64,000 nucleotides of DNA from Lutibacter citreus (GTDB taxonomy: Bacteria; Bacteroidota; Bacteroidia; Flavobacteriales; Flavobacteriaceae), in the NCBI RefSeq assembly GCF_003260195.1, contig NZ_QEIH01000004.1, positions 310,001 to 374,000 on the forward strand. Reading direction: 5' to 3'. Below the pieces are notes generated by a model. That model had not been told where the DNA came from. It searched no databases and saw nothing but the letters and a program-made list of their open reading frames with translations. This document shows positions 1 through 64,000 of this stretch, piece by piece (the stretch's first letter is position 1; each line of letters begins with the position of its first letter). Position numbers and translations under genes: made by a program.

Positions 1-811
1 CTTGCATACGAATCCAATCTCCTTTTTTACCAAAATCAGATTTATAGTATAAATATATTTTTCCGTTATGAACCAATGGATACGGATCGTGAATTGAGAA
101 TTGATCCCAAGCTCCTTCACCTCCATTAGGAATTACAATTTTATTATAAGGTGTCCAAGGTCCATCAGGAGAATCTGCATAGGAAACAGCAACCGGACAA
201 TCATCTCCACGCTTTCCACTAGCTTCCATAAAACCTTGATAATACAAATAATATTTACCTTTCCACTCTAAAATATCACTCGTTGTAACAGCTCTCCAAC
301 CAACAATTGGTTTTTCTGGTCTTTTAATAGCAACACCTTGCTCTTCCCATGTAAAACCATCTACACTTGTTGCATACCAAATTTCAGCTAAATCCCAATC
401 TGAAGAAGGAATAACGTCTGAGCTTTCTTTTGCTCCGCGAGGTGGTGTTGGTGTGTTTCTATAAGTGTACCACACATAATATTTACCATTATGAAAAATC
501 ACCTTTGAAGGATCTCTTCTAGATATTGTACCATCATGGTTATTGTAATTAAATCCTTTTAGTTCAGTATATTTAAATTGGGAAAACAACTCGTTATCTT
601 GTGGTTTTGGAGCTGGATAAGCATCGTACAAACGATTTAAGGCTGCACTTAACTCCATATCAGGTTTTTCATCAGGTAATTTTTGAGGAAAAACTTTAAT
701 TTTTTTCTCTTTTATTATTGATTCAGGTTTTGACTCGGTTTTGCAGGCAACAATTGAAATTAATAAAGTAATTAATAACATTTTGCTGAAATAGCATCTT
801 TTAGTATGCAT
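1..811 (-). CDS. GH117-like lipoprotein glycosidase (C-terminus cut by window edge)
   Basis: Reading the minus strand from the ATG at 811 gives a lipoprotein: a hydrophobic stretch ends in LISIVAC, followed by about 250 residues of a five-bladed propeller enzyme. It closely matches the two complete paralogues at 8789-10081 and 10104-11396. Family motifs are visible: QFKYTELKGF, RRDPSKVIF with the conserved catalytic-type Asp, WDLAEIWYATS, YADSPDGPW, and IHDPYPLVHNGK with the second acidic residue kept. GH117 enzymes are known exo-alpha-1,3-(3,6-anhydro)-L-galactosidases acting on neoagaro-oligosaccharides. A related activity on a sulfated galactan is inferred. The conserved His-Glu pair further on lies outside the window, so activity cannot be fully judged. 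A second ATG ten codons in is a possible alternative start. The gene is the first or a late member of an operon continuing leftwards. Confidence 0.85.
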   Translation of the reverse strand, partial: MHTKRCYFSKMLLITLLISIVACKTESKPESIIKEKKIKVFPQKLPDEKPDMELSAALNRLYDAYPAPKPQDNELFSQFKYTELKGFNYNNHDGTISRRDPSKVIFHNGKYYVWYTYRNTPTPPRGAKESSDVIPSSDWDLAEIWYATSVDGFTWEEQGVAIKRPEKPIVGWRAVTTSDILEWKGKYYLYYQGFMEASGKRGDDCPVAVSYADSPDGPWTPYNKIVIPNGGEGAWDQFSIHDPYPLVHNGKIYLYYKSDFGKKGDWIRMQ

Positions 812-1508
812 GGTTTGATTTAATATATTTTATGAATGTGAATTATCTCAAAAGCCCTCTAAGCTTTTAACTCAATAAAAATAGTTATTATTTATTTGAT
901 TTACTCAAAACTACCCTTAAACAGATTAAATTCAATAAAACTCAACTAGACTTTATATGAACACATCAACTTAATTGAACTATTCATTTATACAAAGTAT
1001 ATACAATCTTCATTTTTTATAGTTTTTATATCAAAAAATAAATAAAAGCGTTTAAAAACGTTTTATTAGGTAAGAATCTTTAGAGTAATAAAAGTGTTGA
1101 CTGTCTAGATTTTTTCATTCTTTAAAAAATAAGGATTTACTTACGAAAACTTAAAAAGCAAAATAAATCTTCAAAAATTAAACCTTTTAAATAAGAATTA
1201 AGCTATTATTTATAAGTGAAATAATTAGAATGGTTTTTCATTTTAATGGATAGGCTAAGAATAAAATTAGATTTTGATAGTGACAACCATAGTACTTTTT
1301 ATAAATAGTCTTTAATTTTTAATTCTCTGCAAAAACTATCATTTGCATAAAACCATAATAACTCATTGTAAACATAATTATTAAAAACTAAACACATTGA
1401 CATTTAAATTATACAAATATTATATAGGAATTATATTTTTGTACTTTTACAATTGTTAATCAATTGAATATTATTTTTAGAGAATTTACATTTTAAAACG
1501 CTACAGCA
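812..1508. other. 700-base AT-rich divergent intergenic region
   Basis: This region separates a minus-strand GH117-like gene from the plus-strand TPR/HTH regulator. I see no open frame with coding character and no RNA gene. It should hold both promoters. A TAnnTTTG-like string at 1434-1441, 68 bases before the regulator ATG, resembles the Bacteroidota -7 box. I could not find a convincing -33 partner, and such strings arise by chance in DNA this AT-rich. A near-palindrome at 1042-1066 is listed separately. Confidence 0.6.
1042..1066. promoter_or_regulatory. Imperfect 25-bp palindrome, possible operator
   Basis: The arms ATAAAAGCGTTT and AAACGTTTTAT read as near reverse complements around an AA centre, with the core AAACG/CGTTT on each side. 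It lies in the long divergent intergenic region, about 230 bases before the GH117-like start and 440 before the regulator start. It could bind a dimeric regulator. It could also be chance in AT-rich DNA. No cognate regulator is identified. Confidence 0.25.
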
Positions 1509-3140
1509 TTGTTAACCAAACATATATCAAATATATTTCTTGTTTTAATCATTTTTACAACTATTGGAAATGCTCAAAAAAAAGAAAAAAGAGTTAAATT
1601 AGACTCCGTAAGTTATTATACAGATATTATATCTAATGCTTTAAAACAAAGCAAAGAATTTCCAGATAAATCTTACAAACAGATTAAAAAAAGTTATAAA
1701 TATTTTAAAAAAAATGGAGATGAAAAAAAAGTATTTCAGTGCTTACTTAACATGTCTGATTTAAAAAAAGAAAAGGAGAAATTTGGTCGTGCTTTTGATC
1801 ACCTATGGGAAGCTTTGTATATAATTAAAACAACTAATAACAGTTCATATAAAGCAACTGTACATAGAAAACTATCTAACCTTTATGACATTTTTAATAA
1901 AGACGAAGAATCACTATATCATTTAGAACGTGCTTTGCATTTTTCAAAAGAAGTTTTATTTCAAAATAACCAAAATGCACAACCTTTAAACACAAATTAT
2001 TTAAACCTAGCAACAAGACAAAGAAAATCTGGAAATTACCAAAAAGCTCTTAGCTATCTTGATTCCTGTGTTTTCACAGAAAAACTAGTTAAAAATAATA
2101 GTTACATTCTTTCAAATATAGAGTTAGAAAGAGGTTACTTAATGCTAAAAACGGGGAATATTAAAGAAGCTTATAAATTACTTTACAATTCAAAATCCAA
2201 GCTTACAAAGGATGATTTAAACCTTAAAATTCGGGCCTTTTACTATTTAGGCGAACTAAAAAGCATAGACAAACAGTTAGATAGCTCTATTTATTATTAT
2301 GAAAAGAGTTTAAATTTAATTGATAGTCTAAACCTTAATAAAGCAACTACATCAATAATTTTATCTCAACTTTCTAAAGCTTATATAAAAAAAAATAAAA
2401 CTAAAAAAGCTTACAACTATTTAGTGAGAAAAAATGAACTAACAGACAACGCTTTAAAAAGTAAAAATAATGCCTTTAGTGAACTTATTGAAATAAAAAA
2501 CACCCATTTAGAATCGTTATTAGAAAAAGAAAACCTGATAAATAAACAAGATATTGTTATTAAAAAAAGTAAACAAACCCAGTTTCGTTTAAAAATTATT
2601 TTACTGCTTGTATTTATTCTTGGAATTGTACTATTTTGGGTTTCAAGAATACGCTTAAAATTAAAAAAATCTTTGTTAGACAAAGCTGAAACAGAATTAA
2701 ATTCACAATTGGAAAAAGAAAAAAGTGAAGAAGCTATAAAATTAAAAAGTAAAGAATTAACATCCTATGCCTTACAATTAATTGACAAGGATAGTGCTAT
2801 TGATGAACTTTTAAGAATCTTAAAAGAAAAGTCACCTTCATCATATAAATCATTGAATTCAAAGTATAAAAAAGGAGCAAAAGATTTATGGGATGAATTT
2901 AACTTACGTTTTACCGAAGTAAATTCAGATTTTTACAATAGGTTAAAATTGAAGCACCCAAATTTAACAGTTACAGAGCAAAAACATAGCGCTCTAATTA
3001 AATTAAAATTTAGCACAAAAGAAATGGCGAGAATATTAAATATTGAGCCACATAGTGTAAATATTTCTAGATCTCGAATTCGTAAAAAACTAGGACTTGA
3101 ACGCTCCGATAGCTTAGAAGACTACATTACAAATTTGTAA
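1509..3140 (+). CDS. Membrane-anchored TPR protein with C-terminal HTH (PUL regulator)
   Basis: The 543-residue protein starts with a signal-like hydrophobic segment (about residues 8-22, ending near NAQ). Helical TPR-type repeats cover about 40-340, one transmembrane helix lies at about 360-382 (IILLLVFILGIVLFWV), and a charged coiled-coil segment runs to about 440. The C-terminus (about 486-535) is a LuxR/GerE-like helix-turn-helix, with FSTKEMARILNIEPHSVNIS resembling its recognition region. This topology, periplasmic TPRs joined through one helix to a cytoplasmic DNA-binding domain, is common for Bacteroidota regulators near carbohydrate genes. It shares layout and C-terminal sequence with the protein at 55184-56779. 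It is convergent with the GH29 gene at 3201 and divergent from the GH117-like gene at 811, so either operon could be its target. The ligand is unknown. Confidence 0.8.
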   Translation: MLTKHISNIFLVLIIFTTIGNAQKKEKRVKLDSVSYYTDIISNALKQSKEFPDKSYKQIKKSYKYFKKNGDEKKVFQCLLNMSDLKKEKEKFGRAFDHLWEALYIIKTTNNSSYKATVHRKLSNLYDIFNKDEESLYHLERALHFSKEVLFQNNQNAQPLNTNYLNLATRQRKSGNYQKALSYLDSCVFTEKLVKNNSYILSNIELERGYLMLKTGNIKEAYKLLYNSKSKLTKDDLNLKIRAFYYLGELKSIDKQLDSSIYYYEKSLNLIDSLNLNKATTSIILSQLSKAYIKKNKTKKAYNYLVRKNELTDNALKSKNNAFSELIEIKNTHLESLLEKENLINKQDIVIKKSKQTQFRLKIILLLVFILGIVLFWVSRIRLKLKKSLLDKAETELNSQLEKEKSEEAIKLKSKELTSYALQLIDKDSAIDELLRILKEKSPSSYKSLNSKYKKGAKDLWDEFNLRFTEVNSDFYNRLKLKHPNLTVTEQKHSALIKLKFSTKEMARILNIEPHSVNISRSRIRKKLGLERSDSLEDYITNL

Positions 3141-3182
3141 CAAAAAGGGGTATTAAACAATGTTTAATACCCCTTTTTGTTA
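3138..3182. terminator. Bidirectional rho-independent terminator
   Basis: A perfect 21-bp stem (3138-3158 pairs with 3162-3182) around a 3-base AAT loop. GGGG/CCCC lies inside the stem and A- and T-rich flanks serve both directions. It sits between the convergent TPR/HTH regulator and the GH29 gene and should end transcription from both sides. It marks the 3' end of the operon running from 18661. Confidence 0.9.
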
Positions 3183-3200
3183 ATTATAAATTGTGAATAT

Positions 3201-4733
3201 TTATTCTAATTCCAATTTTAAAACATTAGCAATAGGGTTATACTCTACATCTGGCATTGTTAGCAATAATGTTTGCGGGGTAAGCTTCCAATCTATATCT
3301 ATGTTTGCCCCCATCAGTTTTATATTTTTGATAGGTGAAGGAGGAAGATTACGGTGAAATCCACCAATAGATCGCATTTTAATAGTTTCTCCAGCTTTAG
3401 GCACACCTAAAAAGAAGACATACATTGACTTTTTATCTTTAGCAACGGTATAACGTACATCGCTAGCGGTATATTTTACTTTTGCCGATTGTCCATCATG
3501 AGAAGCATCTGAAGCATTGGCATTTCCATATCCAAAAACTTTAAATGGTCTTGTTTTATATACAGCTTCACCATAAACAGACATCCATTCCCCAATATCC
3601 TTTAAAATAGCTCTTTGTTCTTGATTAATAACACCATCTGCACGAGGTGAAATATTAAGTAGTACTGTACCATTTTTACTCCAAACATCAATCATATTTC
3701 TTACTACTAATGCGGCATCCTTATACTTTTCACCTTCCACATACATCCAATGACTATTACTCAAGGTAATATCTGTCATCCAAGGCAAAGGGTAAATATC
3801 TCTACGCCCACCTTGCTCCAAGTCATCAATTCCAATTTCCAAAGAAATATCTTGATGCTTGCTACAAACTACCACTTCTTGGTTATTCTTTAACCCACTA
3901 TTAAAATGATACGCTAGCATCTCGTTTATTTTATCCTCAGGTATCATATTTAGCCACGAATCGTACCATAAAATGTCTGGTTCATACTTATCTACAACCT
4001 CCTCAACTTGATCAAGCCAATATTGGTTGAAATCATTAATATTCTCCCAGTTCCCAAATAATTTACGAAGCTTTGGATCTGTAGTTGCTGTAGGAAGATC
4101 TGGATGATAAGGGTAATGACTGTTAAAACCATTACGCCCCCAATATTCTGGTTTATTAGCATTGCGTTGTCCGTTACGAGCGTGATGAAAAGTTGCTAAT
4201 GTCTTAATGTCTCGCTTTTTTAATGAAGTAAATAGCTCACCTAAAACATCTCGTTTTGGTCCCATATCTGCAGCATTCCAAGGATTCACCTCACTATCCC
4301 ACATAGCAAAACCGTCATGATGTTCAGCTACCGGACCTGCAAACTTTGCTCCTGTTGTTTTAAACAAATCGGCCCACTCTTCTGGATCAAAATGTTCGGC
4401 AGTAAACATTGGGATAAAATCTTCATACCCAAACTCCTCAATTGCGCCAAAATTCTTTTCATGAAACTTGTTCACATCACTTCCTTTCATATACATATTA
4501 GCAGGATACCAAGCACTCCCATAAGCTGGAACGCTATATGGTCCCCAATGAAAATACATTCCTAGCTTAGCATCCTGAAACCATTCTGGCGCTGCTTCGT
4601 GTTTTGAAAGTGACTCTAGAGTAGGTTCATATTTTTCCTGTTTTTGAAGAATTGTACTTGATGCATTTTTCTGATTACATGCACTCACTAAAATTAGTAC
4701 AAATACTAAACTGAAAATTATTTTTAGTTTCAT
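3201..4733 (-). CDS. GH29 alpha-L-fucosidase-family lipoprotein
   Basis: The 510-residue lipoprotein has a signal ending in LILVSAC. The GH29 barrel spans about 40-390 with family landmarks LGMYFHWGPYSVP, AEHHDGFAMWDS, ATFHHARNG and ILWYDSWL. The Asp at residue 258 in the last is the expected nucleophile. NGTVLLNISPRADG marks the barrel end, and a beta-rich domain follows to the C-terminus. GH29 enzymes are retaining exo-alpha-L-fucosidases, and some marine members act on alpha-L-galactose. Which is used here cannot be told from sequence. It is the last gene of the 18661-3201 operon, 27 bases behind another GH29, with a terminator after it. It resembles the 4761 and 48851 paralogues more than the one at 56971. 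Confidence 0.88.
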   Translation of the reverse strand: MKLKIIFSLVFVLILVSACNQKNASSTILQKQEKYEPTLESLSKHEAAPEWFQDAKLGMYFHWGPYSVPAYGSAWYPANMYMKGSDVNKFHEKNFGAIEEFGYEDFIPMFTAEHFDPEEWADLFKTTGAKFAGPVAEHHDGFAMWDSEVNPWNAADMGPKRDVLGELFTSLKKRDIKTLATFHHARNGQRNANKPEYWGRNGFNSHYPYHPDLPTATTDPKLRKLFGNWENINDFNQYWLDQVEEVVDKYEPDILWYDSWLNMIPEDKINEMLAYHFNSGLKNNQEVVVCSKHQDISLEIGIDDLEQGGRRDIYPLPWMTDITLSNSHWMYVEGEKYKDAALVVRNMIDVWSKNGTVLLNISPRADGVINQEQRAILKDIGEWMSVYGEAVYKTRPFKVFGYGNANASDASHDGQSAKVKYTASDVRYTVAKDKKSMYVFFLGVPKAGETIKMRSIGGFHRNLPPSPIKNIKLMGANIDIDWKLTPQTLLLTMPDVEYNPIANVLKLELE

Positions 4734-4760
4734 TCTATGTTGTTTTCTATAATTCTTTAA

Positions 4761-6257
4761 CTATCTATTAATTTTGAATACAAATGCATTATTACATGGT
4801 TTTTCCTTCGGAAGTTTAATTTCCAATGCAAGATCTTTTTGTTCCCACTCTAACTTCACTTTACAACCAATTAATTCAACACTTTTAACCTTTCCATTAT
4901 AAGCTGTAGAACCGAATGATTTAATTGGTAAAACACCTGATTCTGGCCATCCCAAGGCTATTGCATATAATTGACCATCTCTAGTTGTAAATCGAATATC
5001 TTTATCTGTAAAACCATCAAATTTTTTATCGGCCAAATGCCCAGTTTTTGTTTCGGTTGGTCCTTCGCCATAAATTAACCAAGGACGACTTTTATAAATT
5101 GCCTCACCATTTAACTTTAGCCATTTACCCATTGCTAATAAGCGTTGTTTTTGTTCTTCTGGAATTGTTCCATTAGGATGCGGAGCAACATTAAGCAACA
5201 AACATCCGTTTTTACTAACAATATCAACCAAATCATCAATCAATCTATTTTCTGAATAACATTCTAAATCTGTTGTCCAGCTCCATGAATCTCTAGAAAT
5301 TGAATTATCTGTTAACCAAGGTTCAGGATAAATATCAGGCATACGAGCGCGTTCTAAATCAACTGTTCCAACACCTAAAGGTAAATCTGGGCGCTTAAAA
5401 GTAAGTACGGCCTCAATATTATTTTCTGCTGCATGATTATAATAGTAAGCCACCATTTGCTGTCTAATACTTTCAGATAAAATCTCCATACGATTATCAA
5501 ACCACAATAAATCTGGTGAATAACCATCAACTACTTCTTTTACCTTTTCTAACCAAACACGCTCAAACTCTTTACTAGGCATAGGATAACAGTTTTTAAC
5601 TCTTTCCTTAGTCTCTATTCTACGTGACGTTTTAGGTAATTTTTCACCATATAAAGAAGCATTAGCGGGGTCAAAACAATCAGTTCCTTCTTGCCAAGTA
5701 GGGAACCATCCCCAAAGCCAAGAATGATGTAAACTAACTACATATTTTAAACCTCGTTTACGAATTGCTTTTTCCATTTCAGCAACAACATCACGTTTTG
5801 GCCCTTTACTTACAGAGTTCCAAGGATTAACCTTTGAGTTCCACATTGAAAAACCATCCGCATGTTCACCTGCAGGACCTGCAAACTGAGCACCTGCTTT
5901 TACAAATAAGTCTGCCCATTCATCTGCATTAAATTTTTCAGCTTTAAAAAGAGGTACTAAATCTTTATATCCAAATTCATCAACTGGTCCAAATTTTTCT
6001 ATATGATGCTTGTTATTTGATGTTCCTTTAGCATACATAAAGCGTCCGTACCAATCTGTTTTACTTGGAGCTTCAGGAACCGAGTATACTCCCCAATGGG
6101 TGTAAATTCCAAACTTCGCATCTTTAAACCATTCCGGACATTCGTATTGAGAAAGTGATTCCCAATTAGGTTGAAATTGTTTTCTGGAATCCTTTTGTCC
6201 GAAGACTGAAAAAGTTAACAGAAAAAAACATATTACAAGTGTATTACCTATTTTCAT
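4761..6257 (-). CDS. GH29 alpha-L-fucosidase-family enzyme, periplasmic
   Basis: The 498-residue protein has a cleavable signal peptide (about 1-20, ending SVFGQ) and no lipobox Cys. GH29 motifs run in order: [51 protein letters not shown] with the nucleophile candidate Asp254, and [16 protein letters not shown]. An all-beta C-terminal domain follows. The sequence AGEHADGF replaces the usual EHHDGF, so one of the paired active-site histidines of typical GH29 enzymes appears as Ala. This may change the sugar accepted. It lies 24 bases after a mannosidase-type GH2 and before a second GH29, so the pair probably acts on different linkages of one oligosaccharide. Confidence 0.87.
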
Positions 6258-6281
6258 ATTTTATTTTATTAATTAGTTCTT

Positions 6282-8789
6282 TTAATTTTTATTAAACTCT
6301 TTAACAGTTGGCATTAATTCGTCAGCTTGTTTTACTCCTTTGGTTCCATTTAACCCTTCAAAATATCGTAAGTAATTATGAGAACCGTATTTTGCCTTTT
6401 TATCTTTGGCTTCTTGTCCAATTTCTCTTAATCTAGGTAAGTCTACTTTTTCATTACCTACTAACAATAGATATTTATTTTCTGAAATAATTTTACCAGA
6501 ATTGTCTTTCAATTTTAATTCAACATGAAACTGATCTCCTAATTTACCTGGAACTTTACAATTTACTGTTGCATATTCTTTTGAACTATCTGAACTTACT
6601 TTTCCAATATTAACAACTTCTCTTTTAACTTCTTTTTTGTTAGCATCATAAAATACAACTTCAGCCTTACAGGAATTGAATTCTTTATAAAAATCATTTA
6701 CAACCCATAATTTACCTGTGAATTCTTCACCCGGCAACCATCTTCTTTTATTGTGTTGTAAACTTATCAATAATGGTTGATAAGCCATTTTCACATAGTC
6801 ATAAGATATTTTTGGTTGCTGATAATAATCTACAATTCCCCATTTCATATCTGGTGCAAATGTGATGTAATGACAAATACAAATAGCACTTGTTTTTGGT
6901 TTTCTTCTTCGGAAATATTCCAAACCATATTGAAAAATAATTCCCTGCGCCATTTGAGTTGCATCTACAAACTCCTGCATACTTCCAGTTGCCTGCGTAT
7001 TTAAGGCATCAAAATTTAAAGTTCTAAAGGTATCAAAATCTGTCCAATGATGTCCCCAACTTGGACCTGGTGGCCAAAGCTCGTCTTCAGGAATAAACTT
7101 TTTAATACTTTCAACATTAGGACACGATGAAATAGCTAATTCTGGAACTGCGGCAAAATCTTTCTTCATAAAAAATCGTTCCATATTGTTACTTCCCTCT
7201 CCATAAAACAACCCATTGGCATGTACGCTTTCATTTGGCTTGAAACCTAATTCCACTCCAACGTGATCGCTCAAAGGCGAAACAGGAACGTAATGCAGAT
7301 TGGTATATGGTTTTATAACTTCGCCCAATTCTTTCATAAATTTAAGATTATGAACTGGATCAGAAGCAGTCATTAAAATTTCTTCTCCACCTTCAATTAT
7401 AACCATACAAGGATGATTTCTTAACTCTTTTACAACAGAAATAGCGTCAGAGAAGATTTGTTTCTTGTACGCTTCATCCTTTGGAAGTGAAAGGCTAGCA
7501 ATTGGTAAAATATCTTGCCAAACCGTAATACCTTCTCTATTACACAATTCATAGAAGTATGGAATTTCGGTTGGATGCCAACCAAAAATTCTTAGGTTAT
7601 TCATATTACCCGCCTTCGCCAAACGAACAAACTCCTCATATTTTTCATTTGTAGCTCGGCCAAAGAAAATATCTGGTGGACCACCCCAAGTTCCTGAGCG
7701 AATAAAATGTCGTTTTCCGTTTACCATAACTGTCCATGGGTTTTCAACCTGATCTTTTGTATATCCAGGATTCATAACCATTTTTAATTCACGAATTCCA
7801 AATAATTTACTGTGCGCATCTAATACTTCGTTCTTACTGTTCTTTATTGAAATAGCAGCCGTGTAAAGGTTTTGATCTCCCAAATCCCAAGGATACCATA
7901 ATTTAGCATCTGAAATATGAAGTGGAACCGTAAATTCATTTTTTCCTGGTTGAAGTTTTTTCTTAACCGTAGTTTTATATGCCTTTGATTTGAAATTTTC
8001 TCCTTGAATATTCAATTCTATGTCTACATTTCTAGCACTGTTTCCTTTGTTCTCTATTTCAACCTGAATATTTAAATCTGCAGAATTCTTTTTACCAAGC
8101 TCAGTTTGCACATAAATATCCGTTATCTTAGTATCATCAAATGCTTCCAAGCGCACTGGTTTCCATATACCTGTTGGTACCAAATCTACCCAGTAATCTC
8201 CGTGCCAAGCTGGTTTTCTACCAGCTACTTGACTGTAGCGTCTGGGCGCTGGATGTAATCGAACTGCCAACGTATTTCTTCCTCTACGTTTGAATTCAAA
8301 ACTTACCAAATCAGTAATATCATACGAAAAAGGGGTAAACATTCCTTCGTGTGAACCTAGTATTTTTCCATTTAAAAAAACATCGCATGCATAATCAACT
8401 CCATCAAACGTAAGTTCAATTTTTTTGCCTTTCATTTCTTTTGGTACATTGAAAATATTCAAATACCACCATTCATATTCATTTACCCATTTAGCCTTTA
8501 CACTATTTCTTCCATAATGAGGATCATCAATACGGCCAACTCTCCATAAGTCGGTAAATACATCACCTGGAACGTGAGCTGGAGCCCAATTCAATGCATC
8601 TCCCATATGATCATAACTTATCTCAGGAAATTTTTCTTCTAAACCTCTTCCCGGTAAAGTTCCTTGTACTTTCCAATGAAAACCACTTAAATCGTGAACC
8701 AACCGTTTTGTTTGTTGTGCATTTATTGATGTGCCGAAAAGAGCAACTATCAACAATAGTACTATATGATTAAATTGAATTTGTTTCAT
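6282..8789 (-). CDS. GH2 family glycosidase, beta-mannosidase/glucosaminidase-like type
   Basis: The 835-residue protein has a signal peptide (about 1-24, ending INAQ). The sugar-binding jelly roll (about 30-215) includes AHVPGDVFTDLW, YEWWYLNIFNVP and PTGIWKPVRLEAF, which resemble the beta-mannosidase branch of GH2 rather than LacZ. An Ig-like domain and a TIM barrel follow. The acid/base region reads IIEGGEEIL (about 465-470) where most GH2 enzymes have an Asn-Glu pair. The likely nucleophile is the Glu in VPELAISS (about 550). The Asn to Gly/Glu change is unusual, so the substrate may not be mannose. Its ATG overlaps the stop of the upstream GH117-like gene (TAATG), indicating translational coupling. 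Confidence 0.82.
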   Translation of the reverse strand: MKQIQFNHIVLLLIVALFGTSINAQQTKRLVHDLSGFHWKVQGTLPGRGLEEKFPEISYDHMGDALNWAPAHVPGDVFTDLWRVGRIDDPHYGRNSVKAKWVNEYEWWYLNIFNVPKEMKGKKIELTFDGVDYACDVFLNGKILGSHEGMFTPFSYDITDLVSFEFKRRGRNTLAVRLHPAPRRYSQVAGRKPAWHGDYWVDLVPTGIWKPVRLEAFDDTKITDIYVQTELGKKNSADLNIQVEIENKGNSARNVDIELNIQGENFKSKAYKTTVKKKLQPGKNEFTVPLHISDAKLWYPWDLGDQNLYTAAISIKNSKNEVLDAHSKLFGIRELKMVMNPGYTKDQVENPWTVMVNGKRHFIRSGTWGGPPDIFFGRATNEKYEEFVRLAKAGNMNNLRIFGWHPTEIPYFYELCNREGITVWQDILPIASLSLPKDEAYKKQIFSDAISVVKELRNHPCMVIIEGGEEILMTASDPVHNLKFMKELGEVIKPYTNLHYVPVSPLSDHVGVELGFKPNESVHANGLFYGEGSNNMERFFMKKDFAAVPELAISSCPNVESIKKFIPEDELWPPGPSWGHHWTDFDTFRTLNFDALNTQATGSMQEFVDATQMAQGIIFQYGLEYFRRRKPKTSAICICHYITFAPDMKWGIVDYYQQPKISYDYVKMAYQPLLISLQHNKRRWLPGEEFTGKLWVVNDFYKEFNSCKAEVVFYDANKKEVKREVVNIGKVSSDSSKEYATVNCKVPGKLGDQFHVELKLKDNSGKIISENKYLLLVGNEKVDLPRLREIGQEAKDKKAKYGSHNYLRYFEGLNGTKGVKQADELMPTVKEFNKN

Positions 8790-10081
8790 TACTGTTTTTT
8801 TAATTCTTCAGTTTCTTTTTTAATACGCTCTTTCTGCTTACCATTTAAACCATGTTTTTCATAATGAAATTCAGGACTGTAATTGTAATAATGGTCTTTC
8901 ATTTGTTGATCATCAACATCTTGACTTAAATCACAATCAAAACGCGTAAGTATAGAATGATTCCAGTTTCCATCTGCATTTATAAAATGAGAAATACCCC
9001 AAGTTATTCCTCTTCCATTTTTTGTATCAGTAAAAGCATCAGGAACAAAAGGCCCAGCAGCAACAGGTAATAATTCAGTAATTGAGGCTATTTCAAAATT
9101 CACCCAATCTTTTGCATACTGAATGGTGTTATGCTCTTGACCATCTCGCTGTACAATTGCAGCAACTCCTTCTTTAAAAGGGAATAATGTTGTTTCGTGC
9201 CCTGAATTTATTATTGGATTTAATGAATGCTTTACAAACGGCCCAAGCGGATCTTCAGCAATGGCCAAACCTTGCATTCTTATTTTTGAAGGTTTGAATT
9301 CTGGACGTTTATCAAAATCACCTTTATAATACAAATAGATTTTACCATCGTGTACCAACGGATATGGATCGTGAATTGAATATTGATCCCAAGAACCTTC
9401 AGGTCCGTTTGGAATTACAATTTTGCCTGTGTGTGTCCAAGGACCATCAGGAGAGTCGGCATAAGCAACTGAAACTGGACAAAAATCACCTCGTAAACCA
9501 CTTGCCTCCATAAAAGCTTGAAAGTATAAATAATATTTTCCATTAAATTTTAAAATATCGGTTGTTGTAACTGAACGCCAACCAGCTTGTGGCTTTGGTG
9601 GACGAGGAACTGCAACACCTTGTTCTACCCAAGTAAAACCATCTTCAGAAGTAGCATAAAAAATATCCGCCAAATCCCAATCTGCAGATGGAATTACATC
9701 AGTAGCTTCTTTTGCTCTTGACATTCCAACTGGTTTAACTGGAGATTCTCTGTGCGTATACCAAACGTAATATTTTCCTTTTTCAAAAATTACTTTTGAA
9801 GGATCTCTTCGTGTTATTGTTCCATCTCCACCATTATAATCAAACCCCTTTAATTTTGTGTATTTAAATTGGGTATACAACTCATTTTGTTCTGGACGAA
9901 TAGAAGAATAAGCATCGTAATTACGTTCCACAGCCGCACTTAAAGGACGATTAGGTTTTTCCTTTGGAATAAAAAACGGAAATTCCTCTTGTTTACTTTC
10001 TTCTAGCTTACTTTTTTCTTGCTTTTGTTGACATGATACTACTATCAACCCTAGCATTATAACGTATAATATTCTTTTCAT
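8789..10081 (-). CDS. GH117-like 3,6-anhydro-L-galactosidase-family lipoprotein
   Basis: The 430-residue lipoprotein (lipobox LIVVSC) has a five-bladed propeller. The conserved acidic residues are seen as Asp93 in RRDPSKVIF and Asp238 in IHDPYPLVHDG, plus the adjacent His295-Glu296 in NSGHETTLFPF. These fit the residues described for GH117 enzymes such as the Bacteroides plebeius and Zobellia homologues, where an adjacent His/Glu pair and two aspartates form the active site. The family releases 3,6-anhydro-L-galactose from the non-reducing end of agaro-oligosaccharides. The C-terminal YYNYSPEFHYEKHGLNGKQK extension is typical of the domain-swapped family. It is sandwiched between a divergent paralogue and a GH2, and its stop overlaps the GH2 start. 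The true substrate may be a substituted anhydro- or L-galactose. Confidence 0.85.
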   Translation of the reverse strand: MKRILYVIMLGLIVVSCQQKQEKSKLEESKQEEFPFFIPKEKPNRPLSAAVERNYDAYSSIRPEQNELYTQFKYTKLKGFDYNGGDGTITRRDPSKVIFEKGKYYVWYTHRESPVKPVGMSRAKEATDVIPSADWDLADIFYATSEDGFTWVEQGVAVPRPPKPQAGWRSVTTTDILKFNGKYYLYFQAFMEASGLRGDFCPVSVAYADSPDGPWTHTGKIVIPNGPEGSWDQYSIHDPYPLVHDGKIYLYYKGDFDKRPEFKPSKIRMQGLAIAEDPLGPFVKHSLNPIINSGHETTLFPFKEGVAAIVQRDGQEHNTIQYAKDWVNFEIASITELLPVAAGPFVPDAFTDTKNGRGITWGISHFINADGNWNHSILTRFDCDLSQDVDDQQMKDHYYNYSPEFHYEKHGLNGKQKERIKKETEELKKQ

Positions 10082-10103
10082 AATTTAAATTCGTTTTTAA
10101 GAA

Positions 10104-11396
10104 TTATTCAATAATTCTCTCTCTGTTTTCTTTTTGAATGCGTTCTCGTTGGGCTTTACTTAACTTCAACTTGTAGTAAATGTCAGGACTCCATAAGTTA
10201 TTAAATTTCTTCATTTCCGGATCGTGAACATCTAAACTCAAATCACAGTCAAACCTTGCTAATTCTGAATAATATTTTCCATCTGATCCTTTAACATTTC
10301 TAAAATGGCATACCCCCCAAGTAATTCCACGTCCATCTCCGTTATCAGCAAAAGCATCAGGAATAAAAGCATTAGGTCCTATAGGCATCATTTCGGTGAT
10401 AGATTCTATTTCAAAATTCACCCAATCTTTGGCATACTGAATCGTAAAATGTTCATTCCCATCTCTTATTGTTAATGATGCTACTCCTTCTTTAAAAGGA
10501 AATAAACATATCTCATGACCTGAATTTTGAACTGGGTTCAAAGGATGTTTCTCGAAAGGGCCAAGTGGATTTTCTGAAATAGCTAAACCAATAGCACTCC
10601 ATTTTCCATTATACCCCACACGATTGCCTATTGGACGATTAAAATCAACCTTATAATACATATAAACTTTATTATTATGAATTAAAGGAGTAGGTGCTTG
10701 AACAGTAAATTGATCCCATGAACCTTTTGGTCCGGTAGGCAAGACTACCTTATTATAATGAATCCATGGTCCATCAGGCGAATCCGCATAAGAAACTGAA
10801 GCCACACAATCGTCACCTTTAAGTCCAGGCGTTTCACTAAAAGCCTGATAATAGAGATAAAATTTACCTTTCCACTTTAGAATATCTGGAGTAGCAACCG
10901 ATCTAAAACCAGGAATAGGCTTAGCCGGACGAGTTACCGCCACTCCTTGCTCCTCCCAAGTAAAACCATCTTCACTTGTTGCATACCATATTTCTGATAA
11001 ATCCCAATCAGCTGAAGGTATCTCCTCGGTAGCATTTTTGGCATTACCTAAACCTATTGGTCTAACTTTAGTAGCTCTTTTTGTATACCAAACATAATAC
11101 TTTCCATTTTCAAGTAAAACCTTAGAAGGATCACGTCTGGTAATGGTTCCATCTCCACCATTGTAATCGAAACCTTTTAACTTTGTGTATTTAAATTGGC
11201 TATACAATTCATTCTCGGCAAGTAATGGTGACGGATATTCATGAAAACTTCTTTTCATGGCAGCACTCATTGGACTATCTGCATCTACATCAGAAACCAT
11301 ATAAGGGAATACTGTTTGTGTTGTTTCTTCTTTTTCTTTTGTTTGGCAAGAAGCAAACAATGTAATCGCTATTATTAAAATTATATAATTTTTCAT
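10104..11396 (-). CDS. GH117-like paralogue with altered second acidic site
   Basis: The 430-residue lipoprotein (lipobox TLFASC) aligns along its full length with the neighbour at 8789-10081. Asp89 (RRDPSKVLL) and the His294-Glu295 pair (NSGHEICLF) are kept. The IHDPYP motif of the paralogues reads TVQAPTPLIH here, so the second conserved Asp is replaced by Ala234 or an equivalent residue. In the known GH117 mechanism this Asp is part of the acidic cluster. The protein may therefore be inactive, act on another sugar, or bind without cleaving. The frame is intact and codon use matches its neighbours, so this is divergence rather than decay. It lies 22 bases before the next GH117-like gene and 8 bases after a GH2. 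Confidence 0.82.
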   Translation of the reverse strand: MKNYIILIIAITLFASCQTKEKEETTQTVFPYMVSDVDADSPMSAAMKRSFHEYPSPLLAENELYSQFKYTKLKGFDYNGGDGTITRRDPSKVLLENGKYYVWYTKRATKVRPIGLGNAKNATEEIPSADWDLSEIWYATSEDGFTWEEQGVAVTRPAKPIPGFRSVATPDILKWKGKFYLYYQAFSETPGLKGDDCVASVSYADSPDGPWIHYNKVVLPTGPKGSWDQFTVQAPTPLIHNNKVYMYYKVDFNRPIGNRVGYNGKWSAIGLAISENPLGPFEKHPLNPVQNSGHEICLFPFKEGVASLTIRDGNEHFTIQYAKDWVNFEIESITEMMPIGPNAFIPDAFADNGDGRGITWGVCHFRNVKGSDGKYYSELARFDCDLSLDVHDPEMKKFNNLWSPDIYYKLKLSKAQRERIQKENRERIIE

Positions 11397-11404
11397 ATTA
11401 AAAT

Positions 11405-14239
11405 TTATTTGAAATCAAATGTTAATTCTATTACAATCATCTCGTCATCATTACCAAATAAGTGTTCTGGATTTGATTGCGGACCTAACTTATAAGGCTC
11501 TTGGAATTTTGTTCCAATAGCAGGAATATTCTTTACAAATGAAATATCCCCAACAGGAAAATCTTTTACCGTAGCTCCTTTTTGAGCATTCAATGGTTGC
11601 TCTGGTGTGAGCATACGTAAAAAAGTATGATCTGAATGGCAGTACACCGTAAAACCATTGTTGTTATTACCTTTAACTTTCACCCAGTTTAAACTTGAGA
11701 AAAATCCTTTAAACTCTGGATATACAAAACCAGATTCACCTGTAATAGTATTGTTATAATCATTCTCCCAAACTTGAAACTTTGTTCCTTTCATTCGATT
11801 ACGCCAAACACGATAAGGTCCATCTCCTAGCCACTTCATACCATTCACTTCTTCCTCCGGAAAAGAAAAACTAAGCCCTATACATTCTGTCACTTTTCGT
11901 TTACCTTTCATTTCAACCTTTAAATCCAATAAACCATTTTGGTGAACAGTCCATTTTATAAAGTCTTGATTATACTCATCATTATCCCAATCGTGATATT
12001 TATGCTTTTTTTCATACAGAGCAATCACTTCTATTTTTTCTTTTGAAGTAACCACTTTAACCGACTCCAACTTTCCTTTTTGACCTATTATAATTGGCCC
12101 ATCCTTCAATGGAATTACGCGACCTTCTTTAATTACCTCTTGAAGTAAACCTGTTTCTTCGTCAAATTTGAAGTTGATATTCTTTGTACTAACTATTATT
12201 TGAGAGTTATTTATTACAGATTTTATCTCGCCATTTCCACTATAGCTTATTTTATTTGCATTTATTTGTTTTGGTGTTTTAACTGGATATGTCCACGTGA
12301 ATATTTCCATTCCGTATTGATCCGTTGCTGTTAAATAAAGTGCATCTGCAGATTTCCAATTTGTAGGTAATTCAACATTAAAAGAACCTTTCATTTCAGG
12401 AGCTAACGCCGGAAGTTTAACTTCACTTTGTGACAAAACAACTTGAGAAGTATTTCCTTCTGGCCCTTCAAACTGAACCCATTTAGCTATCATTTTACAA
12501 ACATCAAGATTTGTATAATGGTATCTGTTTTCTACTTTAAAAATTCCAGAAAAATCATCTCTAATAATACGATCAGGAATATAAATTGGTGACCAAATTT
12601 CTTTAATAGTGAAATAACTTCCTTCTTTTTCACCATATGGACCAACAATACCATCTGCAGCGTGATTACCATCGGTATCTAATACACCATTCTCATCTGT
12701 TCGCACAACTGCTTCATCTGCAAAATCCCACAGAAATCCGCCTGCAGATAATGGCATATTCCACATTTGCGTCCAATAATCATCCAATCCTGCACCGTGC
12801 CCACCATCATACAAACCGTGCATAAACTCCGTTGGAAAATAAATTTTATCCTTTGAATATGAATCGTAAGCAAATACGTGATAATCTGGATAGTGCATTG
12901 TATTTGTTTTCTTAAAAATATTCCAAGGATGTATTACCTCTCTTTTTTGAATATCCCATTTCGAAAAATCATCATCTAATTCCAAGTTCCAACCTGTTTC
13001 ATTTCCGTTTGCCCACAATAATATAGAAGGATGATTAACATCACGAACAACCATTTCATTTACAATTTTCTCTCCTATTTCCGTATCTAAATATGGATTG
13101 TGCCACGTACAAACTTCATCTATTACAAATAGCCCAATTGAATCACAAGCTTCTAAAAAGTGAACATCTGGCGGATAATGAGACATACGAACCGCATTCA
13201 TATTCATATCTTTCATCATTTTTATATGCTCAATACTTAAAGCTTTTGATGTAGTTCTACCTGAAGAAGGGTAAAAAGAATGACGGTTAACGCCTTTAAA
13301 TTTTATTGCAATACCATTAACATAAATACCATCGCTTTCACGAACTTCAACAGTTCTAAATCCAATTTTCTGACTAGACTTATGAAGTACTTCTTTGTTT
13401 TTATTAAGTAATTCGAAATTTAATTTATAAAGATTTGGGCTTTCTGGATTCCACGTTTTCACATTACTTGCTTTCGCTGAAATACTCCATTTACCATTCT
13501 CTTTATGAATAGTACTTATTGGTAAATCTTGAATTTTATGATCATTTACATCTGTCAAAAATAAATTTAATGAAGTTGCTTTTTTAGAGCTCATAAAAAC
13601 AGCTGCATTGATAGATCCATCTGCTTTTGCATCAACTGCAACTCTTTCAATATTTTCTTTTGGCGAAACTTCTAAATAAACCGGATGATAAATCCCTCCA
13701 AAAATCCAGAAATCTGCTCTACGTTCCGCATAATTGATAGATTCATTACTAGATACTTTACTTACTTTAACCTCCAATAAGTTATCTGCTCCATATTTAA
13801 GTAACTTCGATATAGAATATTTAAATTCATAAAAAGCCCCTTGATGAATTTCTCCCGCAAGTTTTCCATTTATTTTCACTTCAGCATCGGTCATAACACC
13901 TTCAAAAACAATCTTCACTTCTTTATTTTCCCATTCTTTTGGCACATTAAATTTATGCTTATAAAGTCCATGTTCATCGTTAATTTTTTTACCTGAACGA
14001 GCATCGTGACCATAATTATAATGACCAAAACCTTGCAATTCCCAATTAGATGGAACTCCAATTTTTGTCCATCTTTTACTGTTCATTCCATCTGAACAAT
14101 AAAAATCCCATTCAACCATATTGTCTTTATCTATTCCCGACAAATATTGAATTTTAGTGTTGTTTTGAGCAAAAACAACTTCTGAAATGCTAAAAATAAA
14201 AATAACCAGAAGAAGTGTATATATTTTAAAATATTTCAT
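11405..14239 (-). CDS. GH2 family beta-galactosidase-like enzyme, periplasmic
   Basis: The 944-residue protein has a signal peptide ending VVFAQ. The domain order is LacZ-like: sugar-binding jelly roll (about 40-205, with FWIFGGIYHPVYLE), Ig-like domain, TIM barrel with GVNRHSFYPSSGRT and NAVRMSHYPPD, acid/base in LWANGNETGW (Glu about 414), nucleophile in FPTEFMHGLYDGG (Glu about 470), then a large C-terminal galactose-mutarotase-like domain with GDGPYRVWRNRM. This is the long (about 900 or more residues) GH2 form known for beta-galactosidases. The 14404 gene is a clear tandem duplicate with the same domain plan and long identical stretches. An intergenic repeat separates the two. Beta-galactosidase action on sulfated-galactan oligosaccharides is inferred. 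Confidence 0.86.
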   Translation of the reverse strand: MKYFKIYTLLLVIFIFSISEVVFAQNNTKIQYLSGIDKDNMVEWDFYCSDGMNSKRWTKIGVPSNWELQGFGHYNYGHDARSGKKINDEHGLYKHKFNVPKEWENKEVKIVFEGVMTDAEVKINGKLAGEIHQGAFYEFKYSISKLLKYGADNLLEVKVSKVSSNESINYAERRADFWIFGGIYHPVYLEVSPKENIERVAVDAKADGSINAAVFMSSKKATSLNLFLTDVNDHKIQDLPISTIHKENGKWSISAKASNVKTWNPESPNLYKLNFELLNKNKEVLHKSSQKIGFRTVEVRESDGIYVNGIAIKFKGVNRHSFYPSSGRTTSKALSIEHIKMMKDMNMNAVRMSHYPPDVHFLEACDSIGLFVIDEVCTWHNPYLDTEIGEKIVNEMVVRDVNHPSILLWANGNETGWNLELDDDFSKWDIQKREVIHPWNIFKKTNTMHYPDYHVFAYDSYSKDKIYFPTEFMHGLYDGGHGAGLDDYWTQMWNMPLSAGGFLWDFADEAVVRTDENGVLDTDGNHAADGIVGPYGEKEGSYFTIKEIWSPIYIPDRIIRDDFSGIFKVENRYHYTNLDVCKMIAKWVQFEGPEGNTSQVVLSQSEVKLPALAPEMKGSFNVELPTNWKSADALYLTATDQYGMEIFTWTYPVKTPKQINANKISYSGNGEIKSVINNSQIIVSTKNINFKFDEETGLLQEVIKEGRVIPLKDGPIIIGQKGKLESVKVVTSKEKIEVIALYEKKHKYHDWDNDEYNQDFIKWTVHQNGLLDLKVEMKGKRKVTECIGLSFSFPEEEVNGMKWLGDGPYRVWRNRMKGTKFQVWENDYNNTITGESGFVYPEFKGFFSSLNWVKVKGNNNNGFTVYCHSDHTFLRMLTPEQPLNAQKGATVKDFPVGDISFVKNIPAIGTKFQEPYKLGPQSNPEHLFGNDDEMIVIELTFDFK

Positions 14240-14280
14240 TTTTTTATTTTATAGATTATGAAGTTGAATAAAAAATATTA

Positions 14281-14366
14281 CGCACCATCATTCTGAACTT
14301 GTTTCAGAATCTCATCACACTTATTGTTAATGATTATAAGAACCTGAAACAAGTTTAGGTTGACGT
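14281..14366. repeat. Intergenic inverted-repeat element between two GH2 genes
   Basis: Opposed arms CTGAACTTGTTTCAG and CCTGAAACAAGTTTAGG (reading inward) form a long hairpin. The outer end (CGTCAACCTAAACTTG on the minus strand) and the inner ATGAGATTCTGAAA string recur in the element at 24180-24332. It is a small dispersed palindromic or MITE-like repeat rather than a classic terminator, since no clean T-run follows. It could weaken read-through within the operon. Confidence 0.6.
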
Positions 14367-14403
14367 AAATTCGACTTTTTAAATTCAAACATTTTATTCA
14401 TTA

Positions 14404-17247
14404 TTAAAACTCAAATGTTAAATCAATTTCTATTAAATCGTCATCATTACCAAAATAATGTTCTTTATTTCCGTGAGGCCCCATAGAATCTGAATATTGA
14501 AATTTTGTTCCAATCCCCGGTACATTCATTACAAAAGAAATATCTCCTTCTGGAAATTTAGGAGTTACTTTATCCCTATCATAAGCAACAGGATTTTCTG
14601 GCGTTAGCATACGTAAATACACATGTGGAGATTTGCAATAAACCGTAAATCCATTATTATCATTCCCTTTTAATTTTGACCAATAGAGACTTGAGAAAAA
14701 CCCTTTAAACTCGGGATACACAAAACCAGATTCACCAGTTATTGTATTGTTATAATCGTTCTCCCAAACTTGAAATTTGGTTCCTTTCATTCTATTTCTC
14801 CAAACTCTATATGGCCCATCCCCTAGCCATTTCATACCTGCAACTTCTTTTTCAGGAAAAGAGAATGTTATACCTCTATATCCTTTTAAATTTCTAAAAC
14901 CTTTGAATTTCACGTTTAAATCTAACAAGCCATTAGAATACACCGTCCATTTTATAATATCTGATGAAAATTCTTTTACTGTTGACCAAGCAGGTGATTT
15001 ACTTTTAGGTTCAAAAACAACAGTAATCTCCACCTTATTTTTGAATGAATTTAAAGTCACATTTTCTATTTTATCTTTCTGATTTAAAATAATAGGTCCA
15101 TTGTTTAAAGGAATAAGAGTATTTCCTTTTTTCACTTCTTGTAACATTCCTGTTTTTTCAGAAAAAGAATATTTCATTGCACCGGCTACAACAATAATTT
15201 CACCATTTGAAGTCTTAGTAGTAACCGTTCCTTCACCTTCATAATCAATTTTAGATTTATTTAAACTTTTAGGTGTTGAAACTGGATATGACCAAGTAAA
15301 AATTTCTTTTCCATTAAAATCAATAGCTGTTAAATATAAAGCATCTGCAGATTTCCAATTATTAGGTTTTTCAACATTGAATTTCCCTTTTTCCAATGGA
15401 GCTAAATTTGGTAAACCTACTTCACTTTCTGAAATAACTGAATAATTAGAAGCTTCATTAGGACCTTCAAATTTCACCCACTTAGCTGTCATTGAACATT
15501 TATTCAAATTTGTATAATGGTATCTATTTTCTAAACGAAAAACCCCATTAAAATCATCACGAATAAAACGGTCTTCAATAAATATGGGTGACCAAATTTC
15601 TTTTATAGTAAAGTAACTTGCTTCTTTTTCTCCATAAGGTCCAACAATACCATCGGCAGCTTTACTACCTTGTAAATCAATTTTTCCATTTCTATCTGTT
15701 CGCTCAATACCTTCATCAGCAAAATCCCATAAAAATCCACCTGCAGATAATGGTAAACTCCACATTTTCTCCCAATAATCTTCTAAACCAGCACCGTGAC
15801 CACCATCATACAAACCATGTAAAAATTCCGTAGGAAATAATATTTTATCTTTTGAATAAGAATCATTTACCAAAGAATGGTAATGACTGTAATGAATGGT
15901 ATTTGTTTTTTTATAAATACTCCAAGGATGGATTACTTCTCTATTTTGAATATCCCATTTTGCATAATCATCATCTACTTCTGGATTCCAACCTTGTTCG
16001 TTTCCATTTGCCCACAATAAAATGGATGGATGATTTACATCTCGAACTACAGTTTCTTTTACAATTTTTCGAGCAACTTTTGTATCTAACATAGGATTGT
16101 GCCACGTACAAATTTCATCTATAACAAATAAGCCCAACGAATCACAAACTTCTAAAAAATGAGTATCTGGCGGATAATGAGACATACGAACGGCATTCAT
16201 ATTCATATCCTTCATCATTTCAACGTGCTCAATACTCAATGCTTTTGAAGTTGTACGTCCAGATTTAGGGTGAAAAGAATGACGATTAACACCTTTAAAC
16301 TTAATGCGCTCACCGTTTACATAAATCCCATCACCTTCTAAAACCTCAACAGTTCTAAAACCAATTCTTTTATTTACTTTATGAAGTACTTTTTTATTTT
16401 TAGCCAGCATTTCAATAGTTAGCATATATAAATTTGGGCTTTCTGGATTCCAAGTTTTAATATTGTTTGCTTTTGTTGAAACATTCCATTTTTCGTTGGC
16501 TCTAGAATTTTCTTTTACCGTTAAATCTTGAATTTTAATTCCTTTCTCATCAGACAAAAACATTTTAATTGATGTTCCCTTTTTAGAAACTGTAAAAATA
16601 TCTGCATTTATAGTTCCATTAGCTTTTGCCTCTATAGCAACACGTTCTATATTTTCTTTTGGTGAAACTTCTAAATATACTGGACGATAAATACCTCCAA
16701 AAATCCAGAAGTCGGCATCTCTCTCAGCATGATTAATAGATTCATTTGCTGAAACCTTATTTACTTTAACTTCTAACACGTTATCTGCTCCGTATTTAAG
16801 TATTTTATTAATAGTATACTTAAATTCGTAAAAAGCACCTTGATGGATTTCGCCTGCTAGTTTGCCATTTATCTTTACTTCGGCATCAGTCATAACTCCT
16901 TCAAAAACAATTTTAACGTCTTTGTTTTTCCAGTTCTTAGGCACAGAAAAAGTATGCTTGTACAAACCAAATTCAGAAGCTCTATTTTTTGTATCATCAC
17001 TTCCGTAGTTATAAGCCCCAAACCCCTGCTGTTCCCAACAAGAAGGAACTCCAATAGTTGTCCACTTACCACTTTTCATTCCCTTAGAGCAGAAAAAACC
17101 CCATTCAACTAGATTATCACTACCAGTTCCTGAAAGATATTTTCTCTCGGTTTCCGCATCGCTCTTTGTTGATGAAACAACCTGAGAAACAGCAAATTGC
17201 TGAATCAGAACAACAAAAGTTAGTAATACTATTTTTAAATTTCTCAT
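14404..17247 (-). CDS. GH2 family beta-galactosidase-like enzyme, tandem duplicate
   Basis: The frame is open from 17286, but the ATG at 17247 is preferred. It starts directly at a normal signal peptide (MRNLKIVLLTFVVLIQQFAV) and lies 10 bases past the uxaC stop, whereas the longer start overlaps uxaC. Domains match the 11405 paralogue: jelly roll with FWIFGGIYRPVYLE, Ig-like domain, TIM barrel with LWANGNEQGW (acid/base Glu about 417) and FPTEFLHGLYDGG (nucleophile about 473), and a C-terminal mutarotase-like domain with GDGPYRVWRNRM. The two proteins differ mainly in the Ig-like and C-terminal regions, so they may accept differently substituted galactosides. It is the second gene of the operon headed by uxaC. 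Confidence 0.86.
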   Translation of the reverse strand: MRNLKIVLLTFVVLIQQFAVSQVVSSTKSDAETERKYLSGTGSDNLVEWGFFCSKGMKSGKWTTIGVPSCWEQQGFGAYNYGSDDTKNRASEFGLYKHTFSVPKNWKNKDVKIVFEGVMTDAEVKINGKLAGEIHQGAFYEFKYTINKILKYGADNVLEVKVNKVSANESINHAERDADFWIFGGIYRPVYLEVSPKENIERVAIEAKANGTINADIFTVSKKGTSIKMFLSDEKGIKIQDLTVKENSRANEKWNVSTKANNIKTWNPESPNLYMLTIEMLAKNKKVLHKVNKRIGFRTVEVLEGDGIYVNGERIKFKGVNRHSFHPKSGRTTSKALSIEHVEMMKDMNMNAVRMSHYPPDTHFLEVCDSLGLFVIDEICTWHNPMLDTKVARKIVKETVVRDVNHPSILLWANGNEQGWNPEVDDDYAKWDIQNREVIHPWSIYKKTNTIHYSHYHSLVNDSYSKDKILFPTEFLHGLYDGGHGAGLEDYWEKMWSLPLSAGGFLWDFADEGIERTDRNGKIDLQGSKAADGIVGPYGEKEASYFTIKEIWSPIFIEDRFIRDDFNGVFRLENRYHYTNLNKCSMTAKWVKFEGPNEASNYSVISESEVGLPNLAPLEKGKFNVEKPNNWKSADALYLTAIDFNGKEIFTWSYPVSTPKSLNKSKIDYEGEGTVTTKTSNGEIIVVAGAMKYSFSEKTGMLQEVKKGNTLIPLNNGPIILNQKDKIENVTLNSFKNKVEITVVFEPKSKSPAWSTVKEFSSDIIKWTVYSNGLLDLNVKFKGFRNLKGYRGITFSFPEKEVAGMKWLGDGPYRVWRNRMKGTKFQVWENDYNNTITGESGFVYPEFKGFFSSLYWSKLKGNDNNGFTVYCKSPHVYLRMLTPENPVAYDRDKVTPKFPEGDISFVMNVPGIGTKFQYSDSMGPHGNKEHYFGNDDDLIEIDLTFEF

Positions 17248-17257
17248 GTTGTACATT

Positions 17258-18661
17258 TTAGTTAAAATTGAAATAATTTTTAGCATTGTTATAGCAAATA
17301 TCTTTCACCATATTGCTTAATAATTCCATATCATTTGGTATCAAACCATTTTCAACATCATTTCCCAATAAATTACATAATATTCTTCTGAAATAATCGT
17401 GACGAGAATAAGATATAAAACAACGAGAATCTGTTAACATACCAATAAAACGACTTAATAAACCTAAGTTTGATAAGGCATTCATTTGAGCTTCCATACC
17501 CGATTTTTGATCTAAAAACCACCAACCTGAACCAAATTGAATTTTCCCAGGAATAGTTCCATCTTGAAAATTCCCAATCATAGTAGCAACTACTTCGTTA
17601 TGTGATGGATTCAAATTATAAATAATTGTTTTTGTTAATTTATCATCTTGATCTAATCTGTTTAAAAACTTAGACATTGAAGCCGCACTATTAATATCGT
17701 GAATAGAATCAAATCCAGTATCTGGACCTAATTTAGACAACAATCTGCTATTATTATTTCGTATTGCTCCATAATGAAATTGATGTGTCCATCCTTTTTT
17801 ATGATCCATTATACCGAATTCATAAAGCATTGCAGATTTAAACTTTAAAATTTCTTTTGAAGTTAATCTAATTCCAGATCTAGCTTTAAAAAATATAGTT
17901 CTAATTTCAGTATCCTCATAATCTTCAGCATAAAAAGCCTCAATACCGTGGTCAGATAATTTACACCCAACTTCATTAAAAAAATCATGACGTACTTTTA
18001 AAGCATCTATTAAATCTTCAAATGAATTTATATAAATACCAGAAACATCAGACAATTTTACCATATACTCATTAAACTCCTCAACATCTTCAACAGCCAT
18101 TGCTTTATCTGGTCTCCAAGCTGGCAACACCTTAATTTCGCAATCGCTTTTTGCAATTTGAATATGATATTTTAAAGAGTCTATAGGATCATCTGTAGTA
18201 CAAACCACCTCAACATTCATTCTTTTCATTAAACCTTGAGGCTTATAAGCATCCGTTTTTAACTTTTCATTTGCTAAATCCCAAACTTCTTTTGCTGAAT
18301 CTTTGTTTAATATACCTTCAAAACCAAAATATAATTTAAGCTCCATATGTGTCCAATGGTATAATGGATTTCTTAATGTATAAGGAACAGTTTCAGCCCA
18401 TTTTTCAAACTTTTCCCAGTCCGAAGCATTTCCAGTACAATATTTTTCTGAAACCCCATTGGTTCTCATTGCTCTCCACTTGTAATGATCGCCATACAAC
18501 CAAAGCTCTGTTAGATTCTTAAAGTTTTTATTTTCTGCTATTAGCTTTGGACTTAAATGACAATGGTAATCTATAATTGGCATTTTTACAGCGCTATTAT
18601 GAAATAAATCTATGGCTGTTTCAGTTTCAAGAATAAAATTTTTATCCAAAAATGGTTTCAT
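17258..18661 (-). CDS. uxaC: Glucuronate (uronate) isomerase
   Basis: The 467-residue protein has no signal peptide and is cytoplasmic. It belongs to the amidohydrolase-fold uronate isomerase family: the metal-binding motif IDYHCHLSP (His33, His35) is near the N-terminus, followed by family strings WLYGDHYKWRAMRTNG, TLRNPLYHWTHMELK and CTTDDPIDSLKYH, and RFIGMLTDSRCF with SRHDYFRRILC near the end. It converts D-glucuronate to D-fructuronate, or D-galacturonate to D-tagaturonate. The length is normal. As the first gene of a GH2/GH117/GH29 operon it implies that uronic acid is among the released sugars, matching the GH105 gene elsewhere in the window. Its promoter region is shared with the divergent membrane regulator at 18805 and holds the triple TAAC repeat. 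The later steps of uronate catabolism are not seen here. Confidence 0.93.
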   Translation of the reverse strand: MKPFLDKNFILETETAIDLFHNSAVKMPIIDYHCHLSPKLIAENKNFKNLTELWLYGDHYKWRAMRTNGVSEKYCTGNASDWEKFEKWAETVPYTLRNPLYHWTHMELKLYFGFEGILNKDSAKEVWDLANEKLKTDAYKPQGLMKRMNVEVVCTTDDPIDSLKYHIQIAKSDCEIKVLPAWRPDKAMAVEDVEEFNEYMVKLSDVSGIYINSFEDLIDALKVRHDFFNEVGCKLSDHGIEAFYAEDYEDTEIRTIFFKARSGIRLTSKEILKFKSAMLYEFGIMDHKKGWTHQFHYGAIRNNNSRLLSKLGPDTGFDSIHDINSAASMSKFLNRLDQDDKLTKTIIYNLNPSHNEVVATMIGNFQDGTIPGKIQFGSGWWFLDQKSGMEAQMNALSNLGLLSRFIGMLTDSRCFISYSRHDYFRRILCNLLGNDVENGLIPNDMELLSNMVKDICYNNAKNYFNFN

Positions 18662-18732
18662 TTTCCTTACTTATTAATTAATTAAAAAAATTGTTACTCA
18701 AATATATTTATAAAGAATAGATTTTATAACTT

Positions 18733-18762
18733 TAACGCATCTTTAACGGTAGCTATAACGGT
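18733..18762. promoter_or_regulatory. Triple direct-repeat operator candidate (TAACGGT half-sites)
   Basis: Three same-strand half-sites: TAACGCA starting at 18733, TAACGGT at 18744 and TAACGGT at 18756, spaced 11 and 12 bp. The array ends 42 bases before the ATG of the divergent membrane regulator and starts 72 bases before the uxaC ATG. The same arrangement and spacing occurs at 43548-43577 before the paralogous regulator. Roughly one-helical-turn direct repeats suit PhoB/OmpR-type winged-helix domains, which bind tandemly. Confidence 0.7.
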
Positions 18763-18804
18763 TAAAGAAAAATGTAATTAACTGAATATCAAACCAAATA
18801 TCAA

Positions 18805-19965
18805 ATGATCACTGCAAAGCTTTCAGCTATTCAGAAACAAGAAATTGTTACTAAAATAAGACAAAGCAATACCTTTAAAAAGGCTTCCACTAGCAATGCT
18901 TTACTTCAATATTTAAATAATGCTACGTTAAAAGGAACTAATTTAAAAGAAGGTGTTATTGATTTAGATTTCTTTGGCAGTAAAGAGGCTTCTGACAAAA
19001 ACAATCCTAGAGTGCGTGTTAATGTTTACAACCTCAGAAAAAAAATAACACAATATTATGAAACTGAAGGTAAAGATGATCTTTGGCAATTAACTATTGA
19101 CAAAGGCCAATATGAAGTTCGTTTTTTCAAAAAACAAGTGAGAAAACCATTTATAAACAAATTGAGTTGGAGAAAATCACTCCCTTATTTAGGTTTATTA
19201 ATTACAATTTCAGCCTTAATATATACCAATACAACTCCAAAACCACCTTCTCTATGGAAATCTATTATTACAAAAGAGAAACCGACACATTTAATTATTG
19301 GAGATCATTTTGGAGTAACCGGAAACACAATAACTGGAGGTTTTGGATGGACCCGTGATTTTGAAATTAATAATATTAATGAATTTTACGCGCTTCTTGA
19401 AGAAAAGCCAGAACTAAAAAACACAATAAGACCTGCAAATTACACCTACACAACTAGAATGGCTGCTTTAGCGGCACAACAATTTGAACGTTTATACCAA
19501 CATTACAATCAGGATTTAGATATTCGGTTTTCAACATTAACTTCTATTTCAGTAATAAAAGAAGGAAACGCTATTTATGCCGGACCTATTAAAAATAAAA
19601 ATCAATTTATTCACTTTTTTAATGAAGCAAACCCTTATTTTACAATAGCAAATGGGGAGCTACACCTATCTAATCATCCGCAATTAAAAGATACTATCTT
19701 TAATTTAAAACCACCTATTGTAGAAGAGGAATACGCTATTGTTTCTAAATACCCTAGCATTGGAGATTCAGAACATTTTGTATTTTTCTCAGATCACGAT
19801 ATAGGTGTAAGTGCAACTGCTGAATATTTCACCAACAAGGATAGTATTCAAAATTTTGTAAACACATATTTAAAGGATAAAAAGTATTTTACGGCTATTT
19901 TTAAAGTTAAAGGACAACACCGAACTAATACTGATATAAAACTAGAAATGGCAGTAGGTTTTTAA
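18805..19965 (+). CDS. ToxR/CadC-like transmembrane one-component regulator (new-looking family)
   Basis: The 386-residue protein has three parts. Residues 1-112 resemble the winged-helix-like N-terminal domain seen in some TPR/cyclase-type signalling proteins: SNALLQYLNNATLKGTNLKE, DLDFFGSK, NPRVRVNVYNLRKKITQYYE and a terminal hairpin DKGQYEVRFF. One hydrophobic helix lies at about 125-143. The rest (about 145-386) is a putative periplasmic domain with no family I can name, carrying LIIGDHFGVTGNTITGG, GWTRDFEINN and FVFFSDHDIGVSATAEYFTN. There is no N-terminal signal peptide, so the N-terminus should be cytoplasmic. The paralogue at 43597-44742 matches along its length. It is divergent from uxaC across the TAAC repeat array. 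A sensor binding a polysaccharide-derived ligand and acting directly on DNA is inferred. Confidence 0.75.
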   Translation: MITAKLSAIQKQEIVTKIRQSNTFKKASTSNALLQYLNNATLKGTNLKEGVIDLDFFGSKEASDKNNPRVRVNVYNLRKKITQYYETEGKDDLWQLTIDKGQYEVRFFKKQVRKPFINKLSWRKSLPYLGLLITISALIYTNTTPKPPSLWKSIITKEKPTHLIIGDHFGVTGNTITGGFGWTRDFEINNINEFYALLEEKPELKNTIRPANYTYTTRMAALAAQQFERLYQHYNQDLDIRFSTLTSISVIKEGNAIYAGPIKNKNQFIHFFNEANPYFTIANGELHLSNHPQLKDTIFNLKPPIVEEEYAIVSKYPSIGDSEHFVFFSDHDIGVSATAEYFTNKDSIQNFVNTYLKDKKYFTAIFKVKGQHRTNTDIKLEMAVGF

Positions 19966-19979
19966 ACATACTGCCATTT
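19946..19979. terminator. Terminator hairpin overlapping the regulator stop codon
   Basis: The arms AAATGGCAGTA (19946-19956) and TACTGCCATTT (19969-19979) are exact reverse complements around a 12-base loop that contains the TAA of the regulator gene. The plus strand continues into a short T-run. It lies between convergent genes and probably also ends the minus-strand GH28 operon. Confidence 0.75.
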
Positions 19980-20001
19980 TATAATTCTTTAAAAGTTAAT
20001 T

Positions 20002-21423
20002 TTATTCATTTACATCAACCAATACAATTTCTTTACGTTTATCTTCACTTCTTAGCGTAAACTTAATGTTTTTAGTTTCAAGATTTTCAATATGTCTTGC
20101 GTAAACACCATAAGCTGGTGTAGCTCCTAATTTTGTAAATTCAGGGTATTCTGTTTCATTTTCCGGAACTACAATCTTCATATCTTCATCTGTTCCTCCG
20201 CCTGGTAAACTCACTTCAATATTTTCAAATTTTATATTACCAATTTTATGATTAGGAGTTCCTGTAAAAAAGAAACCTGATGTTGGAGTTAATCTTAATT
20301 CAGACAATTCAGAAACTTTAGCTTTAATGTTACGAATAACAACATTATTAATAGATCCAACGGGCTTTTTCTCAACCCCTCTATAAGTTAATCCTCTTTC
20401 TCCTAAACGAATAAATATCGGCATCTCTACATTTTCCATTGTAATGTTTTCAATTAACACATTGTCAATATTAGCACCATCAACACTTAACATTTTAATA
20501 CCCCCACCTCTTGTATCATGTATAAAACAATCTCTAACGGTGATATTTTTATAATCTCCCATAGACTCCGTTCCGAACTTTATAGCTCCCCAATTGCTTT
20601 TAATTTTACAATCGTAAACTTCAATATCAGAAGATGGTTTTGGGCTTGTAGATTTAAAACAAATAGCATCATCACCAGAATCAATTGTTACATTCTTTAT
20701 TACTCCGTGTGTGCTAGAATCAATATCAATAGCATCGTTATTTCTATTTGCGTGACTGTGAATATCAATACCATCTATTTCAAATTCATCGCATTGAAAT
20801 AAATGCAAAGTCCAAGCTGCTGGCTGACGTAAATGAATATCTTTCATCTTTACATTAGTTGCACGAACTAAGCGTACCAAAAATGGACGATTTGAATAAC
20901 GAATATCGTTATTTACATATTTACTGTCTTTTGAAATTAAAGATGAAAAATCTGGTTTTACAATTTCAATCCCTAATCTTTTAATTGTTTTTTTAACGTT
21001 TGCTGGTGTAAACATTTCACCCTGACCATTAATTGTTCCTTTCCCTGAAATAGATGCATTATCAACATCTATTGCCCCTATAAAGCACTGACCTCTAAAC
21101 TGACCAGTGGCATCAATAAACGGATCTACAACGGGATAATCATTTGGGTTTATACTACCTAATAAAACAGTATTTTCAGTAATATTTAAATTTACATTAT
21201 TCTTTAATAAAATTGTTCCAGAAATAAAAGTCCCGCCATCTAACATAACAGTTCCACCACCTGATTTACTGCACTCATCAATAGCATTTTGAATTGCCTG
21301 AGTATTTATTGTTTTGTTATCATCTACAGCTCCATAATCTTTAACATTCCATACCGTTTGCTTTTCACAAGAAAACAATGTAATTACTAAAACACTTAAA
21401 ACAATTGCTAATCTATTTTTCAT
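20002..21423 (-). CDS. GH28-like right-handed beta-helix lipoprotein
   Basis: The 473-residue lipoprotein has a signal ending TLFSC and the start of a pectate-lyase-superfamily helix (VKDYGAVDDNKTINTQAIQNA). GH28 core motifs follow: NNDAIDIDSS (about 228-237) and SGDDAICFKS (about 250-259) supply the NxD and DD acids, and GGGIKM corresponds to the RIK region. The usual GHG catalytic-histidine motif instead reads SNWGAIKFGTES. This is common among GH28-like PUL proteins of non-pectin loci and suggests a substrate other than polygalacturonan. GH28 enzymes hydrolyse alpha-linked uronides or rhamnose-uronide bonds. Together with uxaC and GH105 it suggests uronate in the target glycan. It is the last gene of the 32129-20002 operon, 18 bases behind a sulfatase. 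Confidence 0.82.
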   Translation of the reverse strand: MKNRLAIVLSVLVITLFSCEKQTVWNVKDYGAVDDNKTINTQAIQNAIDECSKSGGGTVMLDGGTFISGTILLKNNVNLNITENTVLLGSINPNDYPVVDPFIDATGQFRGQCFIGAIDVDNASISGKGTINGQGEMFTPANVKKTIKRLGIEIVKPDFSSLISKDSKYVNNDIRYSNRPFLVRLVRATNVKMKDIHLRQPAAWTLHLFQCDEFEIDGIDIHSHANRNNDAIDIDSSTHGVIKNVTIDSGDDAICFKSTSPKPSSDIEVYDCKIKSNWGAIKFGTESMGDYKNITVRDCFIHDTRGGGIKMLSVDGANIDNVLIENITMENVEMPIFIRLGERGLTYRGVEKKPVGSINNVVIRNIKAKVSELSELRLTPTSGFFFTGTPNHKIGNIKFENIEVSLPGGGTDEDMKIVVPENETEYPEFTKLGATPAYGVYARHIENLETKNIKFTLRSEDKRKEIVLVDVNE

Positions 21424-21441
21424 TATAAAATTTATTATTTA

Positions 21442-23037
21442 TTAATCTATTGTTTGAAAACTTCCCCACCATTCATTTTTAGGATCAAAATCTGGTGATA
21501 AATACAACATTCTTTGTTTCTCTAAACTTTCCAATTTTTTTGTAGCCATTTTTTCTAGATGCTTTGCTTCTAATTCAGCATTATACAATGGATCTTTTTC
21601 TGGAAATCTTGCGCCAACATCTTTTAAATAATTAAAAAGTGTTGTTTTTAACGTTTCTACTTTTTCTGAATTTTCTTTTGAAACATCATTCATTTCTTCT
21701 AAATCATTCCTCAAATTGAATAATTCATCTCTACCATCTTCATAATAATGAATTAGTTTCCAATCTCCTTTTCTTATAACTGATGAAGGTTCTCCACCTT
21801 GATTTCCATAATGTGGATAATGCCAAATTAGCGGACGTTCTTCAATAGTTTCACCTTTTAAAATCGGTAATAAACTTACCCCATCTAAATGTTCTTCTGG
21901 TTTTAATTTTGCGCCAACTAAATCTAATAATGTAGGGTAAAAATCTGCTCCAGTAACAGGTGTATTATTTTCTTTAATGGTTTTTTCTAACCAAGGAACT
22001 TTAATAAAGTAAGGTTCTCTAATTCCACCTTCATATTGAAAACCTTTACCACCTCTTAATGGTAAATTTGAAGTAGAATAAGAATCTCCTGCTGAAACAC
22101 CTCCATTATCTGAAGTAAACACAACAATGGTATTTTTATCCAAGCCTAAATCTTTTAAACCTTTTAACACAACACCAACTGCATCATCCATAGATTCTAC
22201 CAAACCAGCATAAATAGGATTGTCTTGAGTTTCTCTCATTGGGAAAAATTTCTTCATTTTAAAAGAACTTTTTGCAATACCATTTTCCTCTGCTTTTTTA
22301 CGGTATTTCTCCCATCTATCTTTTGAAGTTTGAATTTGACCGTGAACCGCATAAAAAGACAAGTAAGCAAAGAATTTTTCATCCTTATTTTCTTTCATAA
22401 AGTTTACAGTTTCCTTTGCCAAACGCATACTTAAGTTTTCGCCATCTTGCCCATCCTTTAAATTTGGATTTTCATATGGAGAAAAATAACCTCCTCTAGG
22501 TCCACCAGCATCCCAACCTCCTTTATTAATATCAAAACCGTGATCTTCTGGCCAAGAACCTTTTTCTCCTAAATGCCATTTCCCTGCAAAAAACGTTGTG
22601 TAACCTTCTTCTTTTAAAGCTTCTGGTAACGTTACATCTTTAAGCGACAAACTGTGCTCATATTTAGCTGGCATTAATTTTGAATATCTTTTTTTCTCTC
22701 TCCATTTTTCACCTTCACGAGCTCCAATCCAATCTGTAATTCCGTGACGCGCAGGAAATTTCCCTGTCATAATACTTGCTCTAGACGGACTACATACTTG
22801 GCAATTTGCATAACCATCATTAAAAACCGTACCTTCTTTAGCTATTCTATCAATATTTGGTGTTTCATAAAAACTATCATTTCTATAACTCAAATCGTTA
22901 TATCCATAATCATCTGCAAGAATAAATAGAATATTTTTCTTTTCAGGTTCTTTTGTTTTTTGTTCAACTTTTTGGCTTGAATTACATGAAACAAGCAATA
23001 CAATTACTACAGATAAAAGTGTTGTTATTTTTTTCAT
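21442..23037 (-). CDS. S1 family sulfatase, lipoprotein
   Basis: The 531-residue protein has lipobox VLLVSC. Alkaline-phosphatase-superfamily sulfatase signatures: ILADDYGYND (first metal site), Cys82 in CSPSRASIMTG (the formylglycine site converted by anaerobic or aerobic maturases), FAGKWHLGEKG (substrate/sulfate-binding Lys-His) and VVFTSDNGG (second metal site). The C-terminal subdomain has the usual four-strand sheet and a helix-rich tail. It hydrolyses a sulfate ester on a sugar, probably in the periplasm. Subfamily and position specificity cannot be assigned by eye. It sits between the GH43/GH117-like propeller gene (11 bases) and the GH28 gene (18 bases) in one operon. Confidence 0.9.
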   Translation of the reverse strand: MKKITTLLSVVIVLLVSCNSSQKVEQKTKEPEKKNILFILADDYGYNDLSYRNDSFYETPNIDRIAKEGTVFNDGYANCQVCSPSRASIMTGKFPARHGITDWIGAREGEKWREKKRYSKLMPAKYEHSLSLKDVTLPEALKEEGYTTFFAGKWHLGEKGSWPEDHGFDINKGGWDAGGPRGGYFSPYENPNLKDGQDGENLSMRLAKETVNFMKENKDEKFFAYLSFYAVHGQIQTSKDRWEKYRKKAEENGIAKSSFKMKKFFPMRETQDNPIYAGLVESMDDAVGVVLKGLKDLGLDKNTIVVFTSDNGGVSAGDSYSTSNLPLRGGKGFQYEGGIREPYFIKVPWLEKTIKENNTPVTGADFYPTLLDLVGAKLKPEEHLDGVSLLPILKGETIEERPLIWHYPHYGNQGGEPSSVIRKGDWKLIHYYEDGRDELFNLRNDLEEMNDVSKENSEKVETLKTTLFNYLKDVGARFPEKDPLYNAELEAKHLEKMATKKLESLEKQRMLYLSPDFDPKNEWWGSFQTID

Positions 23038-23047
23038 TGTTATTTAT

Positions 23048-24145
23048 TTACTTTTTATATTCTATTGGAATGGCTAAATTTCCATTTATGTTATTATCAT
23101 AAACTGCCACATAAATCATAATTGGCTGACCTTTTTCATTGGTTAAAACAAATGGGCGTTCTACACGTTTTGGCTTCCAAATTGACCCATCCGAAAGTAC
23201 AAATTCTTTCTTCATAAAAACACTTCTTTCATCATGTTTCCAATCAAATCCATTTTCAGAATTAAACAAAGCTAAATCCTTTTTCCCCATTACGTGACAA
23301 ACCATATAATATTTGTTCATTACTTGATCAAACCAAATACAAGCATCTTCCGTTTGAGCTTTAGCATACACGGGTTTTGGATTGAATTTAAAAGGACCTT
23401 CAGGATTTTTAGAATTACCTACAAATTGTATTCTAAAAGGTTTTTCATGGTTTAAATCGTCTCCTTTCATAATCATTAAATACTGATTATTTTGATAAAC
23501 TACTGCTGGATTCACTGCAATTTTCTTGAATTTAATATTATCAGGTTCAACCACCACTTTCTCTGAACGCACAAATGGACCTTCAGGGTTATCAGCTACT
23601 GCAACACCAATTCGTTGGCTATCTCTAATTGTTAGCCTGTTTTCATTAAACCATTTTTCATCTGGATATTGAATCTTATCTTTTTCAAGTAAACCCTTAA
23701 TATCGTTTGCTATGTAATACAAACAAATTTTACCTTCAGCAATTGTAGCATATGGATTATGTGAGTTATTTATATCCCAACCTGTTGTTTTTTTATCTTT
23801 TAAAACCACATTTACAAATTCAAATGGTCCTTCTGGATTGTTAGAAACTGCGTGCGCAATTTCGCAATTAGTCATCCAACCTTTATGCTCGTATTTTTTG
23901 TTCCATCTAGAATAATACGCGTGGTATTTCCCTTCCCATTTTACAACACTTAAACCCCAAACAAAATTATCAGGTTCAACCAATACTTGTTTTGTTTTGG
24001 TGTTATTCTGAAAGCTTGCAACAGTTTCAGGAGTTAAAGGGGTAAAACTTAAATTTTTATAATCTTTTATTTCTGAAGTTTTTTTTATTCCACAAGAAAA
24101 TAAAGTTATACAAGCTATTATTAATAATATGTATTTTTTAATCAT
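23048..24145 (-). CDS. GH43/GH117-superfamily five-bladed propeller lipoprotein
   Basis: The 365-residue lipoprotein (lipobox TLFSC) has repeated propeller blades: VVKWEGKYHAYYSRW, SNNPEGPFEFVNV, NPYATIAEGKICLYYIAND, AVADNPEGPFVRSEKVV, NPAVVYQNNQYLMIMKGD and EDACIWFDQVMNKYYMVCH. The pattern of NxPEGPF turns and KYY strands is that of furanosidase-like GH43/GH32/GH117 folds, but I do not recognise a defined CAZy family. It lacks the RRDPSK and SGHE motifs of the GH117-like genes in this window. Candidate acids are the Asp in TEDACIWFD and the Glu in KRVERPF. It is probably an exo-glycosidase of the locus. It lies 11 bases before the sulfatase and about 200 bases behind a GH2, from which a repeat element separates it. 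Confidence 0.65.
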   Translation of the reverse strand: MIKKYILLIIACITLFSCGIKKTSEIKDYKNLSFTPLTPETVASFQNNTKTKQVLVEPDNFVWGLSVVKWEGKYHAYYSRWNKKYEHKGWMTNCEIAHAVSNNPEGPFEFVNVVLKDKKTTGWDINNSHNPYATIAEGKICLYYIANDIKGLLEKDKIQYPDEKWFNENRLTIRDSQRIGVAVADNPEGPFVRSEKVVVEPDNIKFKKIAVNPAVVYQNNQYLMIMKGDDLNHEKPFRIQFVGNSKNPEGPFKFNPKPVYAKAQTEDACIWFDQVMNKYYMVCHVMGKKDLALFNSENGFDWKHDERSVFMKKEFVLSDGSIWKPKRVERPFVLTNEKGQPIMIYVAVYDNNINGNLAIPIEYKK

Positions 24146-24179
24146 CTTAAAATTATTTTAACCGAAACGGCTAAGTAAG

Positions 24180-24332
24180 GAGGCTGTCTAAAAAGTAAAA
24201 TTTTCGTCAACCCGAACTTAATTCAGGCTCTCATAATAATTAATTATCAGCGTAATGAGATTCTGAAATCTAAGATTCAGCGTAGCTAAATAAATTCAGA
24301 ATAACGAGTTTTAATACTTTTTAGACAGTCTC
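24180..24332. repeat. MITE-like inverted-repeat element
   Basis: Terminal arms at 24180-24197 (GAGGCTGTCTAAAAAGTA) and 24315-24332 are reverse complements over 18 bases with one mismatch. The interior contains CGTCAACCCGAACTT and ATGAGATTCTGAAA, both shared with the element at 14281-14366. It lies between two genes of one operon. No open frame is present inside. It is probably a non-autonomous or dispersed chromosomal repeat, and any effect on transcription is unknown. Confidence 0.7.
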
Positions 24333-24341
24333 TTTGATTTT

Positions 24342-26804
24342 TTATTTTGTTTCAACAACAACTACAGCACTTTTCAATCTTTTAGATTTTGCTGTTAATG
24401 TTATTTTCCCTCCCGTTTTTGAAGACTTTATAATTGCCAAACACATTCCGCTAAATGCTTTTCTGTGATTTGCCTGAAAAGACTCTAAACTAATTTGATT
24501 TCCGTTATCTACAGCAACTAATTCACCAGCTCCTTTTACAGAGAAGTTCACCAAGTTTGCAGCATTAGGACATAAGTTTCCGTTTTTATCTTCAATTCTT
24601 ACAGTAACATATGCTAAATCTTCACCATCTGCATTAATTTCTCTTCTATCTACAGATAAATTAACTTTTGAAGGTTTCCCTGCTGTATTAATTTGCTCTT
24701 CTAAAACTTGTTTTCCATCTTTATAACCAACAACTTTTATGTTACCTGCTTCATAAGGCACATTCCAAGACAAACGGTATTTAGATTGAAAAGAATCCCC
24801 TTCATATCTCATAAACTGAACAATTAACTCTGTTAAATCCTTCCCTTTTACTTTTCTCCCCATTGATTTCCCGTTTACAAAAAGCTCAGCTTCATCACAG
24901 TTTGTGTAACAATAAACAGGAATATTTTCACCTTCCATACCTTTCCAATTCCAGTGTGGCAATAGGTGGATCATTGGTTTAGAAGTCCAATGACTTTGGT
25001 ATAAATAAAATCTATCTTTAGGAAAACCACATAAATCTACAGCTCCAAAATAAGAACTGTGCGATGGCCAATCTCCATTCCAATAACCATTTGTAGAGTT
25101 ATCTTTTCCTCCATAAGGTGTAGGTTCACCTAAATAATCGAAACCTGTCCAAACAAACTCACCCATAATGTTTGGGTTTTGTTCTTGAAAATGAAATTCA
25201 ACATCTGGTGGATAAGCCCATGGTGGGCCAATTAAATCGTAACTAGTTACATGTAAAGATTCGTGTGTTTTGTATTTTTCAATAGGTAAATGATAAATAC
25301 CTCTACTACTTGTACAACTTGAAGTTTCTGAACCATATAAAGCCAATTGTGGATATGTTTCGTGAATATACCCATATTTTGTAGGTTTATAATTAACCCC
25401 TGCAATATCAGATTGTGCAGCAAAATTCATTTTATAAGGAGCTTCAAAATTGTTCATTCCTAAAGTTGTAGGACGCGTTGGATCAATTTCTTTACAGTAA
25501 TCGCTTAACATTTTAGCTACTTTCCAACCGTTCTTTTTATCGTGCTGTTCGTTAATTTCATTTCCCGTACTCCACATAATTACTGATGGGTGATTTCTAT
25601 CTCTTTTCACCATATCTTTAATATCACGTTCAGCCCATTCTTCAAAAAATACATTGTATCCGTTTTCTACTTTTTGGTCTTTCCAAACATCAAAAGCTTC
25701 ATCTAAAACTAACAAACCTAATTCATCACATAATTCTAAAAACTCTCTTGATGGTGGGTTATGACTTGTACGAATTGCATTTACACCCATACTTTTCATA
25801 ATTTGTAATTTACGTTCGTCAGCTCTTCTATAAACTGCTGATCCTAACGCTCCATTATCGTGGTGTAAACAAACTCCATTAAATCTAATTTTCTTTCCAT
25901 TTAAGAAAAATCCTTCAGTAGTAAAAGAAATTGATCTGAAACCAAAAGTTGAATTGTAAGTATCAATTACTTTTCCGTTTTGAGAAACAGTAGTTACTGC
26001 TTTATACATATTTGGATTTTCCGTATCCCAAATTTTAGGATTATCCACATTTACCCAAGTCCCTGAAACTTCACTTGAATTTGCTTTTACCGTAATTTCA
26101 TCATCTATTGAAGCTGCTAATTTTCCGTCAGCAGAAAAATACTCTTGCTTAACTTGAACTTTTGCATCAACATTACCCGTATTTACAATAGTTGTTTCAT
26201 TTTGAACAACACCTAATTTTTCTGAAATTGTTGGGGTAGTAATGTAAGCACCCCATTGCTCCACGTGCACTGGATTGTCAATTTTTAACCAAACTGAACG
26301 ATATAAACCTGCTCCTGGATACCAACGAGAAGATAAATCTTGTGGACGTAAACGAACTGCAACTACATTTTCTGATCCATCGAATTTTAAATATTTACTA
26401 ATTTCAAATTCAAAACCAATATAACCGTAAGGTCTGTTACCTACAAAATTTCCATTTACCCAAACGTAAGCGTCATACATGGCTCCTTCAAACTCCATTC
26501 TAACAACTTTTCCTTTAGCTGAAGGTTCCATTTTAAAGTTTTTACGATACCATCCCGTACCGTGAAATGGTAAACCTCCACATCTAGCATTATATTCTTC
26601 ACTAAAAGGACCTTCAATAGCCCAATCATGTGGTAGATTTAAATTTCTCCAACTTGAATCATCAAAACTATTTTTTTCTGCTCCTTCTGCTTCTTCATTA
26701 AAAAAGCGCCAATTATCATTAAAATTTAAATCTTGTGCTTCCACGTTATACAAACCGCAAATTGCAGGTATAACTAAATACATTAAAAAAAGTATTTTTC
26801 TCAT
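24342..26804 (-). CDS. GH2 family beta-galactosidase-like enzyme
   Basis: The 820-residue protein has a signal peptide (about 1-23, ending VEAQ). GH2 features: FNDNWRFFNEE, LPHDWAIEGPF, GTGWYRKNF, RWYPGAGLYRSVWL (end of the sugar-binding domain), GVCLHHDNGALG, NAIRTSHNPPS, acid/base in WSTGNEINEQ (Glu about 417), nucleophile in LYGSETSSC (Glu about 493), and a C-terminal DUF4982-like/Ig region with EAELFVNGKSMGRK and INADGEDLAYVTV. This subtype is widespread in Bacteroidota loci and covers beta-galactosidases and beta-glucuronidases. The GSETSS nucleophile context favours galactosidase. It is transcribed with a sulfatase 33 bases upstream. Confidence 0.88.
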   Translation of the reverse strand: MRKILFLMYLVIPAICGLYNVEAQDLNFNDNWRFFNEEAEGAEKNSFDDSSWRNLNLPHDWAIEGPFSEEYNARCGGLPFHGTGWYRKNFKMEPSAKGKVVRMEFEGAMYDAYVWVNGNFVGNRPYGYIGFEFEISKYLKFDGSENVVAVRLRPQDLSSRWYPGAGLYRSVWLKIDNPVHVEQWGAYITTPTISEKLGVVQNETTIVNTGNVDAKVQVKQEYFSADGKLAASIDDEITVKANSSEVSGTWVNVDNPKIWDTENPNMYKAVTTVSQNGKVIDTYNSTFGFRSISFTTEGFFLNGKKIRFNGVCLHHDNGALGSAVYRRADERKLQIMKSMGVNAIRTSHNPPSREFLELCDELGLLVLDEAFDVWKDQKVENGYNVFFEEWAERDIKDMVKRDRNHPSVIMWSTGNEINEQHDKKNGWKVAKMLSDYCKEIDPTRPTTLGMNNFEAPYKMNFAAQSDIAGVNYKPTKYGYIHETYPQLALYGSETSSCTSSRGIYHLPIEKYKTHESLHVTSYDLIGPPWAYPPDVEFHFQEQNPNIMGEFVWTGFDYLGEPTPYGGKDNSTNGYWNGDWPSHSSYFGAVDLCGFPKDRFYLYQSHWTSKPMIHLLPHWNWKGMEGENIPVYCYTNCDEAELFVNGKSMGRKVKGKDLTELIVQFMRYEGDSFQSKYRLSWNVPYEAGNIKVVGYKDGKQVLEEQINTAGKPSKVNLSVDRREINADGEDLAYVTVRIEDKNGNLCPNAANLVNFSVKGAGELVAVDNGNQISLESFQANHRKAFSGMCLAIIKSSKTGGKITLTAKSKRLKSAVVVVETK

Positions 26805-26837
26805 TTTGTTTTTGCTTATTTATGGTGAATTTTCTAT

Positions 26838-28379
26838 TTATAAATGATATCCTGTTTTAACTTTACTATCTCTTGTTTCATTATATAATTTCAATAATTT
26901 TTGAACTTTATTTTTATACTTAGAATTATTGATGAAATTAAATTCTTCGTGTTCCCAAATATTATTATTTAAATTAAATAAAGCAATTGGAGTTCTTGTT
27001 TTATATGTTTTGTCTTTTTTATCAAATTGAATAATTAATTTCCAACCGTCTTTTATAATCATTCCTTCTTTCCCAGACCCTCCTTGTATAATAGTAAATG
27101 ATCTTGATTTTACTTTCTTTTCTTGATTTAAAACTGGTAATAAGTTGTAAGAATCTAATGCTTCTCCTTCTTGAATTTCACTTCCTGAAATTGCTGCAAT
27201 CGTAGCCATAATATCTGTTCCTAAAACTGGTTGACTAGCTATTGTTTGTGCTTTAATTTTGTTTGGCCAAGAAACAATAAAAGGAACTCTACTTCCCCCT
27301 TCATAAGGATCATTTTTGCAACCTCTGTAAATATCACTTGGTTCGTGTCTTGCATCCCAAGTGTCTCCATCTGTATGTAAACCTCCATTATCTGAAGTAA
27401 AAATAAATACTGTATTTTCATAGATACCTTGACTTTTTAATTCATCAACCAACATTTTCATTTGAACGTCTAACTCCTTCACCATATCCAAATGTTTTGA
27501 TGGCGTTGTTCCTTTAATTTTTATACCATCAAGTTCATCTGGCGCCATATGAGGCGTATGAACAGCTTGTGAACAATAATACATAAAAAATGGTTTTTCT
27601 TTATTCGCATTAATTTTTATGTAATCAACTGCTTTACTAACAATTAGCGGACCTATTTCACTTGGATTCCATTTAGAGTCTCCCAATCCTTCATTTTTAT
27701 CCAATTCATATCCTAAACGCTCGCAATAAGCAGCATCAATTAAACCTATTAAAGATTTCTCATGTAGCGGATACCATTCATCATTTTCATAAGCTGCATA
27801 AGGTACGTTTTGAATACCTGAAGGCAATGTAAAACTATAATCAAACCCATTTTGCTTTGGTCCGCCTGATACTATTTTAGATATATCAATATTTAGTTTA
27901 ACTTTCTTCCCTCCATTTAAATCAAATATTTTATTAGGATCATTTTTATCTCTAAACCCAGTTCCTAAATGCCATTTTCCAAAGAAAGCAGTATTGTAAT
28001 CAGCTTTTTTCATTAACCTTCCTAAAGTTAGAGTTTCAGGTGTAAACACACCTTTTGCATAACCAGACCAAACTCCCCAAGGTAAAGGACTACGATAATT
28101 ATAATTACCTGTCATTATTGAATATCTTGAAGTTGCACATAAGGACGCCGGAGCGTGTGCATTGGTAAATAGCATACCATTTTCAGCAATTTTATCAATA
28201 TTTGGAGTTTCAATAATAATTTTCGGGTTATGCATTCTTCTATATTTAGAAACATCTCCAACCCCCAAATCATCCGCTAACACAACTATAACATTAGGCT
28301 TAATATTCTTTTTTTGCGCATTTACTGAAAACAATAACAGCATTAATAGTAACGTAATTCCTGATTTAAATAACTTCAT
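26838..28379 (-). CDS. S1 family sulfatase with Thr in the formylglycine motif
   Basis: The 513-residue protein has a signal peptide ending SVNAQ. Sulfatase landmarks are VVLADDLGVGD, FFGKWHLGTGF and FIFTSDNGGLHTDGD. The modification site is Cys81 in CATSRYSIMTG. The usual core is C-x-P/A-x-R, so Thr at the third position is a departure from the commonest form. It still fits a C-x-x-x-R frame and may be tolerated by the maturase. The insert with NGGKKVKLNIDISK before the substrate pocket is long. Probable role: sugar sulfate ester hydrolysis in the periplasm. It is 10 bases downstream of the large BNR-repeat protein, as second gene of the 32129-20002 operon. Confidence 0.87.
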   Translation of the reverse strand: MKLFKSGITLLLMLLLFSVNAQKKNIKPNVIVVLADDLGVGDVSKYRRMHNPKIIIETPNIDKIAENGMLFTNAHAPASLCATSRYSIMTGNYNYRSPLPWGVWSGYAKGVFTPETLTLGRLMKKADYNTAFFGKWHLGTGFRDKNDPNKIFDLNGGKKVKLNIDISKIVSGGPKQNGFDYSFTLPSGIQNVPYAAYENDEWYPLHEKSLIGLIDAAYCERLGYELDKNEGLGDSKWNPSEIGPLIVSKAVDYIKINANKEKPFFMYYCSQAVHTPHMAPDELDGIKIKGTTPSKHLDMVKELDVQMKMLVDELKSQGIYENTVFIFTSDNGGLHTDGDTWDARHEPSDIYRGCKNDPYEGGSRVPFIVSWPNKIKAQTIASQPVLGTDIMATIAAISGSEIQEGEALDSYNLLPVLNQEKKVKSRSFTIIQGGSGKEGMIIKDGWKLIIQFDKKDKTYKTRTPIALFNLNNNIWEHEEFNFINNSKYKNKVQKLLKLYNETRDSKVKTGYHL

Positions 28380-28388
28380 TTTATAGTA

Positions 28389-31300
28389 TTATAATTTTAT
28401 AAATTTTCCTGATTTTTTTTCTGAATTTTTCATAATGGAATATAAATACACTCCTGATCCTAATGATGATAAATCTATATTGTTTTTTAAAACACCTTTA
28501 TAATGTTTAAGTAACTTACCTTCAGTAGAATATATTTTCAACTCACTTTCTTTTGTTAGTCCTTTTATAAATAAAACATCTTTCACTGGATTTGGAAATA
28601 ATTGCACACCTAAAGTAGATATATCAATCTTTTCTGAATATTTACCCTGACAATCCTTGGCTGTTTTAACAATTAAATTATTAATTCCATTTTCCAATTC
28701 AAGATCTAAATTAGATGCTGAAGTAATTATTGTTTTTTCATTAAGAGTCACATAATATTTTGAAGCTCCTTTTAGATAAATTGAAACTTTTTGAGAACTT
28801 TTATTTACTGTTGAAGAAACTTTTAATGCATCTGGTTCTGTAATATTTATTGTATAACAACCTTCAAAAGAAGGAATTTCATCTACTTTTATACAAATAT
28901 TATAAACCCCTGTATCTAAATCTTCAAAAGTAAAATTTTTAGTAAATGAGGCTTCTTTATCAATTGAATTCCCTTTTAAATTTACCGTATAGTTAAATTC
29001 TTTCCTTGCTACAATTTCAATAATCCCATTATTGCTTGAACTGCAAGTTTCACTGGTTGCTTTAATTTTAAAATTGTTTGTTGGAATAGTTTCTTCTTCC
29101 ACAATTACATCGGTATCTGTAGCAACATACCAACCACTACCATATGTAGAAACATAATATTTACCAGGAACGTTATTATTAATTGCTATGTCATTAATTC
29201 TATCTGATTGTCCGTTGCCCTTATTAATTTTAGCCCAAGTTTCGCCACCATCTTTTGAAAGATAAGTTCCTGGGTTTTTATAATTAGCGTTGTTATTACC
29301 TAAAGTTGAAATTAAAATTGTTTTTGAATCATAATTAGCGGTTTCAACTCTAAATACCCATGGATAATCGAAAAGACGTTCCCAAGTAGCCATTTTATCT
29401 CTGCTCACCCATAAACCTCCTTCATGTTCATCCCACCAACTGTGGCCAGTTGTAATATAAACTAGTCCGTCATTTGCAAAATGAATATCATTTACACCAT
29501 ATTTAACAAGGTGATTAGATACTGATGTTACTTCATTCCAAGTTTCACCTCTATCAACAGATTTAAACAAACCGCCATTAGTACCTTGAACTGTAGCATA
29601 TAACACACTTGAATTTACGGGGTCAAAAGCTAAAGAAGTTACATCAAGCGAACTTGGTAAACCTGTATTTGGTTTTGTCCAAGTTACACCTCCATCTTTA
29701 GATTTAAATATTCCAAATTCACCAACAGAATTTCCTACATATTGTATTTTACCAGATTCCTTTGGCACACAGAAATACATATAATTTGGATTATCCTCAG
29801 CAAATATTAAATTTAATTGATGAATAGATTGATCTCCTCCACCTGCTGATTCTGTCCATTTTGGAATAGGTGTGCCTATATGTTCCCAATTCACACCTGC
29901 ATCCTTAGACCTATATAATTTACCCTGCCCCGCTTGTCTAAAAAATAAGGCATAATGAATATTAATATCGGTTGGATGAATTGCATAATTACTTAATGAT
30001 TGTTCATCTTCTAAAATTTTATAAGAAGTTGCTCCTTGCGCTCCTACTCTTACCTTACCACCTTCATTATTTGTAACCCATAATGTATTTTCCCCCGCTG
30101 AACAAAACACTTTATCTTTAATTAATTTATGTTGAAAAAACCCGTGACCTGGAACATTACTATTACCCGCCCCAACATAACTTTCAGTCCCTGGAGTAAT
30201 TTCTTTATCATCAATATCAACCCAAGTATCACCACCATTGTAAGACATTAGTGAAATTTTCGCCATTTGTGTATGCAAAACTGTTCCATCTGAATTAAAG
30301 CGCATAAAATTACACGATTTTCTTTCATAATCATCCCTATCCATCCAATGTTTTAGATATTTAATAGAAACATTACTTCCGGTTGGATTCCCTCTTCCTT
30401 TCCAATATGCTATATCATTTCCTCCATTCCAATTTTTACCATTTCTAAATGTAACATACCAATTTACTCCTCCATCTTTAGATCTCCACATCTGCCCAGG
30501 TTTAAAGTTATTTTCTGAAGCATTTGAATACATATTATTCACATAAATATTATTAGGATCTTTAGGGTCAACAGTAATAGTATTAAACCGTTGCGTAATA
30601 CTTGTTGGTAAAGTTGAATATTTACTTTCCGCATTTGTAATTCCAAAGAAAAAATTAATTGTTTTATAATAACTACTTTTTATTTGGCTATTACCGCTAA
30701 ACTGAGACATATCTAAAGCTATATTCCCATTTACTTTTTGCCAAGTTTCACCTCTATCTATACTTTTAAAAATACCCCCAGATGAATCTGCTACTGTATT
30801 TCCATTAGCCTTCCACATAACACTACTAATCACATAAAAAGTTAAGTTCCCAGTAGTAGCATCATGATGCATTACAAAAGAACGTAATACATCTAAACCA
30901 TTTTGTTCTACTGTTTTTTTTACCCAATTTAGTCCGCCATTTATACTTTTATAAAAACCATAATTTGTTGAAGCATACACTACTGATGAGTTTTCAGGAT
31001 CAACAAGAATAGTCTCAATATCAGCTTTTGTATCTAAACCTGTATTCTGTAAAGTCCAACTTTGACCTTTATCTGTACTTTTCCATATTTTCCCTTCACT
31101 TTTATCATCCGTATAAGTTCCGTGTGGTTTTGCTTTGGAGAATAATATACGACCAAGATTTCTCATTCTTCCAGCGCCAACATACCATATATTTTCATTA
31201 CTAGGATCAACTGCTACACATGATAAAAAGGCTCCTCCAAATTTATTTTGTAGTTCCCAAGTTTTACCTTTATTGGTAGAATGAAAAAGCCCTTTATTAT

Positions 31301-32129
31301 TTTCATCCGTACAAAAACCATAATCAGGGTTTTGCCTTGAATAGTCCATTGAAGTAAAATCTCTTGGACCTCTTATCCCAGTTCCATAAGATGGAGCGTC
31401 TGGATTCATTATTGTCTCATATGTATATCCTTTATCAGTTGAACGGTAAGCATTTCCCATGTTTGGAGCAATATACAGTACATCTGAATCAGTAGGGTGC
31501 CATAATGCAGATTTGTTATTACCACTCATACCAGGTCCAAATTGTTGCCATACAACACTTGGGTCAGACTCTACATCTTTAGTTCTTAAGGAATTAAAAA
31601 AAGCAGATTCATTTACAACTTCTTCAACCAAAAAATCATCAAAATAAAACTCTCCTGTTCCATCATCATTTGATCTTATAGAAAATAAAATATATCCACC
31701 AGCCTCTTCAATTGTTGAAGTATAATTTACAGAATACTTTACCCATTCAGAGCTCGACAACGTTAGATTTATTTGACCTACTTTGCTTCCTTCACTAGAA
31801 AATATTTTAATATTTGGTTCTGAATTTGTTCCAGCAACTATTGCTTTATAATAAAATGAAATATTATAAGTAGCTCCATTTTTCCATTTAATATTTTTTG
31901 GTGTCCATAAATTTCCTTTTTGACCAGCTAGGTTAAATTTCATATGAAAACCTTTTTCCCCTTGGTATTTTGAGTCTGAGTTAATTTCAAACTTAGAAAG
32001 TCCTATACCACTTGAATCTGAAAGCCAATCTGTATTTAAATCATTTTCAAATCCGCTACTAAATTCTTGCGCTATTATTGAAAATGGAAGCAATAAAATA
32101 ACAAGTACTATATTTAATAAATTCTTCAT
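28389..32129 (-). CDS. Large T9SS-secreted BNR-repeat protein with N-terminal CBM-like domain
   Basis: The 1246-residue protein has a signal peptide (about 1-20, ending IIAQ). A beta-sandwich of the CBM4/9 type (about 22-165) follows, with FENDLNTDWLSD, NGATYNISFYYKA and GEFYFDDFLVEE. About twelve BNR/Asp-box motifs (SxDxGxTW) lie between about 230 and 1000, among them STNKGKTWEL, STDKGQSWTL, SKDGGVNWYV, SKDGGVTWTK and SVDRGETWNE. Two Ig-like modules and a T9SS sorting domain (LFPNPVKDVLFIKGL to the C-terminus) complete it. The repeat architecture is that of sialidase/GH74/VPS10 beta-propellers, probably two linked propellers. I cannot assign a CAZy family. It is the first gene of an operon with two sulfatases and a GH2, and the only T9SS-exported protein seen, so it is a candidate cell-surface or secreted endo-enzyme or binding protein. 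Confidence 0.8.
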   Translation of the reverse strand: MKNLLNIVLVILLLPFSIIAQEFSSGFENDLNTDWLSDSSGIGLSKFEINSDSKYQGEKGFHMKFNLAGQKGNLWTPKNIKWKNGATYNISFYYKAIVAGTNSEPNIKIFSSEGSKVGQINLTLSSSEWVKYSVNYTSTIEEAGGYILFSIRSNDDGTGEFYFDDFLVEEVVNESAFFNSLRTKDVESDPSVVWQQFGPGMSGNNKSALWHPTDSDVLYIAPNMGNAYRSTDKGYTYETIMNPDAPSYGTGIRGPRDFTSMDYSRQNPDYGFCTDENNKGLFHSTNKGKTWELQNKFGGAFLSCVAVDPSNENIWYVGAGRMRNLGRILFSKAKPHGTYTDDKSEGKIWKSTDKGQSWTLQNTGLDTKADIETILVDPENSSVVYASTNYGFYKSINGGLNWVKKTVEQNGLDVLRSFVMHHDATTGNLTFYVISSVMWKANGNTVADSSGGIFKSIDRGETWQKVNGNIALDMSQFSGNSQIKSSYYKTINFFFGITNAESKYSTLPTSITQRFNTITVDPKDPNNIYVNNMYSNASENNFKPGQMWRSKDGGVNWYVTFRNGKNWNGGNDIAYWKGRGNPTGSNVSIKYLKHWMDRDDYERKSCNFMRFNSDGTVLHTQMAKISLMSYNGGDTWVDIDDKEITPGTESYVGAGNSNVPGHGFFQHKLIKDKVFCSAGENTLWVTNNEGGKVRVGAQGATSYKILEDEQSLSNYAIHPTDINIHYALFFRQAGQGKLYRSKDAGVNWEHIGTPIPKWTESAGGGDQSIHQLNLIFAEDNPNYMYFCVPKESGKIQYVGNSVGEFGIFKSKDGGVTWTKPNTGLPSSLDVTSLAFDPVNSSVLYATVQGTNGGLFKSVDRGETWNEVTSVSNHLVKYGVNDIHFANDGLVYITTGHSWWDEHEGGLWVSRDKMATWERLFDYPWVFRVETANYDSKTILISTLGNNNANYKNPGTYLSKDGGETWAKINKGNGQSDRINDIAINNNVPGKYYVSTYGSGWYVATDTDVIVEEETIPTNNFKIKATSETCSSSNNGIIEIVARKEFNYTVNLKGNSIDKEASFTKNFTFEDLDTGVYNICIKVDEIPSFEGCYTINITEPDALKVSSTVNKSSQKVSIYLKGASKYYVTLNEKTIITSASNLDLELENGINNLIVKTAKDCQGKYSEKIDISTLGVQLFPNPVKDVLFIKGLTKESELKIYSTEGKLLKHYKGVLKNNIDLSSLGSGVYLYSIMKNSEKKSGKFIKL

Positions 32130-32270
32130 TAATCTTAATTTATTGAGATCTCTTTATTAGAAATGTAAATTTAATACTAAGGTCCAATATTAATAACCCC
32201 ATATGGAATATTTTATACAACAAATGTCTTATTTAATAAACCATAACTGTTAATTATTTTAATAATATAA

Positions 32271-32329
32271 TTTCAAGTAATTCCTTTTGAAGAGTGTTTG
32301 ATTGTAATTACATTTGGTTTCAAGTAATT
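32271..32329. promoter_or_regulatory. Repeated 12-mer in a divergent promoter
   Basis: The string TTTCAAGTAATT occurs at 32271-32282 and again at 32318-32329 on the same strand, 47 bp apart. The palindrome GTAATTAC lies between them. The location is the 253-base region dividing the minus-strand BNR-repeat operon from the plus-strand epimerase gene, so a regulator of either operon could bind it. No cognate protein is identified. Confidence 0.35.
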
Positions 32330-32382
32330 AAGTTCTCTAAATTTAATTTCTACCTAATTCACCAACCTAAACAAATAACACT

Positions 32383-33513
32383 ATGAAACTAGAAGCGCAG
32401 CACTCTTCATCTCTTTTAAAATATTGTTCATTATATATAATCTGTATAATTATGTTTATTGGTTGTAAGTCTCATAAACAGGATGTATTAAAAGAAAATT
32501 GGGGTGAAGTAAATGGAAAACCTGCTTTTTTATACACACTATCTAATAACAACCGTATGACTGTTAAACTTACAAATTACGGAGGAATTATTACCTCAAT
32601 TTTAGTCCCAGATAAAAATGGTATTTCAGAAGATGTAGTTTTAGGATTTGATAATTTACAACAATACTTAGACCCAAATCCTTGTTTTGGTGCAACTATT
32701 GGACGATATGCAAATAGAATTAGAGGAGGAAAGTTTACAATTGACAGCATTAATTATCAACTAAAACAAAATGACAAAACACATTGTTCTCATGGAGCAA
32801 ATGAATTTGACAGATCTCTTTGGGATGGAGAAATTATAAAAAACAAACTGGGAAAAGGAATAAAATTTCATCATTTTTCAAAAGATGGCACTAATGGATT
32901 TCCCGGTAATTTAAACGTTTATGTTACTTATACACTAACCGAAAACAATGCAATTCATGTTCAATTTGAAGCAACTACAGATAAGAGTACACATGTAAGC
33001 CTAACTCAACATAGCTACTTTAATTTAACCGCTTTAAAAGATAAAATTTACAATCACAAAATTCAGATAAAAGCAGATAATTATACTGAAATAGATGAAG
33101 ATATTGTTCCTACGGGAAAAATATCAACCGTTTTAAATACAGATTGGGACTTAACAAAAATGACAAGAATTGGTGACAACATTCATAAATTAAATCACGG
33201 GGGCTATCACTATTGCTATATTTTTAACAAACCATTAAACAAATTAGAAGAAGTTATTAAAGTAATTGAACCTACTTCTGGAAGAACTTTAACCGTTTCT
33301 ACAACACAACCTAGTGTACAGTTTTATTCAGGAAATTCAATTGGGAGTTTTACCGGAAAAAATAGCATTCAATATGGTCAACATGATGCTTTTTGTTTAG
33401 AAACTGAACATTTACCAGATAGTCCAAATCAATCAAATTTCCCTTCCACTTTATTAAACCCGGGAGAAAAATATAATGAAGTTGTAATTTACGATTTCGG
33501 TGTAATTAAATAA
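32383..33513 (+). CDS. galM: Aldose 1-epimerase (mutarotase), lipoprotein
   Basis: The 376-residue protein has a lipobox (MFIGC at about 29). GalM landmarks are LTNYGGIITSILVPDKNG, GATIGRYANRIRGGKF, HGANEFDRSLWDG, TQHSYFNLT (catalytic His) and LETEHLPDSPNQSNFPS (catalytic Glu), with full family length. It interconverts alpha and beta anomers of hexoses such as galactose. Periplasmic membrane-anchored copies are frequent in Bacteroidota glycan loci, where they speed mutarotation of released sugars. It is divergent from the BNR-repeat operon and is followed after 8 bases by the GH67/GH20-like gene, so the two are probably co-transcribed. Confidence 0.92.
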   Translation: MKLEAQHSSSLLKYCSLYIICIIMFIGCKSHKQDVLKENWGEVNGKPAFLYTLSNNNRMTVKLTNYGGIITSILVPDKNGISEDVVLGFDNLQQYLDPNPCFGATIGRYANRIRGGKFTIDSINYQLKQNDKTHCSHGANEFDRSLWDGEIIKNKLGKGIKFHHFSKDGTNGFPGNLNVYVTYTLTENNAIHVQFEATTDKSTHVSLTQHSYFNLTALKDKIYNHKIQIKADNYTEIDEDIVPTGKISTVLNTDWDLTKMTRIGDNIHKLNHGGYHYCYIFNKPLNKLEEVIKVIEPTSGRTLTVSTTQPSVQFYSGNSIGSFTGKNSIQYGQHDAFCLETEHLPDSPNQSNFPSTLLNPGEKYNEVVIYDFGVIK

Positions 33514-33521
33514 AAAAAGAT

Positions 33522-35699
33522 ATGAATTTAAGAATTATTTCAGCATTACTGTTAATTATTACAATCTCTTGTACTACAAGCAAAAAAGTCGATTTTAAAT
33601 ATGACACTGAAAACCAAAAAATTGAGTTTGCAGTTCAGCAATTAAAAAAAGCTCTTGAAGGGAATGAAAAATTTGATTCGAATTATAAAAATATAACATT
33701 TGAATTTTTATTAAAACCTAATGAAATTGCTTCAGAAGGATTTACCATATCAGAAAACAATGGTAAAATAACTATCACAGCTTCAGACTCTAATGGATTA
33801 ATGTATGGAGGATTTGAAATCGCCGAGCAAATTACACTTCACGGAAAAATTTCTGAAATAAAAAAAGAACCGTATATAAAAAAGCGCGGAATAAAATTTA
33901 ACATCCCTTTGGATGCAAGAACTCCGAGTTATGATGATACAGGAGATGCAGCTCAAGAAAATTATGCAGAAATGTGGGAATGGGAATTTTGGGAAGAATA
34001 CCTAGATAAATTGGCAATTGACAGGTACAACACATTAACATTATGGAATCCACACCCTTTCCCTTCAATGATTAAAATGCAAAACTATCCAGACATAGCT
34101 TTAAATGATGTTTATGTAACTACCTTAAAACCAAAAGGACTGGAAAGTGAGTGGGCTGAACCTCAAATGGTTTCTACAAATACTGTTGAAAATGTAAAAT
34201 TGGTTAAAAAGATATCTATTGAGGAAAAAATTGCATTTTGGCAAAAAGTAATGGAACATGCAAAGAATAGAGGAATTGACATCTATTTTTTCACTTGGAA
34301 TCTTTGTGCTAATGGTGCTGCAAAACCTCTTAAGCCATTTTATAGAACCTATAACCAACCAATTTGGGATGAGGAACCTGGCAAATATGGCATTACTAAT
34401 CAAATGGACAACCCTATAAATGTTGCTTATTATAGAGAAGCTGTTAAAACGTTCTTACTTACATACCCAAATGTTAAAGGAATTGGAGTTACCGCCGGTG
34501 AACATATGAAAGATGTTGCTGGTGATTACACAAGAGAACAATGGATTTGGGAAACATACGGACAAGGTATTTTAGACGCAAAAAAAGAACAGCCTAATAG
34601 AAAAATTAATTTTATTCACCGAGTTTGGAATACTAATTTAAAAAAAGTAATGAAGTATTGGAAGGATTATCCAGATTCATTTGATGCTAGTTATAAGTAT
34701 GCCAAGGCTCGTTTATACTCATCTCCTTTTTTGAATTTTGCAGATGAGCATATTGAAGCGATGAAAGAGTTTAAATTGAAATCTTGGTGGAATTTACGTA
34801 ATGATGATATTTTTGTATATCGTTGGGGAGATCCAGACTATGTTAGATCATTTATTGGGCATTTTCAAAAAGAACATACAATTGGATTCTATATGGGATC
34901 AGATGGATATGTTTGGGGTAAAGAATTTAATAGTAAAAACCCAAAATTATCTGGAGAATTAGAGATAAACAAACACTGGTTTAACTCTATGCTTTGGGGA
35001 AGATTGTCTTACGACAACTCTCTTAAAAACAACTTTTTTATAGACAAGCTTAAAAATCATTATCCAGGAACAGATGCAAATATTTTGTTTACCACTTGGC
35101 AAACGGCATCTAAAATTATCCCAAAAGTGAATTGTTACCACTGGCAAAACTGGGATTATCAATGGTCTGTTGAAGCTTGTATTGATGTAAGAAATGGGTT
35201 TCACAATGTAGAAATGTTTATGAATAATCCAACCTTAGTAGATAGTAATATGCTAAGTCCTAATGCCTATGTAAAAGGGGTAAATGATAAATCTTTATCC
35301 AATGAAATCACTCCATACCAAATTGCTAAAGAGTTAAATAATTTTGCAGATGAAACAATTTCAGGTGTTCAAAAAATAATTAGTACAAATGAAACTGCCG
35401 AATTAATCACCTTAAAAGATGATATGTTAGCAATGGCTTATTTAGGCAAATATTACGCATCTAAAATTGAAGCAAGTACAGAATTAGCATTCTTAAAAGC
35501 TACTAAAGTAGAATCACACAGAGCAAAAGCCATAACACATCTTGAAAAGGCTCTTGAATATTGGACTGAATATACATTAATATCAGAAAAAAACTATCGC
35601 CCTCAAATGTTAGCTAGAACAAAAGAATTGGATTGGAGAATGCGATTAAAAGATGTTGAAAAAGATATTGAAATTGCGAAAAACATAAAATTCGACTAA
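33522..35699 (+). CDS. GH67/GH20-like lipoprotein of unknown specificity
   Basis: The 725-residue lipoprotein has lipobox TISC. The first about 125 residues form a GH67N/GH20b-type alpha-beta domain (QNQKIEF-like start, ITASDSNGLMYGGFEIAEQI), as found before the barrel in alpha-glucuronidases and hexosaminidases. A TIM-barrel-like region follows (about 130-560) with KKRGIKFNIPLDARTPS, YNTLTLWNPHPFPSM, GIDIYFFTWN, GIGVTAGEHM (a Glu candidate for catalysis), SWWNLRNDDIFVYRWG and TIGFYMGSDGYVWG. A helical C-terminal domain (about 590-725) ends the protein. I cannot assign a CAZy family. An alpha-glucuronidase-like role would fit uxaC, but this is inference. It follows galM in the same operon and ends at a clear terminator. 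Confidence 0.7.
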   Translation: MNLRIISALLLIITISCTTSKKVDFKYDTENQKIEFAVQQLKKALEGNEKFDSNYKNITFEFLLKPNEIASEGFTISENNGKITITASDSNGLMYGGFEIAEQITLHGKISEIKKEPYIKKRGIKFNIPLDARTPSYDDTGDAAQENYAEMWEWEFWEEYLDKLAIDRYNTLTLWNPHPFPSMIKMQNYPDIALNDVYVTTLKPKGLESEWAEPQMVSTNTVENVKLVKKISIEEKIAFWQKVMEHAKNRGIDIYFFTWNLCANGAAKPLKPFYRTYNQPIWDEEPGKYGITNQMDNPINVAYYREAVKTFLLTYPNVKGIGVTAGEHMKDVAGDYTREQWIWETYGQGILDAKKEQPNRKINFIHRVWNTNLKKVMKYWKDYPDSFDASYKYAKARLYSSPFLNFADEHIEAMKEFKLKSWWNLRNDDIFVYRWGDPDYVRSFIGHFQKEHTIGFYMGSDGYVWGKEFNSKNPKLSGELEINKHWFNSMLWGRLSYDNSLKNNFFIDKLKNHYPGTDANILFTTWQTASKIIPKVNCYHWQNWDYQWSVEACIDVRNGFHNVEMFMNNPTLVDSNMLSPNAYVKGVNDKSLSNEITPYQIAKELNNFADETISGVQKIISTNETAELITLKDDMLAMAYLGKYYASKIEASTELAFLKATKVESHRAKAITHLEKALEYWTEYTLISEKNYRPQMLARTKELDWRMRLKDVEKDIEIAKNIKFD

Positions 35700-35704
35700 T
35701 TAAA

Positions 35705-35744
35705 ATGAGTTCGATATTAATAGAAATAACTATATCGAACTCAT
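35705..35744. terminator. Bidirectional terminator hairpin
   Basis: The arms ATGAGTTCGATAT (35705-35717) and ATATCGAACTCAT (35732-35744) are exact reverse complements with a 14-base loop. The hairpin lies between the convergent GH67/GH20-like gene and the sulfatase gene at 35751, and should end both operons. Confidence 0.8.
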
Positions 35745-35750
35745 CTTAAA

Positions 35751-37178
35751 TTAATTATTATTTTGAGCCATTTTTTCCTTAAGCAACACTTTTAATTCTT
35801 CAGTGATTTTAGGGTTTTCAACAGCGATATTTTTAGTTTCATAAACATCATTTAAATGATTGTATAATTCCATTTCACCATTTTTGTGCAATGTAAACCT
35901 ATACGTAGCTGTTCTAATGGTATGTACTCCATTTCTATAAGAAAATGCAACATGCCCTTTTCTTTTTGGATTCTTAAGCTGTGATTTTAAAGAAACTCCA
36001 TTTGCAAATTCAGGTAATTTCACCCCTGTTAAGTCACACAATGTTGGAAAAATATCTACAGTTTCAACAATTGCATTGGTGCTTTTTCCTTTCTTTTTTA
36101 ACGATGGATATAAAATAATTAATGGTGAATGCACTCCTTCTTCAAATAAATTATGTTTTCCCCAAATAGCGTGATCGCCTAAATTCCATCCGTGATCTCC
36201 CCACAAAACAACAATTGTATTTTTATCCGCTCCTGTTTCTTTTAATTTTGAAATAATTCTTCCAACTTGAGCATCTGCATAACTTACACAAGCCGCATAA
36301 TGTCTTCTAACCTCTTCAGCAAACTCTTTATCTTCATTTGGATTCTTTCCCCAACTGTTATATTGCTTAAACTCCCCCGATCCGTGCCAAGTTGAAGTTC
36401 CTTTTGGTTTTTCAGGACTTGGAATTGCAGGTATTTCAACACCATCATATAAGTCTAAATATTTTTTAGGCGCACCAAACGGTAAATGAGGTCTAATAAT
36501 TCCAACAGCTAAAAAGAATGGTTTATCTCTATCGCTAGTTAATTCATCCAACTGATTTAAAGCTTCGTTTGTAATATGCCCATCTGGGTAAGTAGTGTCT
36601 GGACCTTCAACAGATTGATAAACGTCCATTTCATTAGGTTTCACTCTAATTTCTCCGTTAGCTAATCCATGCATTCCGCCTCTTGGATGTTCCCATTCCG
36701 CAACTGGCATTAAATGTTTATCCCAAGCATTTGGCATTTCAATTACATTTGGATCATCCCAATTCTTACCACCTCTTCCTCCTGGATGGTGAGAAACTTT
36801 ACCTACGGAAACTGTTGTATATCCATTGTTACGAAACCATTCAGGCATACTAGGATTAATTTCATCCGGTTTTTTAGCCATTGTTTTTGCTCTTAAAAAC
36901 AAAGCCTGATTGTTCCAAGTGCCATACATTCCTGTTAGCATTGTATACCTTGAAGCTCCACAAGTAGGAGAATTCACATAATGGTTTTTAAATGCTCTTC
37001 CTTCACTAGCCAGTTTATCAATATTTGGAGATTTAATATAAGAAGCCCCAAAAGAAGCTAATTCTGGGCGTAAATCATCAATACAAATTAGTAAAATATT
37101 TTTTTGCTTTTTCGATTGAGCAATTAATGAAACACTTAAAGTTCCTATTAAAAGCAATACAATTTTAAAATATTTCAT
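35751..37178 (-). CDS. S1 family sulfatase, iduronate-2-sulfatase-like (S1_7 type)
   Basis: The 475-residue protein has a signal peptide ending SLIAQ. Motifs are [14 protein letters not shown], Cys73 in [11 protein letters not shown] (formylglycine), [30 protein letters not shown], and [24 protein letters not shown]. The DLRPEL start and the GDHGWxLGDHxxWGKHxLFE string are typical of iduronate-2-sulfatases and their algal-polysaccharide relatives. S1_7 members include enzymes acting on uronate or galactan sulfates. The length is complete. It is the last gene of an operon with GH2, DUF1080 and the GH105 fusion, 6 bases after the last. A role on a sulfated uronate-containing oligosaccharide is plausible. 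Confidence 0.9.
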
Positions 37179-37184
37179 TCTTAA

Positions 37185-39599
37185 TTATTTTGAAGAAAGC
37201 ACAATTCCTTTTACGTCTGCTTTATAATTCACAAAAGAATTCCAAGGTCCGTTTAACCAAATTAAAACTTTATGTCCTTCTCCTGCAACAACAATTGGAC
37301 GAATATTTCTATATTCAGAATTAGAAGTAATGGCATTCCACTTTATAGTTGAAATATCATCATTTAAACTAATTTTCGCACTATAGATTTCGTGAATATT
37401 ATTCATTTTTTCTCCTGTAGAAGGATTTACATCTGTTGAAATATAAACCATACTTGGATCTTCTGGATCAAAAGCCATTAAACCTGTATAACTACTTTCC
37501 ATAGTATATAAACAAGTTCCGGCATATGCTATTTCCTTGTCAATCCACTTTTCTCCATCCCATGCTGCTATTCTATAACGATGATCATTATTACTTAAAT
37601 ACAACGAATATCCAATATGAGGATTGTTGTTTTTATCCTTACCCGTTGCACAAGTCCAAGCACTATTTGGTACGCTCTCAAAACCTTTTGGTTTCTTTTT
37701 AGTTTCACTTCCTACATAAATTTTTTCAGCTTCAGGAGTTCTTAAAGGCTCTTTAAGATCTTTAATTTTAGTACCATCTACGTTATAAAAAGCGCCATTT
37801 TTGAATTCAGCATAATACAAACTATTTCCATAGGCTCTTGGATGTCCATCGGTAAATGAAACTCCTACAGTATTCTTGTCCTTTTGAAAATATCTAGCAT
37901 ATGGTCGTTGACGTCCTTCAACATCATCGGCTATAAAATGAGTTCTGTTTCCCCAAGTTTCACCCTGATCTTTTGAAGTAATAAAACTTGGATTAAATGA
38001 TGGGCCATCTCTAAAAAAGTTATAAAGTGATTTCTCATTTTCCAAATAATACAAATTCATATAGGTGACTCCTTTTCTACCTTCATAATCGTGTGCAAAT
38101 GTTTTCTTGTCTCCCCATTCTAAATAATTTGTAGGTGAAGAAATATTATAATAATGATTCTTTTCATTACCATGTTTTGCCCAAACAGAGAGAATACTTC
38201 CATCAGGCCGAGCATACAATGCAGGTACATCATGATCATCGGCCTGAAAGTTTTTATCTAAGACAACCGTACCTTCATTGGTCTTTGTTTTAAAATCATA
38301 CACACTTACTTTTACATCTCCACTTTGTCCACTTAATCCTCCAATAATTAGCTTACCATTATTTATAATTGCACGTGGATCTTGATACCAGCACCAACCA
38401 CCATCATTCATAAAGGTAGTAAACTCACTTACTTCTTTTTTTGGTGGATTAACACTTTCTAACTTTTCAGCATATTTATACATTTCTGTACCCGCAGCTA
38501 AAAAAGCACCAACTCCATACAACTCAGTATAATTTGGAAAGCTATTTCCCGGAGCAGCACCAACTGGCTGAATATAACCGACCAAACCTTCTTCTGTAAC
38601 ACATTCAATTAAAGCTTCCCAACCTTTAAATAGGATAGGTTCATAAATCTTAGCATCTAAATATCCATTATTAATTCCCCAAGCTAAACCTTGTACAAAA
38701 AATGCAGAACCACTAATTTCTTTGGTAGGATATGCTTTTTCACCTCCTAAAATACCTGAAGACCAAGTTCCGTCTTTACGCTGTGTTTTTCTTAAAGTTT
38801 CAGCCATTTGTTGAAAAGTTTCAACATAAAATTGTTTTCCTTTCCAATCTTTTGGAAAATCTGGAATCATTAAAGCTAGACCTCCAAAAACCCATCCATT
38901 TCCACGAGACCAAAATACACCTTGCCCGTTTTCTTCTTTCTTTGTTAAATACTTTTTATCTCTATAAAACAAGTGTTCTTTTTTATCCCAAAGTGCATCA
39001 TATGTTTTGTGATATTGTTCATCCATATAATTTAAATACTTCTCATCACTTATCACTTTTGAAAGTCTTGCCCAAACTGGCGGAGCCATAAATAAAGCAT
39101 CAGCCCAATTCCATTGCCATTTATCTTTTTGATCACTGTTTAAAATAGAATCAAACTGTTTTCTTAAAGGTTTAATTAAATTTTGATGACCAAACATTGT
39201 ATACATATTTAAATACAATTGCCCCACAGCGTGATCATCTGCATGATACATTCTTTTATGTAATTCCCATTTATTCTTTAAACCAATTTCATATAACCAT
39301 TTAGAATATGTTGGATCTGCAGTTATAGTTGAAAACTCATACATCCCAGCATACAAAGCCGCTCCCATCCATTCTTTATCATTATATCTATTTCTATGAT
39401 GCCACTTTTTTTGATTTTCGGGTAAAGGTAAAGCTCTAAACTTCCCTTGATCTTCAAAAGTTCTAATCTGCCAATCTGCAACTTTTTTACTTATTGCTTT
39501 TACTTCTTTTTTTGAAGGTACTTTTGGCTGATTGTCACAACTTAATACAACTAATAGAATTACAGCACTAAGTAGTATTTTTAATAATTTAGATATCAT
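37185..39599 (-). CDS. GH105 fused to a BNR_4 (PL24/PL25-like) beta-propeller
   Basis: The 804-residue lipoprotein has lipobox VVLSC. Residues about 35-375 are an (alpha/alpha)6 GH105 unsaturated uronyl hydrolase: RMYHADDHAVGQ, WNWADALFMAPPVWARL (catalytic Asp in ADALFM), VFWSRGNGWVFGGLA and EISGSAFFVQGLAWG. Residues about 385-800 are a seven-bladed BNR_4 propeller: GWCWYQDPRAI, FQADDHDVPALYARPDG, VWAKHGNEKN, TYMNLYYLENE, GRQRPYARYF and ESSYTGLMAFDP. The DDHxVPAL and KHG strings, as I recall, match histidines of the PL24/PL25 ulvan-lyase fold. GH105 removes the 4,5-unsaturated uronate left by lyases, so lyase and hydrolase may be joined in one chain. The propeller could also only bind. It lies 16 bases after the DUF1080 gene. 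Confidence 0.85.
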   Translation of the reverse strand: MISKLLKILLSAVILLVVLSCDNQPKVPSKKEVKAISKKVADWQIRTFEDQGKFRALPLPENQKKWHHRNRYNDKEWMGAALYAGMYEFSTITADPTYSKWLYEIGLKNKWELHKRMYHADDHAVGQLYLNMYTMFGHQNLIKPLRKQFDSILNSDQKDKWQWNWADALFMAPPVWARLSKVISDEKYLNYMDEQYHKTYDALWDKKEHLFYRDKKYLTKKEENGQGVFWSRGNGWVFGGLALMIPDFPKDWKGKQFYVETFQQMAETLRKTQRKDGTWSSGILGGEKAYPTKEISGSAFFVQGLAWGINNGYLDAKIYEPILFKGWEALIECVTEEGLVGYIQPVGAAPGNSFPNYTELYGVGAFLAAGTEMYKYAEKLESVNPPKKEVSEFTTFMNDGGWCWYQDPRAIINNGKLIIGGLSGQSGDVKVSVYDFKTKTNEGTVVLDKNFQADDHDVPALYARPDGSILSVWAKHGNEKNHYYNISSPTNYLEWGDKKTFAHDYEGRKGVTYMNLYYLENEKSLYNFFRDGPSFNPSFITSKDQGETWGNRTHFIADDVEGRQRPYARYFQKDKNTVGVSFTDGHPRAYGNSLYYAEFKNGAFYNVDGTKIKDLKEPLRTPEAEKIYVGSETKKKPKGFESVPNSAWTCATGKDKNNNPHIGYSLYLSNNDHRYRIAAWDGEKWIDKEIAYAGTCLYTMESSYTGLMAFDPEDPSMVYISTDVNPSTGEKMNNIHEIYSAKISLNDDISTIKWNAITSNSEYRNIRPIVVAGEGHKVLIWLNGPWNSFVNYKADVKGIVLSSK

Positions 39600-39615
39600 A
39601 ATTAATGATTTATAA

Positions 39616-40980
39616 CTAGTTAAGTTCTTTTATTTTTATGTTCTTAAAATGAACTTCATCTCCGTGATCTTGTAAAAGAATAAGTCCTTCTTTTGCCTCT
39701 CCAAAATTTGGCCAGTTTTTATATTTACTATATTTAACTAGAGCTTTCCATTGTTGGGTACCTCTCACATATTCTACCATTTTACAACCGTTTAAAAAGT
39801 GTTGTACTTTTTGACCATCTACAACTATTCTAGCTCTATTCCAACTGCCTTTATTTACATATTTTTTTGTATAAAGTGAAGGGATATATTCTTGAGCATC
39901 TCCTCTAATTAAATCATACAAAGAAGATAACGTACGATTACCATCTACTCCTTTTTTAGCATCTGGATGCTTGTTATCATCTAATATTTGGAACTCACAA
40001 CCAATTGCTGAGCCTTTACCTTTATTTAAGTTTGTATCTACAAAATATTTAATACCACTATTGGCTCCATCTGTAAATTTAAAATCTAATTCTAAAATAA
40101 AATTTTCATAAGGCCTTGTAGTTACAATATCACCTCCGTTTTCAGATTCTGCACCACCAGATGCGTGAACAGAAAGAACCCCATCATTTATACTCCAACC
40201 TTTATCTGGAAAATTATCTTTTTTTGCACCTCTCCAACCATTTGTTGTTTTTCCATCCCAAAGCATTTTCCATCCATTTTCTTTTTCAACCTTGGTAAGT
40301 TCATTATTTAAATAACTAATAAGAGGAGCCGTAGTTTCAAACTTATAATCATCTGAAATTTCTGTTAACTTAATATTTTTCCATCTTGTTTTTTTACCAA
40401 TTTTAGCTCCACTAGCTGCATGGACTTGCAGAGCTATAAAACCTGCTTCTACTTTTTCTTCAACTAGGTTTGCTATATTTACACCATTAATCCAAGTAGC
40501 AATTCTGTTACCACTAGCAATTACCTTCACCTTATTCCATTCACCATCAATATATGCTGTTTTTACTTCAGGATTGTATTCAACAGTATACCTCCAACCA
40601 TATCTACTTTGATCAAATATACCTCCATTCCATCTTCTGGTAGACGTTTCAGCTTCTATTTGCGGTCCAAAAACAGATTCATTTCCTTTAGAAGGATCGT
40701 AATGACTTCTTATTTGAACACCTCCATTTAAAGTTTCATCAATTTTAATTTCATATTCTAAAATAAAATTTTTGTACTCTTTTTTTGTTGATAAATAGGT
40801 ACTAGGAGATCCTTTTGTTGATGTTCCAACAATAGCGTTATTTTCTACTTCAAATTTAGCAAAACCATTTAAAGCTTTCCAACCTTTTAGATTTTTACCA
40901 TTAAAAAGGTCTATTGATTTTTGAGCATTTACACTTAAAACTACCGTTAAAAATGCAACTAAGGTGATTAATTTTCTCAT
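39616..40980 (-). CDS. Protein with two DUF1080 (3-keto-glucoside hydrolase-like) domains
   Basis: The 454-residue protein has a signal peptide ending VNAQ. Two laminarinase-like beta-sandwich DUF1080 domains follow: about 22-205 (LFNGKNLKGWKALNG, FILEYEIKIDETLNGGVQIRS) and about 235-452 (MLWDGKTTNGWRGAKKDNF, ENFILELDFKFTDGANSGIKYF, GSAIGCEFQILDD, GLILLQDHGDEVHFKNIKI). The family is annotated as 3-keto-disaccharide hydrolase after enzymes that cut glycosides oxidised at C3, though many members have no proven activity. The duplication may join two specificities. It is the second gene of the GH2-DUF1080-GH105-sulfatase operon, with 8- and 16-base gaps, so it should be periplasmic and used with them. 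Confidence 0.85.
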   Translation of the reverse strand: MRKLITLVAFLTVVLSVNAQKSIDLFNGKNLKGWKALNGFAKFEVENNAIVGTSTKGSPSTYLSTKKEYKNFILEYEIKIDETLNGGVQIRSHYDPSKGNESVFGPQIEAETSTRRWNGGIFDQSRYGWRYTVEYNPEVKTAYIDGEWNKVKVIASGNRIATWINGVNIANLVEEKVEAGFIALQVHAASGAKIGKKTRWKNIKLTEISDDYKFETTAPLISYLNNELTKVEKENGWKMLWDGKTTNGWRGAKKDNFPDKGWSINDGVLSVHASGGAESENGGDIVTTRPYENFILELDFKFTDGANSGIKYFVDTNLNKGKGSAIGCEFQILDDNKHPDAKKGVDGNRTLSSLYDLIRGDAQEYIPSLYTKKYVNKGSWNRARIVVDGQKVQHFLNGCKMVEYVRGTQQWKALVKYSKYKNWPNFGEAKEGLILLQDHGDEVHFKNIKIKELN

Positions 40981-40988
40981 TATATATA

Positions 40989-43496
40989 TTAGTGTTTAAC
41001 TTTTTTTACTGCTTTCCCTTCTCCAATTTTTTCGTATAAATTTTTCGTTTCTTTTTCTAAAGTAACAATTGGATTTACTTCTACAATTCCGAATTCATTA
41101 TTTTTATCTATTCCTTTTCCAACAATTTTTATATAACGAATTTCTTGTTGCTTTGGAAAAATAAAAGCTTCTAAGGCTGCATTTCTATTACTTATACCTA
41201 CAAATAATGGAATCCAATTTTTATTATCTACAGAACCTGAAATTTCTAAATTGAATTTATTACCAATAGCTTTATATAAATTTAATTTAACACCGTTAAC
41301 TAAACTTATTTTCTTCAAATCAATATTAAATTCAGAAGTTCCTGTTGCAAACCAAAAAGTTTCTAAATTTCCATCAACAGCATTTATAGCTTTTGTTTCT
41401 TTCTCTTCTTTTGAAGCTGAAACTTTATAATTTGAAATTGTCTTTTTATAATTTACGGTAAACCCATGTTCTTTATTAATTGTTCCAGAAATCCCTTTGG
41501 CTATCAATTTATTTGCTCCGTCTTTTAAAACAACATTCCATTTAAAACTTTTGGTTTGTTTCCCTAAAGATTTTCCATTTTGAAATAATTCCACTTCATT
41601 CATATTTGAAAAAACCTGATATACTTTTTCTGGTTTACCTCCGCGTTCTGTCCAAAATGGAGATTCTAAATACAATACAGGTTCTTTACTCCATCTAGAT
41701 TTTAATAAATAGAAAACATCTTTCTTTTCTCTATCAAAGGTCAATAACCCTTTTTGATTTATGTGTGGTTTTGTATCACCTCTATGAGCAGCTCCAAAAT
41801 CAGCAAAAGACCACCAATTTACACCACTTAACCAATCTAACTTTTCAATTTGATTTAAGTGAGACTCCATAAAATCATTTTGAAATTCAATACTAAAATC
41901 TTGCTTTTGAGGATTTTCAGAATGCACTCTTATATCAGATCCCGCCCCAAATTCAGAAAGAATTAATGGTTTATTCGGATCCATATTGTGTAACTCATTT
42001 AAACGATCAGTTAATGTATTATAATGTGTTCCATACCAACCTCTGTATAAATTATACCCAAATATATCTGGTATTTGTACTATTTTTAATTCTGACCCGT
42101 GATTTTGATCACCAATTACAAAAACAGTTTTCCGAATAGGATCTTGACTATGAATAAAATCGTTTTGTCTTTTTAATAAATCGTAGTTTTTTGCTTTGCC
42201 ATCACCTCTATCCGTTAACCAAACTTCATTTCCCATTCCCCAAACTATAATCGAAGAATGATTGTAATGCTGGTTAATTAAATCAGTCATCATACTTCTA
42301 AGGTTTTTCTCGTATTCAGGTTTATCTGTTGTAAAGCCAACATATGGAATTTCTTCCCAAACCAATATTCCAAGCTTATCACATAATTGCAAAACATATT
42401 CATTTTGCTGATAATGTGCTAACCTAAGCCAATTAACACCAATTTCTTTCATTAACTTAATATCCTTAAAATGCTGACTTAATGGTAAAGCATTTCCTTT
42501 TTTATAGTAATCTTGATGTCTATTTAAGCCGTGTAATTTATAAGGTTTTCCATTTAAAAAGAAGCCTTTGTCTGCTGTAAATTCAAACCATTTAAAACCG
42601 TGATTTGTTGAAACTTTATCTACAACTTTCTTATTAACAATTAATTGAATTTCAACCTTGTACAAAATAGGGTTTTCAGGACTCCATAATTCTGGTTTTA
42701 AAATTTTATGAGTTGGAATAATTACGTTTTTAGTTTCATTTGCAGCAACAACTGTATTTATTTTTTTTGAAGAAATTTTGGTTCCTTCATAATCAAAAAT
42801 AGTAGCAATTAACGTTATGTTTGATTTTTCAGTTCCCCCATTATCTATTTCAACAGTTGTTTTTAAATTAGATGAATTAGAATTTGTGTTTTCACTCCAA
42901 ACCCTATAACCAGAATCAGCAAAATGTGTTCTAGAAATTGCAACGTTTTCAGATGAAAGCAATTCTACCGAACGGTATAAACCACCATAAAAATTAAAAT
43001 CTCCTTTAACTGGTGCCAAGGTTTTATCAATTTTATTTGAAACCTTTACATCAATTACATTATTTCCTTTTTTTAATTTCTTTGTCAATTCAATAGAAAA
43101 AGCACTGTAACCACCAAAATGTTCTGCTATCTGTTTACCATTTAAATAAACAACAGCTTGCTGACCGGCAGCATTAAAACGAATATAATTTCGCTTTTTT
43201 AATTGTTCTTTTGAAAAGGAAATATTTTTTCTATACCAAGATGTAGCTTTTCGGTAATCTTTAGTTTCTAAAACATCTAAATTATTCCACGTGTGCGGCA
43301 ACGAAATTTGTGAATATTCAATGTCTTTTTCAATAGGTAAATCCTCAGAATCTTTTTCTAAATACAACCAATTATCATTAATACTTTTTGAATTTGACCA
43401 GATAGGCTCAAATTTTATTTGCTGACTTTTTATAGAAGTATTAACCACTAGTATAGTGGCTAACATAATAAAAATATTTTTCATTTTTAGTTTCAT
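40989..43496 (-). CDS. GH2 beta-galactosidase-like enzyme with C-terminal discoidin (F5/8 C) domain
   Basis: The 835-residue protein has a signal peptide (the ATG four codons in, MKNIFIMLATIL, may be the real start). GH2 domains: INDNWLYLEKD, ISLPHTWNNLDVLE, SWYRKNISFSKE, FYGGLYRSVEL, HGLNRHQDYYKKG, acid/base in VWGMGNEVWL (Glu about 423), nucleophile in LILSEFGAGSDIR (Glu about 515), then an Ig-like segment with NEVELFQNGKSLGK. The last about 140 residues form a discoidin-like sandwich (AINAVDGNLETFWFA, EIRYIKIVG) probably binding carbohydrate. The barrel resembles beta-glucuronidase as much as beta-galactosidase. It is the first gene of the operon ending at 35751, and its promoter holds the TAAC triple repeat shared with the divergent regulator. 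Confidence 0.88.
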   Translation of the reverse strand: MKLKMKNIFIMLATILVVNTSIKSQQIKFEPIWSNSKSINDNWLYLEKDSEDLPIEKDIEYSQISLPHTWNNLDVLETKDYRKATSWYRKNISFSKEQLKKRNYIRFNAAGQQAVVYLNGKQIAEHFGGYSAFSIELTKKLKKGNNVIDVKVSNKIDKTLAPVKGDFNFYGGLYRSVELLSSENVAISRTHFADSGYRVWSENTNSNSSNLKTTVEIDNGGTEKSNITLIATIFDYEGTKISSKKINTVVAANETKNVIIPTHKILKPELWSPENPILYKVEIQLIVNKKVVDKVSTNHGFKWFEFTADKGFFLNGKPYKLHGLNRHQDYYKKGNALPLSQHFKDIKLMKEIGVNWLRLAHYQQNEYVLQLCDKLGILVWEEIPYVGFTTDKPEYEKNLRSMMTDLINQHYNHSSIIVWGMGNEVWLTDRGDGKAKNYDLLKRQNDFIHSQDPIRKTVFVIGDQNHGSELKIVQIPDIFGYNLYRGWYGTHYNTLTDRLNELHNMDPNKPLILSEFGAGSDIRVHSENPQKQDFSIEFQNDFMESHLNQIEKLDWLSGVNWWSFADFGAAHRGDTKPHINQKGLLTFDREKKDVFYLLKSRWSKEPVLYLESPFWTERGGKPEKVYQVFSNMNEVELFQNGKSLGKQTKSFKWNVVLKDGANKLIAKGISGTINKEHGFTVNYKKTISNYKVSASKEEKETKAINAVDGNLETFWFATGTSEFNIDLKKISLVNGVKLNLYKAIGNKFNLEISGSVDNKNWIPLFVGISNRNAALEAFIFPKQQEIRYIKIVGKGIDKNNEFGIVEVNPIVTLEKETKNLYEKIGEGKAVKKVKH

Positions 43497-43547
43497 TACA
43501 TTTTAAACTGAGTACAAGTTACCACAACCAATTAATTTATTTATATT

Positions 43548-43577
43548 TAACCTGAATTTAACGGTACTTGTAACGGT
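43548..43577. promoter_or_regulatory. Triple direct-repeat operator candidate, second copy
   Basis: Half-sites TAACCTG starting at 43548, TAACGGT at 43559 and TAACGGT at 43571, with spacings of 11 and 12 bp, the same as at 18733-18762. The array ends 19 bases before the ATG of the regulator and lies 52 bases before the GH2 ATG. Between the two copies the half-sites and the flanking TTAAA are conserved while the spacer bases differ, as expected for a protein-binding site. Confidence 0.7.
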
Positions 43578-43596
43578 TAAAAACACACTAAAGGTA

Positions 43597-44742
43597 ATGA
43601 TTTCAGAAGAAAAAAAGTTAGCGCTTACCGAAGAAATAATTAAGAGTAAAGTATTTCAAAAATCACCGAAAAGCTCGGCTCTTTTAAGGTTTTTAGTAAA
43701 AGCTAATATTAATGGAAGCTTTTTAAAAGAAGATATTATTGATTTAGAATTTTTTGGTTCTAAATCTAGTTTTGATAAAACCAACCCAAGAGTTAGAGTA
43801 AACATATATAATCTTCGAAAAAAACTAACAACCTATTACAATACTATTGGAACAGATAAAGATTGGCGAATATTTATAGACAAAGGCCAATATAGCGTAC
43901 GATTTGAAAAACAATTTACAAGTAAAAAAATTCTTTCTAATTTAAAGCCAAAATATGTATTCCCATACATTCTTTTATTTCTTTTTGGATTATTTATATT
44001 TTTCAACAATTTAAAACCAACAGCGCATTCACTTTGGAAAAGTTTCTTTCAAAATAATAAGCCTACAACTTTAGTTATTGGTGATGCCTTTGGAATTATT
44101 GGAAAAACAATAACAGGTTCATCTGGCTGGACTCGTGATTATAACATAAACAACTCGGAAGATTATTATAAACTTTTAGAGGAGAAACCCGAGTTAAAAA
44201 GCATTACTAAGCCTGCAACCTATTCTTACATTACAGAAATGGGCGCCCAAGCATCCTATGATTTAGCTAGATTATTTGCTAAATATAATAGCTATTTTGA
44301 TATTAGATATTCATCTAACACCTCTATGATTGATTTAAAAAACGTGAATTCAATATATGTTGGACCTGTTAGAAATGAAAATAAATTCATATCAATCTTT
44401 AACAATGCTAATCCTTATTTTAAAATAGAAGATAAAAAAGTAACGTTTTCTGGTCACCCTACTTTACCTACAAAATTTTTAAATTTAAGTACGTCTGGAA
44501 AAGAATCTGACATTGCAATAGTATCAAGAATTCCTGGACCACAAAATACCACTCAATTTATATTTTTCTCTGATCACGGTATGGGTGTTATGGCAACTAT
44601 TGAATATTTTACAAATAAAGATTCTTTAAAGATTTTTGAAAAACAATTAAAAGGAAAACAAAATTTTACGGCAATTTATAAAGCAATTGGTAAAGATAGA
44701 ACCAATATGGATTTAAAAACTTTATTAGTTGTGCCGTTTTAA
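43597..44742 (+). CDS. ToxR/CadC-like transmembrane one-component regulator, paralogue
   Basis: The 381-residue protein matches that at 18805-19965 along its length. The N-terminal DNA-binding-like domain (about 1-110) carries SSALLRFLVKANINGSFLKE, DLEFFGSKSSFDKTNPRVRV, NIYNLRKKLTTYYN and DKGQYSVRFE. One TM helix lies at about 119-138 (YVFPYILLFLFGLFIFF), followed by a periplasmic domain of unknown fold with LVIGDAFGIIGKTITG, GWTRDYNINN, LLEEKPELK and FIFFSDHGMGVMATIEYFTN. The best conserved stretches in the outer domain are the VIGDxFGIxG and GWTRD strings, so a ligand site may lie there. It is divergent from the GH2-GH105 operon across the repeat array. Ligand and mechanism are unknown. Membrane-tethered direct activation is inferred from topology. 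Confidence 0.75.
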   Translation: MISEEKKLALTEEIIKSKVFQKSPKSSALLRFLVKANINGSFLKEDIIDLEFFGSKSSFDKTNPRVRVNIYNLRKKLTTYYNTIGTDKDWRIFIDKGQYSVRFEKQFTSKKILSNLKPKYVFPYILLFLFGLFIFFNNLKPTAHSLWKSFFQNNKPTTLVIGDAFGIIGKTITGSSGWTRDYNINNSEDYYKLLEEKPELKSITKPATYSYITEMGAQASYDLARLFAKYNSYFDIRYSSNTSMIDLKNVNSIYVGPVRNENKFISIFNNANPYFKIEDKKVTFSGHPTLPTKFLNLSTSGKESDIAIVSRIPGPQNTTQFIFFSDHGMGVMATIEYFTNKDSLKIFEKQLKGKQNFTAIYKAIGKDRTNMDLKTLLVVPF

Positions 44743-44750
44743 AAATAATT

Positions 44751-45671
44751 TTAATTTTTTAGCAACTCTTTTTTTCTTTTAATTAATCTTATTGGTGTTC
44801 CTTGTGGATCATATAAATCTATAATAATAGCTCCATTTTTGTTAAAACGAGTTTCTCCAACTTTTACGGCCCCACCATAAACCATTCTTTTTGCCAATTC
44901 CTCAGGATTTTCAGAATTAAAGGCAATATGTATTATATTATGTGATTGTTTGGCTAAACTTTTTACTACATCTTTACCAAATAACTCAAAAGTCATATTC
45001 ATATTCTTATCACCTATATAAGGCACGCGATAAGTTCTTAAATTGTTTTTCTCTTTTACAATGTCTTTAGACCAAGGAATTTTTAAATCCATAAACTCTA
45101 CATACCATAAAGATGCTATTTTTTGATCAGCCACGTTAAAAGCAAAATGTTCAAACCTAATATTACTCTTAACTGGTTGAGCAAAAAACGGATTTACTCT
45201 ATGTATAAGTTGTAAAGGAAAACCATTAGGATCTCTTAAATTTAAAACATAATCTCCTATTTTATTTGTGTATAAATCTTCTTCTTGCTTCGCTCCATTT
45301 GAAAGCATTTTTGTTGAAATTTCATTTATAGAAGAATGGCCTTCAAACGCTAAATGAAATGCATTTAAATTAATATCATCATAATTAATTCTCAAGCTTT
45401 TATCAGAACTTAATTCCAACATAAAATTATGATCTTTATCTGCTACATAAATAACTTCACTATTATCTGACGCTATTATTTCAAGGCCAACATTATTAAC
45501 ATACCATTTTGCTGTAGCTACTTTATCTGCGACATTAATCCTTAAATGTTCAAAGGTAATTGGAACTAATTCTTTTTTTATATTTTGAGCAAAAGTTATA
45601 TTCAATAAAAAAATAAACAAAAGAGATAGCAAGAATAGGTTTTTTGACTTCATAAAAAATATTTTATTCAA
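44751..45671 (-). CDS. Exported protein with two VOC (glyoxalase-like) domains
   Basis: The 306-residue protein has a signal peptide ending ITFAQ. A start at the sixth codon beyond the first ATG (MKSKNLFLL, ATG at 45653) is equally good. Two vicinal-oxygen-chelate modules follow: about 35-155 (FEHLRINVADKVATAKWYVNNVGL, FHLAFEGHSSINE, DPNGFPLQLIHR) and about 170-300 (FEHFAFNVADQKIASLWYVEFM, IHIAFNSENPEEL, DPQGTPIRLIKR). Metal-ligand His and Glu positions are partly visible (HLRINVA, HAFNVAD-like starts). VOC proteins include dioxygenases, isomerases and lyases. No reaction can be named. Location at the end of the PUL core and export suggest a periplasmic role, perhaps with a reactive sugar product. 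It is convergent with the membrane regulator, 8 bases apart. Confidence 0.78.
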   Translation of the reverse strand: MNKIFFMKSKNLFLLSLLFIFLLNITFAQNIKKELVPITFEHLRINVADKVATAKWYVNNVGLEIIASDNSEVIYVADKDHNFMLELSSDKSLRINYDDINLNAFHLAFEGHSSINEISTKMLSNGAKQEEDLYTNKIGDYVLNLRDPNGFPLQLIHRVNPFFAQPVKSNIRFEHFAFNVADQKIASLWYVEFMDLKIPWSKDIVKEKNNLRTYRVPYIGDKNMNMTFELFGKDVVKSLAKQSHNIIHIAFNSENPEELAKRMVYGGAVKVGETRFNKNGAIIIDLYDPQGTPIRLIKRKKELLKN

Positions 45672-46180
45672 ATTTAAACATTTATTCTACTCCATAAAAC
45701 TAAATACTTATAGAGTTAATCTTTAACAAAATTCACAATACTAAAAAATTACAACTACAACAATTACACTTAAATATCCAATAATCACAAAATCAAAATT
45801 TGTTTAATCAACTGAAATTTTAATCCTTTAATATCTTTTCAATTTCAGTATAAAAGTTATCATTCAAATATAAAATTAAACCTTAAAAAACTGGTAAATT
45901 TCTTAGCAGAAACTTAAATTTGTATCTAATGAATTGATATGAAAATAACTTTATAACATATTAGATCTTTAAAGCATTTAACATTTAGAAATATCTTATT
46001 TTTATCACAAAGTTATTTATTAATTTTTCACAATAAAACTTAACAAGCTAATGGAAAAAACAACTATCTAATCAACTTGTTTTATTCATGTATAAATATT
46101 TAACGAATTAAAAAATGTACTTTTAAAAAGAACAATAATTTCACTTAAAAACAAACATTAATAAATTAATATTCATAATT
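45672..46180. other. 509-base AT-rich intergenic region
   Basis: The region is divergent between the VOC protein (minus) and the PPOX-like gene (plus). I see no coding frame, RNA gene or clear repeat. Promoters for both genes are expected, but no convincing paired -33/-7 boxes stand out in DNA this rich in A and T. Confidence 0.6.
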
Positions 46181-46576
46181 ATGAAAATGCCTCAAGAAGT
46201 TATCAGACTATTAAATGACAACGAAGCTACAAAAGTTATAACATCAGTATCCTCAAAAGGAATTCCGCACACTATAGTTGTTGGGAGCACTATGGCCCCA
46301 CAAGAAGATTTAGTTTGTGCAGCTGAAATATTAATGCAAAAGACAGCGAGTAATTTAAAAGAAAATCCAAATGTTAGTGTCTTAGCTGTAAAAGGTATGG
46401 TGTCTTACCAAGTTGTTGCGAAGGTAAAAGACCACCAAACAGAAGGAGTTATATTTGATAAAGTTAAAGCTGATCTTGAAAAGAAGGGCTTACCATGCAG
46501 AGGTGTTTGGTTGTTTGAACCAACTGAAGCATATAACCAAAGTGCGGGTCCAGATGCAGGTAAAAAAATAGCATAA
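46181..46576 (+). CDS. Pyridoxamine 5'-phosphate oxidase-like flavoprotein (split barrel)
   Basis: The 131-residue cytoplasmic protein has the FMN-binding split-barrel pattern: LLNDNEATKVITSVSSKGIPHTI (first strands), CAAEILMQKTASNLKENPNVSV and SYQVVAKVKDHQTEG. Members of this family bind FMN or F420 and act as small oxidoreductases. This one is too short and divergent to be PdxH itself. The C-terminal sequence ends in GPDAGKKIA. It stands alone between the VOC gene and an SSB gene and has no evident link to glycan use, so it may be a resident housekeeping gene. It is followed by a terminator about 170 bases on. Confidence 0.75.
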   Translation: MKMPQEVIRLLNDNEATKVITSVSSKGIPHTIVVGSTMAPQEDLVCAAEILMQKTASNLKENPNVSVLAVKGMVSYQVVAKVKDHQTEGVIFDKVKADLEKKGLPCRGVWLFEPTEAYNQSAGPDAGKKIA

Positions 46577-46742
46577 ATCTTCCGATCATATCTTACATTT
46601 TGTAAGGATATTATTTTGCTCACACTGCTTTTTGGCTACTATGTATAGTTATTTTATAGTAAAAGATATTATTAAACTATTCAAATATATAGCCCTAGGG
46701 TTAAATTAAAACTTAGTAAAACATTAATGATTATTCATTAAA

Positions 46743-46765
46743 AAACCACCCAAATTGGGTGGTTT
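46743..46765. terminator. Bidirectional terminator hairpin
   Basis: AAACCACCC and GGGTGGTTT pair around a short AAATT-type loop, with A-rich sequence before and TTAATTTTT after. It lies between the plus-strand PPOX-like gene and the minus-strand ssb gene and can end both. Confidence 0.8.
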
Positions 46766-46791
46766 AATTTTTCATAACAAAATATACTGTA

Positions 46792-47127
46792 TTACTTATT
46801 CCCAAGTAGTAACAACTCATTAACAATAACTTCAGTTATATATCTTTTATTACCATCTTTATCATCATAACTTCTAGAAGTTAGCTTTCCTTCAATTGCA
46901 ATTTCTTTTCCTTTTTCTAAAAATCGTTCAACAATTTCTGCCGTTTTATTCCAGGCCACTAAATTATGCCATTGTGTATCGGTTACTTTTTCACCTTGCG
47001 CATTCTTGTATGATTCATTGGTTGCAATTGTAAATTTCGCTAATTTCTTTCCTGAATCTAAAGTGATAATTTCAGGGTTATTCCCTAAATTTCCAATTAA
47101 CTGTACTTTGTTTCTTAACGTACTCAT
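46792..47127 (-). CDS. ssb: Short single-stranded DNA-binding protein
   Basis: The 111-residue OB-fold protein has family strings LRNKVQLIGNLGNNPEI, KLAKFTIATNESY, TQWHNLVAWNKTAEIVERFL, KGKEIAIEGKLTSRSY and YITEVIVNELLLL. The fold is complete, but the acidic C-terminal tip (DDDIPF-type) that SSB uses to recruit partner proteins is missing, since the protein stops at LLGNK. Short tail-less SSB paralogues occur in many Bacteroidota beside the full-length copy. It binds single-stranded DNA. Nothing links it to the PUL. It sits between the locus halves and may mark an old junction. Confidence 0.93.
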   Translation of the reverse strand: MSTLRNKVQLIGNLGNNPEIITLDSGKKLAKFTIATNESYKNAQGEKVTDTQWHNLVAWNKTAEIVERFLEKGKEIAIEGKLTSRSYDDKDGNKRYITEVIVNELLLLGNK

Positions 47128-47267
47128 AAGATAAGTTTTAATAATTATGCTGAATATCTTTCGTTCAATTCAACATTGCAAATATCTTATGGTTTTCAAG
47201 TTTTATTCGGTTATTATATAATTACTTTCGTATGTAAACGTTTGTAGTCGTTTGTAATTGAGTAATG

Positions 47268-48794
47268 TTATTTTAAATATCCTCTATCTAATTCTTTCTT
47301 TAATAGTATTTCCATTTCTTTAACCACTTCAGGATACTTTGTATATAAATTAACTCTTTGCTCAATATCTTTATCCAAATCAAATAATAATCCTTTTGTT
47401 TTGAAATCTTTATAACCTCTTAATTTCTTGTAGTATTCTGGCATTTTAGAAACATCACCTGTTGAAAAATTAATATACAGCCATTTACCATTCCTTACTC
47501 CAAATCTTTTTCTTTGAGTGTTATGAATAGTTGAAGTTCTTAACGATTTCCCTTCTGATTTCCCCATAATAATTGGTAAAAAACTTTGACTGTCCATTGC
47601 CGCTTTTTCTGGCGTTTTAATTTTTGTGATATCTAAAATTGTAGCCATTATATCAACTTGTGATATTAATTTATCTGAAACAGCTCCAGCTTCTACCTTA
47701 TTTGGCCATTTAATTATAAAAGGAATATGGTGTCCACCTTCCCATAAATCTCTTTTCAATCCTCTAAAATCTCCCATACTGTAATGATCAAATTTTTCTG
47801 CTCTTTCAAAAGCAAATTGTTCGGGACCGTTATCTGAACTAAAAATAACGATGGTATTTTCTTCAAAACCATTTTCTTTTAAAGTCTTTAAAACTTGTCC
47901 TGCAATCCAATCTGTTTGAAACATATAATCACCGTAAGCTCCAGCTTCTGACTTCCCATCAAATTCATCATTTGGAATAATTGGTGCGTGTGGAGAAGGC
48001 AATGCTAAGTATAGAAAAAATGGTTCATCCTTCTTTTGCTCTTGAATCCAAGAAATAGTTTTTTTTGTTAAAGTTGGTAACACTCTATATGGATCCCAAC
48101 CCGCTACTTTAGGTCCAGGGCGAGAATCCCAATCTATTTCTTTAGCTTCTCTTTCAAACTTATTAAATTCAAAAAAATCGCTTGGAGCTTCAATAAATTT
48201 ATCATTTTCTACCCAAGCATATGGCGGAAAATTAATAGTACCATCTCCAAAATAATAATCAAATCCCCTATCTAAAGGCCCACCTGTTAATGGAGCCTCC
48301 CAGTCAATATCTTTAACTAAATACGTTTTATGAGTTTTACCCCAATAGGTGCGTTCTCCAGAAGGTTCTTTGTTTATGAAATTCCAATTCCAACCTAAGT
48401 GCCATTTACCAATAGCAGCAGTTTTGTATCCCCCTTCTTTTAAAGTTTGTGGCAAAGTAACATCGCTGTCTTTAAACATTGGGGGCCCAAATGAATTTAC
48501 AATATTATGAGTTCTTCTCCAGTGATATTGACCTGTTAACAAAGCAAACCTACTAGGTGAACAAATCCCAGATGAGCTATGAGCATCAGTAAAACGCATT
48601 CCTTCGGATGCCAATTGATCTAAATTTGGCGTAGGAATTTTAGAATTTGGATTTTCACAATTTAAATCTCCATAACCCATATCATCTGCATAGATAATTA
48701 CAATGTTTGGTTTTGTTGGTTTAATCGGTTTTTGTGCATTTGTACAACTTAAAAACACACACGTTAGCAAAACGCTAAGGATACTTATTCTCAT
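47268..48794 (-). CDS. S1 family sulfatase, lipoprotein
   Basis: The frame is open from 48824. The ATG at 48794 is preferred because it begins a normal lipoprotein signal ([17 protein letters not shown]). Sulfatase motifs: [16 protein letters not shown], the formylglycine Cys in [16 protein letters not shown] (residue 78 from this start), [13 protein letters not shown] and [14 protein letters not shown]. The sequence around the cysteine and the TGQYHWRR segment resemble arylsulfatase A-type enzymes. The sugar and the sulfate position are not deducible. The C-terminal subdomain ends LDRGYLK with normal length. It is the last gene of the five-gene 54974-47268 operon, about 56 bases after a GH29. 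The two may act in sequence on a sulfated L-sugar. Confidence 0.9.
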
Positions 48795-48850
48795 TATTTT
48801 TAGTATTGAATTAATTATAATCATTTCAACTTTATTATTTCATACATACT

Positions 48851-50440
48851 TTATTCAGGGTCGTCTTCTCCTCCAATTCCATATTCTGAAACTGTTTTAA
48901 TTTTAAGTTTAAAACCTAATGCTAAATCGTTGGGAATTTTTAAAGGTTTCTTTATAGTTAAACAATCATCATTTATATTCCATTGCACCTTCTCCTTACT
49001 CCCTAAAATTTCAATATCAGTAATCTCACCATCAAGCAATGTCATCTTTTTCCCTAATGAATTAATTTTTATATCTTTTGTAGGCGTATCCATAATATAT
49101 GCAAACAACAAACTATCTCCCTTTTTAGTAAACCTAATATCATTCTCTTTGTATTCAAGCTTCTGATTTTCTACTTTGTGTCCTCCTCCTTTTATTCTAG
49201 TAGGACCTTCACCAAAAACAGTCCAAGGTCTTGTGCTGTATATTCCTTCTCCGTTCACATTTAGCCATTCTCCTAAATTAATTAATAACTCTTTTACTTC
49301 TGAAGGAATAGAACCATCTGGATTTGGAGGTACATTCAATAACATTAATCCATTTTTAGATACAATATCAATTAGCACATCCACTATTTTATTAGGACTA
49401 ACATACTTTGCATTCTCTCTAAAGAACCAAGCTCCCGGTGATGTATCCGTCATCCAAAATTTGTCTTTTATTTTATTTGGTCGTCCTCTTTCATAATCAT
49501 TAACTCCCGTTTCTGCTGGAAAAGAATTGTTTTTGTAATTAATTACAACTTCCTTATTCCATTCTTTAGCTTTATTGTAATAATAGGCTACAAATTTTTT
49601 ACGATACGCCTCATCTAATTCTTCTACCCACCAATCAAACCAAATAATATCTGGCTGATAGTTATCTATAACCTCTTTTAACTTAGCAAACCATTCATCT
49701 TGAAATCTTTTTGAAGTTTTATGATTTTCGATACTATGAGGATCTGTATATAAATCATACGTTTCTTTGGTAGCATCATGAAAATGAGCTCTAGCAAAAT
49801 ACACCCAAGTAAACGCATGATGAAATGACGTTATAAATTTCATATCATTCTTTTCAATTTCTTTTTTCAAGTCTCCAACGGCATCTATTCCTGCGGTCTT
49901 TTTTAAATTCCATCGTGTTACTTTACTGTCCCACATGGCAAAATTATCATGATGCATAGCTACTGGCCCCGCAAATTTAGCTCCGGCTTTTTTAAAAAGT
50001 TGAGCCCATTCTTTTGCATCGAATTTATCTGGTTGAAACAAAGGAATTAAATCTTTATATCCAAATTTAGATGGATGACCATGTGCTTTCAAATGATGCT
50101 CAAAAACACTTGACGGTTGATTACTTAGCTTACCATTTTTTTCTACTGGCTTACCTGTTTTCCAATCTACCACTACACTGTCCATATACATATTTAAACC
50201 ATACCATCCAGCTCCTTTTTTCATTCCCTGATTAGCAATAGACACTGGCCCCCAATGTGTATAGATTCCAAGTTTTGCATCTTGAAACCAATCTGGAGAT
50301 TCATTCACTTGTGACAAAGACTCCCAATCTTCCGTATATAAACCATTATTTGTTTCTACAACCTTATCCTCAGTACTGCAAGCAACACTAATAAAAAGGA
50401 GCAACATCACACTTATTTGAGTCAATTTTAAAATCTTCAT
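48851..50440 (-). CDS. GH29 alpha-L-fucosidase-family lipoprotein
   Basis: The 529-residue lipoprotein has lipobox ISVAC. Motifs are LGIYTHWGPVSIANQG, AMHHDNFAMWDSKV, ITSFHHAFTWVYF, DIIWFDWWVEEL with nucleophile candidate Asp269, and GLMLLNVPPNPDGSIP. An insertion at about 85-125 (VVDWKTGKPVEKNG region) is absent from the paralogues at 3201 and 4761 and would sit near the active-site mouth. The C-terminal beta domain ends in a short acidic tail. It is an exo-alpha-L-fucosidase or L-galactosidase by family, with the specificity open. It is the only glycosidase among the four sulfatases of this operon, so its substrate is probably sulfated before it acts. Confidence 0.87.
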   Translation of the reverse strand: MKILKLTQISVMLLLFISVACSTEDKVVETNNGLYTEDWESLSQVNESPDWFQDAKLGIYTHWGPVSIANQGMKKGAGWYGLNMYMDSVVVDWKTGKPVEKNGKLSNQPSSVFEHHLKAHGHPSKFGYKDLIPLFQPDKFDAKEWAQLFKKAGAKFAGPVAMHHDNFAMWDSKVTRWNLKKTAGIDAVGDLKKEIEKNDMKFITSFHHAFTWVYFARAHFHDATKETYDLYTDPHSIENHKTSKRFQDEWFAKLKEVIDNYQPDIIWFDWWVEELDEAYRKKFVAYYYNKAKEWNKEVVINYKNNSFPAETGVNDYERGRPNKIKDKFWMTDTSPGAWFFRENAKYVSPNKIVDVLIDIVSKNGLMLLNVPPNPDGSIPSEVKELLINLGEWLNVNGEGIYSTRPWTVFGEGPTRIKGGGHKVENQKLEYKENDIRFTKKGDSLLFAYIMDTPTKDIKINSLGKKMTLLDGEITDIEILGSKEKVQWNINDDCLTIKKPLKIPNDLALGFKLKIKTVSEYGIGGEDDPE

Positions 50441-50469
50441 TTTATACTATTTTTTTATCTTCTTAATGA

Positions 50470-51945
50470 TTATTTTGAAAGTTGATTCTCTACTTTTTTC
50501 CACCAAGATTCATAATGTTCACTCATTTTAACTACTATATCGGGATGTTTATTTGCTATGTTTTTGGATTGATATGAGTCTGTTTCTATATCAAATAACT
50601 CCCATTGCCCTGGTTTTGTCATTCGGTGATGCTCCTTATTAGAAGTGTAAAGCATAGGACGGCCCTCTTCACGCTCCCAAATCATCCTGCAGGTTTTACA
50701 ATTTGGGTCATGACACGGTTCTATGCGCACTAATGTATATTGCTTCCATCTCACACAAGCGTTAGCGTATTTATGAGACTTCCATTTTGTTGGGTCTTGC
50801 CATCTACCAACATGATGAACTTGCATTCTATCATCTTTCAATTTATTTGTTTTTCCTTCCAACAGTTTCTTTAAACTATTTCCTTCTAATTGATTTTGTG
50901 TTTTATTTGGGATTTTCAGGTTACAAAATTCTGCTAATGTTGGTAAAATATCTATATGACGTGCCATTTCTGAAGTTTCTCCAGGAACAAAATTATCTCC
51001 AAATTTCCAAAATGAAAATGTGCGAATTCCACCTGACCAAACAGTTGCCTTAACACCACGTCTTCCATCATTAAAAGTATCTACTCCAAATGTACCTCCA
51101 TTATCTCCCAAAACAACAATAAGTGTATTTTCTTCTAAACCTGCAGCCTTCACTTTATCCATTAACCTACCCAAATTTTCATCTACATTGGCAATCATTC
51201 CATTAAATTCAGGTTTGTATCTCTTAGACCCCATCTTTTTTGTGTATTGATTATATGGATCAGTATACTTATCAGGAACCACGCATGGTGCATGCGGTGT
51301 ATATGTAGCTAAGTAACAGAAAAAAGGTTGCTCTTTATTGTCTTCAATAAAATTCATGGCTTCATCAAAAATAATATCTGTACGATATCCTTTTGTTTTT
51401 ATTTCAACCTGATTTTTTAAAAGTTTAGGGTTGTAATGGGTATTTTGCATATCATCTGGTACCACTAAAGTTTTATTGAAACCTCTTGCCCATGGACCAT
51501 ATTCCTCTGATTGTCCTAAATGCCATTTTCCAAAGAGTCCTGTTTCATAACCTTTAGCTTTAAATAAATCGGCTATTGTAGTACTCTCTAGACTCATATT
51601 ACGCATTGGCTTGATAGTATGGGTTACAGAGGAAAGAAACTCATGTTTCCCTGTTAATATTGCACATCTACTTGGCGCACAAGTTGGACTAACACCAAAA
51701 TTAGAAAAGCTGATACTCTTATTGTGAAACGCATCAAAATTAGGTGTTTTAACGATTGGATTACCGAGAACAGCTATGTCTCCATATCCCATATCATCAA
51801 TTAACACTACTATTACATTTAGTGGTTTTTTTATTGTTGAAGTATTTGAGCATGCCATCACCAACATATAATTACATAACACTACTAAATACAGCAATAA
51901 ACTCCACGTTTTTCTAATAAACTTCTTATTAATAATCATTTCCAT
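50470..51945 (-). CDS. S1 family sulfatase, lipoprotein
   Basis: The 491-residue protein has a long signal ending MLVMAC. Sulfatase signatures are VLIDDMGYGDIAV, Cys89 in CAPSRCAILTGKHEFL (formylglycine), LFGKWHLGQSEEYG and VVLGDNGGTFGVD. A Cys-rich stretch (CHDPNCKTCRMIW, about 410-425) stands out in the C-terminal part. Its three closely spaced Cys could form a disulfide or bind metal, which is uncommon in S1 sulfatases. The gene overlaps the upstream sulfatase by 17 bases in another frame, so translation is coupled. Sugar sulfate ester hydrolysis is certain at family level only. Confidence 0.9.
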   Translation of the reverse strand: MEMIINKKFIRKTWSLLLYLVVLCNYMLVMACSNTSTIKKPLNVIVVLIDDMGYGDIAVLGNPIVKTPNFDAFHNKSISFSNFGVSPTCAPSRCAILTGKHEFLSSVTHTIKPMRNMSLESTTIADLFKAKGYETGLFGKWHLGQSEEYGPWARGFNKTLVVPDDMQNTHYNPKLLKNQVEIKTKGYRTDIIFDEAMNFIEDNKEQPFFCYLATYTPHAPCVVPDKYTDPYNQYTKKMGSKRYKPEFNGMIANVDENLGRLMDKVKAAGLEENTLIVVLGDNGGTFGVDTFNDGRRGVKATVWSGGIRTFSFWKFGDNFVPGETSEMARHIDILPTLAEFCNLKIPNKTQNQLEGNSLKKLLEGKTNKLKDDRMQVHHVGRWQDPTKWKSHKYANACVRWKQYTLVRIEPCHDPNCKTCRMIWEREEGRPMLYTSNKEHHRMTKPGQWELFDIETDSYQSKNIANKHPDIVVKMSEHYESWWKKVENQLSK

Positions 51946-53362
51946 TTTTACTATTTTCTACAGATAATAACCATTCATCCAATTCTTTTTCCATTTTAGC
52001 TGCAAGTTCAGCCTTCGATTTAATTATGTTGATGTTTTCACTTCTGTCATTTAGCAAATCATACAATTCATAAATTTCACCTAAATCTTCAGAAACCAAT
52101 TTATATTGATTTGTAACCCAAGAAATTCGTTTTTTATAAGCAAATCCCATTGGTTTTTTACGTATTTTCTTAGGTTTTTTAATAAAAGGCATAATATTTA
52201 TTCCATCTAATGGTCTATCATCTGGATAATCAATATCCAACACATTTATTAAAGTTGGTAAGTAATCACTTGTAAAAGCCGGAAAATCTACACGTTTATT
52301 TCCTTTTATTTTTCCTTCCCAAACCACAAAAGCGGGTATACGTAATCCTCCTTCATACAAACTTCTTTTACGAGCTCTAAATTCTCCTGCACTCCCTGGA
52401 GTTTTATTTTCAGGACCATTATCACTACAAAACCAAATCATAGTATTATCAGTAATCCCAAGTCTTTCTAGCTCACTCCACAACGCACCAATTTGATCAT
52501 CTAAAGCAGTTATACAACCAAAGTATAGCTGTTCTTTATTAGTTAAACCATAATATTTAGATTTATAATAATCACTTGTAACTACCGGTAAATGTGGTGC
52601 ATGTGTCCAAACTGTTGTGAAAAACGGTTTTTTATTTGCTACCGATTTATTAATAAAAGGAATTACCTTGTCAACAATAAGCTTGGTATCATCTCCCGAT
52701 AAATCATCTTTAGATTTCTTTTCATCTCCAATCCAATACGAAGTATTATAACTTTCTGATCCTTCTCCTTTTTTAACTGCAGACCAACCATATTTTAATG
52801 ATTCCTCATCTTTAAATTCAGCAGGTTGTAACAGTGGATCAAATGTTGGCACTTTAGATTCTGTACAAAAAAACTCATCATACCCGTGCATTGTTGGAAT
52901 ACTATAATGTTTGAAATGTTTTTCTTTACCACCACGATTGGCATCTAATTCTTTTTTAGTCAATATACCTAAATGCCATTTCCCGTAATGTCCTGTTGCA
53001 TATCCTTTTTTTTTCACCAATTCAGCAATTGTAATTTCCTCTTTTTTCATATGTCCAGAATTTGCATCTGGAATTCCAATTCTAAGTGGATTTCTACCAG
53101 TAATAACACTTGCTCTTGTTGGAGAACAAACTGCTGAACCAGAATAAAAACGATCAAAAACAACACCTTTTGAAGCCAATTTATCCAGATTTGGAGTTTT
53201 AATGGTTTTATTCCCATTAAATCCAGCATCAAACCAACCTTGGTCATCAGTCATAATCATAATAATATTCGGTCTCTCTTGGGCATTTAATTTATTCAAA
53301 GAAACTACCACACACAGAAGTAATAGTAACTTTTTAGTGAAACTTTTAATAGTGTACATCAT
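51929..53362 (-). CDS. S1 family sulfatase, periplasmic
   Basis: The 477-residue protein has a signal peptide ending NKLNAQ. Motifs are IMTDDQGWFDAGFNG, Cys79 in CSPTRASVITGRNPLR (formylglycine), HYGKWHLGILTKKE and WFCSDNGPENKTPG. The GRNPLRIGIPD and DDQIGALWSELE segments resemble the large arylsulfatase A-like group. The ATG lies one base after the stop of the preceding sulfatase, and the 3' end overlaps the next sulfatase by 17 bases, so three sulfatases are tightly coupled in translation. Export as a soluble periplasmic protein contrasts with the lipoprotein form of its two neighbours. Confidence 0.91.
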   Translation of the reverse strand: MMYTIKSFTKKLLLLLCVVVSLNKLNAQERPNIIMIMTDDQGWFDAGFNGNKTIKTPNLDKLASKGVVFDRFYSGSAVCSPTRASVITGRNPLRIGIPDANSGHMKKEEITIAELVKKKGYATGHYGKWHLGILTKKELDANRGGKEKHFKHYSIPTMHGYDEFFCTESKVPTFDPLLQPAEFKDEESLKYGWSAVKKGEGSESYNTSYWIGDEKKSKDDLSGDDTKLIVDKVIPFINKSVANKKPFFTTVWTHAPHLPVVTSDYYKSKYYGLTNKEQLYFGCITALDDQIGALWSELERLGITDNTMIWFCSDNGPENKTPGSAGEFRARKRSLYEGGLRIPAFVVWEGKIKGNKRVDFPAFTSDYLPTLINVLDIDYPDDRPLDGINIMPFIKKPKKIRKKPMGFAYKKRISWVTNQYKLVSEDLGEIYELYDLLNDRSENINIIKSKAELAAKMEKELDEWLLSVENSKNGNDY

Positions 53363-53363
53363 C

Positions 53364-54974
53364 TTATTTTTTATTCTTTTTAGTTTTTTTATTTTTATTC
53401 TTCTTTCTTAAAGCAATTTCGTGCGTTTTAGAATAATCTACACGCGTTTTATTCATATCACTAGCATAGTTAGCCGTTTTACCTCTTAATTCAGCTAACA
53501 ATTCACTGCCTTCATATTGCTGAATTAAATTATTCTTTTCTTTAGGATCATCCTTCAAATTAAATAATTGTTCATAGCCAGGATTTTTATTCGTAAAATC
53601 CAAATCAGCTTCATTATAACCCCAAAAACCACCACGATACATTCGTATGTATTTCCAATCACCTTTTCTAATTCCTTCACAAAATGGATTATCTCTTCCT
53701 GTAAAAAAACTTTCTAAAAACAATTCTTTACGCCAATCTTTCTGAGTTCCACTAATTAATGGTGTTAAACTAGTTCCTTGCATAGCTTTTGGAGACTCAA
53801 TTCCCGCATAATCTAAAATAGTTGAAGTTATATCAAGACTTGAAACAAGTTCTTTAATATTTCGTCCTCTTTCGCTTTCAGGTAAACGAGGATCATAAAT
53901 AAAACAAGGAATTTTAGACGCTAAATCATACAACAAAGCCTTTCCTCCCATTCCGTATTCTCCCATTAACAAACCGTGATCACTAGCAAAAATAATAATG
54001 GTATTTTTATCCAACCCTTTTTCTTTAAGCGATTTTACCATATCACCAATTACCTTATCCATTCCAGAAATTTGTTGGTAATAACGGATATAATGCTCCT
54101 TACAAGAAATGGTATCGTAATCGTAAATATAGGTCTGTGTTGCACGTCCTTTTTGTTGATCCAACATATATTCAGGAATAAACCTATAAGGATCTTTAGT
54201 TGTTTCTTTTGGAATTCTCACAACATTGTTTCTATATAAGGTGTCATAAAACTCTGTTCCTTGCAACTTTTCGTAATTGTTTGCAGGCTCTAAACAAATT
54301 TCTGCCATCTCACTTTCTGGATGCATAGACATAATTTGACTTCCGTGAGGAACAGAAAAACTAACAGAAAGACAAAACGGTTTGTCTTCTGGCGTTTTTT
54401 GTAAAAAGTCTTCAATACTCTCTCCCATTATAGGTGTTATAATGTCTTCTTTTAAATCAGAATATGCTGAGCAATTTTCTAATCCTTTTGGCCAAAATTT
54501 AGACCAACCATCATGAGCTCTCCAATAATCAAATTTTTCAGATGCTTTTCCTTTAAAAGTGTAATATTCCACACCAAACTTCCCTATAAATCCAGTATAA
54601 TATCCATTTTTACGTAATAATTCAGGGTAACTTTCTTTCCATTGACTTTCACTTAATGAATAAACCGACGTAAAACCTACACCATTAACACGCTCGTAAG
54701 TTCCTGTAAATAAAGCTGCTCTACTTGAAGCACAAATAGGCTCAGCTATGTATGTATTAGAAAAACGAACTCCTTTATTAATTAATTCATCTACATTTGG
54801 AGATTTAACAATTGGGTGTCCCATTGCTCCAAATGTATTATCACGTTGATCATCTGAAAGTAAAAAGATGATATTTGGTTTAGAAGATTTTTCTTGTTTT
54901 TTTTCTATAGAGGCACAAGAAATTAACATAAATAAAATTCCTAAAACAAAAAAAACATAATTTTTATTTCGCAT
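53364..54974 (-). CDS. S1 family sulfatase with Ser in the formylglycine motif, lipoprotein
   Basis: The 536-residue protein has lipobox MLISC. Motifs are LLSDDQRDNTFGAMGHP, Cys81 in CASSRAALFTG, FIGKFGVEYYTF and IFASDHGLLMGEYGMGGK. The modification motif has Ser where Pro or Ala is usual at the third position. The FIGKFG string has no His after the Gly, unlike the GKWHLG of the other sulfatases, so substrate contacts should differ. The C-terminus is an extremely basic Lys/Asn tail (KKNKNKKTKKNKK). It is the first gene of the five-gene operon, 209 bases from the divergent TPR/HTH regulator. Confidence 0.87.
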   Translation of the reverse strand: MRNKNYVFFVLGILFMLISCASIEKKQEKSSKPNIIFLLSDDQRDNTFGAMGHPIVKSPNVDELINKGVRFSNTYIAEPICASSRAALFTGTYERVNGVGFTSVYSLSESQWKESYPELLRKNGYYTGFIGKFGVEYYTFKGKASEKFDYWRAHDGWSKFWPKGLENCSAYSDLKEDIITPIMGESIEDFLQKTPEDKPFCLSVSFSVPHGSQIMSMHPESEMAEICLEPANNYEKLQGTEFYDTLYRNNVVRIPKETTKDPYRFIPEYMLDQQKGRATQTYIYDYDTISCKEHYIRYYQQISGMDKVIGDMVKSLKEKGLDKNTIIIFASDHGLLMGEYGMGGKALLYDLASKIPCFIYDPRLPESERGRNIKELVSSLDITSTILDYAGIESPKAMQGTSLTPLISGTQKDWRKELFLESFFTGRDNPFCEGIRKGDWKYIRMYRGGFWGYNEADLDFTNKNPGYEQLFNLKDDPKEKNNLIQQYEGSELLAELRGKTANYASDMNKTRVDYSKTHEIALRKKNKNKKTKKNKK

Positions 54975-55069
54975 AATTAAATGATTTGTATAAATGATCT
55001 CTCATTTTAGTTTAATTTAAAGTATTACACAAATTTTCAAATAATATAACTCAAAACATAATAAATCAA

Positions 55070-55119
55070 CATAGCATAAACATAGCAATTGTAATTTTTG
55101 AGTACATTTTCTCATAGCA
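55070..55119. promoter_or_regulatory. CATAGCA direct repeats in a divergent promoter
   Basis: The heptamer CATAGCA occurs at 55070, 55081 and 55113 on the same strand. Spacings are 11 and 32 bp, close to one and three turns of DNA. The site is in the 209-base region between the sulfatase operon (starting at 54974, minus) and the TPR/HTH regulator (55184, plus). It could be the operator of that regulator. Confidence 0.45.
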
Positions 55120-55183
55120 CTTATTATAATTTAGTATTTTTATATACACAAAATCAGTATTTTATGTAATCAATCAAAATAAA

Positions 55184-56779
55184 ATGACTAACAAACTACT
55201 AAAGAACATCTTACATTTATCATTTTTTATAATTTCATTTTCAATCTATTCTAATCAACTTCAATTAGACTCTCTAAAAATAGATTCACAAGAAAAAAAG
55301 CTTTTAAAATCCGTATTACTGTTTGAGAAAAAAAAGGATACACTTCAAATAATAAACACTAGATATAAACTAATCCAATTTTACAATAAAAAAGGATTTT
55401 ACAGTAATAGTTACGATGAAATATGGAAACTATTTCCATTAGTAGAATCACCTAAGTACTTAACTCAAAAAATTGAAACATTAAATAAGTTAACCTCACT
55501 TTACATGGTTTTTGAGCAACATGAAAAGGCAACAAACAGTTATTTAGAAGCTATTGATATTGTACAAAAACATAACCCAACACAAATTATTAAGGATAAT
55601 TTATTAGGTAAAATATATAATATTGGTGCTTGGATAGAAATAAAATCAACATTTAATTTTGAAAAAGCAGAGGAGTTAGCTTTAAAAAGTATTGAATATT
55701 TAAAAAAAAGTGGCATTGATGAATCTACTTTTCATTATTCTCAAATTCAATTAGCTCACATCTACATCAAAAAAAACGAGCCAGACAAGGCAAAAAGTAT
55801 ACTTTTTAAATTAAAAAGCATTTATCCGCTTCCCTTAAAAAGACCACACACACTACTATACCAAAGACTTGGACAATATTACGAACTTAAAAAAAATAGA
55901 GATTCTGCCATTTATTATTACCATAAAAGTTTGGCTGCTATAAATAAATTTGAAAATCAGCCAGATAAAAAACTACAAATATCTAAGAACCTTTCAAAAA
56001 TTTATGAAGCTAAAGGCGATCATAAACTCGCCTATAAATACCTTTTATTAGCATCTAAATTAAACGATCAAGTTTTTAGCGGTAACAAATCTCAAAACAA
56101 GGAATTATTTGAAATTAAAAATAAATATGAAGTTCAATTAAAAGAAAATAATGAAAAATTAAAGTCACAACAAATAAAACTTCTTAAAGGCGAAAAAGAA
56201 TTTTGGAGATTAAAATTGTTTTCAATAACTGTTGTTTTAAGCAGTTTATTTGGGTTTGTAATTTTTTATTTTAACAGAAAAACCAAGCTTAAATTACTAA
56301 ATCAACAAATTGTAAATGAAAAACAACAGCTTGAAATTCAAAAACAAGATGAAATATTAGAGTTGAAAAACAAAGAACTATTATCTTCTGCATTGCAATT
56401 ATTAGAACGTGATACTTTGCAAGAGGATATAAAAAAACAATTAAACAAATTGATTGTGAAAGGTGATAATATTGAAATTATTAAGGATGTTAAAAATTCA
56501 CTTAACATTAGCACCAAAGGAAAATGGATAGAATTTCAATCTCATTTCACTAAGGTTAATGATAGTTTTTATTCTTCATTAAAAGCGAATTACCCGCTTT
56601 TAACACCTACAGATCTAAAAATGTGTGCCTTTATTAAATTAGGTTTTTCCAGTAAAGATATGGCCCAAATAATGGGTATTAGTGTTGAAGGAATAAATAC
56701 TTCACGCAGCAGGTTACGTAAAAAAATGGATCTTTCTAGAAAAACTATTTTATCTGAATTTTTACAGAATTATTCTTAA
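55184..56779 (+). CDS. Membrane-anchored TPR protein with C-terminal HTH (PUL regulator)
   Basis: The 531-residue protein has an N-terminal signal or anchor segment (about 8-22). TPR-like helical repeats span about 60-300 (EKATNSYLEAIDIVQKHN and DSAIYYYHKSLAAINKFENQ are clear units), and one TM helix lies at about 343-362. A coiled coil rich in Lys and Glu follows (about 365-405). The C-terminal HTH (about 473-520) reads LTPTDLKMCAFIKLGFSSKD then MAQIMGISVEGINTSRSRLR. The domain plan and HTH match the gene at 1509, so the window carries two regulators of this type, each at the head of a minus-strand operon. Probable target: the divergent sulfatase/GH29 operon. The signal sensed by the TPR part is unknown. 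Confidence 0.8.
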   Translation: MTNKLLKNILHLSFFIISFSIYSNQLQLDSLKIDSQEKKLLKSVLLFEKKKDTLQIINTRYKLIQFYNKKGFYSNSYDEIWKLFPLVESPKYLTQKIETLNKLTSLYMVFEQHEKATNSYLEAIDIVQKHNPTQIIKDNLLGKIYNIGAWIEIKSTFNFEKAEELALKSIEYLKKSGIDESTFHYSQIQLAHIYIKKNEPDKAKSILFKLKSIYPLPLKRPHTLLYQRLGQYYELKKNRDSAIYYYHKSLAAINKFENQPDKKLQISKNLSKIYEAKGDHKLAYKYLLLASKLNDQVFSGNKSQNKELFEIKNKYEVQLKENNEKLKSQQIKLLKGEKEFWRLKLFSITVVLSSLFGFVIFYFNRKTKLKLLNQQIVNEKQQLEIQKQDEILELKNKELLSSALQLLERDTLQEDIKKQLNKLIVKGDNIEIIKDVKNSLNISTKGKWIEFQSHFTKVNDSFYSSLKANYPLLTPTDLKMCAFIKLGFSSKDMAQIMGISVEGINTSRSRLRKKMDLSRKTILSEFLQNYS

Positions 56780-56786
56780 TAACTGC

Positions 56787-56855
56787 TGTCATTCCTGCCA
56801 AGGTAGAAATTTATTTTAAACAAGTCTATGGAATCCAGCCTACACAAGAATGACA
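56787..56855. repeat. Intergenic inverted repeat (TGTCATTC arms)
   Basis: TGTCATTCCTG-type sequence at 56787 faces GAATGACA at 56848-56855, giving an 8-bp perfect outer stem with partly complementary interior (CCTGCCAAGG/CCAGCC region). Such TGTCATTCC palindromes are commonly dispersed in flavobacterial intergenic DNA. It lies between the convergent regulator and GH29 gene and may also aid termination. Confidence 0.5.
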
Positions 56856-56970
56856 AATTATATTATTAGAAAGTATTCACTTGTACTTAGCTTAGAGACC
56901 AAAAACTTATAAAACCTCACTAAAATAACACTTGAGACCCTTCATTTTCAATTAGAATTACAAGGAAATA

Positions 56971-58320
56971 CTAATATTTTACAAATGTAATTTCCGCAAT
57001 TTTAGGAAGTTGTGTGCTCTCTAAAACTACCAATCTAAATTTTTGAGCAGTAACCTCTTCAAAAGAAGCATTAAAATTATGAGTGATTTCATTTCCTTCT
57101 GCTAATAATTTCCAATTACCATTAACAAAAGCTTCAATCTTAAATTTACTTACTCCCTTTTTATATTCGCCACAAATAACTCTATTAAACGTTTGGGGTT
57201 TTCCAAAATCAAGCTCAATCCATGGATTTTCATCACCTTTAGCAAATTGCCAACGAGTAAACAAATTACAATCAATAACACTTTCTGGTTTAAATTCTTC
57301 GGAAGAAAAACTAGAAGCTGTAACCACAACATTTTTATGTGGCTTTTCAATTTTAGGTAATTGTTTTAATGGCGCTGGTAAAAATACTTTTTTACCAATT
57401 TCTTTCAATCTATTTAAAACATTATCATCCATTAAACCTTTGTCATTTGGCGCAGCATTTAATAAATAATTTGCATAATGTGAGTTTGCAAAATTTAATT
57501 CTTTAACAACAGACTCTACAGATTTTAATTCTTGATTTTCATATCCTTTTTCCCAAAACCAAGTAGATTGCAACGTTGGCCCTTGTTGAGATGGCAAAGT
57601 ATTATCAAACGGACAATGTTGACCGTGAGTTGCCTCATAATGTACCAATTGAGTTACATCTAAATCTGTTTTACAACTGTGATTTATAACTAAACAATTT
57701 GGCTGCATAGAATGAATATGATCAGCCAAAACTTTAAAAGGTAACTCTTTAAAATCTGGTCCATTTCCCCATTTAGACCCCCAACCATCAATTACAATAC
57801 AAACAACTTCTCCATAATTGGTCAGTAATTCTGTTAATTGATCTTTTGTATATTGAATATTTTCAGGAGTAATATTGCCGTGTTCAATTTTATGTTGTCG
57901 ATCCCAAACTGAAAAATAGAGTCCAACTTTAATATTTTGTTTTCTAAATGCATCTACATACTCCTTTACAATATCACCTTTGTATGAACTACTTGCCACG
58001 TCATAATCGGTTACTTTAGTATCCCACAAACAAAATCCATCGTGATGTTTTGTAGTAAATACAGCATAATTCATTTTAGCCGATTTTGCAGCTTTTGCCC
58101 ACTGATTACAATCTAAATTAGTTGGTGCAAATGACTTTGGATCGTGATTTGGTTTTGCCCATTGCTCACCGTGAAATGTACCCATATTGTAATGGATAAA
58201 CATTCCGAAATTCAAATTTAAAAATGATAAAACTGGATTAACCTCTTCCTTTTTTTCAATTGTTGAATTACAAGATATTAACAGTAATACAAAAACAGAT
58301 AGAATACTTTTTTTTAACAT
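56971..58320 (-). CDS. GH29 alpha-L-fucosidase-family lipoprotein with F5/8 C-type domain
   Basis: The 449-residue lipoprotein (lipobox LLLISC) has a compact GH29 barrel: FGMFIHYNMGTFHGEQWA, FTTKHHDGFCLWDTKVTDYD, VGLYFSVWDRQH and VVCIVIDGWGSKWG with nucleophile candidate Asp178. It lacks the extended insert of the other three GH29 proteins here. The C-terminal about 130 residues form a discoidin/CBM32-like sandwich (VTASSFSSEEFKPESVIDCN, TRWQFAKGDENPWIELDFG). The closest known type is the GH29 subgroup with strict linkage preference rather than the aryl-fucosidase type, an impression only. It lies 66 bases from the disrupted sulfatase upstream. The order sulfatase then fucosidase suggests action on a sulfated fucose or L-galactose. 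Confidence 0.88.
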   Translation of the reverse strand: MLKKSILSVFVLLLISCNSTIEKKEEVNPVLSFLNLNFGMFIHYNMGTFHGEQWAKPNHDPKSFAPTNLDCNQWAKAAKSAKMNYAVFTTKHHDGFCLWDTKVTDYDVASSSYKGDIVKEYVDAFRKQNIKVGLYFSVWDRQHKIEHGNITPENIQYTKDQLTELLTNYGEVVCIVIDGWGSKWGNGPDFKELPFKVLADHIHSMQPNCLVINHSCKTDLDVTQLVHYEATHGQHCPFDNTLPSQQGPTLQSTWFWEKGYENQELKSVESVVKELNFANSHYANYLLNAAPNDKGLMDDNVLNRLKEIGKKVFLPAPLKQLPKIEKPHKNVVVTASSFSSEEFKPESVIDCNLFTRWQFAKGDENPWIELDFGKPQTFNRVICGEYKKGVSKFKIEAFVNGNWKLLAEGNEITHNFNASFEEVTAQKFRLVVLESTQLPKIAEITFVKY

Positions 58321-58386
58321 ATTATAAAATGAATTATTTAAGGAATAAAGGTAAACTTAAAGAAGTTCTATTCCTATATTTCTTTA

Positions 58387-59844
58387 CTACTCAATAACTA
58401 ATGATTTCTTTTTTGAGGCATCCTTTTCTAACTTCTCATACAAATCTTTATACATTTTAATCCTCTTTTTTTGATATTGACCAGACTGCAACCAAATATT
58501 ACCTATGTTACCTTGATTCCAATTATTCCAAAGCTTTGCCATTTCTTTTCTTTTAACAACTTCTTTGGTAACAATATTTGTAGATTCAAAAGGATCCTTT
58601 TCCATATTAAACAATTCAGGCTTTGCAGCTGTTCTATTTAATTTTAAAAACTTTGACGCTTCAGTTCTTACTGCCCAACCTCTACCATCATCCATTCTCC
58701 AATACAAAGCATCGTGTGGTGAACCTTTCTTTTCACCCTTTAAAAAAGGAATTAAATTTACTCCTTCTAATTCATTTCCTGAAGTATCTCCGTTTCCTAT
58801 AGCAACAGATGTTGCTGCAATATCTAATGCAGATACTAAACCATTAAACTCTCCTGTTTTTAAGTTCCCTTTAGGCCAATGTAAAATAAATGGCACGTGA
58901 GTTCCTCCTTCATACATACTTCCTTTACCTTCTCTAAAATTTCCATTTGTAGCAAATGATTCTCCATTTTTTCTTGGACCACCATTATCTGATAAAAAGA
59001 AAATTAAGGTATTCTCATATTTTCCAGACTTCTTTAAAGCTTCAACAACAATTCCAACACCTTTATCCAGCTCATCAACCATTGCTGCATACGTTCTTCT
59101 TTTTTTATCTTTTATATGGCTGTATTTTTCAATAGTTTCCTTTGGTGCTTCCAATGGTAAATGCGGTGCGTTATATGCTAAATACAAACAAAACGGATCC
59201 TTAGAACCTTCAATAAATCTTGCAGCATCTTTACTTAAAGCTGTAGTTAAATATTCATTAAACTCACCTGCTTTATCATTTCTAGTTAACGGTTGGTAAC
59301 TTCCTTCATTAGCACTGTAATGTGGGTGTTTATCATCTCCAATTAACAAAGGCATATGCGTTTTTACATTTTTTGGAAAGTAAGAATGTCCACCAGATAA
59401 AAACCCATAGAAATAATCGAAACCTCTATTGTTTGGATGAAAAGGGTCTGAACCGCCCAAATGCCATTTACCAATTGCACCTGTATTATAACCCGTTTTT
59501 TGTAAACGATTAGCAAATGTTTGCTCTGTTAAAGGCAAACCACTATACATATCAAAAGGAGAATTGGTTATGTTTATTTCAATACCAAAACGTGCTTGAT
59601 AGCGCCCTGTAACTAACCCTGATCTAAATGGTCCACAATATGGATGTGTTACATAACCGTTTTTAAAAACAACTCCTTTATTTGCTAAATTGTCCAAATT
59701 TGGAGTCATTATTTCTTTTGAACCTGTAAAACCAAGATCTCCATAACCCAAATCATCAGCAAGAATTACTAATATGTTTGGTTTTTCTTGTGCTAAATCA
59801 TCGTTAAATGTATGAGTAGTGGTAGACTGTCTGGTTCTTTTCTG
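58387..59844 (-). CDS. S1 family sulfatase (S1_19-like), 5' end disrupted
   Basis: The open frame runs from 59844 (just after an in-frame TGA at 59845-59847) to 58387, but no ATG or GTG precedes the catalytic domain. The only near start is TTG at 59751, which lies inside the conserved DDLGYGD metal-binding motif. The rest is intact: the formylglycine Cys in [49 protein letters not shown] and IFFLSDNGGPRKNG. These resemble S1_19 sulfatases of carrageenan/porphyran loci. No signal peptide is present. The cause is a 119-bp insertion bracketed by 13-bp direct repeats (59830-59961). Removing it joins an ATG at 59961-59963 in frame, though without a hydrophobic leader. It is probably non-functional or recently altered. 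Confidence 0.75.
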   Translation of the reverse strand, partial: QKRTRQSTTTHTFNDDLAQEKPNILVILADDLGYGDLGFTGSKEIMTPNLDNLANKGVVFKNGYVTHPYCGPFRSGLVTGRYQARFGIEINITNSPFDMYSGLPLTEQTFANRLQKTGYNTGAIGKWHLGGSDPFHPNNRGFDYFYGFLSGGHSYFPKNVKTHMPLLIGDDKHPHYSANEGSYQPLTRNDKAGEFNEYLTTALSKDAARFIEGSKDPFCLYLAYNAPHLPLEAPKETIEKYSHIKDKKRRTYAAMVDELDKGVGIVVEALKKSGKYENTLIFFLSDNGGPRKNGESFATNGNFREGKGSMYEGGTHVPFILHWPKGNLKTGEFNGLVSALDIAATSVAIGNGDTSGNELEGVNLIPFLKGEKKGSPHDALYWRMDDGRGWAVRTEASKFLKLNRTAAKPELFNMEKDPFESTNIVTKEVVKRKEMAKLWNNWNQGNIGNIWLQSGQYQKKRIKMYKDLYEKLEKDASKKKSLVIE

Positions 59845-59961
59845 TCAAATCGTGATGAAGTTTGAGAGGGCTACAAACCTTGATATTAGCTACTCTGCCT
59901 GCCATTACTTATACATATTGTTATGCCTTTGTGTATTATTTTATATTTTCTGGTTCTTTTC
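59830..59961. repeat. 119-bp insertion bracketed by 13-bp direct repeats
   Basis: The sequence TCTGGTTCTTTTC occurs at 59830-59842 and at 59949-59961. The 106 bases between them have a different base composition (GAGAGGGCTACAAACC, CTCTGCCTGCC) from the surrounding AT-rich DNA and carry TGTTATGCCTT, which recurs inverted at 62352-62362. The layout looks like an insertion with a target duplication at the start codon of the sulfatase. No transposase is present. Confidence 0.6.
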
Positions 59962-59981
59962 ATTTTCTCAACAAAAAATAA

Positions 59982-62309
59982 TTACAACTTTACTTTTATC
60001 GCGTTTCCATTGTAATTTACAATATTTCCTGAAATTGTTTTCTCAATTCCAACAGCAACACCTTCTGAAACTTTTGTAATCTGGTAAGTCCGTTTTTGTA
60101 ACATACCCTCAAATTCTCCCTTTATTCCACCTACAGAAACCGTATTACCTTCCTCATTATAAGTAAATTGAATGGTACTAAAGCCTCCCTGTTTATAATT
60201 ATAGTTATCTCCTTCATCTTCATAAAGTACAAAATCAGCATTTTCCCCAGGGTAAATGCGAAGTTCAATATTATCCAACGCTTTTTCAGAGGAATATTGC
60301 ATCACATCAGCTAAAGGCAAAATAGTTCCCGATTTTACAAATAATGGTATCCTCTCAATAGGAGCGGCTGCAATAATCGTTTGTCCTCCTGTATGTTTTT
60401 TTCCTGTCCAGAAATCAAACCAATCACATCCTTTGGGTAAATATACCTTCCGTTCTACAGCTCCTTTTTCTGTTACCGGACAAACCATAATATTACCCAC
60501 TAAAAACTGATCGACTATGTTATACACCGATTCATCATTAATGAAGTCGAATACCAAAGCACGCATAAGCGTATATCCATCGGAATGAACTTTATTTGAA
60601 AGCGTATAAATATAGGGTAACAAGCGATAACGAAGGTTAATCATGTCTGTTAGTATTTCCTGGTTTTTTGCACCAAACGACCACATCTCGTTTTCGCCAC
60701 TACGGCTACTAAACGGATGTCGTCGGCCATGCGCCCGAAACATTGGTGTAAATGCTCCGTACTGAAACCATCGTACAAATACTTCCTGATAATTTTCATC
60801 ACTTGGGTCTCCGCCCAAATAGCCTCCAATATCTGTATTCCAATAAGGTATGCCTGTCATACAAAAGTTTAAGCCTGTCGGAATTTGTTCTTTTAATGTT
60901 TTAAAGTCAGTGCCAATATCACCCGACCATACTACAGAGCCGAATTTTTGCTGCCCAAGAAAAGCAGACCTTGTTAATACAAAAACGCGGTTGGTATCAA
61001 TTTCAAGCTGGGGTTCAAAAACGTTTTTCATATCAAAATACGAAAATAGGTTCTGATATTTAGCCGTTGGACCAAGATAGCATTGTGTGTTTTTAAATCT
61101 CTTGAGCTGCTCTGGTTCTGTTGCATCGAACCATATTCCGTCTACGCCCTTATCCCAATAACTTTTCTTTACCATACTCCAGTACAACTCACCTGCTTTT
61201 GGATTATAAGCATCATAAACATCTCCGAAATGCCCTAAGTCTAAGCCCAAAAACAAACTATCTTTGTTGAATAACTGCCAGTTTGCAGACTGTTTGTTAA
61301 AAGATGGCCACACCGATGTAATTAACTTGCAGTTGTATTTACGATGCAAATCATCAATCATTTGTTCCGGCTGAGAAAAGTCTATGGAATCGAAGACCAT
61401 TGAGCCAAAGCCTTTATCGCCCCAATGCATGTAATCAAGTATTACGGCATCTAAAGGAATATTTAAATCCCGATGTTTTTTAACAACCCCCAAAAGTTCA
61501 TTTTTGGTTTTATACCTGTTCCGGCTTTGAAAATACCCAAAAGCCCATCTGGGAAGCATGGGAGATTCACCAGTTAGTTCTCTAAGGCCTGCAATAATAT
61601 GGTCGAATTGTCTGCCTTTTACAAAGTAATATTGAATTTTATCCGCAACATCAGAAGCTAAATAAGAAGAGTCATTAGAGTCCTGATAATAAGATTGAGA
61701 ATAATTATCCCAATATAATCCATATCCTTTTGTGGATAACAGAACAGGGATTGATACCCGTGTATTGTGTTGAGAAAGTTCAATCTTTTGCCCCCTCAAG
61801 TTAAGTGTATTTAATTCATGTTGGCCCAGACCATATAAGGCTTCATTCTCAGTCCAGAGAAAGTGTTGCTTTATCTTATAAGAACTATCGTTGCCTAATT
61901 TGTAAGGAGTTATTTCGTTTTTCGTTGTTGCCAACAATAAACTGTTATATACGTCATGAAAGCTAATTTCTCCTGTTTTTTTATCTAAATATACAATAAT
62001 GCTATCAGTGCTTATTTTTATATATTCATCCTTCGACGATACGTCAAATCGGACTTCAGCACCCAACTTTTCTTTAGCTATAATACTGGGGACAACAAGT
62101 AAAGAATCGTTTTCAGCTATTGAAACCTTAATGATAACCGGAGATAAAACCGAGATGGAAATCTTTTTTATGGATTCATTTTCAGAACATGGTATTTCGT
62201 ATATAATTCCTGATTTCGATTTCTCATAAGGTTTACTACAGCTATTAAAAATCAGAAGTGCTGAAATAATTATCATCCAGCTAATAACTAGTTTTAAGTT
62301 TAAGGTCAT
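59982..62309 (-). CDS. GH31 family alpha-glycosidase, lipoprotein
   Basis: The 775-residue lipoprotein has a lipobox (FNSC at about 23). GH31 landmarks are LYGLGQHELNTLNLRG, LLSTKGYGLYWDNYSQ, PRWAFGYFQSRNRYKTKNEL, DAVILDYMHWGDKG, GIWFDATEPEQL (nucleophile Asp about 395), WSGDIGTDFKTL (acid/base Asp about 464), FRAHGRRHPF and the C-terminal domain with PLFVKSGTILPLADVMQYS. The DATEPE form and the YMHWGDKG segment resemble alpha-xylosidase or alpha-glucosidase types, and specificity is open. Codon use looks richer in G and C than the neighbours, and near-identical inverted sequences flank the gene, suggesting later acquisition. It lies between a disrupted sulfatase and a GH16 pair. Confidence 0.88.
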   Translation of the reverse strand: MTLNLKLVISWMIIISALLIFNSCSKPYEKSKSGIIYEIPCSENESIKKISISVLSPVIIKVSIAENDSLLVVPSIIAKEKLGAEVRFDVSSKDEYIKISTDSIIVYLDKKTGEISFHDVYNSLLLATTKNEITPYKLGNDSSYKIKQHFLWTENEALYGLGQHELNTLNLRGQKIELSQHNTRVSIPVLLSTKGYGLYWDNYSQSYYQDSNDSSYLASDVADKIQYYFVKGRQFDHIIAGLRELTGESPMLPRWAFGYFQSRNRYKTKNELLGVVKKHRDLNIPLDAVILDYMHWGDKGFGSMVFDSIDFSQPEQMIDDLHRKYNCKLITSVWPSFNKQSANWQLFNKDSLFLGLDLGHFGDVYDAYNPKAGELYWSMVKKSYWDKGVDGIWFDATEPEQLKRFKNTQCYLGPTAKYQNLFSYFDMKNVFEPQLEIDTNRVFVLTRSAFLGQQKFGSVVWSGDIGTDFKTLKEQIPTGLNFCMTGIPYWNTDIGGYLGGDPSDENYQEVFVRWFQYGAFTPMFRAHGRRHPFSSRSGENEMWSFGAKNQEILTDMINLRYRLLPYIYTLSNKVHSDGYTLMRALVFDFINDESVYNIVDQFLVGNIMVCPVTEKGAVERKVYLPKGCDWFDFWTGKKHTGGQTIIAAAPIERIPLFVKSGTILPLADVMQYSSEKALDNIELRIYPGENADFVLYEDEGDNYNYKQGGFSTIQFTYNEEGNTVSVGGIKGEFEGMLQKRTYQITKVSEGVAVGIEKTISGNIVNYNGNAIKVKL

Positions 62310-62340
62310 ATTAATTTTTTTTACGGCTTATCCCAAATGT

Positions 62341-62390
62341 ACGTAATGCATAAGGCATAACATTATCAACATAAAGGCTAACAACAACTT
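62341..62390. repeat. Inverted partner of the repeat at 59919
   Basis: AAGGCATAACA at 62352-62362 is the exact reverse complement of TGTTATGCCTT at 59919-59929. The similarity extends to adjacent bases (TAATGCA beside it against TGTATTA there). The two copies frame the GH31 gene at a distance of about 2.4 kb. The function is unknown. Confidence 0.5.
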
Positions 62391-62496
62391 TACACCTGTG
62401 TTTTTAAAAAATCTCATGTTAAAAATATTTTCAACAAAAGAAATCAATTTCTATATAACCCATATTCTCATATGAGTTTCTTCTTAAAACATATGT

Positions 62497-63384
62497 TTAA
62501 TCAACCAATTTCCAAGAACGAACCCAGTTATAAGTTGTTGTTCTATCTTTTTTTGACCCTGTCATTCCTCCATCAGCAGGTACAGGATTCCAATTATACG
62601 TTTCAACTACCATTCTTAAATACATTGGAACATTAAAATCTGCAGGAGGTGTTACTTTATCTACAAACATTCCGTCTAAAAAGAATAATACTTCATTTTC
62701 ACTTTTCCACCATACTCCAAAAACATGAAAATCATCATAAACTTTTCCTTCCATTCGTGCTTTACCTCCAATAATCCCTTTTTTTACCTCACACCCTTCC
62801 TCAATATTTCTACTATGTGTATTGTAATTCATGAATTTCTCAAACTTTTGCAAATCCTCAACATCTTCACCTGTTATTTGCCCTATAGATTCTTGAATAT
62901 CTAGTTCAGTACTTCTTTTATCACACCCTTCTCCATCCTCTCTATTGTTATATAACCAAAATGTTGAAGACATAAAGGTTTTATTTGCCTTCATTTCACA
63001 CTCATAATAACCATAAGTCATTCCTTCCTTAGAACCAACATAACCACCACCATGTGTGTAATTCCGGCCTTGCTTTACTAATGTCTCAGGCAATATTGTT
63101 GTAGTTATCTTTAGACTACCATCTACTACTTTTACATTTTCAGCTAAAAACAATCCTGGTGCACGACCAATCCATTCTTGTCCAGAAATTTGCCATTTTT
63201 TTTGATTGATTTCTTTACCATTAAACTCATCTGACATTCCTTGAACCAATTCCCATTTTTTACTTGATGGTTTTGGATCCTCTCCATTTTTAAAAGTTGG
63301 AGATTTTTGAGCAAACATTGACCCAGCTATTAATAGTATTATTAGCGCTGAAATTTGTTGAGATATTTTGATTAATGATTTCAT
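62497..63384 (-). CDS. GH16 family endo-hydrolase, porphyranase/agarase-like
   Basis: The frame opens at 63411. The ATG at 63384 is preferred because it starts the signal peptide (MKSLIKISQQISALIILLIA) and leaves 19 bases after the upstream stop instead of overlapping it. The jelly roll contains MSDEFNGKEINQKKW, YTHGGGYVGSKEGMTYGYYE, KANKTFMSSTFWLYNN and the catalytic ELDIQE (Glu160, Asp162, Glu165). NYNTHSRNI, DDFHVFGVWWKS and YLRMVVETYNWNPVPADGG follow. The motif order and the ETYNWNPVP strand resemble beta-porphyranases and beta-agarases, retaining endo-enzymes that cut red-algal galactans. There is no T9SS tail or lipobox, so it is periplasmic or secreted. It is a tandem copy of the next gene. 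Confidence 0.88.
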   Translation of the reverse strand: MKSLIKISQQISALIILLIAGSMFAQKSPTFKNGEDPKPSSKKWELVQGMSDEFNGKEINQKKWQISGQEWIGRAPGLFLAENVKVVDGSLKITTTILPETLVKQGRNYTHGGGYVGSKEGMTYGYYECEMKANKTFMSSTFWLYNNREDGEGCDKRSTELDIQESIGQITGEDVEDLQKFEKFMNYNTHSRNIEEGCEVKKGIIGGKARMEGKVYDDFHVFGVWWKSENEVLFFLDGMFVDKVTPPADFNVPMYLRMVVETYNWNPVPADGGMTGSKKDRTTTYNWVRSWKLVD

Positions 63385-63403
63385 ATTTTTATTTATACTT
63401 AAA

Positions 63404-64000
63404 TTAATCAACTAATTTCCAAGAACGAACCCAATTATAAGTTGTTGTTCTATCTTCTTTTGATTTATTCATTCCACCATCAGCAGGAACCGGATTCCAA
63501 TCATATGTTTCAACAACCATTCTTAAATTCATTGGAATATTAAAATCTGCTGGCGGAGTTACTTTTTTTACCAATTCTCCATCTAAAAAGAATAATATTT
63601 CATCTTTACTTTTCCACCAAACACCATATACATGAAAATCGTCATAAACTTTTCCTCCGGCAAGCTTACCGGCTTTACTAGTTCCTTTTTTATAATCACA
63701 TCCTTCAGGAATATTTCGGCTATGGGTATTTGAATTCATTGATTGATCAAAATCTTTCATCCATTTGGCATCATTTACAATTTGTCCCACACATTCTTGA
63801 ATATCTAATTCTGTAGTTCTTTTATCACAACCTTCTAAATCTTTACCTTCATTAATTAACCAAAAAGTTGAAGACATAAAAGTTTTATTTGCTTTCATTT
63901 CACACTCGTAATAACCATATGTCATTCCTTCTCTTGAACCAACATAGCCCCCGCCGTGTGTATATTCTTTATTATGTTTTACAATAGTTTTATCCATTTT
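63404..64000 (-). CDS. GH16 family endo-hydrolase, N-terminus beyond window
   Basis: The minus-strand frame is still open at base 64000. The Met near the edge lies inside the jelly roll, so the true start is outside. The visible 198 codons align with the 62497 gene: YTHGGGYVGSREGMTYGYYE, KANKTFMSSTFWLINE, TTELDIQECVGQ with the catalytic Glu-x-Asp-x-x-Glu, SMNSNTHSRNI, DDFHVYGVWWKS, VVETYDWNPVPADGG and an identical NWVRSWKLVD end. The duplicates differ mostly in the loop after ELDIQE (VNDAKWMKDFDQ against a longer TGEDVEDLQKF), which borders the substrate cleft, so the pair may prefer different substitutions. Porphyranase/agarase-like function is inferred from motif resemblance. Confidence 0.86.
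   Translation of the reverse strand, partial: KMDKTIVKHNKEYTHGGGYVGSREGMTYGYYECEMKANKTFMSSTFWLINEGKDLEGCDKRTTELDIQECVGQIVNDAKWMKDFDQSMNSNTHSRNIPEGCDYKKGTSKAGKLAGGKVYDDFHVYGVWWKSKDEILFFLDGELVKKVTPPADFNIPMNLRMVVETYDWNPVPADGGMNKSKEDRTTTYNWVRSWKLVD

Follow-up and report, generated by a model that had tools for sequence, protein, structure and literature searches.

A patchily distributed family of putative transmembrane regulators with a putative three-copy tandem operator beside glycan-degradation genes

A gene in Lutibacter citreus encodes a member of a family of predicted membrane-tethered regulators, and most of the family loci that we have collected carry an array of three tandem repeats that separates the regulator gene from a divergently transcribed neighbor. 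The gene was encountered in a stretch of 64,000 nucleotides of the L. citreus genome, which we call the window, where its divergent neighbor is uxaC. We consider it probable (roughly 0.7) that the protein activates the divergent catabolic operon as a one-component transmembrane regulator, by binding the three-copy array. The components are:

18805..19965, plus strand: regulator gene, 386 aa, from the list of open reading frames
Regulator residues 1-112, 122-142 and 149-386: DNA-binding domain, transmembrane (TM) helix and periplasmic alpha/beta domain, respectively, as predicted from AlphaFold2, Trans_reg_C and TM analysis
18727..18767, plus strand: putative operator array, three tandem copies at 11 and 12 bp, from the sequence; position weight matrix (PWM) score 64.0, the best in the window
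18699..18706, minus strand: predicted -7 box TATATTTG of the divergent uxaC promoter, at an offset of 28 from the array start
17258..18661, minus strand: uxaC, glucuronate isomerase (PF02614, E 1.8e-209), the divergent first gene and proposed target
3201..17286, minus strand: genes downstream of uxaC on the same strand, assigned by Pfam
43597..44742, plus strand: second family member in the window, 48% identical
43542..43582, plus strand: second putative operator array, with 11 and 12 bp spacing; PWM score 48.7
40989..43496, minus strand: GH2 enzyme (Pfam) divergent from the second member, proposed target

The first array lies between the start of uxaC (18661, minus strand) and the start of the regulator gene at 18805.

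The structure of the protein was modelled with AlphaFold2 using 60 family sequences as input, giving a mean pLDDT of 92.8. The N-terminal part comprises helices at residues 8-19, 28-43, 49-57 and 68-87 and a hairpin at 94-109, and takes up a similar fold when modelled alone (pLDDT 90.5). It is followed by a helix at residues 122-142, predicted to span the inner membrane, and by a mixed alpha/beta domain from residue 149 onward. A Kyte-Doolittle peak above 1.6 is found in 73 of 80 members, with a weaker one (1.19) in the ORF 18805 protein, so that the single TM helix proposed in the initial annotation is borne out by both model and hydropathy. Over the same 80 members the net charge is +3.6 before the TM segment and +1.2 after it, and this fits an N-terminus on the inside.

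The same annotation had taken the N-terminus to be winged-helix-like, and the sequence profiles agree. Trans_reg_C (PF00486) matches 32 of 60 members at E ≤ 0.1, the ORF 18805 protein being without a match; L096 lies above the PF00486 gathering score, and four other members checked singly lie below it. Using hhalign against seven OmpR-type domains of E. coli K-12, residues 28-104 are aligned with a probability of 67.6 and an E of 5e-5, reaching reference columns 35-103 only, that is, the helices and the wing. Thus by sequence profile the fold at the N-terminus appears to be of a DNA-binding, winged-helix type, and it is there that the recognition helix and wing are located. The N-terminal sheet (the beta1-beta4 platform) is absent from the model, and a helix takes its place, as judged from AlphaFold2 and hhalign. 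No significant match to the N-terminal model was returned by Foldseek from the PDB, some of the insignificant ones being winged helices (MepR, LexA). Foldseek against viral models gave nothing at E ≤ 0.001. Searched by sequence, the PDB gave no match for the whole family profile and none for the N-terminal profile, and Pfam and NCBIfam hold no model covering the family. A match to Intein_splicing (E 0.017) falls below its cut-off and was taken as noise.

The plan of the protein is shared with ToxR and CadC, which similarly have an N-terminal OmpR-type recognition helix and wing, one TM helix, a periplasmic C-terminus and no receiver. The family differs from them in having no beta1-beta4 platform, and in occurring as several copies per genome beside glycan genes; the DNA-binding domain of CadC carries a four-stranded beta platform, as described in PMC5430869. 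Since this platform is missing, we suggest that the family works like ToxR and CadC, and do not class it as a member. Of the earlier ToxR/CadC-like label, the plan of N-terminal DNA-binding domain, one TM helix and periplasmic domain therefore stands, while the likeness does not extend to the topology of the DNA-binding domain.

The three copies of the array are TTTAACGCA (18731-18739), TTTAACGGT (18742-18750) and TATAACGGT (18754-18762), followed by TAAAG. They contain the cores noted earlier in the gap between uxaC and the regulator gene, TAACGCA at 18733-18739 and TAACGGT at 18744-18750 and 18756-18762, and the positions and the 11 and 12 bp spacing of these repeats are confirmed in the sequence. 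The repeat thus has the overall form TTTAACgca/TTTAACGGT/TATAACGGT; in the second array of the window the copies are TTTAACCTG, TTTAACGGT and TGTAACGGT. The first two copies show the 11-bp spacing of KdpE, whose half-sites TTTATA and TTTACA are 6 bp each with a 5-bp gap, according to PMC3264566. The family is thus like PhoB, OmpR and KdpE in its recognition helix and wing and in tandem half-sites at 11 bp, and unlike them in that no receiver domain is found, that there are three half-sites at 11 and 12 bp, and that the protein is predicted to be tethered to the membrane.

How closely does the array follow the family? We took as our locus set the best 80 of 125 relatives (79 loci) from a scan of named genomes. 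Alignment A4 draws on 58 of 60 rows in A2. A strict pattern, AAC N8 AAC[CG]GT N6 AAC[CG]GT, composed after the first upstream sequences had been viewed, is present in the 400 bp upstream of 45 of the 79 family loci, and occurs once elsewhere in both strands of the 1,006,559 bases of those loci. That sole site (L054:3546) stands in front of a gene which is itself followed, on the same strand, by the regulator. A PWM was built from 34 nonredundant sites (consensus TAacTTTAACgnnncTTTAACGGTAncTATAACgGTTAAag); the scores of these training sites are circular, and those of the 15 hits outside the strict pattern and of the background are not. The score exceeds 6 at 61 of the 79 loci, L054 being counted by the site before the preceding gene, and a score of 5 is exceeded at two of 1.95 million other positions, of which one is the L054 array. 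The array that the initial annotation had seen at one locus is therefore found upstream of homologues across the Bacteroidota; marine relatives that carry it include Zobellia uliginosa and Lutibacter oricola. Of the two outcomes that the annotation named as refuting its reading, an N-terminus without a DNA-binding fold and homologues lacking the array, neither was obtained. In the L. citreus genome (5.1 Mb) the exact core AACSGT-N6-AACSGTT occurs twice, each time before one of the window members. Allowing one mismatch raises this to 29, compared with 40 for the reversed control, and so there is no sign of further sites in this genome. A role for the array at other operons of the window was rejected, as only two sites score above 8; the next are at 7.1 (the second array read backwards) and 4.3 (40926, minus strand).

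The regulator genes themselves are unevenly distributed. The genome of L. citreus has nine, of which two are in the window (18805 and 43597) and a third lies just past its right end (L017, C30:374548-375660). This third gene is divergent from a GH2 enzyme and is without the consensus array, having weaker repeats at 12 and 24 bp. Elsewhere in the genus, two genomes have four and six matches, one of the six being a fragment. A search with the single sequence finds matches in 3 of 60 relatives, and a profile search finds them in 23 of 299 genomes of the taxonomic family (two by the N-terminal part only) and in 17 of 395 genomes of the phylum (three by the N-terminal part only, and two weak, with E about 3e-4), the own genome being counted in each case. 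Thus the family is patchy. The taxa represented among the 79 loci are Flavobacteriaceae, Labilibaculum and other Bacteroidales, Echinicola, Flammeovirga, Reichenbachiella, Marinoscillum, Membranihabitans and one Melioribacteraceae MAG.

The family is not restricted to these taxa. A tblastn search of plasmids returned six records covering at least 80% of the query, from Persicobacter, Catenovulum (Gammaproteobacteria) and Novosphingobium (Alphaproteobacteria), and a match over 69% of the query in Granulicella (Acidobacteriota). The Granulicella protein is aligned over most of its length by hhalign, with a probability of 99 and a pairwise E of 1e-17. Judged by such alignments, relatives with the full plan occur in Proteobacteria and Acidobacteriota. 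The divergent neighbor of the Granulicella gene (L162 5962-7293, labelled 'hypothetical protein') encodes a TonB-dependent receptor, and the gene after it a GH1 glucosidase. The Catenovulum gene (L160 6959-8275) is divergent from a c-type cytochrome gene, and has a beta-galactosidase gene on its other side. The gene in Persicobacter carries the array, and a repeat search did not find it before those of Catenovulum, Novosphingobium and Granulicella (L160, L161 and L162). By eye, TTTAACAGT and TTTAACTGT can be discerned 24 bp apart just before the start of the Catenovulum gene, where the repeat search gave none. The DNA-binding domain is also found in other settings. It heads two TPR proteins of 541 and 505 aa (L120 and L121), in which the C-terminal part differs, and the N-terminal part has tblastn matches in rhizobial proteins, some of them labelled adenylate cyclase.

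The array is related in position to a second conserved element. Read toward the divergent gene, a -7 box TAnnTTTG starts 28 bp from the array start and is perfect at 18 of 50 array loci; these comprise 48 nonredundant loci, after 13 near duplicates were dropped from 61, and the two of the window. At this offset 26 of the 50 have at least five of the six box bases (z 7.2), whereas 500 shuffles of the flanks (49 loci) never placed more than two boxes at one offset. Within 150 bp to the left of the arrays two further perfect boxes are found; the regulator side has four, each at its own offset. The second array of the window (43542..43582) has no full box at the fixed offset. The 18 loci with perfect boxes all belong to genera that we take to be Flavobacteriaceae, so that outside this group the fixed offset rests on partial matches. 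The columns surrounding the array and the box are little conserved and the two elements stand out from them, and this pattern is, on comparative grounds, a footprint. Alternatively the array could have no function and be a repeat that arose by chance or was inherited, related loci having a common ancestry. We give this virtually no weight, given that the array and -7 box stand out in this way, and that members with 41-48% protein identity still keep the copies at 11 and 12 bp.

Where would a protein bound to the array stand with respect to RNA polymerase? Bacteroidota promoters have TTTG or TTG at -33, and activators usually bind at about -37 to -68, a class II activator position. In Flavobacterium psychrophilum the -7 box extends from -12 to -5 (PMC9723704), whereby the uxaC transcription start is predicted near 18694, with half-sites centred near -41, -52 and -64. 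Counted from this predicted start the half-sites span about -37 to -68, and hence fall in the position of an activator. The -33 position of the uxaC promoter is occupied by the TAac edge of the array, reading GTTA toward uxaC and not TTTG or TTG, as expected if an activator is needed. The array is organised around the divergent promoter, with the -7 box at a fixed offset, which makes the divergent catabolic operon, and not just the regulator gene, the likely target. We propose that the N-terminal winged-helix-type domain binds the three head-to-tail half-sites, spaced by about one helical turn. As these are placed right behind the location of the -33 element, the bound regulator could recruit RNA polymerase to the -7 box. 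The same operator data would be obtained if the family protein were a repressor that shuts the divergent operon and itself and releases on binding its ligand, and over 47 loci the distance from the array to the start of the regulator is 13-122 bp, so that autoregulation is possible. Yet the array stops short of the -7 box, its half-sites lie where activators usually bind, and the GTTA at -33 is as expected if an activator is needed; we regard repression as unlikely.

Presence of the array goes with the type of recognition helix. The array is present for 61 of the 62 members with a VRVN helix and for none of the 17 with VRVY or VRSK. The 18 of 79 loci at which the consensus array is absent are these 17 together with L075. 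The loci were sought with the pattern VR[VS][YNK]..LRK, which restricts the sampling to these helix types, and the agreement between helix and operator is confounded with shared descent, which may explain it. In the own genome the consensus core is absent before seven of the nine copies. Over 29 non-consensus upstream regions, pairs of half-sites are in excess with peaks at 11, 12 and 23-24 bp, and smaller ones at 10 and 22 bp. The weaker 11/12-bp repeats of these regions vary in sequence and orientation, and beat all of 100 shuffles in 17 of the 29, or in 15 of 26 after merging loci that were fetched twice (L007/L087, L008/L082 and L011/L093). The suggestion that diverged members have the same array reversed, together with a fixed -7 box, was set aside; the 11/12 spacing holds in part, and no fixed box could be made out by eye. 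We envisage that each copy of the regulator would serve its own locus via a private operator, with the consensus array at two of the nine copies in the own genome.

It might also be argued that the array is the site of some other regulator, and that the transmembrane protein acts indirectly. The window does contain two TPR proteins (1509-3140 and 55184-56779) with weak C-terminal matches to a LuxR-type HTH, below cut-off, and these are possibly other regulators of the flanking clusters. Against this, the array and the family occur together at 61 of 79 loci despite differences in the divergent genes; compared with the uxaC row, 3 of 63 rows have 76-78% identity and the rest 0-21%. Moreover the array is found almost nowhere else in the family loci, the two exact cores of the own genome both precede members, and the type of recognition helix goes with the array. 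We consider an indirect role for the transmembrane protein very improbable.

The genes that face the regulators point to the processes that may be controlled. A divergent upstream neighbor is found for 77 of the 79 regulators, compared with 110 of the 459 other genes in these loci. In the 64 of these 77 that were scanned, GH2 is the most frequent Pfam family (21), followed by BNR_4 (8), 3-keto-disaccharide hydrolase (7), UxaC, GH115 and GH43 (4 each) and GH88 (3), where one protein may score under several families. All nine members in the own genome have a divergent neighbor, seven of them with a glycan-related Pfam match; the nine are UxaC, three GH2 enzymes, GH31, GH43 (below cut-off), a sulfatase, sortilin/BNR and one without a match. 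The genes at 3201..17286 downstream of uxaC include two LacZ-type GH2 enzymes, two of GH43, another GH2 and two alpha-L-fucosidases, and may share its regulation, their common strand and small gaps (the largest 164 bp) suggesting co-transcription. More broadly, sulfatases, fucosidases, GH2 and GH43 abound in the cluster at 3201-63997. Next to an aldose epimerase gene it includes a 725-aa ORF (33522-35699) for which Pfam gave no match at E ≤ 1e-5. The initial annotation spoke of a polysaccharide utilization locus (PUL). The glycan-enzyme genes are present as that implies, but no SusC/SusD Pfam match was found in the 36 ORFs scanned out of 42 of at least 100 aa in the window, and the term is a loose one here.

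On the preferred reading of the protein as an activator, its periplasmic C-terminal alpha/beta domain, tethered by the one TM helix, would sense a product of polysaccharide breakdown or, alternatively, a protein carrying that product. Glycan sensing is suggested by the gene context and by a weak likeness of fold. The best PDB match of the full model in Foldseek is BcsB (E 7e-3, probability 0.91), with further matches to alpha-glucuronidases of GH115 (E 0.027, probability 0.98) and GH67 (E about 0.05, probability 0.91-0.93). These matches are not significant; TM-scores are about 0.2, none reaches E 0.001 and the aligned range is not given. The likeness of the model to BcsB, GH67 and GH115 is thus a lead. 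Kinship of the sensor with BcsB found no sequence support by hhalign. If the likeness to accessory domains of glucuronidases were real, it would suggest the origin of a glycan sensor. The signal could be of another kind, such as the state of the envelope, a transporter partner or a uronate from the cytoplasm. CadC, a model for such a plan, needs a transporter partner, the product of uxaC handles a cytoplasmic sugar acid, and the divergent neighbor of the Catenovulum homologue is a cytochrome gene. Set against these, the commonest divergent neighbors are glycan enzymes, and the best, albeit insignificant, matches of the fold are to carbohydrate-handling proteins. We consider a non-glycan signal less likely than not.

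How does the family compare with the known regulators of such loci? HTCS combine histidine kinase, receiver and AraC domains in one protein, and none of these domains was found among 60 members (Pfam, E ≤ 0.1). HTCS, named in PMC3878776, are regulators of this phylum's glycan loci. They are membrane-anchored and control polysaccharide loci; in this respect the family resembles them, and it differs in being without kinase, receiver or AraC domain. SusR is described in PMC3878776 as lying in the membrane, with its sensor in the periplasm and its DNA-binding domain in the cytoplasm, and as activating glycan genes. Its DNA-binding domain is C-terminal, whereas that of the family is N-terminal, and its predicted sites are 67 or 77 bp apart, (PMC3878776), in contrast to 11 and 12 bp for the family. 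The initial annotation foresaw an undescribed class of one-step transmembrane glycan sensors. The family is indeed without a model of its own in Pfam and NCBIfam, but since SusR is membrane-anchored and acts in one step (PMC3878776) the principle is known in the phylum. What is new is the domain plan and operator of the family, the domain order, sensor and operator all differing from those of SusR. We recognised no account of the family in the titles and abstract beginnings of the open-licence papers that our literature searches returned.

To our knowledge, little is known of the regulation of marine polysaccharide degradation beyond SusR, HTCS, ECF and AraC regulators. The present family can be recognised from sequence together with its putative operator and target promoter, so that part of the regulons could be called from genomes, and ligand and target could be paired locus by locus. 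The array and -7 box constitute a candidate inducible promoter for Bacteroidota. A broader and more tentative view, to which we give somewhat less than even odds, is that these are pan-bacterial transmembrane glycan-sensing activators, extending over Bacteroidota, Acidobacteriota and Proteobacteria, with a sensor derived from an accessory domain of glucuronidases and a rigid module of operator and -7 box of the divergent operon. If this is correct, many marine and soil bacteria would use the family as a transmembrane switch for their polysaccharide genes.
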